From: Onthophagus taurus
Taxonomy: Eukaryota > Arthropoda > Insecta > Coleoptera > Scarabaeidae
Direction: 5' to 3'
Length of the DNA: 64,000 bases
NCBI RefSeq assembly: GCF_036711975.1
Contig: NC_091968.1
Span: 29,435,001-29,499,000 of the forward strand
The notes beneath the pieces were generated by a model. That model saw only the letters and a list, made by a program, of their open reading frames with translations. It did no database searches and had not been told where the DNA came from. Within the stretch, counting starts at the first letter, position 1. Every line of letters begins with the position of its first letter. Below, piece by piece: positions 1 through 64,000 of this stretch. Made by a program: the position numbers and the translations under genes.

Positions 1-2
1 AC

Positions 3-606
3 GATATAGCAGAAGAACAAAATGAACAACAACAGGAAATACCACTTAGTGTAATAGAAGTAATCGAAACTACAAACTTTGAAGTAACGCTTTTTTCTCA
101 TATTTCTGTGTTTATAGGATTTATTTTTTCTCGCTTATGTTTTTTCTTGTTTTTAACATTTAAAAATAATAAATTAATAAATTTTTTTGTTGTAGTATCA
201 AAAATTGGGTTTTCAAGCACACAGCGGTTCTTATTACGCTTTTTACAAATTGGCAAAATACGAACTTAAAGAATCATCTGGTAGTTTATTCAAAATTCAA
301 TTAATACCAACCGCTATATCATCCCAGGATATTCAACGTCAAATACAACCTAGATTTGAATATAAATTGCAACAAAAATTGCAAGGAAAAATGATTCCCA
401 GTTCAACAAAGGCGCCTTTGTCAATGAATTCGTCGGTTGAAGTGATTGATATAACGGATGATGGGGTTGCCACAAATGTAGGTGAAAATGTAATTAAATA
501 TGGGAGGAGTGCTGGAAGAAAACAGAAATCGCCGAAGATGTATGTTAAAATCGCTCCAAAAGCCACAATACTTGCAAAAAGCGAATTAGAAAAATTTATG
601 AAATGA
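3..606 (+). CDS. C-terminal end of an unrecognised gene (last two exons)
   Basis: Exons 3-83 and 196-606 join in phase 0 across a 112-bp GT/AG intron and give about 163 residues before TGA at 604-606. The 5' part lies outside the window. The first exon is acidic and Gln-rich. The second has a mixed hydrophilic sequence with VEVIDITDDG near the middle, which looks like a SUMO-interacting motif (hydrophobic core followed by acidic residues), and a basic Lys/Arg-rich tail. No catalytic or DNA-binding domain is visible. I do not recognise the family; a nuclear or chromatin protein is possible but unproven. A polyadenylation signal follows at 805. Confidence 0.6.
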
Positions 607-804
607 AATGATGGTGTGAAAATGAAAATGGGATGAATTTTACTTTATTCTAGTTATCTATTTTGAGAGTGATAGATTTTGTTATTTTTTTCTTATTATT
701 AACTAACAAAGACCGATTTTTTTTGCCAAGTTGTTATAATAAGAATATTTTTATTTTTTAAGAGTTTATTTATTTTTGGGTTATGTCCCTATTAAGTTTG
801 TTTC

Positions 805-810
805 AATAAA
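805..810 (+). terminator. AATAAA polyadenylation signal of the first gene
   Basis: AATAAA lies about 200 bp after the stop codon in a T-rich 3'UTR. The satellite array starts roughly 50 bp further on, so the 3'UTR and the array nearly touch. Confidence 0.55.
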
Positions 811-861
811 TATTTTCATTTTTCATACGCAATCGCTTTTTTTTCATCAACATTTCAAATA

Positions 862-2990
862 AACTGTCACTTTTGACGTTTAATTGCCAACGTTGAAAAT
901 TAATTTACATATTCGTATGTTTGGGTTCATTTTGAAGGATAATATAAAATATAATTCATTAAGCGATCATTTTTGACGTTTTTGAGACAAAATTGAAGCT
1001 TTAAAATCAAGATAAAATCACGAACTTCATGTTGAAATTGTCATTTTTGATGTTTAAGTTTCCAGTTTGTGATAAAAATGTAACTTTTGACGTTTAACTA
1101 TCAAAATTGACGTTTTTTGATTGAATTAAATTTAATACTTTAATATTAGCTGTCACTTTTGACGTTTAATTGTCAACGTTGAAGGTTAATTTACATATTA
1201 GTGACATTTGAAGCGTAAATTTTAATGTATGGGTTAATTTTGAAGTATAATATGAAATATAATTCATTAAGCGATCATTTTAAACATTTTTGAGACAAAA
1301 TTGAAGCTTTAAAATCAAGATAAAATCACGAACTTCAAGTTGAAATTGTCATTTTTGATGTTTAAGTTTCCAGTTTGTAATAAAAATGTAATTTTTGACG
1401 TTTAACTATCAAAATTGACGTTTTTTGATTGAATTAAATTTAATACTTTAATATTAGATGTCACTTTTGACGTTTAATTGTCAACGTTGAAGGTTAATTT
1501 ACATATTTGTGACATTTCAAGCGTAAATTTTAATGTATGGGTTAATTTTGAAGTATAATATGAAATATAATTCATTAAGCGATCATTTTAAACGTTTTTG
1601 AGACAAAATTGAAGCTTTAAAATCAAGATAAAATCACGAACTTCATGTTGAAATTGTCATTTTTGATGTTTAAGTTTCCAGTTTGTAATAAAAATGTAAT
1701 TTTTGACGTTTAACTATCAAAATTGACGGTTTTTGATTGAATTAAATTTAATACTTTAATATTAGCTGTCACTTTTGACGTTTAATTGTCAACGTTGAAG
1801 GTTAATTTACATATTTGTGACATTTAAAGCGTGAATTTTAATGTATGGGTTAATTTTGAAGTATAATATGAAATATAATTCATTAAGCGATCATTTTAAA
1901 CGTATTTGAGACAAAATTGAAGCTTTAAAATCAAGATTAAATCACGAACTTCATGTTGAAATTGTCATTTTTGATGTTTAAGTTTCCAGTTTGTGATAAA
2001 AATGTAATTTTTGACGTTTAACTATCAAAATTGACGTTTTTTGATTGAATTAAATTTAATACTTTAATATTAGCTGTCATTTTTGACGTTTAATTGTCAA
2101 CGTTGAAGGTTAATTTACATATTTGTGACATTTGAAGCGTAAATTTTAATGTATGGGTTAATTTTGAAGTATAATATGAAATATAATTCATTAAGCGATC
2201 ATTTTAAACGTTTTTGTGACAAAATTGAAGCTTTAAAATCAAGATAAAATCACGAACTTCATGTTGAAATTGTCATTTTTGATGTTTAAGTTTCCAGTTT
2301 GTAATAAAAATGTAACTTTTGACGTTTAACTATCAAAATTGACGTTTTTTGATTGAATTAAATTTAATACTTTAATATTAGCTGTCACTTTTGACGTTTA
2401 ATTGTCAACGTTGAAGGTTAATTTACATATTTGTGACATTTGAAGCGTAAATTTTAATGTATGGGTTAATTTTGAAGTATAATATGAAATATAATTCATT
2501 AAGCGATCATTTTAAACGTTTTTGAGACAAAATTGAAGCTTTAAAATCAAGATAAAATCACGAACTTCATGTTGAAATTGTCATTTTTGATGTTTAAGTT
2601 TCCAGTTTGTGATAAAAATGTAATTTTTGACGTTTAACTATCAAAATTGACGTTTTTTGATTGAATTAAATTTAATACTTTAATATTAGCTGTCACTTTT
2701 GACGTTTAATTGTCAACGTTGAAGGTTAATTTACATATTTGTGACATTTCAAGCGTAAATTTTAATGTATGGGTTAATTTTGAAGTATAATATGCAATAT
2801 AATTCATTAAGCGATCATTTTTGACGTTTTTTGAGACAAAATTGAAGCTTTAAAATCAAGATGAAATCACGAACTTCATGTTGAAATTGTAATTTTTGAT
2901 GTTTAAGTTACCAGTTGGTAATAAAATTTAAAAATGTCATTTTTGACGTTTAATTGTCAAAGTTGACGTTTCTTAATTAAGTAAGGTTTG
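862..2990. repeat. 308-bp satellite, about 7 head-to-tail copies
   Basis: The anchor CATTAAGCGATC recurs at 957, 1265, 1573, 1881, 2189, 2497 and 2805, a constant spacing of 308 bp with no length drift. Copies differ at only a few positions, and the two outer copies are the most diverged. Each unit contains several copies of a TTTTGACGTTTAA-like submotif, so the monomer probably arose from a shorter repeat. No open frame or terminal inverted repeat is apparent. A decayed inverted monomer lies at about 4575-4858. Confidence 0.95.
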
Positions 2991-3072
2991 AATGGATCAC
3001 TTCATATGGAAAAGGAAAAGATACAATATAACACATAATAATAAAACATATTTGATAATAATATTTTCGTGT

Positions 3073-4356
3073 TTACATCAACAATTGGTTAACCTCTAAT
3101 TCTGGGATATTCCAAACAATCTTTTTGAAATCATGATAATCACAACAATAACCATATCCGTTCTTCAAATTTGTTGTATTCCAAGTAACCCAAGCTATTC
3201 GATTGGAAACATCCTCACAAATAACATCTTTAGCTAAATCATCTTGCGTTCTATAAGGATTATTTACTCCAACCATAACAACCGCTGATTTATTTAAAGG
3301 TTCGTAAACTATTTTCCAAATAATTTGGGGAATTGGAATTCTTTTATCACTCCCCTTCACCGAAAGATACAACTCAACGTCATTCCCCGTCGTTTCGTGT
3401 TTTAGAGTTGTTGCACCATAAGTTCCCGTATAGATAACAAAATCCTTTTCTGAATTAGTTGCAAAGTCTCGTACATTCGCTTCCAATCTTCCCCAATTAA
3501 CCGCGTTAAAAGTTTGCCATTGTGGAACTGCATTTATAAAATAAAAAGTAGCTCTGTGTTGAGATCCAAATAAGAAATCGGTTTTTGCTGCTAAATGACC
3601 TCGCGTTAGGTATAAATCACCCGATTCTGCAACGTATTTGTAAGATGACGAAGCTAAACCAAGAAGAGAATTGATAGTTTTTCTTTGTGTTGCTCTTGAG
3701 TACAAGGTGTTAACCCCGGTGACGTGATAAAATTTTCCCTGAACCCAACTGGGTCGTGGAAAATTTACTTGAGAACCACTTATAGTTTTCGTTAAATTAA
3801 AAGATGTGAATAAAGTGTTATCTTTGTCATCATCAAAACAAACCAAAATTTGTCTTAAGAATTGCTTCGAAAGTGGCAATTCGAACCCAATTTCTATTTC
3901 GGTAAAATTATTTAAACAGGTATTGTTTGTGTATCTTGCGGTGTGGACGGGAAGACACGAACATGTAATTGAAGAAAAAAAAATCGATTTTGAATCGATA
4001 TCAAATTTTCCTTCTTTATTACAAATCGCATAATCTTCGACGTTATTTGTTAATGATCCATTTATGCTTATTTTACCTCCCGGACAGGCGATTTTTATGA
4101 TCTCTCCGACTTCTAAAGTGATTTGATCTCCGGATGATGGTAAATAAAACGGTTGTTCATTTCCATCATACGTCGATTTTAAAATTAAAGGTTGAGGACT
4201 TCCTAAGTCATTGTTAATCGAAATTGAGCAACCTAAAAGATTAATTTTAATACCAATCTAATAAGAAACAAAATAATTTTTATTATACTTACCGATAACT
4301 TTTACGGTGATTAAATGTACAAAGAACACAACGAACGTAATTGTTTTAAGCGTCAT
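3073..4356 (-). CDS. Secreted DNA/RNA non-specific endonuclease (dsRNase-like), copy A
   Basis: Exon 1 is 4356-4293 and exon 2 is 4232-3073, with a 60-bp phase-1 intron; the product is 407 aa. Exon 1 encodes a hydrophobic signal peptide (MTLKTITFVVFF...). The mature N-terminus has GCSISINNDLG and a paired-Cys region. The catalytic core follows with the family RGH motif (TRGHLAAKTDF), then the metal-site region (INAVPQWQTFN, W, LE). This matches the Endonuclease_NS fold, in which His is the general base and an Asn binds Mg. Insect members of this branch include gut dsRNases that degrade ingested dsRNA. An extracellular or gut-lumen nuclease is inferred from the signal peptide and the family. 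The 308-bp satellite lies just downstream. Confidence 0.9.
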
Positions 4357-4395
4357 AACGAGAACCTTAATGTCTTAATAACGATCATTTAGTTG

Positions 4396-4404
4396 ATTTA
4401 TATA
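4396..4404 (-). promoter_or_regulatory. TATA box of nuclease copy A
   Basis: On the minus strand the sequence reads ACTATATAAATC about 40-50 bp upstream of the start codon. This spacing fits a TATA-driven gene with a very short 5'UTR. Confidence 0.55.
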
Positions 4405-4574
4405 GTGGTTGGGATCGTTTGTAAAAAAATGTTAAAAGGTTTTTGAAAAGTAAAAATGTGAAAAATTTTTAAGTAATTAGTAGTAAAATAAAGGTTGTAA
4501 CGCGAATAACTGGTTCGCATTATCTTCGTGTACAATATTTATAAAAACGAAATTAAAGTATTAATTTAATTCAA

Positions 4575-4858
4575 TCAAACTAGTCTTGGAAAACTAAGAA
4601 ACGTCAATTTTGACAATTAAACGTCAAAACTTAAAACTGGAAACTTAAACATCAAAAATGACAATTCCAACATGAAGTTCGTGATTTCATATTGATTTTA
4701 AAGCTTCAATTTTATCTCAAAAAACGTCGAAAATGATGAATTATATTTGATATTATCCTTAAAGTTAACGCAAACATTAAAATTTACACTACAAATATTA
4801 CAAATATGTGAGTTCAACGTTGACAATTAAACGTCAAAAGTGACAGCTAATATTAAAG
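4575..4858 (-). repeat. Solo, inverted and decayed copy of the 308-bp satellite
   Basis: Reading the minus strand recovers satellite phrases in order: TGTCACTTTTGACGTTTAAT, the AACGTTGA block, GAACTTCATGTTG and TTTAAGTTTCCAGTTT. It is one monomer in the opposite orientation to the main array, about 1.6 kb away. It sits about 220 bp upstream of nuclease copy A, between copies A and B. Confidence 0.85.
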
Positions 4859-5252
4859 TAACTTAAGTCCTTTGAACTTATAAGTTATGTTAAAAAAATA
4901 AAGTTTGCAAATAATCATGAAATTTCGATTACAAATTTAAAAACTCTCCACAAACATTAAAATAAATTAATTTTATTAATTATTTTTTCTTTAATTATAA
5001 TTAATTGAAAAATTTCAAAAACATTACTTAATCTATTCGCTATCAGATGTCGCTGTTAGGTTATTTAAAAATTATGACAGATTAAGTTTGTTTTGATTCA
5101 GGTTATGTTGCGTTTATAATCAAGATAAAGAAAATGTTACTTCGTAGAATATAAAATAGGAAAAATGGATCGTTTAGAACGCTTTAAAACGCCTTAAAAG
5201 GTTTTTGAAAGAAACAATTTATTATTTTTTAAACATTTTTTTTCATTATTAA

Positions 5253-6504
5253 TCATTTATTTAGCAACTGCGTAACTTCAAAAGCTGGAAGCGTAGTTAC
5301 AACCTTTCTAAAATCAGCGACCGAACAACAATATCCATATCCTTTCGAAATCGTTTTCCTATCCCAAGTTAACCAAGAATACTGAGAGCAAATATCCGTG
5401 CAAATAACATCCTTGGAGGAATTCAAAACGTAGGGGTTATTAACACCCAAGAAAACCACGCCGGCTTTCGTAGTTGGTTCGTATAAAACTTTCCAAAATA
5501 ATCTTGGAACCGGTATCCTTTTATTATTTCCATTAACGTACAAATATAATTCGGTGTCAACCCCAGTTTTTTCGTGGGGTAAAGTTGCAACACCGTAAGT
5601 TCCGGTGTAAACGATTAAATCTTTATTTTTCGATGCGGCAAAATCGCGAGTATCAGATTCCAAATACATCCAGTTTTGCCCGTTAAACGTTTGCCATTGA
5701 GGGGCGGCGTTTACGAAATAAAACGTGGCGCGTTGTTGAGCTCCAAACAAAAAATCGGCTTTCGCTGTTAAATGACCCCTCGCTAAATAGAAATCAGACG
5801 ACTCTGCGATATATTTATAAGAGTTTTCATCCAAACCCAATAAGTTATTAATAACCGCCCTTTGATTATTCTTTGTATATAAATTATCAACACCAGATAC
5901 GCTAAAAAAGTTACCCTGGATCCAACTTGGTCTTGGATAACCAGATTGGTACCCATCGATGGTTTTCGTTAAATTAAATTTGCTATATAATACATTATCT
6001 TTGCTTTCATCAAAACATACATCGATATGTTTTAGGAAACGATTATTTATATCAAAACCGATCTCGATTTCTTTATGAGTTGTTAAACATTTATTTCCGG
6101 TGGCTCTTGCTGTGTGATATGGAACAGTGGAGCATGTTATATCGATGAAATTAACCGATTTAGAAGAAATTGTGAATTTGTTATTGTTACAAGTGGCTGT
6201 GCCAACATTACTCGTTGTTGAAACTCCGCCAATTACAACGACACCCCCTGGGCAAGCTACCTGAACCGTTTCTCCGTTGGATAATTTTATTTTATCGCCT
6301 GTGTCGGGTAAATGAAAGGCACTGTGGCCATAACCACCGCTTGGATTTAAAACTAACGGTTGTGGGTCGCCCAAATCATCGTTTATGGATATGGTACACC
6401 CTAAAAAGATATTTAATTATTTTTTTATTTAATTTTTTAAGGAACTTACCATAAATTATGGTTATTTGTAAAGATAGTGTAAGAAATAATGAAGGAATCA
6501 ACAT
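5253..6504 (-). CDS. Secreted DNA/RNA non-specific endonuclease (dsRNase-like), copy B
   Basis: Exon 1 is 6504-6450 and exon 2 is 6400-5253, with a 49-bp phase-1 intron; the product is 400 aa. The signal peptide starts MLIPSLFLTLSL. After it come GCTISINDDLGDPQP, a Cys-containing N-terminal domain, then the nuclease core with ARGHLTAKADF and VNAAPQWQTFN...W..LE. The C-terminal CC motif (YGYCC) seen in all paralogues is present. Intron position and phase match copies A, C and D, so these are tandem duplicates. The catalytic residues I can recognise are intact. Confidence 0.9.
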
Positions 6505-6549
6505 CTTTTTAGTTTTAATTGAAATGGATTAAAATTGGGCGAGAAATCT

Positions 6550-6557
6550 TTTTATAA
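6550..6557 (-). promoter_or_regulatory. TATA box of nuclease copy B
   Basis: On the minus strand the sequence reads ACTTATAAAAAG about 50 bp upstream of the start codon, comparable in placement to the TATA boxes of the other three copies. Confidence 0.5.
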
Positions 6558-6713
6558 GTGTCCTCTTGAAATTATCTGATCATAATAAATCAATTTTTTA
6601 TTGCGTTAATCGCACGTTGTTACTACATGGAATGTTGCAATAAGAAGTATCGATTGTAATTCAAGCGATTTAAAATGTTTTATTGTTTGCAAATTACAGA
6701 AAACTATAATTAA

Positions 6714-7055
6714 TTATTTAAGTAAAGTTAAAACATTAAAATCTGGGAAATTAACTATCTTTGTAAACTCTTTAACTCCACAACAATAACTATACCCAGC
6801 CGTAAGATTTTTTCTATCCCAAGTTAACCAATTAATTTCATCACAAACGTCTTTACAAATAATATAATCCTCTACATTTTCGTTTTTCATATAAGGATTG
6901 GTAACGGCGAGGAAAACGACGCCCGATTCGGAATTGGGTTTATAAACAATTTTCCAAAACAATTTAGGAACCGGGACATTTTGCATTTTACACATTAACA
7001 TAATATGATTAAAATGTGAAAAGAAAAAAATGTACATGTTGCAACTAAATGTCAA
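6714..7055 (-). pseudogene. Truncated nuclease 3' fragment, unit 1
   Basis: The frame is open for 113 codons. The C-terminal ~87 match the end of nuclease copy C (PVPKLFWKIVYKP through NVLTLLK). The N-terminal ~26 (MTFSCNMYIFFF...) come from spacer DNA and have no nuclease homology. RGH and the metal-binding region are absent, so nuclease activity is not possible. There is no signal-peptide exon or TATA box of the cluster type. Most likely non-coding. Confidence 0.8.
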
Positions 7056-7426
7056 TTTATTGCTAATTTCATGTCTTTTTGAAGCGCCATCTCTTAAAAC
7101 TTAACAAATTTCATCAAACGTCTGATTTGACAGAAACAAATTTGACAGATCAAAAAGTTATTTCTGTGTTCATTATTAATTTTGTAAGTTTGAACTCTTA
7201 CTACTTAATCCACACTTATATTTCTTAATAAAAACGGTGAATTTCATTAATTATTATATAATATTGATAATAAAGTTTATTTACACTTAGTTTTTTCTTT
7301 TTACACTTTTCAGGTATTTTGCAGCCAATAATAAAGTGCAATATGTTAAATATATGTATTACTTGATTATAATTCAAGCGATTTAAAATGTTTTATTGTT
7401 TGCAAATTACAGAAAACTATAATTAA

Positions 7427-7768
7427 TTATTTAAGTAAAGTTAAAACATTAAAATCTGGGAAATTAATTATCTTTGTAAACTCTTCAACTCCACAACAAT
7501 AACTATACCCAGCCGTAAGATTTTTTCTCTCCCAAGTTAACCAATTAATTTCATCGCAAACGTCCTCACAAATAATATAATCCTCTACATTATCGTTTTT
7601 CACATAAAGATTGTTAACGGCGAAGAAAACGACGCCCGTTTCGGAATTGGGTTCATAAACAATTTTCCAAAACAATTTAGGAACCGCGACATTTTGCATT
7701 TTGCACATTAACATATTATGATTAAAATGTGAAAAGAATAAAATGTACATGTTGCAACTAAATGTCAA
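7427..7768 (-). pseudogene. Truncated nuclease 3' fragment, unit 2
   Basis: Same structure as unit 1: a 113-codon frame, spacer-derived head and nuclease C-terminus without the catalytic core. It differs by several substitutions (for example NNLYVKNDN for NPYMKNEN), so it is an independent member, not an assembly duplicate. Confidence 0.8.
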
Positions 7769-8161
7769 TTTATTGCTAATTTCATGTCTTTTTGAAACGC
7801 CATCTCTTAAAACTTAACAAATTTCATCAACCGTCTAATTTGACAGAAACAAATTTGACAGATCAAAAAGTTATTTCTGTGTTCATTATTAATTTTGTAA
7901 GTTTGAACTCTTACTACTTAATCCACACTTATATTTCGTAACAAAAACGGTGAATTTCATTAATTATTATATAATATTGATAATAAAGTTTATTTAGGAT
8001 TAATTTTTAACGTTTTTTAAAATATAATTTTCTTTTTACACTTTTCAGGTATTTTGCAGCCAATAATAAAGTGCAATATGTTAAATATATGTATTACTTG
8101 ATTATAATTCAAGCGATTTAAAATGTTTTATTGATTGCAAATTACAGAAAACTATAATTAA

Positions 8162-8500
8162 TTATTTAAGTAAAGTTAAAACATTAAAATCTGGGAAATT
8201 AATTATCTTTATAAACTCTTTAACTCCACAACAATAACTATACCCAGCCGTAAGATTTTTTCTTTCCCAAGTTAACCAATTAATTTCATCGCAAACGTCT
8301 TTACAAATAATATAATCCTCTACATTTTCGTTTTTCATATAAGGATTGTTAACGGCGAGGAAAACGACGCCCGATTCGGAATTGGGTTCATAAACAATTT
8401 TCCAAAACAATTTATGAACCGGGACATTTTGCATTTTGCACATTAACATATGATTAAAATGTGAAAAGAAAAAAATGTACATATTGCAACTAAATGTCAA
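8162..8500 (-). pseudogene. Truncated nuclease 3' fragment, unit 3
   Basis: Same structure, 112 codons. A three-base deletion in the spacer-derived head keeps the frame (FNHMLM for FNHIMLM). The catalytic core is absent. Confidence 0.8.
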
Positions 8501-8896
8501 TTTATTGCTAATTTCATGTCTTTTTGAAACGCCATCTCTTAAAACTTAACAAATTTCATCAAACGTCTAATTTGACAGAAACAAATTTGACAGATCAAAA
8601 AGTTATTTCTGTGTTCATTATTAATTTTGTAAGTTTGAACTCTTACTACTTAATCCACACTTATATTTCGTAACAAAAACGGTGACTTTCATAAATTATT
8701 ATATAATAGTGATAATAAAGTTTATTTAGGATTAATTTTTAACGTTTTTTAAAATAACTAGTTTTTTCTTTTTACACTTTTCAGGTATTTTGCAGCCAAT
8801 AATAAAGTGTAATATGTTAAATATATGTATGCTTGATTATAATTCAAGCGATTTAAAATGTTTTATTGTTTGCAAATTACAGAAAACTATAATTAA

Positions 8897-9238
8897 TTAT
8901 TTAAGTAAAGTTAAAACATTAAAATCTGGGAAATTAACTATCTTTGTAAACTCTTCAACTCCACAACAATAACTATACCCAGCCGTAAGATTTTTTCTTT
9001 CCCAAGTTAACCAATTAATTTCATCGCAAATGTCCTCATAAATAATATAATCCTCTACATTATCGTTTTTCATATAAGGATTGTTAACGGCGAGGAAAAC
9101 GACGCCCGATTCGGAATTGGGTTCATAAACAATTTTCCAAAACAATTTAGGAACCAGGACATTTTGCATTTTACACATTAACATAATATGATTAAAATGT
9201 GAAAAGAAAAAAATGTACATGTTGCAACTAAATGTCAA
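8897..9238 (-). pseudogene. Truncated nuclease 3' fragment, unit 4
   Basis: Same structure, 113 codons. It carries YIIYEDICDE where other copies have YIICKDVCDE, losing a cysteine conserved in all four complete paralogues. That suggests relaxed constraint. Confidence 0.8.
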
Positions 9239-9646
9239 TTTATTGCTAATTTCATGTCTTTTTGGAACGCCATCTCTTAAAACTTAACAAATTTCATCAA
9301 ACGTCAAATCAAACGTCTGATTTGACAGAAACAAATAATTTGACAGATCAAAAAGTTATTTCTCTGTTCATTATTAATTTTGTAAGTTTGAACTCTTACT
9401 ACTCAATCCACACTTATATTTCGTAACAAAAACGGCGAATTTCATTAATTATTATATAATATTGATAATAAAGTTTATTTAGGATTAATTTTTAACGTTT
9501 TTTAAAATATAATTTTCTTTTTACACTTTTCAGGTATTTTGCAGCCAATAATAAAGTGCAATATGTTAAATATATGTATTACTTGCTTATAATTCAAGCG
9601 ATTTAAAATGTTTTTTTGTTTGCAAATTACAGAAAACTATAATTAA

Positions 9647-10930
9647 TTATTTAAGTAAAGTTAAAACATTAAAATCTGGGAAATTAATTATCTTTGTAAA
9701 CTCTTCAACTCCACAACAATAACTATACCCAGCCGTAAGATTTTTTCTTTCCCAAGTTAACCAATTAATTTCATCGCAAACGTCTTTACAAATAATATAA
9801 TCATCTACATTTTCGTTTTTCATATAAGGATTGTTAACCCCGAGGAAAACGACGCCCGATTTGGAATTGGGTTCATAAACAATTTTCCAAAACAATTTAG
9901 GAACCGGGATTTTATGTTTTTGTGAAACATCCAAGTATAATTCAATCTCTCGACCATTTTGGGCATGCGGAAGAGTTAAAACGCCGAAAGTTCCGGTGTA
10001 AATAACTAAATCGCGTTGATTTCTCGATGAAAATCTTCGAATGTCGGACTCTAAAAACATCCAATTAGCCCCATTAAAAGTTTGCCAATGAGGCGCCGCA
10101 TTCACGAAATAAAACGTGGCCCATTGTAACGATCCATATAAATAGTCAGCTCTGGGTGTTAAATGTCCGCGTGCTAAAAAGAAATCCCCGTATTGAGCAA
10201 TGTACTTAAACGACCCTGATTCTAACCCTAAAAGTGAATTAATTGTGCGCCTTTGTGTGTTTCTTGTATATAATAAATTCACGTTGTTTGCTTTAAAGAA
10301 TTTATCTTGTATCCATGAAGGTCTTGGGAACCCAAATTGAAACCCAGAAATGCTTTTTGTTAAATTATGCTTTGCGTAGATAGCTTTATCGAGTTTTTGA
10401 TCGAAACAAATTTCGGTTATTTTCAAAAAATAGCCTTTAACAAAAAATCCAATCTCGATTTCGTTGTAATTCTTTAAACAATTTTTGTGTGTGTATCTCG
10501 CGGTGTGTTTTGGCATTTTATTACATGTTATATCAATGAAAATTACTTCCCTTTTTTCTTCGTAAAAAAGAAATTTATTTCTCTTGCAAACAATTCGTTC
10601 GTGATCAGTCCAAATGGGAACGTTTTTTACCAATAAATATCCACCGGGACACGAAACAAAAACCGTTTCGTTATCATTTAAATGTATTCGATCCCTGTTT
10701 GTTGGTGAACAAAACGGATCTACTAAATCATTAGTAAAATTTGATTTTAAAATTAACGGCTGTGGATCTCCCAAATCGGTATTTAAAGAGATTGTACATC
10801 CTAAAAATTAAATTATTTTTAAACTTCTTATCTAAATAAGACTTATTTTGATTGATTTGTTTATTGACTTACCGTAAATTAACTTAAGTACTGCTATAAA
10901 GGTAATAATAATAAAACAGTTTATTTTCAT
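9647..10930 (-). CDS. Secreted DNA/RNA non-specific endonuclease (dsRNase-like), copy C
   Basis: Exon 1 is 10930-10873 and exon 2 is 10800-9647, with a 72-bp phase-1 intron; the product is 403 aa. The signal peptide is MKINCFIIITFIAVLK. The core has ARGHLTPRADY and VNAAPHWQTFN...W..LE. Its 3' end is the source of the truncated tandem units downstream. It differs from A, B and D near the active site: NAAPHW replaces NA(A/V)PQW, and LQWATFYF replaces QRATFYF or its equivalent. The family motif normally has Gln here, so activity or specificity may be altered. The RGH histidine and FN asparagine are kept. Confidence 0.88.
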
Positions 10931-10984
10931 GTTGAAAAATTGATGGAACTTTGCAAACTGGTTAAGTTCTTTAATATTTTTTTC

Positions 10985-10991
10985 CTTATAA
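10985..10991 (-). promoter_or_regulatory. Probable TATA box of nuclease copy C
   Basis: On the minus strand TTATAAGG lies about 55 bp upstream of the start codon, in the position where the other copies have a TATA box. Confidence 0.4.
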
Positions 10992-11761
10992 TCTTAATAA
11001 ATTCCAATGATAACAAACGTGACTAAATTATTGGGAAAGGGAGTAATCTCACATTCCAATGTTTATTTTAATTTATCTTTTTATACAGGTTTCTTAATTT
11101 AGAAAATAATCGATCAAAAAAATTAATTAATCGATTCATCTTAATCAAAAATCGATTTCTCAATTTATTTCATAACTATTAATTTAATTTTTTTTAATCG
11201 CGTTTTTTTGAAGCGCCATCTCTTAAAAATTATCGAAAATTTCTTCATACGTCAAATTTGACAGATTAAAAAATTATTTCTGTGCTCCTTATTAATTTTG
11301 TAAGTTTGAACTGTAAGTACTTAATCCACACTTATATTTCATAACAAAAACGGTGAAGTTTATAAATTATTATATAATATTGATAATAAAGTTTATTTAG
11401 GATTAGTTTCACTTTTTTTAAAATAACTAATTTTTTAGTTTTTACTCATTGTAACTATGTATGTTGAAGCCAATAACAAAGTGCAATATATTAAATAAAA
11501 AGCATTTTTGCTTTTTTTTTTCTTTTTTTCAATTTTGCAATTAAATATCAATTTAATGCTAATTTCATGTCTTTTTAAAACGCCATCTCTTGTCAGTTAA
11601 AAACTAAACGTCAACTTGACAGAATAATTATTATAACCTAATTTTTAGTTATAACCTAAAATTTAAATACATAATAATAAAGTATTTTTTTTGAATAAAT
11701 AAATAATCATTGTATTAAGAATTTAATCAATTTATTTATAAATTGTCACATTTATTTTCCT
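10992..11761. other. Spacer between nuclease copies C and D with decayed array sequence
   Basis: No gene is seen. 11205-11430 is a diverged copy of the spacer half of the ~735-bp unit (the GCGCCATCTCTTAAAA block followed by AATTTTGTAAGTTTGAACT and the ACGGTGAA block). 11515-11600 resembles the part just upstream of the truncated frames (CAATTTAATGCTAATTTCAT). The amplified unit therefore joins two pieces that still exist separately here. TTTATT runs near 11731-11756 would serve as the polyadenylation signal of copy D. Confidence 0.6.
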
Positions 11762-13033
11762 TTATTGTAACAAACCTTGAACATCCAAATCCGGTAAATT
11801 CTTAACGGTTTCTTTTAATTCATCGACGGAACAACAATAACTATATCCATCTTGAGAATCGTGTTGATCCCAACTCAACCAATTGATTCCATCGCAAATA
11901 TCGTTGCAAATAATTTGATCGGTTAAATCTTCGACGTAGGGGTTGTTAACCCCGACGAAAGCAATCGCGGATTTAGTGCTTGGCTCATAAACTACTTTCC
12001 AGTAAAGTTGAGGAACCGGAATTTGTTTAACATCTCCGTTTACGTAAAGATACAATTCGATTTCTTCGCCGGTTTCTTCGTGGGGTAAAGTGGCGACTCC
12101 GTGAGTTCCGGTGTAAACAACAAGATCTTTTTGTTCATCAGCGGCGTATCCACGAACGTCTTGTTCTAATGAATTCCAATTTCTTCCGTTGAATGTTTGC
12201 CATTGCGGGGCTGCGTTTAAGAAATAAAACGTTCCTCTTTGGTGGGCTCCATAAACGAAGTCGGCTTTCGCTGTTAAATGACCTCGGGACATAAAATAAT
12301 CACTCGATTGCGCGATGTATTTATAAGAACTCGAAGGTAACCCAAGAAGGGCGTTTATGGTCGTTCTTTGAGTGTTTCTGGTGTATAAATTATCTACATT
12401 TGGTGCGGTGAAATGTTCTGCGTTCCATCCAGGTCTTGGAAAACCACTTTGGTATCCCCCGATGCTTCTCGGCAAATCGAAACGGCTGTAAAGGGTTGTT
12501 TGAAGGTCTTCGTCAAAACAGATATCGATGATTTTCAAAAATCTGTTTTCGTCGACTTCGAAACCTATTTCAAAGGGAGTTTTTCCATTTGTGCAAGTGG
12601 CGTCTTCTATCTTTTTAGCTACGTGATAAGGATTTGATTTACATGTGATATCGGAAAAGTAAACGGTTTGGCCGTCGATGTCGAATTTTCCACCGTTACA
12701 AATCGCTTCGTCAACTCTATTTCCAGACACTCCATCGATTACTAAATTATTATTGGGACAAGCAACTTCAACGACATCTCCGTCGTTAAGAACGATTTTA
12801 TCACCGGAAGTTGGTTGATAAAAAGCTTCTTGACCCACCCCGCCGTTTGGTTTTATCACCAAGGGTTGGGGATCCCCCAAATCGTTATTAATCGAAATTG
12901 TACATCCTTAATAATACAAATTAAATTGATTAATAAGATTTAATTTTATTTTATTGTTTCTACCTGATCTTGGAGCTGCGTAGGTTGAAAGAACTTGGAG
13001 CGCGATGAGAACAAAGAAAATTCGTGAATTCAT
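11762..13033 (-). CDS. Secreted DNA/RNA non-specific endonuclease (dsRNase-like), copy D
   Basis: Exon 1 is 13033-12964 and exon 2 is 12906-11762, with a 57-bp phase-1 intron; the product is 404 aa. The signal peptide is MNSRIFFVLIALQVLSTYAA with probable cleavage after the Ala run. The mature protein starts near GCTISINNDLGDPQP. The core has SRGHLTAKADF and LNAAPQWQTFNGRNW..LE. The sequence is more acidic than its paralogues and codon use is less AT-rich, which may mean it is the most highly expressed or most constrained member. Probable role: gut or haemolymph nuclease acting on dsRNA or DNA. Confidence 0.92.
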
Positions 13034-13067
13034 TGTGAATCGAACTAAAAGAATACGGTTCGGGCAC

Positions 13068-13079
13068 CTTATATATAAA
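13068..13079 (-). promoter_or_regulatory. TATA box of nuclease copy D
   Basis: On the minus strand TTTATATATAAGG lies about 35-45 bp upstream of the start codon. It is the clearest TATA box of the cluster. Confidence 0.6.
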
Positions 13080-13668
13080 TTTTAAACCGTTATCAAACAA
13101 TTGTTTTTATTTATTAGTAAAAATGTGAATTGATGTAATGGATAATTTCTTAATTGAAAAACACTTAATTTAGTGCAAGATAGCATCAATAAAAATTGTT
13201 TTTACGTAGATTTTAATTATAAAGTAATCATTTAATTCGAAATTACAACATTGATGTTTAAAAACGTTTTTTAAATTAATTAAAAAAAAATTTGAAATTT
13301 GACTTAAGTTATGCAACACAAATAACATCCGTCAAATTTTATTTATTTTAATGAATAAAAAAATAAAAATTGATTTTTATAAAAACCTCATCATAAAAAT
13401 GGTTAATACTTTAATTAATTTGATTTTTAATAATTTTAATTCATCTTAATCAACAAATTATATGTTCCATCTCTTATTGAAATCTAAAAGTACTTTATTT
13501 GTTAGTATCAAAGCTTTCTAATAGATGGCTCCACCCCAAGATGTATTTAATATCATCTGTCGCAATGGAGCCGATTTAATTCTTTGTATGTAAGTTGAAT
13601 AATTACTTTGTGAACGTTTTTTAAGATACATTAATAAGCACTGAACCTCACATCCTTCTCAAATCATA
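13080..13668. other. Intergenic region between nuclease D and Rassf
   Basis: AT-rich, with no open frame of note. The two genes are divergent, so both promoters lie here. The Rassf 5'UTR probably starts near 13500-13660. Confidence 0.5.
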
Positions 13669-16600
13669 ATGTGGAAATGTCACAAATGCGGAAAACCGGT
13701 CTATTTCGGTGAGTAAAATTTTAATTAATTTTTATATTATTAACTAATTAAATCGTTTCAAAACTTAAGCGGAACGTAAACAATCTCTCGGTTACGACTG
13801 GCATCCGGAGTGTTTACGCTGCGAAGAATGCGGTAAACGCTTAAATCCAGGCCAACATGCAGAACACAAAGGTGTTCCCTACTGTCATGTTCCTTGTTAC
13901 GGCGCTTTATTTGGACCTCAATTGTTCGGGCATGGTACCAGGGTTGAGTCCCATAAGAGTTTCGGCCAACATCAAAATTCCCCCAAAGTTGGAACAGGTC
14001 CAATATTACCTCGAACCCATCTCGACTCAAAATTAAAAGTTTACAATCAATTTTACGAGGGGAAAAGCAACGAAATTCGTAGCAGAGAAGTTAATGGTCG
14101 TTTGGTGCTTGAGGGATCATTAAGAATCCATTGGGGTGTTATGGGGGTGATACACCTAAAAGAAAATGATGATCAAAGGACAGTTACAATCAGAAAGAGG
14201 AATTCTTGTAGGATTTTCCATGATTATGATTCAGATGAAGATATAACAAGAGATAGTAGTTATAGCGATGTTTCAATTAGCTCCTCCGATTTAAGTTCTT
14301 CTAATACTTTGAATTTTGATGATTTAGATAAATCGGATACTGGGATTGAGTCGATGGATGTTAGCATGGCGGAAAGTTTATCGCCCAACGACGATTTACC
14401 AAAAAGTTTAACTTTACCTCCTAAATTAGACTTGAAAAACGTCGAATGGGATGAATTGGATGATTTATTGCAAGTTGAGCGGAAAATTAACGAAAAAGAG
14501 AAAATTTATCAAACGATGCCCGTTGCTTTACCTTCCCAAACAAGCATAGAAAGTAATTCTAGCAGCACCAGTCGTGAAGATACTTCAAGGTAAATTATTA
14601 TTTATTTAAAATGAATCTTATTAAAAATCTTGGAATTGACCAATGCAATGAAATCAAAACAAAAGTTGACCTTTTTCTTTTAATTTAACCAAGTTTTTCT
14701 TCTTAATGCAAAAAGCTGTTTTGAAAAATCGAAATTTTTAGAATTTTGCAATTTTCGCCGATTATGTTTTAAAAATTCGTATAAAATCCATTTCTTGGAA
14801 TATGAGTATGAAAATTTCCCAAAGTATTAATAAAAGTGTCCTCTTTCCTATGAACCAACCCGTTTTGAAAAATAACTTTTGGTTTTTGAGAAAACAATAT
14901 TTGAAGTTTTGATAAAATTTTCGATGTTGCAATTTTTACCGATAATTTTCAAAATTTGCTATAAAATTTATTTCTTGAAGGATTTTTGTGGAAATATCAC
15001 CAATTATTAATTAAAGTATCCTCTTTTTAATGCAACAAGCCGTTTTGAAATATCGCTTTTAGTTTTTGAGAAATAAATTTTTTAAATGATCGAAATTTTT
15101 TTCGAATCTTGCAATTTTCGCTGATTATGTTTTAAAAATTCGTATAAAATCCATTTCTCGGAATATGAGTATGAAAATTTCCCAAAGTGTTAATAAGAGT
15201 GTCCTCTTTCCAATAAACCAATCCGTTTTAAAAAATAACTTTTAGTTTTTGAGAAAACAATATTTGAAGTTTTGATAAAATTTTCGATGAAGCAATTTTC
15301 AAAATTTGCTATAAAATTTATTTCTTGAAGGATTTTTGTGGAAATATCACCAATTATTAATTAAAGTATCCTCTTTTTAATGCAACAAGCCGTTTTGAAA
15401 TATCGCTTTTAGTTTTTGAGAAATAAATTTTTGAAATGATCGAAATTTTTTTCGAATCTTGCAATGTTCGCCGATTATGTTTTAAAAATTCGTATAAAAT
15501 CCATTTCTTGGAATATGAGTATGAAAATTTCCCAAAGTATTAATAAAAGTGTCCTCTTTCCAATGAACCAACCCGTTTTGAAAAATAACTTTTAGTTTTT
15601 GAGAAAACAATATTTGAAGTTTTGATAAAATTTTCGATGAAGCAATTTTCAAAATTTGCTATAAAATTTATTTCTTGAAGGATTTTTGTGGAAATATCAC
15701 CAATTATTAATTAAAATATCCTCTTTTTAATGCAACAAGCCGTTTTGAAATATCGCTTTTAGTTTTTGAGAAATAAATTTTTGAAATGATCGAAATTTTT
15801 TTCGAATCTTGCAATTTTCGCCGATTATGTTTTAAAAATTCGTATAAAATCCATTTCTCGGAATATGAGTATGAAAATTTCCCAAAGTATTAATAAAAGT
15901 GTCCTCTTTCCTATGAACCAACCCGTTTTGAAAAATAACTTTTGGTTTTTGAGAAAACAATATTTGAAGTTTTGATAAAATTTTCGATGTTGCAATTTTT
16001 ACCGATAATTTTCAAAATTTACTATAAAATTTATTTCTTGAAGGATTTTTGTGGAAATATCACCAATTATTAATTAAAGTATCCTCTTTTTAATGCAACA
16101 AGCCGTTTTGAAATATCGCTTTTAGTTTTTGAGAAATAAATTTTTGAAATGATCGAAATTTTTTTTGAATCTTACAATTTTCGCCGATTATGCTTTAAAA
16201 ATTCGTATAAAATCCATTTCTTGGAATATGAGTATGAAAATTTCCCAAAGTATTAATAAAAGTGTCCTCTTTCCAATGAACCAACCCGTTTTGAAAAATA
16301 ACTTTTAGTTTTTGAGAAAACAATATTTGAAGTTTTGATAAAATTTTCGATGTTGCAATTTTTACCGATAATTTTCAAAATTTGCTATAAAATTTATTTC
16401 TTGAAGGATATTTGTGGAAATATCACAAATTACACATACATAATGACGCAAAGCCTGGATACACAGTTTAACACTTCAATTGGTGGATATTTTACCATTA
16501 TTATTAGCCCTGTTAAATGATTTCAAACAAAGAGTAAACTGCTCATACACAAGAATGTTTAACAATACAAAGAAATTAAATATAAAGAAGTTTAAGAAGC

Positions 16601-19600
16601 TGCAGGAAGGGTTTAACTTCAACAATGTATATAAAAATAATGACGGATGGTGTATTAATAGAAGTAATGTTGAAGTTCCCAAAATTGTAAAGAATTTTTT
16701 GTCTTTAGATCCAAAATTTTTAAAAGAAGGCTTGTTGCACTAATGTTATCATAAATTTTTTGCAAAAATCACAGTAATTTTTGTAAAAAACATGACGTTT
16801 CATAAAATTGACATTTAATTTTAACAAATTGTTGTGAAGTTGCTTACAGTTGGTAACATTGAATGTGTGTCACATTGACGTTTAAATTTTACTCAACTTT
16901 ACTTTTCCCTACATCTTTAAGTATTTAGGTGATATCTATGCGATTCCCTCAGACTAGATCGACAATATTCTTAATGTGTTTAATGGTTTTGATCTACATT
17001 TACAGTTTATTGTGGAGAACGAGGTTAACTCATCTGGGAAACGTTTTTTAGGACTTTTTAAAGGTTTGATGTTAAAAAAACGTAAACAAATTCCGTTTTT
17101 CGTATGATTTAAGCATAAATTAATTAATTTTCGTAAAAAAACATGACGTATCATAAAATTGACATTTAATTTTGACAAATTGTTGTGAAGTTGCTTACAG
17201 TTGGTAACATTGCATTTGTGTCACATTGACGTTTAAACTTTATTCAAAAATTTATTTAAAAACTATATGAATAAAAATCCCTTGTCTACCTTACTAATAA
17301 ATTTTGTTCCAAAAACTTAGTTAAAGAAAAAGGATAATTGTTTGTTTTAATTTTTTTTTGCATTTGTCGATTCCCAAGAATATCTACATTTCCTATGTTG
17401 TAACGATTGAAATTCCTTTCCACATAACTTGTGTTTTAAGATCTGATTCCAGCACAAAAACCCTCAATGGTGCTTCATCCCCACAAGACACAAAAAGTAC
17501 GCAATCGGGTAACAAAGAAAATGTATCCTTAAACGACTCCTGGGATAACCCAAATAATCATTTAAATCGATCGATGTCAGGGCCGGACTGTTTAGAACGA
17601 TTACGAGAACCCCAATCACCCGAATTTGATCGATCGACTGTCAGTAGTTTTGAGGTGATGAACACCGACAACCAAGAAGTGGTCGTTAGAAGAGCTGCAA
17701 AAACGGGTTCAGCCGCGATTAAAAGGAGACATGGAAAGCGGCTTTCTCGATCAAAAATTAAGCGAAGGTGCTCGATTAATGGTCACTTTTACGACCGCGA
17801 AACAAGCTTTTTTACACCTCCGAGAGGCAGTCAAATGAGCGTTTGGATAACTTCGTTAGTTAGCACCCAGGAGGTGATTAATTTACTTTTGGAGAAATAT
17901 AAAGTGGATAGTGACCCAAAGAATTTCGCTTTATTTATCGTTCGAGATAATGGAGGTTAGGTTTTATATTAAACTTTATACATTGAATTTCACTTAAGAT
18001 GCAATACAGTGGATCCAAGTTAAACTGGGACACTACAGTATTCTTACTAAAAAATATGTAAACTAAAACAGCTAGGAAAAAGAAGTAAATTGATTTTTAG
18101 TAATTTATTAATTGCATGTTTAAAAAACAAATACAAAAATTTATTCACTGTAATAATAAAATATAAAAATAAACGAAAACGGTACAAAAACTATGTATAA
18201 GCCAAACACGGAGGGTAAACAAAATTTAGAAAGCGTATTTATATTTTTAATAACTTATATTTAGTATGAAAGCCTTTGCTTTTTATAACCATTTTAAGCC
18301 AGTTAGGCATTTTCTGGGTGGAATTTTCTCCCATTCTTCCAACAAAGCATCTAAATACCAACAACTTTGGTAACTAAGTAATTCCATAAATTTTCAATTT
18401 ATTTATTTATGTCTGGGATTTGTGGTGACGTTTCCATTACATGAAGGCAATTATATAAGAGCCAAGAACGTACTTTGTACGCCTTCTGTGTGAACATCCT
18501 GGTCCAGCAGCTGAAAATGACCCTCACACCATCATAGATCCGCCACCATGTTTCACAGTTGGTCTTACATTTTTTAAATGCAGCTCCTCATTTTTTCTTC
18601 TCCATACATATGGCTTACCATCTGACCCAAAAATACTATATTTACTTTCGTCAGTCAATAAAACGGTTTTCCAAAAAGAAAAATCGTTTCGATTCTTTTT
18701 TTTTTTTTTGATTTTTTTTTCTTTTGCGGTTTTCTTCTCGTCTTTCTACCATTTAAGTAGGCATTATGGAGCATGTGTCTGATGGTTGCCACACTAGCTT
18801 TTTTCCCTAGTTCATTTTCAGCAATAATAGCCAGCTTAACTAAAAAATGGATCCGCTTTCATTTTTGTTATTAAATACCATTCAACCGATTCAGTAAAAA
18901 TTTTATGATCAGCGCTTTATTATATCGTGCACCGTAGAATGGCTTCTGTCTACAATTTTTACAATTTCTCGTACCGATTTTTTTTCCTGGATGTTTAAAG
19001 TGTTTAAGCACTAATTTCAATAATTGTTTGGTCTCTTTGTCTAGACATTTCGAATAAAAAGCTAGATTTCCACGCGAATAATACAAAAAGTCAATTAGGG
19101 AATTACCCTTGTCAACTGTTAAAGCTACTACATGAAATTGTTTGTAATTTTTACTTATGGCTGCCTTAATTTAGCGCTTAATTGGTTATTCTTAATTGCT
19201 TTCGAGTTTGGCTTGTGCCTAGCTTTTGTTTCGTCTTACTTTATTTTTATATTTTTTTTATTACAGTGAATACATTTTTGCATTTTGTGTTTGTTTTTTG
19301 AATATGCAATTAATAAATTACTGAAAATCAATTTACTTTTTTTTTCCTAACTGTTTTAGTTTGAATATTTTTTAGTAAGAAAGTATTATTAAGCCGAGTA
19401 TTAGCGTCAAATTGGTTGTAAACCGGCAAATTTACATATAACGCTACTGCTATACCGAAAATAGAAAATTTTCCAGCCATAATGTTAGTTCTAGTGTCAG
19501 TGATAGGTAGCCCTAGTTAACATAAGATATCACTATGTTGCATATTTTTATTGCACTAAAATTAGAACTATCACTAGTCCTAGAACTAGAAACATTTGGG

Positions 19601-21855
19601 TTAAATCGTCTTGAGAGACGTGCGACTAAATCCGAATGTTTCTAGTTCTAGGTCTAGTGTTAATTCTAGTGATAGTGATTTTAGTTCTAGGTCTACTGTT
19701 AATTCAAAATTTTCTATGCAAATTCTGTAGCTATTTTTGTCTTTTTCTAAATATGTACGAACTATTTTTCTTATGGAAATATTATTTAAGATTCTTCGCT
19801 TGTACAATTTCTTTTGCAGTACATTTATACTGTTTTTGAGTTTATTATTTATATTTTTGACCCTTAAAAAAAAAAAAGAAATATACATATAAAGTATATA
19901 CATATCATATATATATATATAGGGTACAGCATAGCTGATTTCTAGAAAACTAGAATACCAAAAATAAATACATATATATCAAAGTAATAACCAACAAAAT
20001 AAAAATAATTAAACTTAACATTTTGATTCTTGTTCCTCAAGAAGCCTGCGCTTCAAGGTGCATTTAAAAGATCTATTAGATTTCAACTGAAAAACATCTG
20101 AAAAGCAATTATAAATTGTAGGTGCTCTGTACGCAAAGCTACCACAAAATTTAGCAGATTTATGTTTGGGAATCGTCAACAACTTCGTTTGTCTTAGATT
20201 AACATTATGTATTTGCGATCTTGGTACTAAGATACAATATAAATAATAAGGCAATTTGTAAAATATTACATTGTATAACATAACAGCTAGCAAGAGTGTA
20301 CATCTAGGTTCCATTTTTAAGATAGAATATCTTATGTAATAGGGGGTAACATGTTCTCTACGATCAAAAGCACAACATGTGATGTTGTGTGAGTTGTGGT
20401 TCTTTAAAACAGCTGCCTTTTTTGCTTGGTAATGTTTTTTGCTATATTCCCTCCATTTTTTCCTTTTACGTCTTTTATCTCAATCTATTAGCTGCGATAT
20501 CTTTTTTAGCAACTTCATAAACCTCAGGATCTTTTTTTCGTTGCGCTCTCAGTCTTCTCATACCATCTCTCTTCTTTTGATTGCATATTTTCTTTTTCTT
20601 ATCTCTTTGCCTTATCTCTAGTTTTCACCATCTAGCACAAAAGAATAATAAAACGTAGAATCAGACGGTGGTAGATAGGGTTGCGCTAATTAGCATAAGG
20701 TATCATTATGTTGTATATTTTTAATGCACTAAAACTAGAACTAACACTAGACCTAGAATTATTAGGATTTAGACATCTTAAGAGACGTGCGGATAAATCT
20801 GACTGTTTCTAGTTCTAGTTTTAATTATTATTTAGCGTTAGAGTATGGTTTATACTTTTATCAACAACTATTGAATTATCTATTCGTTATACATTTGATT
20901 TTTGACGGGTAATGACACGCATTACCCATGACTGACAAAGTGTTGAATAATGAAGCCATTATTCCACAGTTCTGACACGGCCTACTAATCAAAAAATAAA
21001 ATATTAACAGAAATGACAGCTTTCTTATATTGAGGTTATGTCTGAAATGTCTATCAAGATTACTTTTTTCCTTTTTTTTCAAAATTAAATAGTTGTAGAT
21101 AAAGTATAGTATTCAACTTGCGTATAATGGATGTTACCCACTCAGATTACAACTTCATCCTCGTGGGTAACAGCCGCCATTATACACTTGTTGAATAATA
21201 TACTATTATTGAACGAAAAGTAGAAGTAACACTAGACCTAGAACCAGAAACATTCTGGTTGAAGCACAGTGTTATGATAACGACGTTACTTTTTTCCAAG
21301 CTAATTTTTCTTTTGCAAAACTACCCAATGCCGAGTTTCGTAACTATAGTTACTGCATTCATATGTTAGGAGTTATATGAAATTCCCAGTATAATTTATA
21401 TTAATATTTAACCCTACAGTGAATAAGTTGGGCCTGACAGGCCTATGCCTTATGTGTTTTGCTGTAGCACTTTAATCACATATTCTCTGTGGGTTAATAT
21501 AAATTAATTTTTTTTAGAACAAAAACGATTAAAAGAGGATGAATATCCACTTCTTACAAGAGTTTTATTGGGGCCCCATGAAGATGTAGCAAGATTATTT
21601 TTGATGGATGGTCATAGTACTCCTGAAGTGAGTTGTGAAGTTGCTCAATTTTTAAATTTGAGCTTAGCTGAATGCCGAGCAATCTTAAAACAATATCAAA
21701 CGCAAGAAGAAAGAGAAGTCGCTCGTATTAGAGATAAGTAATATTTTTTATAAACAAAAACCCAACAATTTTTAAATTTGTTACTTCTTTTTAGGTTTAT
21801 CGAAATGAAACGTCGAATAAAACAACGTATGGAAGATCTGAAAGTGAGACTTTAA
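13669..21855 (+). CDS. Rassf: Ras-association domain family protein (LIM-RA-SARAH), Drosophila Rassf type
   Basis: Exons are 13669-13708, 13770-14589, 17441-17955, 21518-21737 and 21795-21855; phases agree and give 551 aa. Residues 4-56 form a LIM zinc finger (C4, C7, H25, C28, C31, C34, C52, C56). A Ser/Asp-rich linker follows, then a basic stretch ([15 protein letters not shown]). The RA domain runs from about residue 400 to 495 ([11 protein letters not shown]...IVRDNG). The SARAH helix is the last ~50 residues ([14 protein letters not shown]...MEDLK). In Drosophila the RA-SARAH Rassf binds the Hippo kinase and opposes its activation by Salvador; a LIM finger at the N-terminus is typical of the insect gene. 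Introns 2 and 3 (2.9 and 3.6 kb) are swollen by repeats. Confidence 0.92.
14640..16425. repeat. Tandem repeat of 350-363 bp, about 5 copies, in Rassf intron 2
   Basis: The anchor GATTATGTTTTAAA (one copy GATTATGCTTTAAA) recurs at 14760, 15123, 15473, 15823 and 16186. Intervals alternate 363, 350, 350, 363 because a short segment (TTGCAATTTTTACCG) is present or shortened in alternate copies. Each unit also contains a second, weaker internal repeat (the GAGAAAACAATATTTGAAG half against the GAGAAATAAATTTTTG half). The array ends beside a Penelope-like fragment. Confidence 0.93.
16440..16743 (+). mobile_element. Penelope-like retroelement N-terminal fragment
   Basis: The + strand frame 16480-16743 encodes [15 protein letters not shown]... 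and ends [21 protein letters not shown]. That ending resembles the conserved N-terminal block of Penelope-like elements (a 'valP..v..lLsLGpkF' consensus, quoted from memory). Only about 88 residues remain and no reverse transcriptase follows. The assignment is by motif resemblance only. Confidence 0.4.
16785..17245. repeat. Direct repeat pair of ~105 bp, 350 bp apart
   Basis: Blocks at about 16785-16895 and 17135-17245 share CATGACGT(T/A)TCATAAAATT, then TGTTGTGAAGTTGCTTACAG, then TGTCACATTGACGTTTAAA. They lie just 3' of the Penelope-like fragment. They may be the tandem terminal repeats such elements leave, or an independent repeat. The stretch 16900-17130 between them has no recognisable gene. 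Confidence 0.6.
18020..19400 (-). mobile_element. Degraded Tc1-type DNA transposon in Rassf intron 3
   Basis: Long inverted terminal repeats of about 140 bp are visible: left 18025-18190 (TCTTACTAAAAAATAT...AACTAAAACAG) and right 19225-19390 in reverse. Between them the minus strand reads [20 protein letters not shown], then [20 protein letters not shown], which is the DDE region of Tc1 transposases. The frame is interrupted, with a T-run expansion near 18700-18730 and stops, so the element is inactive. Substitutions between the two terminal repeats indicate moderate age. Confidence 0.85.
19476..19700. repeat. CTAGAAC foldback repeat, copy 1
   Basis: The arm ACTAGTCCTAGAACTAGAAA is mirrored by TTTCTAGTTCTAGGTCTAGT around a centre GTCTTGAGAGACGTGCGAC. 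A flanking module TAACATAAGATATCACTATG, then TTGCATATTTTTATTGCACT, recurs with other copies in this window. Confidence 0.85.
19860..20330 (-). mobile_element. 3' end of a CR1/L2-like LINE
   Basis: The minus-strand frame 20314-20015 ends in a typical non-LTR C-terminus ([20 protein letters not shown]...[13 protein letters not shown]). It is clearly related to the C-terminus of the longer LINE in the ALIX intron ([20 protein letters not shown]). No reverse transcriptase core remains. An AT dinucleotide run near 19905-19920 may mark the 3' tail. It is a 5'-truncated insertion. Confidence 0.7.
20685..20840. repeat. CTAGAAC foldback repeat, copy 2
   Basis: TAGCATAAGGTATCATTATG, then ACTAGAACTAACACTAGACC, centre CATCTTAAGAGACGTGCGG, then TTTCTAGTTCTAGTTTTAAT. 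Same module order as copy 1. Confidence 0.8.
21205..21262. repeat. CTAGAAC foldback repeat, partial copy 3
   Basis: GTAACACTAGACCTAGAACC, then AGAAACATTCTGGTT. Only one arm is present, followed by unrelated sequence. Confidence 0.65.
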
Positions 21856-22085
21856 ATAAAATCGACTTAATAACTCGGAATAAGAAACCTGCATTAATAA
21901 TATATAATCTCTTATTACATGAATTTCATTTTTATTATAAGCTTTGAAAGCAAAGAGAACTCGTAACCTCAAAACTCGATGATCAAAGTGATACACTTAT
22001 ACTTTTTATATATCATGCTAACATATGTATTTAATGTAATTTTTTTTTCTTTATATCAATATAATCATATACTCAAAGTAAAAAC

Positions 22086-22091
22086 AATAAA
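22086..22091 (+). terminator. AATAAA signal of Rassf, next to the convergent gene's 3' end
   Basis: This signal is 230 bp after the Rassf stop. Minus-strand AATAAA signals for the convergent prag01-type gene (TTTATT on the + strand) lie at about 22110-22126. The two transcripts therefore end within a few tens of bases of each other and may overlap. Confidence 0.5.
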
Positions 22092-22160
22092 AATATTATA
22101 ACCTAATAATTTATTTATTATTTATTCACACTACTGGAAACATTAAATCTTAAAATTCAC

Positions 22161-22534
22161 TTATTCAGCGGGTTTTGCTGGGGGGGCGTAATTTAAGTTC
22201 AAGAAACCAGCAGCACGAGCGAAAATAATCGTCCCAACAAGAAATCCAACTCCAAAAATCAAGTGCATGTTGTATTTCCTTTGCATAGCATCATGATGGG
22301 TTTTCCAGCTTCCCTGTGGTGATGGCAAATCGTTATATGAGGCTTTTATCTCATTACCGGAATAATTTCGTTTCAAAACTGTAAAAAAATTTATTCATAT
22401 TAAAGGTTACATAAGCATGATTGAGGTTATGTTACATCAACAAAAACTTTGTTGACGATTCGTTGAATATAACGAAAATGAATTTACTTACCGTGTCTCC
22501 GGATAATATGGGCGAATAATCGGTTCGATTGCAT
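22161..22534 (-). CDS. Small mitochondrial membrane protein, 'deltamethrin resistance protein prag01' domain
   Basis: Exon 1 is 22534-22492 and exon 2 is 22378-22161, with a 113-bp phase-1 intron; the product is 86 aa. The N-terminus MQSNRLFAHIIRRH is basic and amphipathic, like a mitochondrial presequence. The central block NDLPSPQGSW is the family signature as I recall it. One transmembrane helix follows (HLIFGVGFLVGTIIFARA), then NYAPPAKPAE. The domain name comes from a mosquito transcript up-regulated in resistant insects. The actual function is unknown; an inner-membrane respiratory-complex accessory subunit is plausible. It is divergent with WDR46. Confidence 0.8.
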
Positions 22535-22873
22535 TTTAGAGAGTTAATATTTTTGCTCAATTATAAATTTTAAGGTGATATTGCGAATGACAGGACTTAC
22601 GTCTATTTCACTCACGTAACGGGGAATAAGATGGCGGCAGAATTGCCAACATTTAAAAAGTCCCTAAATCGATTTTTTAGTTAATTATAAAATTTTATAT
22701 TTAATTAATAATATGTAAAAATAATATACAGAAAAAAGAAATTAATAAGTTATATTTTTAATTAATTTTTAATAATAAATCGGAGTAACATTTTATTTTG
22801 TCAACATCTAAAACGAGGTATAACCTAAAAATTTTTAAACATAACCTCAAATACGCAACAAATTCTTTTAGAA
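22535..22873. promoter_or_regulatory. Bidirectional promoter of the prag01-type gene and WDR46
   Basis: Only 339 bp separate the two start codons. No TATA box is apparent on either side. The stretch holds ACTCACGTAACGGGG (an E-box-like CACGTA) and AAGATGGCGGC (a YY1/Pho-like GATGGC core) at about 22610-22640, elements common in housekeeping promoters. Both flanking genes are housekeeping types. Confidence 0.5.
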
Positions 22874-24539
22874 ATGAAAAAATCAGAAAAAAATGTTGAA
22901 AATACCGTTAAAGGTGTCCGAACGAGTGTCCACAAGCGAAAACATCACACTCGACAAAAAGCGATTCAATTCGCGGCGGAGGAAGCGGCAAAGGGAGAAA
23001 TCTTACTTACGGAATCCGGTGGTTTCTTAGAACCAGATGATGGGGAAACGTCCCTACAATTTAATCAGACTGATATCAAAGCTAACGTAGACATAGCTTC
23101 AGCTGCTAAAAGTTTTGAATTAAAACTTGAAAATTTTGGGCCTTATCGATGTCGATACACCCGAAATGGGCGACACTTGTTATTAGGAGGGAAAATTGGG
23201 CATGTTGCAGCCATGGATTGGGTAACAAAAAAGTTACATTGTGAATTAAATGTTATGGAATCAGTACACGATGTTTGTTGGTTACATCTTGAAACTATGT
23301 TTGCTGTAGCACAAAAACAGTGGGTGTATATTTATGATCACCAAGGAATTGAGTTGCATTGCGTTAAGAGATTAAATAGAGTTAGTAAAATGGAGTTTTT
23401 ACCTTATCATTTCTTATTAGCCACTGCAGTAAGATTTTTGATTGAGTTAATTATTTTTTTGATTAATTTAGTATTGTTTTAGGGTGAAACTGGTTATTTA
23501 TCATGGTTGGATATATCAATAGGTGAAATAGCCGGACAATTTAATACCAGATTAGGACCTTTAAATCTCCTTTCTCAAAATCCCTACAATGCATGTTTAT
23601 GTGTTGGCCATGCTAAAGGAGTTGTATCAATGTGGTCACCTACAGTTCGAGAACCTCTAGTAAAGATTCTTTGTCATAAAGCTCCCATGACAGCTCTTCA
23701 TGTTGATCCAAGAGGTCAACATTTAGTAACAGCAGCTGTTGATCGAACTGTTAAAGTTTGGGATGTAAGAAAACTTGTGGGTCCTTTACAATCGTACCAT
23801 TTTAATAGTGTAGTTGGAAACGTTGCGTTTTCCCAAAAAGATCTTTTAGCCATCAGTATGGGAAATGTTGTTGAAATTTTTAATGATTGCATATACAACA
23901 CACAAAAAAAGCCTTATCTTCGTCATCGCTTTTCTTCTCACATTTCCAACATTAATTTTGTACCTTACGAGGATGTTTTGGGGGTAGGCGTAAAGCACGG
24001 ATTCGCGAGCCTTCTAGTTCCAGGTTGTGGCGAACCTAATTTTGACGCTCACGAAGCCAATCCATATCAAACGAAAACGCAGAGACGCGAAGCCGAGGTT
24101 AAAGCTTTACTTGAAAAAATCCAACCAGATCTAATTACTTTAGATCCAACTAAAATAGCGCAAGTGGATACGGTTAAGTTAAGGGATAAAATTGAAGCAA
24201 AGAAGAAATTATTGGTAAGTTTCAACAAATAAAAATGATTTAAATTAATTTTTTTTATTTTAAAAGCATGTAAAAGCCCCGAAAATAAGTTATGAAGGCA
24301 AAAATAAAATGAAAGGACGTGGTGGGGTAGCTAAAATGGCACGTAATAAAAAAATTGTTAATGAACTTGCTAAAAAGGTGAGTAAATTGTTTAATTTGAT
24401 TTTGGGCTATTTATTGTTAAATTTTTTGTAGGAATTTGTGAAGAAAGTGAAAGCTTTGAAAGAAAGTGGAGGAAAAAATAAGATTTTAAAAGCAACAAAA
24501 CCTGCAAGTGCTTTGGATCGATTCTTACCTAAAAAATAA
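22874..24539 (+). CDS. Wdr46: WD repeat-containing protein 46 (UTP7 homologue), small-subunit processome
   Basis: Exons are 22874-23428, 23483-24214, 24267-24377 and 24432-24539; all junctions are phase 0 and give 501 aa. The Lys/Arg-rich N-terminus ([20 protein letters not shown]) is followed by [19 protein letters not shown], the start of the propeller. A clear WD unit is [19 protein letters not shown]. The BING4CT region follows ([40 protein letters not shown]). The basic tail has [13 protein letters not shown]. Yeast Utp7 and human WDR46 act in the nucleolus in early 18S rRNA processing. Length and domain order are normal. A partial DNA copy of the last two exons lies downstream at 24863-25070. 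Confidence 0.93.
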
Positions 24540-24608
24540 ACTTATTTTAATAATTATTATTAAATAAACTGATTGAAACAATACTTATTTTTTAATAATT
24601 TATTTTTA

Positions 24609-24618
24609 GCGCCATCTA
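24609..24618 (-). promoter_or_regulatory. CTCF-like motif between WDR46 and ALIX
   Basis: On the minus strand the bases read CGTCGCTAGATGGCGCTAAA, which contains TAGATGGCGC, the core recalled for insect CTCF. It sits 70 bp after the WDR46 stop. A weaker relative (GAGATGGCGCT) lies at 25146-25156, on the other side of the duplicated WDR46 fragment. Confidence 0.4.
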
Positions 24619-24764
24619 GCGACGAATAGTTGTAACTAATAGAGAAATTTACAGTAACCTACAATTCGAGTTAAAAATGCTATGATTTTATTAACACTAA
24701 TTATTATATTATTTTGTAATAAAATCGTGAAATTAAAGGTAATATCATGAGGTCTCACGATTTA

Positions 24765-24860
24765 TCCTGGCAACTTCGCTCTTGAGAGACAGATATCACT
24801 ATGTTGCATATTTTTATTGCACTAAAACTAGAACTAACACTAGAACTAGCAACCGATACT
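24765..24860. repeat. CTAGAAC foldback repeat at the WDR46 duplication
   Basis: The AGATATCACTATGTTGCATA module leads into AAAACTAGAACTAACACTAG and ends directly against the duplicated WDR46 fragment. Confidence 0.75.
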
Positions 24861-24862
24861 TT

Positions 24863-25070
24863 CACGTAATAAAAAAATTCTTAATGAACTTGCTAGAAAG
24901 GTAAGTAAATTGTTTAATTAGATTTTGGGTTATTTATTGTTGAATTTTTTGTAGGAATTTGTGAAGAAAATGAAAGCTTTGGAGGAAAGCGAAGGGAAAA
25001 ATAAGGTTTTAAAGCAACGAAACCTGAAATAAATTTATTTTAATAATAATTATTAAATAAACAAATTGAA
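24863..25070 (+). pseudogene. Partial duplicate of WDR46 3' exons
   Basis: TCACGTAATAAAAAAATT...CTTGCTAGAAAGGTAAG matches the end of exon 3, the intron follows, and then GAATTTGTGAAGAAAATGAA matches exon 4. Because the intron is retained, this is a DNA-level duplication, not a retrocopy. It breaks off before the real C-terminus (the [11 protein letters not shown] equivalent is missing, with a frame change at AAGCAACGAAACC) and has no start. It is non-functional. Confidence 0.88.
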
Positions 25071-25462
25071 AAAATAATAATTTTTGAATACTAATTTATA
25101 AGTAAAAATTTAATGACAGTTAAGAAAATTACTTTTATATCACAAGAGATGGCGCTACACTCACTAAAATTATAACTTTATTTTTAGCTGTACAATAATT
25201 TATTTACATTTTCATAGTTTGATAAGTCCTCATTCTATACAAAACAACACTTAAAAATAAATTATCATGTTTATTTTAACTTTATTATCTTTAAAACCGT
25301 TGATGACAATTAAAATCACGTGACCAACTTAAACCAATAAAATTCCCTGATGATTTATTGTTAGTTGTTGACTCATCTGTCAAAAGACGTTAACTCCCTG
25401 AAGTGGTCCCGTAGAAGTGATCGTTGTAAACGAAATACGTGTTTTAATTTTGTTCTTGAAAA

Positions 25463-28400
25463 ATGACGGATCTTTTATCGATACCGTTAAAGAAGCCTTC
25501 AGAAGTAGATGTGGTAAAACCGTTAAAGAATTTGATACAGTCGAGGTACAGTACGGCCGATAAACCTCAAGATTATAGCGAGGCTATTAACGAATTCGCA
25601 AAATTACGCACAACGGGGATATGGAAGGCGTTTGAAAAATACGAGAGTTCATTAGAGGTGGTTTATAGGTAAAAAAAATCGTTAAATTATTAATCAATTT
25701 TTAACATAAAAGAAATTTCAAGTTATTATGATCAATTGGTTGCCTTGGAACAAAAAATTCCACCCCAGGAGGTCCAGATTCCATTCAAATGGAAGGACGC
25801 TTTTGATAAGGGTTCTATTTTTGGGTCTCGATCCAGTTTAAGTAAATAATCAAAAAATATTTTAATTTTTTATTAATCATCTCATTTTTTTTTAGCAATT
25901 CCATCATTAAGTTTTGAAAAACTTTGTGTTTTATTTAATATTTCCGCTTTGCAAAGTAATGTAGCTGCCGCACAAAACTTGGATAATGACGACGGTTTAA
26001 AATTAGCTGCAAAATTACTTCAACAAGCCGCTGGGAATTTTGATCATTTAAAAAGTACGGTTATGTTAAATATCCAACAAGAACCCACTTCTGATTTATT
26101 ACCGGATACTTTACAAGCTTTATCTGGATTAATGTTAGCTCAAGCGCAAGAAATTTTTGTCCACAAAGCTATACATGGTAAATAAATTAAAATTATGTAA
26201 AAAGAATGTACAATTTATTTTTTATTAATTTAGATTCAATGAAAGATGCTGTAACTGCAAAATTGGCTCAACAATGTGATGAATTATACGCTGATTGTTT
26301 AAAAGTGTTTCAAAGAGATAATTTAAAGGGAATTTGGGATAAAGATTGGATTCCAACGGTAACAATTATCAAATTAATTTTATTTCGTTAAAATAGTAAT
26401 TTTTAGATTGCTGGAAAACAAGCTGTTATGCGTGGTTTAGCTACTTTTTATCAAAGTTTAGTGTGTAAAGCAAATAAAGCTGTTGGTCAAGAAATTGCTT
26501 GGTTACAAGTTAGCTATTTAATATTTAACTTTATTAAATTTAATCCCCCTCATTTTTTAGCATTCTGTTGAATCGTTTAAAGCAAGTCAAGAACGTTCCG
26601 GGAAGCAATTCTTCCAAGACGTCTACGTAAAAGTTCAGAGGAACTTAGCGGAAGCTCACAAAGATAATAATTTCATTTATCACGAACGTATCCCGGACGT
26701 GAAGTCTTTAGATCCCATTGGAAAAGCTGTTCTAGCTAAAATTATTCCTGTTAGTTACCCAATGAGCCAACATTTTAAAGATTTATTTTCCGAATTAGTC
26801 CCGGTCGTTGTTCATCAAGCTTTAGCCGCTTATGATTTACGCAAATCGGAGATTGTAAGCAGTGAAATTTCGAAATTGCGGGAATCAACGCAGGTTTTAA
26901 ATAGCGCATTAGCTTCGTTAAATCTTCCTGCAGCTATTGAGGTGACTTCCGGCGGAGGATTACCACCAAGTTTAATTGAAAAGGCTGATAGTGTGAAACA
27001 GGATGGTGGTATTGTCGCTTTACAACAATTAATTAGCGATTTACCGGATTTGTTGAAAAGAAATGAAGATATTTTAGATGAGGTAAGCAAATTTTCAAAA
27101 AATTCAAGAGTCATGTATTAAATCGACGATTTTTTTTAATCAATGTGAAATGACCCAAAAAACACATTAAAAATAAAAAGAAATTGCGGAAAAGCGTAGA
27201 ACATACCGAAAATGACATTAAAGTTTCGATGTGACGTCACGTTTTGTGACGTCACAAGCGATGTTAACCATGCATTTTCGTATTAAACCGGTTAACACCT
27301 AACCAATAAATTATTTATTTTATGGCCACACACAAAATCAATCCGATAAACTTAAAAATAGACTATCCGTGTAAAAATTCAACGCCCCTCACTTTAGAGA
27401 TCGATATCTTCGAAACCGCTCGATGGAAAAAATTGCGGTAAAGTTTATTGTAATCAGTGAACATTTCTGCGTATCACATGTTAATTTGGAAATTTTCAGG
27501 ACCGCGGTTTTTCTTTTATCGCGAGTTAAGTGAAAAAAGTAAACGATTTTTGAGAGTGCCAGCAACTTTGTCTACTTTGCGATTTTTTTTCTCCAAAACT
27601 ATTTGACGACAAAATTTTAAATTTGAACTGGTGGTAAACCGATGTGTTCTTAATGTGGGGCATATTTTATTTTTTCGATATTCCATATAATTTTCCGGAA
27701 AATCGCAGTTTAGTAGGATGCGGTTATTTCGAAAACGACCTGGCGGATTTCAACGCGGTTTTTACCAAAATATGTCAAATAATTTCGGTTGTCGGATTCC
27801 GCTTTATCAGAGCGATTTTTTGGAATTACAAATTAAAGAGAAACAGAAATAAGCTATGCGGGGAGAGGAGGGTTCCGTCCAATCGGAACAGATGGTGTGC
27901 CCCAGACAGTACGTCGCGCCTTTATCTTACCTACATAAAGAAATAAGGCGCGACGTCCTGTCTGGGACGCACCATCTGTTCCGATTGGACGGAACCCCCA
28001 TCGCCCCGCAGAGCTTATTTCTGTTTCACTTTAATCTGTAAATCCATTAAATAATAATAATAATGCCTTTATTAATAAGTCGCAAAAAAAGGAAAGAAAA
28101 TAATAATACACTCTTAGAAAATAGACTTATTTTCTGGACGAAGTTCAGTTTGGTTATTAACCAACTGCTCTTCCACTTAATCCAGAATATACAGAAAATA
28201 TATATATAAAGCAAAAATGAGAATGTTTTTAACAATACTAATAAACAAAATAAAAAAAAAACAAAATAACAAAATACGACGACATGCCAGTATAAAGCGA
28301 TACATTAGTAACTCAGAATATAAAAAAAAAATCATGATGACTCAAGCAGGAGAGAGGATTTTAATTTACTCTTGAACGAAATACAGTTCAATCCTATAAG

Positions 28401-31400
28401 GTTCATAGGTAGATCATTGTACGTTTTAGCTATCTGGTAGGAAAAGGATCGGTGCGAGGCGCGGCGTGGTACCGTCAATACATCCTTCCTCCTTATATTA
28501 ATGTTATGGATATCGCTTCTGAAAGATAGCCGTTGCAGCAAGTAAGGAGGCCGCTGACTTTTAATAATTTTATGATAAACGCAAGTTGCATGCAGTTTAC
28601 GTCTGTTTTTCATGTTCAACCACCCAGTATCTGCCAACTTATGACTAATGTGGTCATATTTACGCATTCCGTAAATAAACCTCAGACAACCGTTCTGAAG
28701 GTTCTGGATACGACGCCCACTCGCCTCCGTTAAATTTGGACCATAAACAACGTCGCAGTGATTTAATTTGCTTAGAACCAAGCTATCACACAGCATAATT
28801 TTTAATTTTTTACTTAAGACATCCCTATGGGCATACAAGAGATGCAGGGCGCCATACCCACCCCTCAAGCACCTGGCCACATGCTCCTCAAACCTCAACT
28901 GATGATCCAATGTGACTCCTAAAATTTTTATATCATCAGAAACAGTAAGAGGTTCGCCATCCACCAATTGACCGGATATCAAAGGCTTAATCGCTCTCCT
29001 TGTGACACTACCGCAAAACAGAAGAACAGAAGACTTAAATGGATTAAGCATAAGTTCATGGCGTTTCGCAACATCAGAAAATAATGCTATATCTGAGTTA
29101 AATTTTATGCAGGCATCAACCCAATTATTTGGATTAAAATTCAGCAGAAGCTGTGTATCGTCTGCATACAAGTGAATCTGCGAATGCTCGAGAACCTGGT
29201 CAAAATCAGATGTATAAATAGAGAACAATAGTGGCCCCAAAATGGACCCCTCAGGGACTCCACGAGTAACAGACAGAGCACTCGACACTTGACTATTAAT
29301 CTTCACAACCTGAGATCTGTCCGACAAAAATGACTTTATCAAAATTGCAGCTTGATTTCCAAGACCAAAATAATTAAGTTTAGATGCAAGTATATTATGA
29401 TTTATTGTATCAAATGCTTTGGTGAAGTCCAACGATAACAAAAGTGCGGCTTGCCCGGCTTCTCTAGAAGCAAATACATCATCAGTAAAGTTCAATAAAG
29501 CTGTTGCGCAGCTGAAACCCGAACGAAACCCAGATTGTTGATCTGGCAGTATCGCTCTTAAAAAATTAGGGAGGTCTAATTTTGAAAAACTGATAACGGA
29601 ATCCGACATTATTTGACATATTTTGGTCAAATCCGTGAGGAAATCCACCTAGCCATTTTCGACATAACAGCGTCTTACTAAACCGCGATTTTCCGCGAAA
29701 CTGTATGGAATATCGAAAAATAAAATATGCCTCTCATTAAGAACACATCACCTGTTAAAAATTCAACTTTTTTTGTACAATAGTTTTTGAGAAAAAATTG
29801 CAAAGTTGACAATGTTGCCGGTACCGTAAAAAATCGGGTACTTTTTCCATTCGACTCACGATAAAAAGAAAACCGTGTATCCGAAAATTTTCAAATTAAT
29901 ATATGTTACGTAGAAATGTTCAGTGATTACAACGAACTTTGTCGCAATTTTTTTTATCGAGCGGTTGCGAAGATATCGATCTCTAAATTGAGGGGCCTTG
30001 ACTTTTTGCACGGATAGTAGGTAAGATTACAACGTATATACAGATGAAACACCTGGTTTTTCTTAGGCTTTCGATGCATAACGACTGACTACCTGTCGTT
30101 AGATAGACTGTATCAATAGACTCTGTGTTAATACTAGAACTAACACTAGACCGAAAACTAGAAACATTTGGATTTAGTCGCACGTCACTCAAGACGGCTA
30201 AACCCGAATGATTCTAGTTCTAGGTCTAGTGTTAGTTCTAGTTTTATACTAGCACTGTCATTAGACCTAGAATTAGAACTAGAAAGTATCGTCTGAAGAC
30301 GCACAGCTAAACTGGTTTAAATGTTATTTAACCTAACTCAAAATGGAATTTCTACACAAAATTCTGAAATAAATCAGTAAATTAGGTGGATCCGAATGTA
30401 ACGTTTAAAGCGGGGAGTAGATTTAAGGTTATCTTTAGTTTATAGATTGTAAACAATAACATTTTATTAAATAAAAGAAACACTTGTGCACTTTGACAAT
30501 GGATAAATTTATTGATGATCTGCTTTTACCGGTTTCGCCTGAAAGGCATCATCAGAAAGCATTGTCGCTATTCAAATACATAAAAGAATCGTAACATTAC
30601 TTAAGGATAAGTTCGAAAACAAACTAAAACACCACTAAAATTATCAATGAAACAAATATGAAGTCAAATCAACCCTAACAATGTTTTTCGAAAACTGCTA
30701 TTAAAAGTTGACTTTTGCGTAGTACTTAGCGACCGTCAAAACGATAGTTTTTTGTCAACAGGACGTAAAAGTCTTTTTTGTAATTCGCTACGGTAATGGA
30801 AGCTATAACAGTACTCAAACGGGTGCTGTAATGAGACTCCTTACAGCATCCGATGCTGTAATGAGATTTTAGTAACATTTTATGGAACCAGTTCAAGTTG
30901 GTGACATTGGGTCATTAATTTTTCCAGTTGTCAATGTGACAATGTTTGTCTATGGATGTTTAAACGCGTTCTTAGCATCGAATACAAGGTCCACAATGAT
31001 GAGGACATTGAACTCTGAGCAATTTCTCTTATTTTGGGAGGTGTACATGAAACATTTTTGTCAGGTGAATACATTTTGTGTTTTGACAGTTTCTAATTGT
31101 CAATTCAAATTTCTATTATCAAGTGTTACGGTATTACCAACTGGTACATACCTATTTCCCTACATTGTCAAAATTTATTTTATTTTTGAGAAAAAAAAGG
31201 ATAAAAACGCGAATTACAAAAAATAGCATAAAAAACACGTTTCATAAGACTTAAAGCACTCGAACAATTTTTTTTACTCGCTAAAGCTCGCAAAAAAAAC
31301 TTTCGTTCTCGAATGCAAAAGTGTCATTTCGCTATCTTGTATCAAAAATAACTATTGTCGCACGTGGACGTCAAGGTTCTGTATAACAATTGTCAAAGTA

Positions 31401-34400
31401 CACAAGTGTTTCTTTTATTTAATCATACTATAATGGAAAGACAAGAAAATATTAACAATATTAACGATATTTTAGTCGTTGTGCGTCGAAGAGCTAAGAA
31501 ATAACAGTATTCTTCCGAATATATACGTTTTAACCAAATGTACTACGAAAATATATGGTTAGCACAGTCGATGACGTCACAAGAAGTCATATCGAAACTT
31601 TGAAGTGATTATTCGTTAAGTCTTACACTTTTCCGCACTTTTTTTATTATTTGTAACGGCTTACTTGAGTGATTTTCCGTCGATTAAAGAATAATTGTCG
31701 ATTATTAAGCGACATGAAGATTCTTGAATTATACCCAAATTTTTGAGGTTATGTTTAATTTATTTTTTGAATAATTTATATTTTCTTACGTTCAGTCTGA
31801 TAGGATGTTAAATGAAGAGAAGCAGTCTGACGATGCTTTAAGGGCGCAATTTAAGGATCGGTGGAATAGAACTCCTTCAGAAAAACTGACTGATATGTTC
31901 CGATCAAATTCCGCTAAGTATCGACAAATTATTAACAATGCTATTGATGTAAGTATTTATACAGGGTGAGTTATTACTATTAGTATCCTGGCGGACGAAT
32001 AATGACATTTATTACACATTTTTCTTTAAATTCTAAATATCAAGAAAACTATTAAAGTTAGGCATATGACGTATGTACCATTAATTAAATAGAGCTTGAT
32101 GGGCAATTCAACCAGCACACAATATACAGGATATACAGGTTCCATTTAAAAAAATTATGTACTCTTCGTTACGCTTAAATGGAACACTTTGTATAAGTGA
32201 AAATAATTTTACGTAATAGAAGGTGGTGAGTTAAACAACTTTTGTATAAAACATTTTTTTCTTTTTTATACAGTTTAGTAACTATCGACCGCCAGGATAC
32301 TAATAATTATTACTATTAATTTTGTGCTATACAGGTGTCCCACGTAAGCGGCCAAGTAATGGCGTTAAGGAGCCGAGATACACAGTTCTTCCTCAGACAA
32401 AAGTTGTAGGAAATATACCACACTATAAATAGAAAATATTTTTATACTTACAGAAGTTCCATAACGACGTATCGAAATAAACATGTTATTTTAAATGGAA
32501 TGACACAGTTTTTATTGTGTGTTCTGATTCTATACACAAAAATATGTTGACTTTGATAAGATATGTTGATACCTAGTGCCTTTAGTTTTTGAGTTATTGT
32601 AATTAGAAACTTTATTTAGCAATTAACACTGTCCTTTAAATCTGAATTTCTTGGCGGCTGATCGAAGAAGAATGTTAAAATTTGTAACAGTAGGTGCTTG
32701 AATATCCTTAAATAGAGCACCACTGGCTATATCAGTCTACCTTATACAGGTTTAACCTTACTTGTTTTACCATATTCAATTGCAAAAAAGTCGAAAATTT
32801 TAAATGGAACACCCCATATTTGATTAGCTTATCAGATAGAGAATTTAATTCTCTACAAATCTTCAATATATATCCCTATACCTATCTGTTGCTGTTGTTG
32901 AGATATAGTGGAATAGACAACCTAAGCCTTGACGTCACAGAGATGGGCGGAGCTTATACTGACTCCAAACATCTTCGTTGCTAACTGTGTTGCTAACGAT
33001 AAATCCCTATATGCAATTTTTCAATTAATGTTAAAATAAAATAAACTAAGTGACATTTTAGATGACGTTTTAAATGACATTTTATGGCGATTTATCTTAG
33101 CAACTGTGGTTAGCAACGAAATTGTTTGGAGTCGGTATAAGCTCCGCCCACCTCTGTGACGTCAGACTTATTAATCAAAATCATGCAAAGAATGACAGAT
33201 ATTATTAATTTTTTTATTAGTAGGCCATGAAATATAGACGTTTGACAGCTTTCAAGTGCTTTGATTTGATTCAAATTACAAAAAAAACAAATTAACGGTA
33301 TAACCAAGTAGTACATAAACCCAAGGATAATCATTAATCATAATATATCTCCATCGAGTGGCGCTGCACCCTGATACTCATAGCCATATTTTTGAGGTTA
33401 TCTTAATAATTAATGTTTATATATAAAAATGTTTCAAATAATATTTGTTTAAAATTAAATTTATAATAATTTTTATTAATAACATTCTTTTAAAATATTT
33501 ATAGGGCGCGCTCTGTACTGGTATCAAAAACAATATTTTTGAGGTTATCTCAATAATTATTAATTCTATCAAAAAGTTTTTCAAACAAAATTTGCTTAAA
33601 ATTAAGTTGCCAACAATTTATCTTGATACAATTTTTTCGTATTTTTAATAGGTAACCCTCTATAGTATACCATTTTGATTTCCCTATAAAAAGTACGCAA
33701 ATTTATTACATATTTAACGATAATCATTGCATTTATCAAAAAATTATATGTATACTTTGCAGCTTACGTGGGACATCTATAAATAAACTATAAATTTAAA
33801 AATTACTTCAAATTCATCTTAACATCAACTTGTTTTTCAGGCTGATAAAATAGTAAGAGAAAAATTTGAAACAAATAAAGAAGGTATTATAAATTTAAGT
33901 AAATCTACGAGTGAATTAGAATCGATTGTCCCCTCTGGAAATGGGAATTCAATCGGAAATAGTTCCGCTGTTAGTACTTTACGAGAATTAATGCAGGAAG
34001 TGGATACAATTAAAGCCGAAAGGGATACAATTGAATATGAACTAACAAACGCGACATTAGATATGAAAGATAAATTTATGTCCTCATTAGCGAACGATGG
34101 GGCAGTAAACGAGCCGGTTCTTTCAGTTGAGATGTTAGGAAAAACGTTTGGACCTTTGCAAAAACAAGTTAAAGAAAGCGTTGAAAAACAAGAATTGCTT
34201 TTAGAAAAGATTCAATCGGCAAACAACGAATTTGTTCGAGAAAGGGGTTCAACATCTGGAGACCGTGAAAGAATCATGTCTCAATTAGCTGCGGGATATG
34301 ATGCGTTTAAAGAAATTCAAAATAATTTAAAAGAAGGGACTAAATTTTATAATGATTTAACTCAAATTTTATTGGCCGCTCAAAATAAGATTTCCGATTA

Positions 34401-34909
34401 TTGTTTTGCTCGGAAAACGGAAAAGGAGGAGTTATTAAAAGATTTAACTCAAGAAAGAAGCAGACAAGGTCCCGCTGTTACTCCGCAACAACCGAGTTAC
34501 CATGGTACACTTCCTCCACAACCAACACCTTCAACACCATCTCCAGCTCCCTCTTCGGTGCCTCCAAATCCAGTTCCGTCGAATTTACCTTATCCGGTTT
34601 ATGTTCAAGGAATGCCTATTCCGTATGGGGCTTCAAGTTCAGCTCCTTATCCATCGTATGCAGCTCCAGCACCTATGCCTTCGAGTTATAATCCATATGG
34701 AACTATGCCATATCCAGGTATTTGATAATTTAGAAACAACATTTTTTTGTTATAATTAATTTTTTTTAGCTTCTTATAATTACGGTGGTGGTTTTCCGGG
34801 TTATCCTCAACAACAACAGCAACAACAAGGGGGTTACCCTCAAGGATATCCTCAACAACCTCCCCCTCAAGGCGGCTATCAACAGCAACCACCAAATTCT
34901 GGGTGGTAA
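25463..34909 (+). CDS. ALiX: ALIX / PDCD6-interacting protein (Bro1-V-PRR), ESCRT adaptor
   Basis: Nine exons: 25463-25668, 25723-25841, 25896-26177, 26234-26358, 26407-26508, 26561-27082, 31796-31948, 33841-34717, 34770-34909. Phases agree throughout and give 841 aa. The Bro1 domain is about residues 1-385 ([39 protein letters not shown]). The V domain is about 390-700 ([40 protein letters not shown]). The Pro/Tyr/Gln-rich tail is 708-841. By family, Bro1 binds CHMP4/Shrub to act in multivesicular bodies, cytokinesis and membrane repair. No PSAP/PTAP Tsg101-binding motif is visible in the tail, unlike the vertebrate protein. Introns 6 (4.7 kb) and 7 (1.9 kb) are packed with transposons. Confidence 0.95.
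27833..28033. mobile_element. Near-perfect ~200-bp hairpin MITE
   Basis: Arms of about 95 bp pair around a short centre (CTTACCTACATAAAG). The left arm begins ATTAAAGAGAAACAGAAATA and includes GTTCCGTCCAATCGGAACAG. The right arm is its reverse and ends TATTTCTGTTTCACTTTAAT. It is GC-rich compared with its surroundings, and the arms differ at only a few positions, so it is young. It contains a further small palindrome (TTCCGTCCAATCGGAA). Confidence 0.88.
28045..29595 (-). mobile_element. 5'-truncated CR1/L2-like LINE
   Basis: The minus-strand frame runs uninterrupted to the stop at 28332 and encodes the reverse transcriptase from [16 protein letters not shown] through [27 protein letters not shown] and [10 protein letters not shown], then the thumb and the C-terminal [14 protein letters not shown] block. 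The 3' flank ends in an ATT microsatellite at 28045-28065, as in CR1/L2 elements. The endonuclease and RT N-terminus are missing. The open frame suggests recent insertion. The right end abuts the arm of the inner foldback element. Confidence 0.88.
30103..30330. repeat. CTAGAAC foldback repeat, double copy
   Basis: AACACTAGACCGAAAACTAG, then GATTTAGTCGCACGTCACTC, centre, then GACGGCTAAACCCGAATGAT and TTCTAGGTCTAGTGTTAGTT. A second partial arm runs 30240-30320. Confidence 0.85.
30463..31427. mobile_element. ~965-bp element with ~35-bp inverted ends
   Basis: The left end AAATAAAAGAAACACTTGTG, then CACTTTGACAATGG, pairs with the right end CAATTGTCAAAGTACACAAG, then TGTTTCTTTTATTT. Its core, 30775-31265, recurs inverted at 50570-51010. 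The core holds an open frame beginning [14 protein letters not shown] (114 codons here). It is broken into two frames in the other copy, so coding is doubtful. Superfamily unknown. Confidence 0.6.
31968..32316. mobile_element. MITE with inverted ends, ALIX intron 7
   Basis: Left TATTACTATTAGTATCCTGG then CGGACG; right CGACCGCCAGGATACTAATA then ATTATTACT. No coding content. The interior holds a short AAATGGAAC-type motif seen in other insect MITEs. Confidence 0.65.
32332..33776. mobile_element. ~1.4-kb non-autonomous element with GTCCCACGTAAG ends
   Basis: The left end ACAGGTGTCCCACGTAAGCG pairs with the right end GCTTACGTGGGACATCTAT. The ends resemble mariner-superfamily MITEs. No transposase frame is seen. 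A foldback MITE is nested at 32932-33166. Confidence 0.6.
32932..33166. mobile_element. ~235-bp hairpin MITE with TGACGTCA ends
   Basis: The left arm TTGACGTCACAGAGATGGGC, then GGAGCTTATACTGACTCCAAAC, pairs with the right arm GTTTGGAGTCGGTATAAGCT, then CCGCCCACCTCTGTGACGTCA. Arms are about 75 bp around an AT-rich loop. The tips carry a perfect CRE-type TGACGTCA. Confidence 0.85.
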
Positions 34910-35641
34910 ATGACATGTTAAAAATTAATTAAAAATGGAATTATGGAGATTTATTGATAAAGTAATTTTATTGTTAAATTTAGTTGTTAATTAATTATAT
35001 CAGATAAGAAAAGTGATAGATTTTAAAGATTCTTTTTTAAATTTATTAATACCAATTAATTTAGAAAACTAACTATGTTATATTTGCAAATTTTTGTATT
35101 TCAAATTAAGAAAGGATATTCTTGTATGCCTTTTTATGTATAACCGTGCTGAATAAAGTAGATCTTAATTTTTAACTCAAATTAAACTTTTTTATATAAC
35201 ATAACCTCAATTTTAATTGATCACATCCTTAATTTGATTGTAAAATCTTGCGTAACCTTACAAATGAGGATATTACATCATTTTTTCTAGAATTTCTTTT
35301 ATAAATAAAACTGCATAAGAAAATAAAAAATTTAGACGTTTATGAACACCTGTGAAATGAATTCGTATTATTTTAAATTACTTTTAAAAGAAAATGACTT
35401 GTTATTTATATTTAACCTTGTAAAGAAATGACGCAATTTTTCTTAGATACTCAATTTCTTTTACAGAAAAATAGAAAAATCATTTTATAAATATTATCAT
35501 GTATCAATAGAACCTTTATTTTTTTTTGACAGATTTGTAATTCCATTTGACGTTTATAAAAACCTTTGATAAAACTCAAATGCAAGTAATCATCTTGAAT
35601 ATATGTAAATTGTGTGCATGTGAACGATAAGCTAATTGCGA
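34910..35641. other. ALIX 3'UTR and IDE upstream region
   Basis: An AATAAA signal at 35152-35157 (GCTGAATAAAGTAG) probably ends ALIX. Nothing else is recognisable up to the IDE first exon. The genes are in the same orientation with about 480 bp between the presumed ALIX poly(A) site and the IDE start codon. Confidence 0.55.
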
Positions 35642-38600
35642 ATGAGAGTTCTAGTAAGTGTACTGTTGAGCGGGAACATCGGTAGGCATATCAAGACGAC
35701 GCTTTGCTTATACAGGTACGTTTTTTGTTTTTAAGGTTATGTTTTTGACTATCAAATTTTGATTATTTAAAATTTAACGTTTTTCTTGTCGTTTCAGCTC
35801 AATAAAACTAAATAACGAGCAGAAAACCAATATTAAAAGGGTGGTAAAAATGGATAATAACGTAATCAAACGATTTAATGATATTGTAAAATCAGCCGAA
35901 GATAAACGCCTTTATCGAGGTCTAATTCTCGCTAATAATATGAAAGTGATTTTGGTTAGTGATCCGACCACTGATAAATCGGCTGCTGCTATGGATGTAG
36001 GAGTTGGATATTTAAGTGACCCAGATAACATCCCAGGGTTGGCTCATTTTTGCGAACACATGTTATTTCTTGGTACAGAAAAATACCCCAATGAAAATGA
36101 TTATAACAAATTTTTAAGTGAACATGGAGGAAGCTCAAACGCTTCGACAACCCACGATCACACAAATTATTATTTTGATATTGTGCCCGATCAACTTCCC
36201 AATGCTCTTGACCGTTTTTCCCAATTCTTTAAGTCCCCTTTATTTACCGCAAGTGCAACTGAACGTGAAATAAAAGCTGTACATTCAGAACATGAAAAAA
36301 ATTTAGCCAGTGATGTTTGGCGTATTGATCAATTAGATAAACACACCGCCGATACTAATCATCCCTTTCACAAATTTGGAACTGGAAGTCGACAAACGTT
36401 AGAAATTACACCAAAAGAAAGTGGGATTAACGTTAGGGATGAATTGTTGAAATTTCATGGAACTTGGTATTCATCGAATATTATGTCTTTAGCCGTTTTA
36501 GGAAAAGGTAAATAAAACTAAATTTAAAAATTAAATTAAATTGAAATTGAATTTTAGAAAGTTTAGACGAATTGGAGCAAATGGTTATAAAAATGTTTAG
36601 CGAGGTTAAGGATAAGGATGTGATAGCTCCGAAATGGGAGGTTCATCCTTTTTCTGGTGATCGTTTGAGGACTTGTACATATATGGTTCCAATTAAGGAT
36701 ATTAGGAATTTAAATCTTATTTTCCCAACACCTGATTTAATTGAATTGTATAAATCACAGGTAAGTATTGATTTTATTAAAATAGGTTATGTTTTAACAA
36801 TCAGATATACATAGTCAAGGTTTATATATAAGAGGTTGTCTAGGTTCGTACGCAACCATACTGCGCATTACGTCACATGTGGAAAATAATACCGCCAAGC
36901 AATTCAAATTAAACAAAGGCATGGAGCACCACATGGCCATGAGGTTGCGTGCGCAATCCGTGATCGCTTACGTCACGAAACACTCCTGCTCTTGCCCCTC
37001 GCCCACAAACTAAAATCAAAGTATTGCAGCATAGGAACTTAGACAACCTTTAATATACAGGATGTCCCGCAACGATTGTACAATACTGCATCAGCGTATT
37101 CTCTGATCGAAAACAGACAAGAAAAGTCTAATAAACATAGGTCCGAAAATGGACCAATTTCGAGATATTCAAAGTTTTAGTTTCATAAGCTGACCTATTG
37201 TAAACATTATTAATTCTAACGATTTAGATGCAGTAATTATATGATTACCATGGTTACGATGGTTAAGATAAAGTTTAATAAATAATAAGATAATATTAAG
37301 TTAATTAATACAGTTCATTAATAATTTAACAAAACAAGTAACAAAGATTGTCGAAGAAAATCGTTCAACCAGCATAAAAACAACGAATATTTAACAAATT
37401 GGAAAAGATTCATGTCATAATAAATGTTCAATATGCTCACCATTTACTTCTAAACACAAACGGATACGTTTTCTAAATGAACTTCTAATGCGTTCAAAGA
37501 TACCAGGAATTTGTTTTACTGTGTCAAATGCGTTACTAATTTTATTCTTCAAATCCTGCACATTTTGAACGTCTTCAGAATAAACAATTTGTTTTAAATG
37601 TCCCCAAAACCAAAAATCTAACGGATTTAAATCTGGTGAATGAGGTGGTCACGGGACAGGCCAATCCACTTATTGCCAAATCTGTTATTTAAGTATGCTC
37701 GAGTAGCGCGTGCATAATGTGCTGGTGCTCCATCGTGCATAAAGTAGCAATCTTCTAGAATTTGTTGAGGTAATTCATCAAATGCCTCTGTAAGGTCATT
37801 TTGTAAAAAATATATGTAGGCATCGGCTGTCAATCTCTTTGGAAGAAAAAATGGACTTAATAACTGATCACCTATAACTCCAGCCCATACATTAACACTG
37901 AATCGCCACTGATGATGAGTTTCTAGTATTGCATGGGGATTTTCATCGCTCCAAACGTGCGCATTATGAATATCAAAAATTCCGCTTTGAGTAAATGTTG
38001 CTTCATCCGTAAATACAATGTTTATGGGAAAGTCGACGTTTACTACCTCTTCCTGTATGGCCCACCTACAAAAAATCTCTCTTTTTTCGCCATCATTTTC
38101 TGTTAGAGCTTGAACGGTGTTGTAATGATAAGGATAAAGCAACTGCTCCCTTAAAATGCGGTGAACGGTTGTTTTGTTAATGTTTTCTTGTGCAGAAATT
38201 CTTCTAATGCTGGATCATCGATTCTTCTCAAAACTGCTTCTTCTAATTCCACCGGCCTTGTGTAATGTCTCTCCGTGGAATGGCTGTGGGTTACGCTTCC
38301 CGTTTCTTTTAATCTGAGAAATAGTCTGCTAAAGGTGTGACTATTAGGCAATCGTCTGTTCGGGAACCTTTGCGCGTAATGACGAGCTGCTAACGACGCA
38401 TTTCCATCAGCTAGTCCGTAACCATATCCGCCATCTCTTCCTTGGACTAATTAATAGGAGCCATACTTAATAGTTTTATTAAATTAAATAGTAAAATAAT
38501 AATTTCGTGAACTATTATTATTTTTTTTTGATTAGACAACTTATCGTAATCATGGTAACGACTTAATTATTATAAAAACAAATTTAAATTCATGATGTTA

Positions 38601-41600
38601 ACAATATCAACTTATGAAACTAAATCTTTGAATATCTTGAAAATGGTCCATTTTCGGACCTATGTTTATTAGGCTTTTTTTGTTTATTTTTGATCATAGA
38701 ATACGCTGATGCAGTTTTGTACAATCGTTGCGGGACACCTGTATAAACCTTGATACATAGTTACGAAACTACTATGCACTTGCACTGTCCTACATAAAAT
38801 GCAACATAGCTAATAGTACAGGTATTGGGTAGTTTTGCTTGGAAAAGGTGACGTCTTTATGATAACCCTGAATTTTCGGCCGTCTTAAGAGACACACAGC
38901 TAAACCTGAATGATTCTAGTTGTAGGTCTTGTGTTAATTCTAGTTTTGCACAAGTACTATTACTAGATCGAGAACTAGAAATATTCGGATTTAGCCGCAT
39001 GTCTCTCAAGATGGTTAAACCCGAATGATCATCAGATACCAGTAAACAGAAGAAGAAAAATGCAGCTCAAACGATTCAACGGTTTATTAACTTCCGGTTT
39101 AAGTGTCATTTTTGTCTACTTGGATGACAAAATGAACACTTAATTCAGCTTCGACAAATTTTTGAAAGATTAGATAGTTTTGGATTCAACATTAAACTGT
39201 TTAAATGCATTTTTGGACTAAGTTTAATAGATTTTTTAAGCCATTATAATATAATGGCTTATATATCATATCTTCTAAAGGGTCTCATCCAACTCAATCA
39301 AAAATTGAAGCAATAAATAATTTTCCTCAACCTCAAAATCTGAAAGAACTTCAGAGATTTCTTGAAATGATCAATTTTTATTATAGATTTCCTCCCAATT
39401 TCCACAGTAGGAGAACATTCCAGGAGAACTGGTCCACAGTAGGCGAAGTCTCTCTTCAGCCCACAGTCCAATCCATACACCAACTGCTGGTTCCGGTCCC
39501 ACAAACGCTTCAGCGCTGCCATCTCGTGTTAGCTTATCTGCCGCTTCATTGCCAGCAACCCCAGAGTGACCCGGGACCCAGATCAGAGAGTCTCTGTTAT
39601 CACAACTCAGTGTGTTTAATGTTCTCTTACAATCATTAACCAGAGCCGACACCGTTTTCACGGCTTGCAGCGCCTGGAGAGCGGCTTGACTGTCTGAGAA
39701 GATTCGTACTGTCATGTTCTTCACCCCTCTTTCAAGAAGGATTTTAGCACCCATGTCAATAGCAAATACTTCCGCCTGGAATACAGTACAGTACGTACCC
39801 AGGCTGTAGGCTTGCTTAATTCGAGGTGTCTGGCAGTATACTCCTGCTCCTACCCCTTCAGGCGTTTTTGATCCATCTGTGTACAAGCAAATCTCTGCCC
39901 GAACCAGAGAATTTTCATTTTCGATCCAGGACTGCCGCTCAGGCAGTACAATCTGGTATCGAGCATTAATCACTGATAGTGATACCGCCAAATCTGACGG
40001 CATTGATAGCACAGTATCAGTGCTTATAATGTCTTCCGCAGCCCATTGGTAGGTAAATGGTTGTTCTAGCCACTTTCTCTATATGCAAATGCAGAGGAGA
40101 TAGGCCAAGCAGAACCTCCATTGCTAGAGTTGGCGTTGTGCCTATCGCACCAGAGATTGCCAATCCAGCTGCTCGTTGAATTCGTGAAAGTTTACTGATA
40201 ACTGAAGTCTGTCGGACTTTCCTATACCAGGCTGCTGCTCCGTATGTGATCATAGGTCTAACCACAGTCACATAGAGCCAGTACAGTCTTTCAGGGGTAA
40301 GACCCCAATTTTTTCCACAAAGACTGCGACAAGTCCACAAGGATAGACTAGCTTTGTGCAAAACTCCCTGCAAATGTCCATTCCATGACAGGGTTTTGTC
40401 TAGGATTACTCCTAGATATTTGACTTCCTTTGAGAAAGGAATTTCTTCACCTTGGATAGTTGGGCGGATTAGTCCATCCAACTTTCGCTTCCTGGTGAAG
40501 GGCACAACAATTGTCTTTTGCGGGTTTATTGAGAGGTTCTCTCCCTTACACCAAGCGCAAATGGTATCTAGGGTCACCTGGAGGACTTTAGATATCCTCG
40601 GCAAACAGGTTCCTTTGACCATAACGACAATGACCACCCCTCCCTGCGGGCAGCCACCTCCCGGCCTGAAGCGTATCGTATCACCGTGGAGTGAAGTAGA
40701 AACTATTCTACTATCTAGCATATTGCGGATCCAACCCGCTATAGTTGCTTCCACTCCCCTGTCAAGAGCAGCTCTTTCGAGAGATTGTGGTATTGCGTTG
40801 TTGAACGCTCCCTCTATATCCAGAAACGCACAAACCAAGATTTCTTTATCCTGCAGCGTCCTGGATACTCTACCACTTAGTTGGAACTGACACTATACTT
40901 AGAACTAGAATCATTTGGGTTGGTCTCTAAAGACGGTTAAACCCGAATGATTCTAGTTCGAGATGTAGTGTTAGTTCTAGTTTCGGGTTATTAAATATTC
41001 GGGTTTAGCCGTGCGTCTGGATACTTCCTTGTTCTAGGTCTAGTGTTAGTTCAATAAGCATATGCAACATAGTGATATTTTATGCTAACTAGCGCTACCT
41101 ACCAATCATTCTAGGTCTAGTGTTAGTCAGCGCTAGATTGTAGTATATTTTAATTGAGCTATAACAGACAATGCGTTCACCATATGGTTTAAGACGAACT
41201 TCGCCTATTTTTTTCTTTTCGCTTTTGTATTTTTGTTTCTTTTTTAAGTTTACAAGCATTGTTTTTATTTTGTATTACTAGTGAAAAAAAAAATAAAGTC
41301 ATTTATTATTATTATATTAATCTGTTATGTCGAGGTTTTACCTTAATGTCAAATAATGTTGACATGTTACATTTTATGTGGGACAAAGTAAGTAGGTACG
41401 CCCTGGTTTCTATGGAAATATATTTTTATATATTGCATCATAATCAGATATTTAATAATATTAAAAAATATAATAAAATAGTAATAAGATAATTAATATA
41501 AATATTTTTGAAATGGTAAAAACTTCCTGCATAAACTACTATGGCAATAACATTTTTTCTTAACAATTTCATTATCGTTACTTGGTACGAACCCCAATCG

Positions 41601-44600
41601 ACCATCGCCGTAATCAAAAGTAATTTCCGTATTTTCTGGAATATCATGTAAAGCGAACACGCAAAGCTTCGGGATGACGCATTGACACCGAATTGGAATA
41701 ACCAAACAATTTGGTTGACAACTATGGTTAATGTAACGTCCGATGTTACCAAAAATCGATGGATCAATAAAAGTTTGTATCTTATTTTCACCGAATTGTT
41801 CCATTAAACAAAAAATGTAATTCGGTAAACAATGTTCTTCTTGTCGTTTGAATCGTAAATCAGCTTCGTTTTTCGAGATAACCTCACCGGCATATTCACA
41901 AACGAAATTTCCTTCTTTAATAGCCTCCATCGTCATCAACCCGGCCCCTTTAGACCCTTTCAAATCCTTAATTCTCTGTTTATTTAATTTCGATAATTCA
42001 CTTTCGGTTAATATCCTAAGACCTTTCCTAGGTCCGAATTGCACCAATTTGTTCCCACAGAAAGCGGAACAAAGACAATTTTTATTACACTCGTACACCG
42101 GGCTATATTTCTTGATTAATTCATAATTATTTTGAATCGAATCGATTGTGTTGGACGTTTTGTCGCGTTGAAATTCATAATTCGCGTTTAATTCTATACA
42201 GCTACACCCGGATTCTTTCGTACATAAATCGGTGCATTTACATCCGGAGGCTAAATCGTAAAAATTATCGTATGTTTCTTTAGTTGGGATATTCTCGGTT
42301 GTGTACATTACTTTTGGGTCGTTTACTGCGATATCGTAGGTGTCGATTAGCGGCGGGATTTCCATTTGGAGTCTTCGACAAGGTTCGTTTTCGATTGAGG
42401 TTATGTTTACTACGGCGGGTTTAAATCGATTTTGAGTTTCCATTATTAAGTTTTATATAAAATTGTGGTGATTTCTTTTAAATTGGATCAAAATTGATGT
42501 TCTTACGAATTAAAAATGATATTGACAGGTTATTTTTATTTGATTATTTTTTTTTGTTAAGTTTGCCAAGTTGAATTCACCATTTTGAATTATGATTTTA
42601 ACCTTAAAATTTCTTTTTTATTATACTCTGTTTTTAAATCAGGAGCAAGGTTTGTAAAGCGTATTGTAAGCGTACCAATTCCTAATTAATTTTAAAAGGT
42701 GAGGTGCATCCGCAAAAAAATAAATCTTTTTTGTAGTTGTTGGATGTACTATATATGAGGATTCGTGTGTAATACCCAACTCTCTCCACAAACCAAGATT
42801 TGAGGGTCCACAATCAGACACAACACAAAGTACCAGTCATTCTTGTATCAAAACCGGCCAAAAATTGGCTGCTTCCAAGATCCAAACAGTCCCCTGGCGT
42901 TCACAACCTGCATTTGTGAATGCGGACCAATAATTTGATCATATTTCCTATCATACTCATACAGTTCTGCAACTTTCATTTCGTCAAATGACAAAACAAC
43001 AAGCCTTTCTTGATCACTGTACCCTCTCCAGCCACAGAGAGAAAAAGTAGCATGTGATGTAAAATACCCTGTCTCATATCAATTTTCGAAGCCCAAGATT
43101 TTAGCGTTTATATACCTAACATAAATAAAATAAATTGATATCAATAAAATTATTGAATAAAAGTAAACAAGTAAAAATAATAAATTAACCTGGTAGGGGA
43201 TAATTTAAATGAATCCGTAAATACTGATAGCATCGTTGACTAAGATATCTAAGAGTGAATGCGTTTGTAATATCTTCTTCACCCCATTTTACAATCCGTT
43301 TGTTATGGATAACTTTTTCTACTTGCTTTGGTGTAAATATATGTTGTATTTTATTTTTTAAAATGTTGTTTATTTCTTTAGAATCCTTTTGTGTAACATG
43401 TTTCATAAGACGTTGTACTTTTCCATTTAAAAAACAGTTTTGACGCCTAATTGTCTTTATGAGAACATCCTTCCTACGTAACTTTCTTTCCAAAACATCA
43501 TTTTTCTCTGCTAATTGACATATTTTTCGTTTCAATTCATTTATTGTGTCATCAGTTGTTATCATATCTTCAGTTTGACATGCTACACTGGATTTTAATA
43601 AACAGTTTACATCATTTCCCTTTGATAATGGTTTTTTTGAAATATTTAATAATGATGTAGATGGATCAAGGTATTCGCAGATATTTGAAACGTCGTCTTG
43701 AGATGCTCCCAAGTTTAAAGTGGGTATAGCTGTCTTCTTTAGAAGCCGCCTACGTTTCAATTGCAACAGTTCCGCACGTAGGTCGCGTTCAAAATCTTCA
43801 GGACGAAAATGTAATGAACAGACCCTTGCTGTTGTAACATTAACTTCCTCTTTACATTTCATCAGCCATAGTTTACGAACGTCTTCCTCTTTGGGTATGT
43901 TAAAAAACGATATATTTAAACCAATAACTGTTGATACAACATAATTCGAACGACAATTTTTAATTGCACATGAAACAGGCATCTAAAATTACAAATTTTG
44001 ATGCGGGGTTATAATAAATCATAACTTATCTGTAAACCTAACCTACCTTACCTAACATTCAGCGTCTGAAGACACAGGGCTAAACCCTAAACTCAAAAAT
44101 ATACAACTTAGCGCTGAATAACAATTAAAACTAGAACTAACACTTGCACTAGAACTATACTCTGTTTTTAAACCAGGAGGAGTAAACGCGAAAGTCAGAT
44201 TTACACTAGGAAAAATCACCAGAAAATATCACTAGATATTTTGGCGGTAAATTTAAATTAATAATTATTATTTATTTATTTACTTATTATTGTATTTATT
44301 TTCGTTTGTTATCGTCAACACTAAACATACAAATTAACATTGAAGTTATGAGTGTATTTATTTCAAAATATAATAAAGAAGGGTTTAAGAACACAAAATT
44401 TACAATAATGACACGAAACTGTCGAATTGTCAATAGCCTAACCTTCAAATTCAAAATTGCCTGTGTGTGAACCTTCCTCGCATTCAACCAATCACGTGCA
44501 AGGTCAATCTGGTGACAAATTTAAAATACTCCTCCTGGTTTAAAAACAGAGTATAATGGGGTCATACACGATTTTTTTTTTATTATATTTTCTGAAAGTT

Positions 44601-47600
44601 TATATAAAAATATAGTTACCGTTATTTTTTTTTTAAATATTTTCGAACAAAGACATTGTTAAAAAAATTATTGAAAATTTATATACCCATTTGCGCTTTT
44701 AAAATTCCCGCGTTGATGACGTACGATTCTCACTTTTGCGTCCCCTGCTACCCGCTCAAATGCGAGAAAAAGATGAACGTTATTTAGGTTGTATTGAAAA
44801 GAGATAGAGTGTTTGTAGGTTATGTTTATTATGTTTTGTTCATGGATGTAATAGAGACACTCTATTACATCCATGGTTTTATTTTGACACTGTCACACCG
44901 CCAGCGCTATCTAGCGGACAATTTAACTTGTTTTAGGCAGTGCGGTTCCTACGTCACAGAAAAGCCGCGAAATTATTTCGTTTGAATATTTGCTATTTTT
45001 CACTTCAAATTACGCAAAATATAAAATTGATCAAAATATTTCTTTTACTTTGTGTTCATGCATATACTTGCATATATCGTTTGACATAAAAATTTTCTCT
45101 AAATTTAATAAGTGTGTATGACCCCATTGCCAAAGAAAACTTCAAGGTATAATTAATGTTTGTAAACAAAACTAACCTTACCTAACATTCCTTCACGCTA
45201 TAATTGACATTACAAAAGAAAACTTCACGCTATAATTGCCATTACTAATTGCCAAAGAAAACTTCATGGTATAATTAATGTTTGTAAACAAAACTAACCT
45301 TACCTCACATTCCTTCACGCTATAATTGACATTACAAAAGAAAACTTCACGCTATAATTGCCATTACAAATTGCCAAAGAATACTTCATGGTATAATTAA
45401 TGTTTGTAAACAAAACTAACCTTACCTCACATTCCTTCACGCTATAATTGACATTACAAAAGAAAACTTCACGCTATAATTGCCATTACTAATTGCCATT
45501 ACTAATTGCCAAAGAAAACTTCATGGTATAATTAATGTTTGTAAACAAAACTAACCTTACCGAACATTCCTTAACGCTATAATTGACATTACTAAAGAAA
45601 ACTTCACGCTATAATTGCCATTACTAATTGCCAAAGAAAACTTCATGGTATAATTAATGTTTGTAAACAAAACTAACCTTACCGAACATTCCTTCACGCT
45701 ATAATTGGCATTACAAAAGAAAACTTCACGCTATAATTGCCATTACTAATTGCCAAAAAATACTTCATGGTATAATTAATGTTTGTAAACAAAACTAACC
45801 TTACCTAACATTCAGCGTCTGAAGACACAGGGCTAAACCCGAAACTTAAAAATATACAACTTAGCGCTGAATAACAATTAAAACTAGAACTAACACTTGC
45901 ACTAGAACTATACTCTGTTTTTAAACCAGGAGGAGTAAACGCGAAAGTCAGATTTACACTGGGAAAATATCACTAGATATTTTGGCGGTAAATTTAAATT
46001 AATAATTATTATTTATTTATTTACTTATTATTGTATTTATTTTCGTTTGTTATCGTCAACACTATACATACAAATTAACATTGAAGTTATGAGTGTATTT
46101 ATTTCAAAATATAATAATAAAAAAGGGTTTAAGAACACAAAATATACAATAATGACACGAAACTGTCGAATTATCAATTACCTAACCTTCAAATTCAAAA
46201 TCAAAATTGCCTGTGTGTTAGGGTTGCCAGATGGGTACTGTATGAAAGTAGGACAATTGTACAAAAAAAGCCTGATTTTTTATAAAAAAGCCGGACATAT
46301 TTTAAAAATGCATTTGTACATGTATGTGAAATTCAAACTATATTTTGGCAATTTTTATTTTTCGCAAAGTTGCCCAGTCACTATTATTAACCAAATAAAA
46401 AGCGATAATTACTAATAAAAGTTTCTGCTAATGCTTTTATTTTTTAAAAATAAAATATTCTTATAACCTACTGGTAACATCGAACATAATACATAAACAA
46501 CAATTAACAAAAAACATATACTTTATATAAAAACTCTACTAGATTAGTGGTCTATACCTAATGCATTTAGGTTTGCAAATCTGACTGTGAAGAACTTGCA
46601 GCCCCTGGTGGTTTATGATTAGGACAATATTTGTCAGACGAACTAATTTTTTTGAGGAGATCCTGGTTTGCTGACAGATAGGTATAAAAATCAGAACCTG
46701 TATAATTTTTAAAGTTATACTTAAGCAATATCATTCCTTTCACTGAATCAATTGATAGGCGATTTCGCTCTTTTGTCCACTGCGAGAAAATGAATGAAAA
46801 AATTCGCTCAACCGTGGCATTATTTGCAGGAATTGCAAAATAAAATTGGCAAATAATTAACAGTTGTGAAACAATTTCTAAATTTTTGCAATTTTTATAA
46901 AACTGGCACCATTTCTGATCCAATGATAAGTTTGTGAAGTCATTATTATTTTCAAATGATTTTAAAAACTCTTTTAAAATTATAGTTTCATCCAGTAATT
47001 TGCCATCGTCAATACAAATCCCAAGTTGACTAAGGTATTCTAGAAAAGGTACCACATCATCAAACTTAAAGTCTGAATCATTAAGAAGCATCCATTTAAA
47101 AGGCTCAAAGTCACTTAATGGTGCTGCCCATTTTTCTAAATATGAAATACATTTTTGGTAGAAATCATCCTTGCGCCAATCGGCCAACCTGACAAATAAG
47201 CGTTTTGGGTAATAGGTTATAGGTGGCGATGGCGCCTCGTTGCAAGGCAGTTTCTGGCAGGGTCGGTCGATCGGCCGGTTAGATTTTTGTGGTTAACCAG
47301 TTGCATTTTGTTTGCACTCTTTAGAAATCGAGTAATTATTGTAGAAATCGGATTTAATTTGCAATTTTTTCCCTAAGTTGGAAAAAGCCGGACAGAGAGA
47401 AAAGCCGGCCGGACATAACCAAATTGCCAAAAAAGGAGGACATGTCCGGCTTTAGCCGGACGTCTGGCAACCCTACTGTGTGTGAACCTTCCTCGCATTC
47501 AACCAATCACGTGCAAGGTCAATCTGGTGACAAATTTAAAATACTCCTCCTAGTTTAAAAACAGAGTATAGAAGTATTATTTCTTTATTTCCTTTTGCCT

Positions 47601-50600
47601 AGTAATAATATATATAAGTCATTTAATTGGGCATGAAGGGCCTGGAAGTCTCTTATTGACGTTAAAAGAGAGGGGATAGTCGAATAGTCTAAAGACGCAC
47701 GGCTAAACCCAAATTTTTCTAGTTCTAGGTCTAGTGTTAGTTCTAGTTTTACTAGCACAATTATTATGTAGAATTAACACTATACTTAGAACTGGAATCA
47801 TTTGGACTTAGCTGCACGTCTCTAAAGATGGCTAAACCCGAATGATTCTAGTTCTAAGTATAGTGTTAGTTCTAGTTTTACACTAGCATTGTTACTATAT
47901 AGAACTAATACTATACTTAGAACTAGAATCATTTGGGCATAGCTGCACGTCTCTAAAGACGGCTAAACCCCAATGATTCTAGTTCTAAGTATAGTGTTAG
48001 TTCTAGTTTTACAACTGCACTGTCACTAGAACTAATATTAGACCTAGAGTTAGAATCATTTGAGTTTAGCCGTACGTCTCTTAAGACGGCTAAACCCCAA
48101 TGATTGTAGTTCTTGGTCTAGCGCTGTTTGACAATTAAAACTACAACTCACACTGTTATTATGTATACTTAAAACTAGAATCATTTGAGTTTATCTACCA
48201 ATTTGTTCCTTATGTATGTTTCTTTACTTGGGATGTTCTCGGTTGTGTACATTACTTTTGGGTCGTTCGTAGGTATCGATTAACGGTGGGATTTCAATTT
48301 TTCGATTGAGGTTACGTTTACTAAGGCGGGTTTAATTCGATTTTGAGTTTCCATTATTAAGTTTTATGTAAAATCTTAGTGATTTGTTTTAAATCGGATC
48401 AAAATGGATGTTATAACGAATTAAAAATGATTTTGACAGGTTATTTTTTATTTGGTAACTTTTTTTTGTTAAGTTTTTTTTTTTTGATAAGTTTACCAAG
48501 TTGAATTCACCATTTTGAAATTTTGAATTACGATTTTAACCTCAAAATTAATTTTTTTATTTCTTTTTAGCCTGGTAATTATATAAGTCATTTAATTGGG
48601 CATGAAGGGCCTGGAAGTCTCTTATCGGCGTTAAAAGAGAGGGGATGGTCGAATAGTCTTGTTGCGGGGAATAAACCGGCCCCGCGAGGAATGGGGTTCT
48701 TTGGAATCTCCGTTGATTTAACCGAAGAAGGGATTAAACACATCGATGATATAATAACGTTAATATTTCAAGTAAATTAATGTTTTTTTTGTGATAAATA
48801 AGTAATTTATTGACTTTTTTAGTACATTAAAATGTTGAAAGATGCCGGGCCGTTGTTGTGGATTCAAGAGGAGCAACGAGATATATCCGCGATGACTTTT
48901 CGGTTTAAAGATAAGGAGAGTCCTAGGAGTTATATTGTGGGGCTTGTGAATAATCTTCAGGTTCGTTTATTTAAAAATGCGAATTTAAGGGATTTAATTT
49001 TTTATTTTGAAGCATTTTCCGCTTGAAGATGTTTTATGTGGTGGATATTTTTTGACCGATTGGAAACCGGAAATAATTACGAGCTTGCTAAATGATTTTA
49101 ATCCGAATAATATTAGAGTGGGGGTTATCGCTAAGAAATATGTGGATGTCGTCGATCAAAAAGAACCGTGGTATGGAACTGATTATAAAATAGTTACGAT
49201 ACCTCAACAAACTTTGGAGGTAAATACTAAATTACATAATAATATGTAATAACGTTGATTTTATGTGTAGATGTGGAAAAACGTGGCAGTTCCGAACGAT
49301 CTTCATTTGCCCGATAAAAATGAATTAATTCCGAGCAATTTCGAAGTTTACCCATTGGAGAAGGAAAATACTGAATGGCCGAGTATTATTAAAGACACCC
49401 CGATTAGCCGAGTTTGGTTTAAGCAGGATGATAAATTTTTGTTGCCCAAAACTAATTTAATGTTTGATTTTGTGAGGTAAAAGAGACTCTGCGAAATATT
49501 TCTAAATTAATCTCATTATTGTAAAAGTCCTTTAGCATATTTGGATCCACTCAATTGCAACTTAACCCACATGTTTGTGCAATTATTTAAAGATTCCTTG
49601 AATCAATATGCTTACGCTGCAGAATTAGCCGGATTAAAATACGAACTATCCAACACAAAATATGGATTAATTGTAAAATTATTAACTTTTTTTTTTTAAT
49701 TATTTATAAACAATTTTTTTTTAGTTAGTGTTGAGCGGATTTAATGATAAACAATCAGTTTTCTTAGATAAAGTGATGGAAAAATTGACCTCTTTTAAAA
49801 TTGATCCAAAACGATTTGAAATTTTTAAAGAAAACGTAAATTAGATTTAAATTAATAATAAAAACATCTAAATTTTCAATCAATTTTTTTTAGTATATAA
49901 GGATGTTAAAGAATTTCGCTGCGGAACAACCATATCAACACGCCGTTTATTACTTAGCAGTTCTATTAACCGAACATTCTTGGACGAAACAAGAACTTTT
50001 AGCTGCAACGGAACGTGAGTGGTGCTAAAATAAACTAACATCTACCTTTAAAATGATCTTAGAATTAACTGTTGATAGATTGGAGGCGTTTATACCGCAA
50101 ATTTTATCGAAAATGCACGTTGAATGCTTACTTCACGGCAATTTGACGCGCTCGAAAGGTTTGGATTTGGTGGAAATCGTCGAAAATCGCTTGCAACAAA
50201 GCGTTAATATGCAACCGTTATTACCCAGGCAATTATTACTTAACCGAGAATTAAAATTGGAGGATGGATGTAATTATTTATATGAAGTACAAAATGAGGT
50301 TCACATTGCAAGTTGTGTCGAGTTGTATTATCAATGTGGAGTGCAAAACACAGCGAGTAATATGTTGTTGGAGTTGTTCTCCCAGATTATTCACGAACCA
50401 TGTTTTAACGTTTTAAGAACGAAGGTAATTATTTTAAATTGGGTAAAATCCATGTTGCAAGATTAAATTTAACTTTGACATATCATAATAGCTAATCCAA
50501 TTATCACTAGAACTAACACAAGACCTAGAATCATTCGGGCCACGAGTTTTTTAATGAATGAGTGCTTTAAGTCTTATGAAACGTTTTTATACTTTTTTTT

Positions 50601-52130
50601 AACAAAAATAAAGTAAATTTTGGCAATGTAGGGAAATAGGTATGTAGCAGTTGGTAACACTTGAAAATAGAAACTTTGAATTGACAATTAGAAACTGTCA
50701 AAGCACAAAATATATTCACCTGAAAAAAATGTTTGATGTACACCTCCCAAAATAAGAGAAATTGCTCAGAGTCAATGTCCTCATCATTGTGGACCTTGTA
50801 TTCGATGCTAAGAACGTGTTTAAACATCCATAGACAAAAATTGTCACATTGACAACTAGAAAAATTAATGACCCAATGTCACCAACTTGAACTGGTTCCA
50901 TAAAATGTTACTAAAATCTCATTACAGCATCGGATGCTGTAAGGAGTCTCATTACAGCACCCGTTTGAGTACTGTTATAGCTTCTATTACCGTAGCGAAT
51001 TACAAAAAGTAAATTTACAGTTTCCTGTAAATTATGGTAGTATAACTAAAAATTATTCTACTAAAAATTTATATATAATTTATTTTATTGTCGAATATGT
51101 AACATTCTAACATGTTAAACTTTTCGTAATCCATCTTAAAAAACAGGATTTTTAATTTGACACAAATTTTTGAATACAAATATAGCTATGTTTGTTTGAA
51201 TTAAAAAAAATATATATATATAAGCGCCATCTATCAATAATTTATTAAGTCATTTAATAATAATATTAAATATTAATAAAAAATCAAAAATAATGTAATC
51301 TATTCCAACTTTTGTGTAAAACAATATAAATTAAATAGTTCAACAAATGTATTTGTTTCAAATATCAGAAATATGTTTTTTTTAATTTAGTTATAATTTA
51401 CAGGAAACTGTAAATTTAATTTCTTTGACAACATTAAAAAAAAAAGTTTATTTTTAGCTTTTTCTAGTTCTAGGTCTAATGTTAGTTCTAGTTTTACACT
51501 AAAACTAGAACTAACACTAGATCTAGAACTTACTTTTAATTATAACCAAATTTGTTTTAGGAGCAATTAGGTTACATAGTTTTCAGTGGGATTCGTCGCT
51601 CAAATGGCGTTCACGGTTTAAGAATAATCGTTCAATCACAAAGACACCCCACTTACGTTGATGAGAGAATCGAGGAATTCCTCACGAGTATGTACGAGTA
51701 CATCGAGAAGATGTCCGATGAGGAATTCGCAAAACATAAAGAAGCTTTGGCCGTGCAACGTTTGGAAAAACCGAAACAATTATCATCGCAATCTTATGTA
51801 TATTGGACGGAGATTAATATGCAACAATATCACTTCGATCGTGTTAATGTTGAAGTTGCTTATTTGAGGAATATCACCAAAAATGATATTTGCGATTTTT
51901 ATAAAATGTTATTGGCGGAAAACGCTCAACAACGACACAAAATTGCGATCCATGTTATATCCGTTGCGGATGGTGTTACGAGGGGGCCTGTACACGAAGA
52001 AACGACTAAGTTGGTTTCTGCGCAAACGATGATTCATGATGTAACGGCGTTTAAGAGTTCGCATGGAATGCATCCACTTGTCCAACCGTATATTAGTATA
52101 ACGCGGAAAGGAAATAAATCGAAACTTTAA
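35642..52130 (+). CDS. Ide: Insulin-degrading enzyme (M16A zinc metallopeptidase)
   Basis: Exons: 35642-35715, 35798-36507, 36558-36760, 48571-48771, 48823-48960, 49013-49219, 49271-49476, 49528-49672, 49725-49835, 49894-50014, 50063-50424, 51561-52130. All phases agree and give 1015 aa. The inverted zinc motif HFCEH falls at residues 108-112 with the downstream Glu at 189 (VHSEHEKN), the same numbers as human IDE. Later blocks match too ([34 protein letters not shown]). Two starts are possible: Met1 with a basic leader ([20 protein letters not shown]) or Met43 in a better context (AAAATGG), paralleling human Met1/Met42. The C-terminus is SKL, a type 1 peroxisomal signal. By family it degrades insulin-like and other short peptides. 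Intron 3 is 11.8 kb and hosts another gene. Confidence 0.96.
36830..37051. mobile_element. ~220-bp MITE with AGGTTGTCTAGGTTC ends
   Basis: The left end AGAGGTTGTCTAGGTTCGTA pairs with the right end AGGAACTTAGACAACCTT. The interior is richer in GC than its flanks (TACGCAACCATACTGCGCAT, TTGCGTGCGCAATCCG). It lies directly beside the mariner element. Confidence 0.7.
37056..38744 (-). mobile_element. Mariner-superfamily transposon, transposase with DUF4817-like N-terminus
   Basis: Ends ACAGGATGTCCCGCAACGAT and ATCGTTGCGGGACACCTGT are flanked by TA. The inverted repeats extend about 130 bp, with a second matching block (GGTCCATTTTCGGACC) further in. The minus strand encodes [20 protein letters not shown] (the N-terminal helix-turn-helix block), ETGSVTHS, then [30 protein letters not shown] and [13 protein letters not shown]. 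The frame is split at about 38150 and again near 37650, where the catalytic C-terminal end is displaced. Nearly whole but apparently inactive. Confidence 0.87.
38785..39035. repeat. CTAGAAC foldback repeat beside the mariner element
   Basis: AAATGCAACATAGC leads to GGCCGTCTTAAGAGACACAC, AGCTAAACCTGAATGATTCT, then a second arm with AGAACTAGAAATATTCGG, GATTTAGCCGCATGTCTCTC and AAGATGGTTAAACCCGAATG. Confidence 0.8.
39046..39390 (+). mobile_element. Gypsy-type LTR retrotransposon fossil (polymerase fragment)
   Basis: The + strand resembles the stretch from late reverse transcriptase into the connection region of Gypsy elements (for example YLDD and the later NLKELQRFL block). Only about 350 bp of the polymerase survives; no LTRs, gag or integrase are seen. 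It is broken, with several interruptions, and old. Its right end is cut by an R1-like LINE. Confidence 0.75.
39391..40885 (-). mobile_element. R1/LOA-type LINE fragment (RT end plus RNase H)
   Basis: The minus strand carries [34 protein letters not shown] and [13 protein letters not shown] in one frame (40838-40017), then an RNase H domain in the adjoining frame ([51 protein letters not shown]). A deletion after CPQGGV removes the catalytic YADD segment, and a frame change separates RT from RNase H near 40015. Both ends are missing. The RNase H domain places it in the R1/I/LOA group. Confidence 0.85.
40890..41130. repeat. CTAGAAC foldback repeat, composite copy
   Basis: ACTTAGAACTAGAATCATTT, then GACGGTTAAACCCGAATGAT, then TTCGAGATGTAGTGTTAGTT, a second partial arm, and the GCATATGCAACATAGTGATA module near 41058-41078. 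Confidence 0.85.
41493..42443 (-). CDS. SET-domain histone lysine methyltransferase, SETMAR/set-23 type, nested in the IDE intron
   Basis: A single exon of 316 aa. The pre-SET zinc cluster runs from [16 protein letters not shown] to [15 protein letters not shown], with nine cysteines. The SET domain contains [26 protein letters not shown], the catalytic [12 protein letters not shown] and EITFDYG. The post-SET domain is [14 protein letters not shown]. The order and the FLPF ending match the SET half of SETMAR and its invertebrate relatives. By family it is a nuclear enzyme methylating histone H3 (H3K36 or H3K9 have been proposed for relatives). All signature residues are intact and the frame is uninterrupted, so it looks functional. 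It is transcribed against IDE. A broken copy of its 5' end lies at 48211-48560. Confidence 0.92.
   Translation of the reverse strand: METQNRFKPAVVNITSIENEPCRRLQMEIPPLIDTYDIAVNDPKVMYTTENIPTKETYDNFYDLASGCKCTDLCTKESGCSCIELNANYEFQRDKTSNTIDSIQNNYELIKKYSPVYECNKNCLCSAFCGNKLVQFGPRKGLRILTESELSKLNKQRIKDLKGSKGAGLMTMEAIKEGNFVCEYAGEVISKNEADLRFKRQEEHCLPNYIFCLMEQFGENKIQTFIDPSIFGNIGRYINHSCQPNCLVIPIRCQCVIPKLCVFALHDIPENTEITFDYGDGRLGFVPSNDNEIVKKKCYCHSSLCRKFLPFQKYLY
42622..44035 (-). mobile_element. Internally deleted P-like transposon
   Basis: The left end TATACTCTGTTTTTAAATCA is shared with the MITEs at 44156 and 45909. The minus frame 43982-43185 begins with a THAP finger (PVSCAIKNC ... VCSLHF) followed by a Leu/Lys-rich coiled region. 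A further exon after a splice-like junction reads [28 protein letters not shown] and [13 protein letters not shown], then after a frameshift [16 protein letters not shown] and [17 protein letters not shown], the core of P-element transposase. The catalytic C-terminus is missing and the frame joins directly to the terminus, so it is an internal-deletion derivative. The right terminus is not certain. Confidence 0.8.
44055..44155. repeat. CTAGAAC repeat arm preceding a MITE
   Basis: CATTCAGCGTCTGAAGACAC, AGGGCTAAACCCTAAACTC, then AAAACTAGAACTAACACTTG and CACTAGAAC. The same block precedes the second MITE at 45822-45908, so repeat plus MITE were duplicated together. Confidence 0.8.
44156..44555. 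mobile_element. 400-bp MITE with TATACTCTG ends
   Basis: TATACTCTGTTTTTAAACCA, then GGAGGAGTA, pairs with TACTCCTCCTGGTTTAAAAA, then CAGAGTATA, a ~29-bp near-perfect inverted repeat. It has no transposase. The terminus matches the P-like element to its left, suggesting mobilisation by that family. A second copy is at 45909-47570. Confidence 0.85.
44556..45127. mobile_element. ~570-bp MITE with ATGGGGTCATACAC ends
   Basis: The left end ATGGGGTCATACAC pairs with the right end GTGTGTATGACCCCAT. Inside, at about 44842-44876, is a tight hairpin with 16-bp perfect arms (CATGGATGTAATAGAG) and a 3-base loop. It sits directly against the previous MITE. Confidence 0.8.
45128..45815. repeat. Tandem repeat of ~125 bp, about 5-6 copies
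   Basis: The anchor TTAATGTTTGTAAACAAAAC recurs about every 120-130 bp from 45152 to 45778. Each unit also has CTTCACGCTATAATTG and ACTTCATGGTATAATTA, so the unit is itself built from CTATAATTG-type subrepeats. Copies differ by small duplications of ATTGCCATTACTA. Confidence 0.9.
45822..45908. repeat. CTAGAAC repeat arm, second copy before a MITE
   Basis: Nearly identical to 44055-44155. Confidence 0.8.
45909..47570. mobile_element. Second TATACTCTG MITE, split by a hAT insertion
   Basis: The left half 45909-46218 and right half 47484-47570 are nearly identical to the MITE at 44156-44555. A hAT element lies between them. Confidence 0.88.
46219..47475 (-). mobile_element. hAT transposon, internally deleted, with 8-bp target duplication
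   Basis: The target duplication CTGTGTGT is at 46211-46218 and 47476-47483; the empty site is preserved in the sister MITE (about 44460-44470). Inverted ends are TAGGGTTGCCAGA and TCTGGCAACCCTA. The minus frame 47187-46567 encodes the hAT C-terminal dimerisation region ([39 protein letters not shown]). The zinc-finger and catalytic N-terminal parts are absent, so it is non-autonomous. Confidence 0.92.
47580..47690 (+). pseudogene. Broken duplicate of the 5' part of IDE exon 4
   Basis: TATATAAGTCATTTAATTGG and GCATGAAGGGCCTGGAAGTC match exon 4 (48571 on). The acceptor region is altered (TTTTGCCTAGTAATAATATA) and the copy ends at GTCGAATAGTC against a foldback repeat. It could be mis-spliced as a decoy exon but lacks the rest of exon 4. 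Confidence 0.9.
47691..48190. repeat. Cluster of CTAGAAC foldback repeats, ~3 full palindromes
   Basis: Three successive palindromes each have arms like ACTTAGAACTAGAATCATTT...GACGGCTAAACCC(G/C)AATGAT...TTCTAGTTCTAAGTATAGTG. Units are about 130-150 bp and highly similar, so this is the best place to define a consensus. Confidence 0.9.
48211..48560 (-). pseudogene. Broken duplicate of the SET gene 5' end and promoter
   Basis: It matches 42265-42620: GTATGTTTCTTTA, TCTCGGTTGTGTACATTACT, TTTTGAGTTTCCATTATTAA. Two internal deletions remove part of the coding N-terminus. Only the first ~57 codons are represented. Confidence 0.9.
50498..50545. repeat. CTAGAAC repeat, single arm, IDE intron 11
   Basis: ATCACTAGAACTAACACAAG, then ACCTAGAATCATTCGGGCC. 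Confidence 0.7.
50565..51010 (-). repeat. Second copy of the [10 protein letters not shown] repeat
   Basis: This is the reverse complement of 30775-31265: TGGAACCAGTTCAAGTTGGT on the minus strand and the same GCTACGGTAATAGAAGCTAT boundary. The frame that is continuous in the ALIX copy is shifted here. It inserted in IDE intron 11 without the inverted ends seen at 30463 and 31427. Confidence 0.85.
51224..51233 (-). promoter_or_regulatory. CTCF-like motif in IDE intron 11
   Basis: On the minus strand ATTGATAGATGGCGCTTA contains TAGATGGCGC, the same core as at 24609-24618. Confidence 0.35.
51462..51532. repeat. CTAGAAC foldback repeat, short-centre copy
   Basis: TTCTAGTTCTAGGTCTAATG...GTTTTACACTAAAACTAGAA...CACTAGATCTAGAAC. 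Here the two arms meet tail to tail without the AAACCCGAATGAT segment. Confidence 0.8.
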
Positions 52131-52180
52131 AGGTTTTTTGGATGATAATGTTTAAATAAGATGTTATCGTTTTTTCTATA

Positions 52181-52186
52181 AATAAA
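52181..52186 (+). terminator. AATAAA signal of IDE
   Basis: 50 bp after the stop codon (CTATAAATAAAATTT). IDE has a very short 3'UTR. Confidence 0.6.
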
Positions 52187-52189
52187 ATT

Positions 52190-53410
52190 TAATAGAACTA
52201 GATTTTTTTTTTAATCTTTAATTTCCATAAAAATTATAAACTCGATTTAAAATACTGTACACATACAGAGCAAAAAAATTAGAACTTAAAAAAAACAGAT
52301 TCATCTTTTTTCTTGATATGGCATTTTTACGGATATGAATCTCTATTTTATATATATATATATATATATAAACATGCTCTCAATTATAGAATAGTTTTAG
52401 TCTCTTTGAGTCCCTTCCGAGAGAAAGTGCCCGTAGCCGCCAAGGTTTCCGAGTATGTATAGAAATATATAATCATGTATAACTAAATCACCCCTTAATA
52501 AATGAATTCTTAAACAAATTAAGAATTAATTTATTAGGGGTTAATTACAATTCGTACTTTATTTTGTTTATAATAAAAAAAATTAAGACCATGTTACATC
52601 GACACATTAAAATAGAAGATCGTCTTGTTTTCTTTGATTTCTTTTATTATTATTAATTTTTGTATCGCGGATTTTTTTTATTATTAATAATTATTGTTCT
52701 CAATGATTTGAATCCGCGAAAAACGTGTATCAAAATAGAGCGTGCACCTTCACGGAAGGCGGACCATTAACACTACGAAAACTTAATTCACAAAAGCTAC
52801 CAAAAAAAAAAAATAAAATAAAATTGCGCAGAGATCAAATTAAATCATTGCCACTCTTCTTAAAATATACATATATCTCTTATATATTAAAAAATACAAT
52901 AAAATATTACACGAACGACGAATTATCATTAATTTTCTTTTTTTAAATAGGCTTCATTTTTATTATTAATTTTATTTCATTTCATTGCACAAAAAAACTA
53001 AAAACAAGGAGATTAAAATCGAAAAAAAAAAATACTGAGTTAATATCTAATTAATTGAGTGATTCAACCTCAAAGTTAAAATATAAAATTAAAGTGTCCG
53101 ATTTTCAGTACTTCATTGTTTCCGACCTGCGGATACGAGGCACCAAAATTTAAAAAAAAAAGAATTAAAAATCAAAATCCAGAAAAATAGGAAGGGATTT
53201 TTAAAAAACCTCGTGTAACCAAAACGAAAAGTCCTTTTCCGTCATTATTCTTTGTCGTTTAAAACGTTTCTTCTTTTTATAATAACATACGATCTAATCC
53301 TACGAAACTGATAATAATGACGTAATAATAGTAATCGTAATAATACTAATATTGTGAGTTTGTAGGCACGTAAGTGAAAATGTTTTATTAAAAACGCGAC
53401 CGAATCGAGG
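52190..53410 (-). other. Presumed long 3'UTR of scalloped
   Basis: No gene is seen on either strand. The stretch lies directly 3' of the scalloped stop, is not repetitive, and has several TTTATT (minus-strand AATAAA) runs plus a TA dinucleotide run at 52350-52372. The AT-rich, transposon-free character contrasts with nearby introns, which suggests constraint typical of a regulated 3'UTR. Confidence 0.45.
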
Positions 53411-56400
53411 CTAGTCTTTAACCAGTCGGTAAATGTGGTGTTGAGCTCCGTGCTCCGATGTTGATACTTCGAAAACGTACGCCGTACAAAGTAACGTTTC
53501 TTGTGTTTCTCTATTACTCACCACCTAAAAAGAATTTATTAATAATAAAATTAATTAATATTGTTATAATTTGACATAAAAACAGAAATCTGTTTTATCA
53601 TTATTAAACGCCATCTATTGGATGACACAAAACTTACTTGTAAAATTGTAAAATTTTCCAATACACTATTCATCATGTATTTTTCGGGAAGGTGTTTTAA
53701 TTTATGTATAAAATTAATCATATATTCGCACATAGGACTCCTATGAATCCTATAAATAAATTTTCCATTATCATAGCGAGCATATTCCGTTTCAACTTTT
53801 TCCACAACTTGTTTCCCAAAAGAACAAACTTTTGTTGAACACGTTATAGTCATGTTTTCGTTACTCTCATACCTATAAAAAATTAAAAAATAAATAATCA
53901 CAAAAACAATTAATTGATATTTACTTACTGGCTAGTTACACCGTAAAAAGCACCGGCTTCATCTTGTATATTACTATTAAGATCTGCCCAAAATTTGACG
54001 AGAAAGAACGCGTTTTGTGGTCCTTTATCGTACAATTCTTTTAATCCGCCTTTTTTCTCCGGGAATTTATCGTAAATTTGTCGCACATCGACCGCTTCTA
54101 ATAAAGGGTCGGCGTACGATATTGCTGGACCCCCTATATGCACAAATAGATGTCTTGGGTACTAAAAAATTAATTACAAGGTTAACGAAAATATTCAAAA
54201 AGAAATTTGATTTTTTGTAAATACATTTACCGGCTCGTCTCGATTTTGCGACTCCATAAACGCCGAAAACTCGACCAGCCTTAATTTATGGGTCGCAATT
54301 GCTCTTCCTTCCCATACCGGTGGATGTGGCGGTTGCAATGCTCCTACATCACCTTGGGAAACTGCCGTGGAGGGTTTTCCACTTGGATATGATGATTGCG
54401 GGAATGGTTTTACACTAAAATTTAATTATAAAATAAAAATTTATTAAATTTTATGAACGTATCCTATTTGAAGCTAACTTCACTTACTAATTAAATTTTG
54501 ACATTAAATGTCAATTATAATTAAATTAATTGTCAATTTGAATTGCAGTGACAGCTCTAATAAGCGGACTCTTTTGAGAAAAGATTACTCAAATTAAAGT
54601 ATATACACATATTATGTATTATCATTCTTGAATAACGAATGATTTTGGTTTGGAAATTACGCTCAATGATTCTTTATAAAATGTGATTGTTGATTGAAGT
54701 CAAGTACTTTGGAGATAAGGTCTGGGGTCCCACAGGTAGCTATTCTTGGCTCTACATTATTTAAAATTTACATGATAAATTTTCTGAAGGCCACTTTGAT
54801 GAAAGCTTCAATAAGTTTAAACGCGACTTGCATTATTGATGGGGCTCGATAAGACCCAGATCATTCTGCTTGGGCCCCAGAAGTTAAAAGAGAAATTTAT
54901 TGATGGGTTTTATCACCTGTCCATAGGAAGTACTCCTATTCTATTAAGTAAATCTGTCAAAAACTTCGGACTGGTCATGGATGAGGCATTGAGCTTTAGG
55001 GAGCACACTAACTAGTTGATTAATCTTGTTATAGTCTTGATTGGCACAAAAAAAAGCTTTTATGCGACTCTCTGGTATTTTCACATTTTAATTACTGTGA
55101 CGTAATGGCTTCCAGACATCAGGGAAAAATTTAAAAGCTTCAAAACTCGTGCATCCGTTTACTGAACATGAAATCTTGCAGATACATCAACAAGGCCTGC
55201 TTGTATTATAGGGTCATCACTGAAGGTACCCCTCCATACCTGAATGATAGGATTAAATTCAGAACGGACGTACATAATGTTAATGTTCGCTTCAAGGGTA
55301 GACTAACACCTTGTTCCCACCGTTTAAAAGAGAATTGAAGTGTTGGATAAGCTTCAAACTGGAAGACAACTTGTTTACCACCTGGTAAAAATGCTATAGA
55401 CACTAGATGGATATTCAAAATTAAACAGGACGGAACGCATTAAGCAAGGCTTGTGACAAGAGGTTTCCAACTAAAAGGAGGAATTGTCAACAGTATGCTC
55501 CAGTAGCAAGAATGGCTACAATAAGAACAATACTTGTACATGCAGTACAAAAGAATTGGAAGTTACAACAGTTAGATGTACCATCAGCTTTCCTGAATAC
55601 CGGAAGGTTATAAAACTGCAAAGTGTACTGTTTTGAAACTAAATCGGGCTCTTTATGGATTGAAGGAGTCTCCAAATGTAGGAATAATACATTCAACAAG
55701 AAAATGTTAAAAAACAACTTTGTGAGGTCGCAGCATGATTTTTGTCTCTATTGTAAGGAAGATGTATATGTATTAATATACAGGGTGCCCATTATGTATG
55801 GAATATAGTATATATCTTGGTAAGTATCAACTTTACAAAAAAACATTTTATACAAAAGTTGTTTAATATTTGATTTGCCATAATAAGACACCATTCAATT
55901 GTTTTTATTTCAGAAAACAAATGAGCAACGAATAACATTTAATTTTTTTTAAATGGCAATGTACCCTTTCGTTAGGCTCATTTGATAGAGATTTTTTTTC
56001 TCTTTACGATGACGTAAAATTTTAGTACCCTTATACTAGAAAATTTTTGAAAAAAATGTAAAAACAGTTTATTAAGTTAATTTTGCCAATAACATGAATC
56101 TAGATATCCGAAATCTTATTTGTCCTAACAATTGAATGTAAGCTATTGAATGTGACAGAATCTTGTTTATTTAAATAAGTTGGTAGATCAAAAAAGAAAA
56201 ATGGTTCATTTAACAGAAACTGAACGCATAGAAATTTTAATTATGGTTGGTTATGGGGATCGCAAACGAACACAATTAGAAGTATGTGAAATTTTCAATG
56301 AGCGTTATTCACATCGAGAACCAATCACTCAATAGCAGTAGTTAGCAAAACTTCGAAACGTTTTAGGGAAACTGGTAACGTTAAAGATCTGCCAAAGACT

Positions 56401-59400
56401 GGTCCGCAGAGATCTGCAACAGATGAAGATAAAAAGATCGATATTCTCATAGAAATCGAAGAAAATCCAAACATTTCAACTCGTCAGTTATGTTTAAACC
56501 ATGCTCTAAGTAAAGGTTCAATACACAAAATATTACATGCAGAAAATTTACATCCGTACAAACCGACTTTATTGCAAGAATTATCCGAAGATGACTACGG
56601 TCGACGTGTTGAATTTTGTGAATTTATGATGGAGCGAATCAACAGCAATCCAAATTTTCTCAATAATATGGTTTTCTCTGACGAGGCTACGTTTTGTTTA
56701 AATGGTAATGTAAATAAGCAAAATTCTCGATATTGGGCCGCTAAAAATCCCCATTGGATGATTCAAAATCATACTCAAACACCACAGAAATTAAACGTAT
56801 GGGTGGGAATTTGTGCAGATCACATAATTGGACCTTTCTTTATTCGAGGTACTCTAACTGGTCACCGTTATTTACAATTATTGCAACAGCAAATTTTCCC
56901 AGCTTGAAAATCTTGATGATCTTTGGTTTCAACAAGATGGGGCACCACCCCACTATCATTTAGATGTACGCCGATATTTAGATACGGTATTTCCGGCCCG
57001 TTGGATAGGCAGAAGAGGGTCTGTAGAGTGGCTACCCCGATCTCCGGATCTTACACCTTGCGATTTCTTCTTCTGGGGATATTTAAAATCTAAAGTTTAT
57101 GTAAACCGACCTCAAAATCTGACAGAATTAGAGCAACGAATAAAAGATGAAGCTGCAGCTATTTCTCCCAGATCGCTAAGAAATTCTTTTCAAGCCTTTT
57201 ATGATAGATTGGGCCACTGCCTTGCAGTTAATGGTGAACATTTTGAACATTTATTGTCGTGAAAACCATTTTAGTGCTAATTTCGTTTTGTCTTCAAAGT
57301 TTAATAATTTTCATTTACACTAATTTTTAGTTTATTTGTTTTATTTTGTATGTAGATTTAATTTACGGTAATAATTCGAGGTAGTTGACGATCTCGGATA
57401 TCTAGATTAATGTTATTGGTTAAATTTTCTTAATAAACAATTTTTACATTTTATGCAAAAATTTTCTGATGTAAGGGTACAAAAATTTTACGTCATCATA
57501 AAGAGAAAAGAAATCTCTATCAAATAAGCCTAATAAAAGGGTACATTGCCATATAAAAAAAATTAAATGTTATTCGTTGCTCATTTGTTTTCTGAAATAA
57601 AAACAATTGAATGGTGTCTTATTATGGCAAATAAAATACTAACCAACTTTTGTATAAAATTTTTTTTATAAAGTTGATACTTGCCAAGATATATACAATA
57701 TTCCATACATAATGGACATACAGGGTATGTCGATGACTGCTATTTCATTTTCTCCGTTAACATAAGCATCTGTTTCTTTACCACCTTTGAAGCCATTTCA
57801 ACTAACAAGACTAATAATAGAACTCCTAAAACGAGGAATCCCCGAACACATCTCGGTAAATATCTACTACAGATTACTTCAATGTGTTCGTCTGGTTACC
57901 TACGCGTCCATTTATTAGAAATATTTGCTCATTATGCAAAGAAAAATAATGTCCACGGGGTTGGTTCCAAGATTTTTGTCCGCTTATAAGAGATGTCCTC
58001 TAATTAGAGTTATCCGCAAAGAGAGCTTTTACTGCATAATAATATGATATTTATAAACTTACTCTTGTGATGTTCCTGGTTGTAAACCTGGTTGCCAAAA
58101 TTGCTAAAATAAAAAATAAAAAAAATGTAATTAAAAAAATAACTTTATTATTAATTAATTAATTGCACGAAGGAGTAGCCAGCAGCAACACACAGCAAGT
58201 TATTTATTTAAATAATGCTTAATTAATAAGCTACAATTATATTATTATTATTAATTAATTTTTTTTTGCCACATCGACTTACCATGGCAGCATGGTTGTA
58301 TGTCGCAACAGTCGATGGAAGCAAACCCAATACGGGGGCCCCCTTGCTGTGCATTGCCGAGGCAGATACAATCTGAGCACTCGACATATTCGACATTGTT
58401 TGTAGGGCTTTTTCCTTTGCCACATTATCCTAATGATTAATTATCGTTTAGTTTTCAAGTTAAGAAATTAAAAGATATTTTACAACGAGGAAGTGAAAAT
58501 TAGGTCGGTTACACAAAAAAATGAAATTTATTATGCAATTTAGATCAATGAAAAGATAAAAAAAGAGAAAATAAACGATTTGAAACAATAAAAAAGAACG
58601 ATTTTTGATTTATCTTAAATGAAATAACATCTGGGACAGCTTTATAACGTTGTCACCGATAGAGGGAGAATGTCAATATTACCATTATTTACCGATTTAA
58701 TAGGAAACTAATTACGTTTACAGCTATTTTAGCGACATTTAACTTGATATTTACAAATACAAATGTTTTCTAAAATAAATGTATCATTCGTATTGATTTA
58801 AATTAATTTTTTATTCAGCGTTAAATTAGAAATTAACCGCGAAATGAACCGTTCTACTCTCGCCTCTCTCGTTGGGGCACAATCGGCGTCCCGCTAATTT
58901 TAGACGCGCTCTTTTTACGTCTTGGACCCAAGCCAGATATCCTCGACTGTCAACGCATCTTCTCCACCATTATAAAAAATCATCAAATACAAATAAATAA
59001 ATAAATAAGTTTTCTTGTGAATCAATTGATGATGTTTTCTTAAAATTGTTTTGATTATTAGCAAAAAATCTTTTCTGAGTATGAAATCGTTTTTTTTTTC
59101 TTCGTTGGCGTTTCCGGTGTTGGTGGCCACATCTGGTTACGAAATTACCATCGTTCGAATTAAGATACTAGCCCGATTAATTCACCGCGTTAATGAGCCG
59201 TATCTTTTCTTTTCTTGAAAACCAATGGGGAAATGAAAGAGAAGGAGATATAAAGAGAGAAGTGGTTGACTTTCTAAGAATTGTACAATATACTACAACG
59301 GTACATGCACTATTAATTTCCTTGCGCAACGATCGGGTATCGCCTCTCGTTCCAAGGAGGAGACTCAACAAAGAAAGAGAGGGAAAGAAAGATGGTGTAG

Positions 59401-60180
59401 AGTAGATGATGGTTCGTTTTGGTGACTCACCACTTTGAGTTTGGCCTGTATCTCGCGGAGTTTTCGCCTCGCCAGCACCTGTATGTGTGAGCTGACCTGT
59501 TTCCTCGTGCGCGTCTTTCCGGTTCTCAATTTTATATACCTGGCTATAAGCTCGTTTCGACCTAAAACAAAATAAAAAAATTTAAATTTAAAATTAAAAA
59601 AAAACTTTTTTTCAACTCTGTATATACAGTAAAATTTCTAATTCATACGATGTGTATCAAAAGTTTTATTTTAATTTTTGATTTCTTCCAATTCAAAAAA
59701 ATTTTAAATAAAAAATAGAAGGAAGAAGATGAAAACAGAAAGAGGAGGTCGCCCCCCGTAAACCTTCCCCCCTTTCGAACCCACCCCTTACAGCTCTCGG
59801 GTTCTAGGGACTCGCTCGTTCACTAATTGCACATTCTTGGCATAGTTCGGGGCCGCATCTTTCCAGGCCGTCACCGATTCCGTCGCCACGGTCTGGGAGG
59901 GGGGGCGAAGTACTACCACCGAGTGTCGTCGTCGTAGTCCCCCTTCTCCTTTCAGAAAGGGGATCTTCCAAAGGGGTAGATTTTGGGGGCGACTTTGACG
60001 AAGTTTTCCTCCCCCAAAAGGAAATTAAGACGTTGACTTACCGTACATTTTTCCCTCGTCGGAAAGGATAATCTTCCTTCTTCCACAAGGTGGGTAAATG
60101 GCAAGCGCTTCTTGGAAGCTTTGCTCGATATCCGGACTCCAGACACCTTCCGCGTCCGCCGCGGACATATCCTTCTCGTC
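53411..60180 (-). CDS. sd: Scalloped / TEAD transcription factor (5' coding exons missing)
   Basis: Exons in transcript order: 60180-60042, 59561-59431, 58429-58283, 58103-58063, 54414-54231, 54161-53929, 53872-53638, 53524-53411. Phases agree and give 407 codons in the window including stop. The TEA DNA-binding domain spans the first two exons ([60 protein letters not shown]). The YAP/Yorkie/Vestigial-binding domain begins at [19 protein letters not shown] and runs to the end ([49 protein letters not shown]). By family it is the nuclear effector of Hippo signalling. The first exon listed starts at a TTCTTCAG acceptor; upstream N-terminal exons lie beyond 60180, probably outside the window. 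The 3.6-kb intron 54415-58062 contains transposons. Confidence 0.96.
54715..55410 (+). mobile_element. Old LINE remnant (CR1/jockey-like RT)
   Basis: The + strand, in shifting frames, gives [39 protein letters not shown] and FREHT, typical of the RT thumb region of CR1/jockey LINEs. It is heavily decayed, with no continuous frame above about 40 codons. Confidence 0.6.
55415..55785 (+). mobile_element. Copia-type LTR retrotransposon fossil (RT fragment)
   Basis: About 370 bp resembling the Copia reverse transcriptase (residues like LYGLKESP and the preceding block). No LTRs, gag or integrase are seen. It is broken, with multiple interruptions. Its right end is cut by a mariner element, so the Copia piece is older. 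Confidence 0.75.
55784..57725 (+). mobile_element. Mariner-superfamily transposon, nearly full length, in scalloped intron
   Basis: Ends ACAGGGTGCCCATTATGTAT and ATACATAATGGACATACAGGG, with inverted arms of about 200 bp that also share AGACACCATTCAATTGTTTT, then ATTTCAGAAAACAAATGAGC. The + strand transposase runs 56202-57262: [26 protein letters not shown]-like [34 protein letters not shown], then after a frameshift near 56905 [19 protein letters not shown] and [20 protein letters not shown]. There are additional breaks near 56330-56560. Inactive but recognisable throughout. Confidence 0.88.
59700..60035. other. GC-rich block inside the scalloped TEA-domain intron
   Basis: The stretch contains runs such as GTCGCCCCCCGTAAACC and GTCTGGGAGGGGGGGCGAAG and is far richer in GC than every other intron here. 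No coding frame matching TEAD is seen. It could be a regulatory element or an alternative promoter or exon. Confidence 0.45.
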
Positions 60181-60984
60181 CTGAAGAAGATAATAAGCGT
60201 TTTTTAAAAATCGTTTCATCGCGACATCCGTTGTGAACATGTTAAAAAGGGAACGGTGTTTGAAATAATTTTAACAAGATGAATTGATTTATTATCGTTA
60301 ACAAAATTACTTTTTATTTCCTTTTGAAATGTATTTACGTTTATTATGGTGATGACGTAAAAAGTGTTACGCGAGTTATATTAGCGTAAGAGTAATCTGG
60401 TGGTGTTGTTGTTTTTGACTCTTACGTTTTTGGGCAGTTTTCGTGATTAAAACGAAATCAAAAATTCAAAACGTTCGAGAATCTTTATCAATGTTTACAT
60501 TTCGTTTTGTATTTTAATATCGAAATCATCGTTTTATCTAGTTTTAAATTCTTATTTTATAAATAGCTTGTTTTAGCAAAATTATGAAATTTGCAGAACA
60601 AATATTAAGCATTTTATTTTATTTTTGAACTTCCTTTTTTTATTTCAATTATAATAAATTATTGAGTTGTTATTGTGGCGATTAACAATGACATATACAT
60701 ATATATTAGAGTGGGTCTTTGTGTAATGGGGTTTAAAAGCATTCAATAAATTCGTTAACTCTATTTGGAGTAGCTTGGCGTTAATGCATATCAGGACTGT
60801 TTGGCGGCGTGATTTGATCCTATTGCAACAATTAGCCGTGAATCAATGTGTTATTTTGCTGCCAAATTCAATGAGATAAACTCGCCTGATATCGAAATAC
60901 AACGGAATAATTATACAATGTTTGCTCTTATTTTAAATTTGAATATTTATAGTTCCTGTGATATAAAAATTTGCATTTTAATAT
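60181..60984. other. Presumed 5' intron of scalloped
   Basis: No exon is recognisable. TTATTATCTTCTTCAG on the minus strand (ending at 60181) is a strong branch, polypyrimidine and acceptor sequence for the TEA exon. The rest is AT-rich and unique-looking. Confidence 0.45.
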
Positions 60985-61350
60985 TTATATCCACTGCTTC
61001 GGCAGGACAGATGCCTCCCCTTCTAATATTACTGTCTTAAAATGTTTTTAAGCAATAAAACCACTGCCTCGGCTACTTAATAATACTATATTGAAATGTT
61101 TTAATATTTGTTTGTTAAGTACTGGAACTACTACCTCGGCAACACAGTTGCCTCGGCATCTTAATACCACTCTATTAAACTGTTATATCTGTTTTTTAAG
61201 CACTAAAACTACTACTTCGGAATCCCAGCTACCACGGCATCTTATTGATGCTGTATTGAGATGTTTTAATATTTGTTTTTTAAGTACTTGAACTACTACC
61301 TCGGCAACATAGTTGCCTCGGTTTCTTAATAACGCGGTATTAAAATGTTT
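60985..61350. repeat. Degenerate ~83-bp tandem repeat
   Basis: Units carry TTTAAGTACT(T/G)GAACTACTA, CCTCGGCAACA(C/T)AGTTGCCTCGG and TCTTAATA, repeating at about 61046, 61114, 61195 and 61278. Each unit contains a small inverted motif (CCTCGGCAAC/GTTGCCTCGG is partly palindromic). Confidence 0.75.
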
Positions 61351-61354
61351 TAAT

Positions 61355-63600
61355 ATACAGGTTGTCCCGTTAAGCGTACGGAGCGGCTGTATCTCAACAA
61401 CGGTGAGGCCTAGAGGTTTGGGAAAAAAATCCTTATAAGCAAATTGGGCAAGGGAAATACCTGGAAATTATTTTGAATTTCGTAATTCGACCGCTAGGGG
61501 GCGTAACTGCCATAGAGAAACATAAAACTCCTTCTATCTCAGAAAGTTAGACGATGAGCTATAACTTTGACAACATCATTTAGTAGCTTGGATACTACCG
61601 CATCGCTTTTGTTTTGCGATATTTCTCATATCTGTCATAATAAGGGAGGGGGAGGCCAATGCGTTTTCAAATGTTTACATTTTAATATCTCCTGGACCAT
61701 TCAACCGATTTGAATATTTTTGGTCTTGTTTGAAAGAGCATTTCATGCTCTTTTAAAAGATGTTTTCAGTAAGACCGCTTGGTTTAAAACAAATAAGCTA
61801 GAGAGCGTTATCTGCAGCGGTTACATATTTTTGTGATTTTTGAAAAAAAGTTAAATGGAACGGTACTATTTACTTCACAGACCATTAATCACCATAAAAT
61901 TTGCTAAATATTAGTGAAAACCGCATCTCGATATCTCCATCCATTCTCGAATTATAAAAGAAAATGTTAAAAATTCGTATATCTTAATCGGATCAAGTTA
62001 CCTTAGGAAACAAATAAGAGAGAACAAAAATTTTATTATCTAGAACCTTGCTTCACACTTTATCTAAGCTTAGAACTGCTTCAAAACTACTTTTGAGGCG
62101 TGTTCAAAAGCCAATGGATCAATGAAACATCAACAATGATAATAAAACAAAATAAACCAAAACACTTAGAATAACTTAAATTTTTGGCAAAAATAACTCA
62201 CTAATGTGCGAAATGCCTACCATAAACCTCTATGTATTTATTTAATCTAGTTTCGACGAAAAAAAAGCGCTGCTTAAGTCTCGGTCCTAGACACGTTTCT
62301 ACTGGTATTTAGTGTTTTGTCATATTTTCCCTAGATATTGGTTTTTCCTGAAAAGTCAGATCGTTTAGTCTACCTAATAGATAAAGGGGTGAAAGCAATG
62401 TGGGTTTTGCTCGAACCAAGAATGCATATTATGCAAGTTTACATCAGCTTGTGGACAGATGCTTCATGCATCCATAGCATTTGTGATAAAAGGTTTGGAT
62501 TTGCCAAATCATATTTAAAAGTCAATGGTAATAGTTCAGTCTGTTATCATAATCGGTATCTGTTAAGGCCTGATGTAAAACAACGTGGTGGAGATATTAT
62601 TCTCTTGAGAAATCTTGTGGACAACTGTTTTCGGAGTTCCCAGATTATGTGGGATCACATTGCACGCCAATGTGATTTACGAATTCATAGAGATGTCTGA
62701 ATGGGCTACACGTTGCCAGTTTTCCGTAATCGCTAAGTCAATCTTAAAAACACTTCTAGAGAAAAATGTCTTTCTTTGTCGTAATTGCATTGCACATTTT
62801 TGCCATGCAGTTGCATCGTATTCAAAACATTGAAAATAAATCATCATACGCTCTATCATACGCTTCTGCGTTAGTAAATGACATGTTTACAGTTACCATG
62901 GTTATGTGATTTGTTTTTGTCGATAAGGTAACTGGATCCGATTGATAGCACTCGAGTTTTTAACATTTTCTTCTATAATTCGAAATATCGGGTGGCGATA
63001 TCGGGTGGCGATATCGAGATGCGGTTTTCACTAAAATTTAGCAAATTTTAAGGTGACTAAGGGTCTGTGAAGTAAATAGTATCGTTCCATTTAACTTTTC
63101 TTCAAAAATCACAAAAATATGTAATCGCTGCAGATAACGTCCTCTAGCTCATTTGTTTTAAAGCAGACGGAAGAAGACATTTCTTACTGAAAATATCATT
63201 AAAAAGAGCATAAAATACTCTTTCAAACAACACCGAAAACATTCAAATCGGTTGAATGGTCCAGGAGATATTAAAATGTAAACATTTGAAAACGCATTGG
63301 CCTCCCCCTCCCTTATTATGACAGATATGAGAAATATTGCAAAACAAAAGCGATGCGGTATTATCCAAGCTATTAAATGATGTTGTCAAAATTATAGCTC
63401 ATCGTCTAAATTTTTGAGATAGCGGGTACTTTATGTTGCTCAATGGCAGTTACGCCCCCTAGCGGTCGAATTACGAACTTCAAAATAATTTCCAGCTATT
63501 TCTCTTGGTCACTTTGCTTATAAGGATTTTTTTCCCAAACTTCTAGGCCTTAACGTTCTAGAGATACAGCCGCTCCGTACGCTTAACGGGACAACCTGTA
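61355..63600. mobile_element. 2.2-kb foldback element with ~640-bp inverted arms
   Basis: The left arm 61355-61995 and right arm about 62940-63600 are reverse complements. Ends are TACAGGTTGTCCCGTTAAGC and GCTTAACGGGACAACCTGTA, flanked by TA, indicating the mariner superfamily. Shared internal blocks include CGACCGCTAGGGGGCGTAAC and AATGCGTTTTCAAATGTTTA. The loop holds a + strand frame at 62338-62700 that I cannot assign. A CTCF-like CGCTAGGGGGCG lies in each arm. Confidence 0.9.
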
Positions 63601-64000
63601 CAGGGTGTCTCAGCGAGACCGGTCATTAGACGTTTCTGGGGTTCTGGCGAAAATAAAAATTTGAGAATTCAGACTTAAGTATTATCAATTACGATCTCTT
63701 CGTCTAAAATATTTTCAGATTTCTTGCACTTCCGGTTATACCGGAAGTCGCCACCAACTTTATTTTTTTAAATGGAACACCCTGTATATTTTTACATATT
63801 TGGATTTGTTTGTTTTCAAGGTTTATAAATAACTTTACTTTTTGCAATTTGATTCGGTCCTTCTCGAGTTATTCGAATTTTTCTAGAAAAATCTGCTGCA
63901 GCAGACATTTGTTCAAAAAATCAGAAAACACTCAATTTTTGGGATATCAATTTAGGATTGAGAACATGCTTAAGCAACATGATGGTGTATGTTTTGGTGC
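63599..64000 (+). mobile_element. Start of another mariner-type element, running off the window
   Basis: TACAGGGTGTCTCAGCGAGA begins exactly where the previous foldback element ends, sharing the TA. AAATGGAACACCCTGTATAT at 63769-63788 could be an internal inverted end, giving a ~190-bp MITE at 63599-63788, followed by unassigned sequence. Confidence 0.55.

Follow-up and report, generated by a model that had tools for sequence, protein, structure and literature searches.

A SETMAR-like SET gene nested in an intron of the gene for insulin-degrading enzyme (IDE) lies at the edge of a tandem duplication that spans these two overlapping genes. The duplication is real and old, an ordinary event in itself, and its two copies are separated by an array of a palindromic satellite. 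The same layout, with satellite between the copies, was found at three further places. We consider the best explanation, and probably the right one, to be a break with long overhangs that were filled in before the ends were joined, with satellite taken up as filler and a transposon complex added later. The layout resembles the scar of a mended chromosome break and suggests one route by which repeats may reach new places. To our knowledge, the spread of satellites to new places in gene-rich DNA is poorly understood, and arrays that stand between single-locus host duplications provide a datable and testable footprint of insertion.

The duplicated segment, about 450-475 bp in length, runs from inside the SET gene, via the SET 5' flank, into the IDE exon that ends at 48771, so that both breakpoints fall within coding sequence. 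When the region was compared by blastn with the window (the whole 64-kb stretch of DNA analysed here), 42265-42619 matched 48210-48557 (E 2.6e-88) and 47579-47690 matched 48551-48659 (E 2.8e-37). The earlier note had placed the first of these matches at 42265-42620 and 48211-48560, which the search recovered with nearly the same limits, and the second at 47580-47690 and 48571-48681; here the match itself was found, and its right end had to be moved from 48681 to 48659. The left copy (42265-42619 plus 47572-47690) and the right copy (48210-48659) are collinear, adjacent and on the same strand. The right copy is uninterrupted, whereas the left is opened in its AT-rich middle by 42620-47571. Clear SET homology begins at 42270 and 48214, with TTAT immediately before it in both copies. 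Substitutions between the copies amount to 32/395 in total (8.1%), with 9/139 in the SET coding part, 19/169 in the 5' flank and 4/87 in the exon. A whole-genome search with 48210-48771 (290.8 Mb in 33 contigs, the window being 29435001-29499000 of contig C3) returned three matches, namely the query and the two left pieces, and no further copy of the segment. Chance likeness of the copies was ruled out by the two E-values together with the lack of any other genome match.

Table 1. Features of the SET/IDE duplication, its inserts and the WD40 case (positions in the window; class names within the complex are partly our assumption)
Feature	Position	Strand	Evidence or comment
WD40 case, left copy, closely following the BING4/WD40 ORF	24340..24603	+	blastn
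WD40 case, filler: ~165-bp dispersed repeat, then CTAGAAC fragment	24604..24862	.	
WD40 case, right copy	24863..25099	+	22/228 substitutions vs left copy
SETMAR-like SET/Pre-SET gene inside IDE intron, intact, 316 aa	41493..42443	-	ORF, Pfam, PDB
Left copy part 1: start of SET coding sequence with 5' flank	42265..42619	-	blastn, alignment
Transposon complex, 4.95 kb	42620..47571	.	blastn, tandem-repeat search, Pfam, partly by eye
RNase H-like transposase piece, putative P superfamily	42848-43078		TNP-like RNaseH 1.9e-5
THAP ORF, putative P-superfamily piece	43185-43982		Pfam THAP 2.1e-15
MITE-like short element, ATGGGGTCATACAC ends	~44556-45129		read by eye
122-bp tandem array in complex	45126-45813		tandem-repeat search
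hAT-like element	46219-47475		8-bp target duplication CTGTGTGT on both sides
Left copy part 2: decayed IDE exon 4 start, altered acceptor, in-frame stop	47572..47690	+	alignment
Junction insert: 131-bp palindromic CTAGAAC satellite array, ~16 bp unassigned at right end	47691..48209	.	
Right copy part 1: 5' flank of SET and its start, truncated and frameshifted	48210..48557	-	alignment
Intact IDE exon 4; first 89 bp (48571-48659) are right copy	48571..48771	+	Pfam, PDB

Both genes are clearly recognisable from their domains. The SET gene matches Pfam SET (E 2.1e-22) and Pre-SET (E 1.2e-10), with SETMAR as its best PDB match (E 1.2e-39), while the IDE exon matches Pfam Peptidase_M16_C (E 7.8e-9) and encodes a 65-residue peptide that aligns over its whole length with insulin-degrading enzyme (3hgz; E 2.3e-21). 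The preceding IDE exon ends near 36760 and the next starts at 48571, after an AG; the label "exon 4" is our own reading of the upstream exons and not an annotation. Truncation is reciprocal, in that the left copy holds a full SET gene with a cut exon and the right a cut SET gene with a full exon. Decay is reciprocal as well, the SET gene being intact on the left and the exon on the right: the right SET start carries deletions of 11 bp and 22 bp, a frameshift and an in-frame stop, and in the left exon copy the acceptor is changed, 4 bp are inserted and a TGG codon has become the stop TAG. One intact copy of each gene part is retained, as had been read from the letters alone, and the spare halves are broken. 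A duplication over two overlapping genes can be resolved in this way, with each gene retaining a different copy. Overall, the history put forward in the earlier note, in which one segment from SET into IDE exon 4 was tandemly duplicated, proved largely right, being borne out by the collinear copies, the reciprocal truncation and the right copy free of any insert.

The sequence that opens the left copy is a transposon complex with inverted repeats ATACTCTG... at its edges, 42620 and 47571 (blastn). Its THAP ORF and RNase H-like piece would fit the P superfamily. The element at 46219-47475 is called hAT-like from its end sequence and target duplication; a match to the hAT dimer domain within it has an E of 0.2, below the cut-off. 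The names P-like, MITE-like and hAT-like are all, in part, presumed. The complex is confined to the left copy, and it looks younger than the duplication because the right copy is without it and because its internal repeats differ by 13/426 and 1/95 substitutions (1-3%), as against the divergence between the copies, a comparison that, being drawn from repeats within the complex, gives no date for when it first inserted. This agrees with the earlier proposal that a P/MITE/hAT complex expanded the left copy after the duplication. Inspection by eye revealed no clear 8-bp target duplication around the complex as a whole. CTAGAAC-like fragments also occur inside the complex, at 44095-44163 and 45847-45916.

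A cluster of CTAGAAC palindromes had been thought to mark the junction between the copies; it does fill 47691-48209, and it proved in addition to be a genome-wide satellite. Tandem Repeats Finder (TRF) delimits 3.2 copies of a 131-bp period at 47699-48113, and one unit of 131 bp folds into a single long hairpin (-40.3 kcal/mol, z -12.7). A 28-bp core of the satellite has 1,685 exact genome matches (801 forward and 884 reverse), compared with 0 for the same core pattern read backwards as a control, and a genome search for the satellite gave 4,699 first-look candidates, with 392 matches within the 40 scored. The cluster is a dispersed satellite, with head-to-tail units in many genomic places. 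Array ends fall throughout the unit and are somewhat clustered (rough mapping of 94/100 ends, chi-square P 4e-4). When the flanks of 15 arrays were intercompared, L018 and L024 were found to share both flanks (92-93% alike), the array there perhaps having been carried along within a larger repeat, and the flank matches between other arrays of the 15 were short pieces. A text search of the literature with words of the satellite sequence (19-23 letters) returned 0 papers, a weak result because papers rarely spell out sequences.

At L064 (1117-1862) and L033 (787-2965), too, a satellite array stands between single-locus host duplications. For each of these two duplications the genome search returned two matches and no more, its own two copies; they abut the array to within a few bp, the SET/IDE insert doing so within ~20 bp. 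The genome searches rule out a repeat family mistaken for a duplication at SET/IDE, L033 and L064. The remaining case lies in the window, beside a BING4/WD40 ORF at 23507-24232 (BING4CT 2.1e-39), where 24340-24603, as read by eye, comprises the putative last exons and 3' end of that gene. Its filler consists of two unrelated repeats: the ~165-bp repeat, which has more than 40 other genome matches, stands at the left junction, and the CTAGAAC fragment ends within ~13 bp of the right copy. A genome search excluded a repeat family as the source of the WD40 copies, though not of their filler. Across these cases the host duplications vary in length (about 105, 120-130, 265 and 450 bp), and the inserts start and stop at differing points of the 131-bp unit. 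Two other split duplications in the window, 16762-16896/17113-17247 and 33386-33490/33533-33637, each have a short spacer of other sequence with no satellite. Satellite is thus contained in 2/4 of the split-duplication spacers in the window (permutation P 0.035, for a test chosen post hoc).

The extent to which satellite arrays are flanked by host duplications was determined in two surveys, for which loci were chosen by satellite matches and not by flanks. The first covered 52 arrays, made up of 41 complete arrays (L005-L073) and 11 blocks of the window; the 41 were picked, once duplication listings had been seen, because each contained both ends of its array, and 29 of L005-L074 were excluded, comprising overlapping loci, loci whose array extends beyond their limits and a few with a complete array. 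The second added 17 complete arrays from 20 further loci, giving 69 arrays or blocks in both. Anchored alignment scores of 624 mismatched flank pairs were used as the null (99th percentile 22.8, maximum 81). Scores above the 99th percentile were obtained in the first survey for L064 (179), L033 (175) and window block 24791 (119), that is 3/52, and in the second for 1/17, L083 (64), which lies in a tandem-repeat setting and scores below the null maximum. At 49/52 and 16/17 arrays a flanking duplication above this percentile was absent; the SET/IDE array is itself among the 49, with a score of 10, owing to the complex that divides its left copy. The 95th null percentile was reached by 10/52, where ~3 are expected, and scores of 19-21 were found in 7 of the other 49 arrays, against 6.4% under the null (binomial P 0.036). 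Some arrays may therefore have short flank matches of no clear form. A transposable element whose copies mostly carry a target duplication of constant size was rejected as a candidate, given the counts of 3/52 and 1/17 and the variable lengths.

As a control we scored 1500 pseudo-blocks, all from this one 64-kb window after masking of its satellite and tandem arrays. Scores of at least 40 were reached by 10/1500, five of these lying over the WD40 case, two over the ~17-kb split duplication and three between paralogous endonuclease ORFs. Clean cases outside the window (2/58) compare with 5/1500 at Fisher P 0.025, or at P 0.0024 when L083 is added (3/58), and with all 10 at P 0.07. In a recount of all 80 complete, non-redundant blocks of at least 60 bp in L005-L094, 7/80 scored at least 40, comprising L033 and L064, which are clean, and L017, L027, L068, L080 and L083, which lie in repeat-rich settings, and L028 scored between 22.8 and 40. 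The clean cases (2/80) then give P 0.045 against 5/1500 and P 0.12 against 10/1500. All seven together give P 4e-7 against 5/1500, a value on which we do not rely because the control had its tandem arrays masked. The enrichment of clean duplication-flanked arrays is weak, and the link between the palindromic satellite and host duplications is suggestive and not yet secure. The arrays at L017, L027, L068, L080 and L083 are bracketed by direct repeats that belong to tandem or satellite-rich stretches.

The break that we favour as the origin of the SET/IDE layout would have been a single double-strand break with nicks offset by ~450 bp, one in the SET coding region and one in IDE exon 4. Fill-in of both overhangs and joining of the ends would have left the stretch between the nicks present twice in direct orientation, with the abundant palindromic satellite built in between the copies as filler, presumably captured in the same event, though it may have entered later. 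Afterwards each gene would have retained its unbroken copy while the other copy decayed, and the P-like/MITE/hAT-like complex would have grown later in the left copy. Aligned end to end, as the earlier note had suggested, the copies have collinear breakpoints, and the junction strings of parent and daughter sites, compared by eye, share a few bases at most and no long homology, with TCT common to both at the left SET/IDE junction. Crossing-over between two repeats is not needed, because the breakpoints are coding and the junctions have no long stretch in common. Overhangs of 105-450 nt would be an extrapolation from far shorter published cases. A much wider proposal, that the satellite seeds gene-rich DNA mainly as filler at breaks with 100-450-nt overhangs and that most dispersed arrays once had such footprints, since worn away, seems to us improbable.

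The same layout could have arisen in two steps, by an ordinary tandem duplication, whether through slippage, replication restart or unequal exchange, and a subsequent insertion of satellite at the junction, a history that we regard as possible while doubting it. The spacers at 16762-17247 and 33386-33637 in the window are without satellite, and duplication therefore does not require it; many satellite arrays, conversely, stand without a duplication, and the weakness of the enrichment of clean cases is also in keeping with two separate events. Against this, a later insertion would have had to land within a few to ~20 bases of the junction at each of L033, L064 and SET/IDE. Alternatively, the array might itself be mobile, integrating with a wide stagger and so making very long target-site duplications. 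In its favour are the duplications flanking the insert at four loci, the genome-wide dispersal of the family and a mild excess of short flank matches (the 7/49 noted above), yet most other arrays have no clear duplication, the duplication length varies about fourfold, and the roughly mapped array ends are spread over the unit, if with some clustering, all of which makes this origin unlikely. Break repair fits better than transposition because long homology is lacking, lengths and ends vary and most arrays are unduplicated. An assembly artefact, with two haplotypes joined end to end, has nothing in its favour that we found and is highly improbable given the 8.1% substitutions between the copies, the reciprocal gene decay with its frameshifts, the presence of transposons in one copy only and the unrelated filler.

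Repair of the proposed kind has counterparts elsewhere. Vaughn and Bennetzen in 2014 reportedly described patch-mediated double-strand-break duplications in rice, natural direct duplications that they are said to have attributed to offset nicks and repair. As in that class, the SET/IDE breakpoints, judged by eye, lie without pre-existing long homology; in contrast to the rice cases, the SET/IDE copies are split by a palindromic satellite, two genes are parted reciprocally and the genome is that of an insect. Tandem duplications that arise from breaks with offset nicks have been published (PMC5730883, PMC8355091), and in those nickase-made breaks with protruding ends, as is proposed for SET/IDE, the segment between two opposite-strand nicks is duplicated. 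In the parts of these papers considered here the nickase duplications are <100 bp, with overhangs of ~43-50 nt, and thus involve much shorter segments than SET/IDE, and, unlike in our case, no satellite filler is described (PMC5730883, PMC8355091). Short satellite arrays scattered near genes, with abrupt junctions and palindromes, are described for Tribolium TCAST (PMC3411249) and for mollusc satellites (PMC5139131), and some transposon-like forms of TCAST have a 3-bp target duplication (PMC3411249); the portions of these two accounts drawn on here describe no 100-450 bp host duplications around the arrays. Satellite arrays flush between long host duplications were not found in a limited search of the literature, partly of portions of papers, and may still be published.

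Other features of the window include an inverted pair of a 430-bp element at 30775-31209 and 50582-51008, 94% alike (blastn), and a cluster of non-specific endonuclease-like ORFs at 3073-12880, for one of which Pfam Endonuclease_NS was found on testing and to which the others match in blastn. Tandem arrays lie by this cluster at 853-2978 and 6652-9909.
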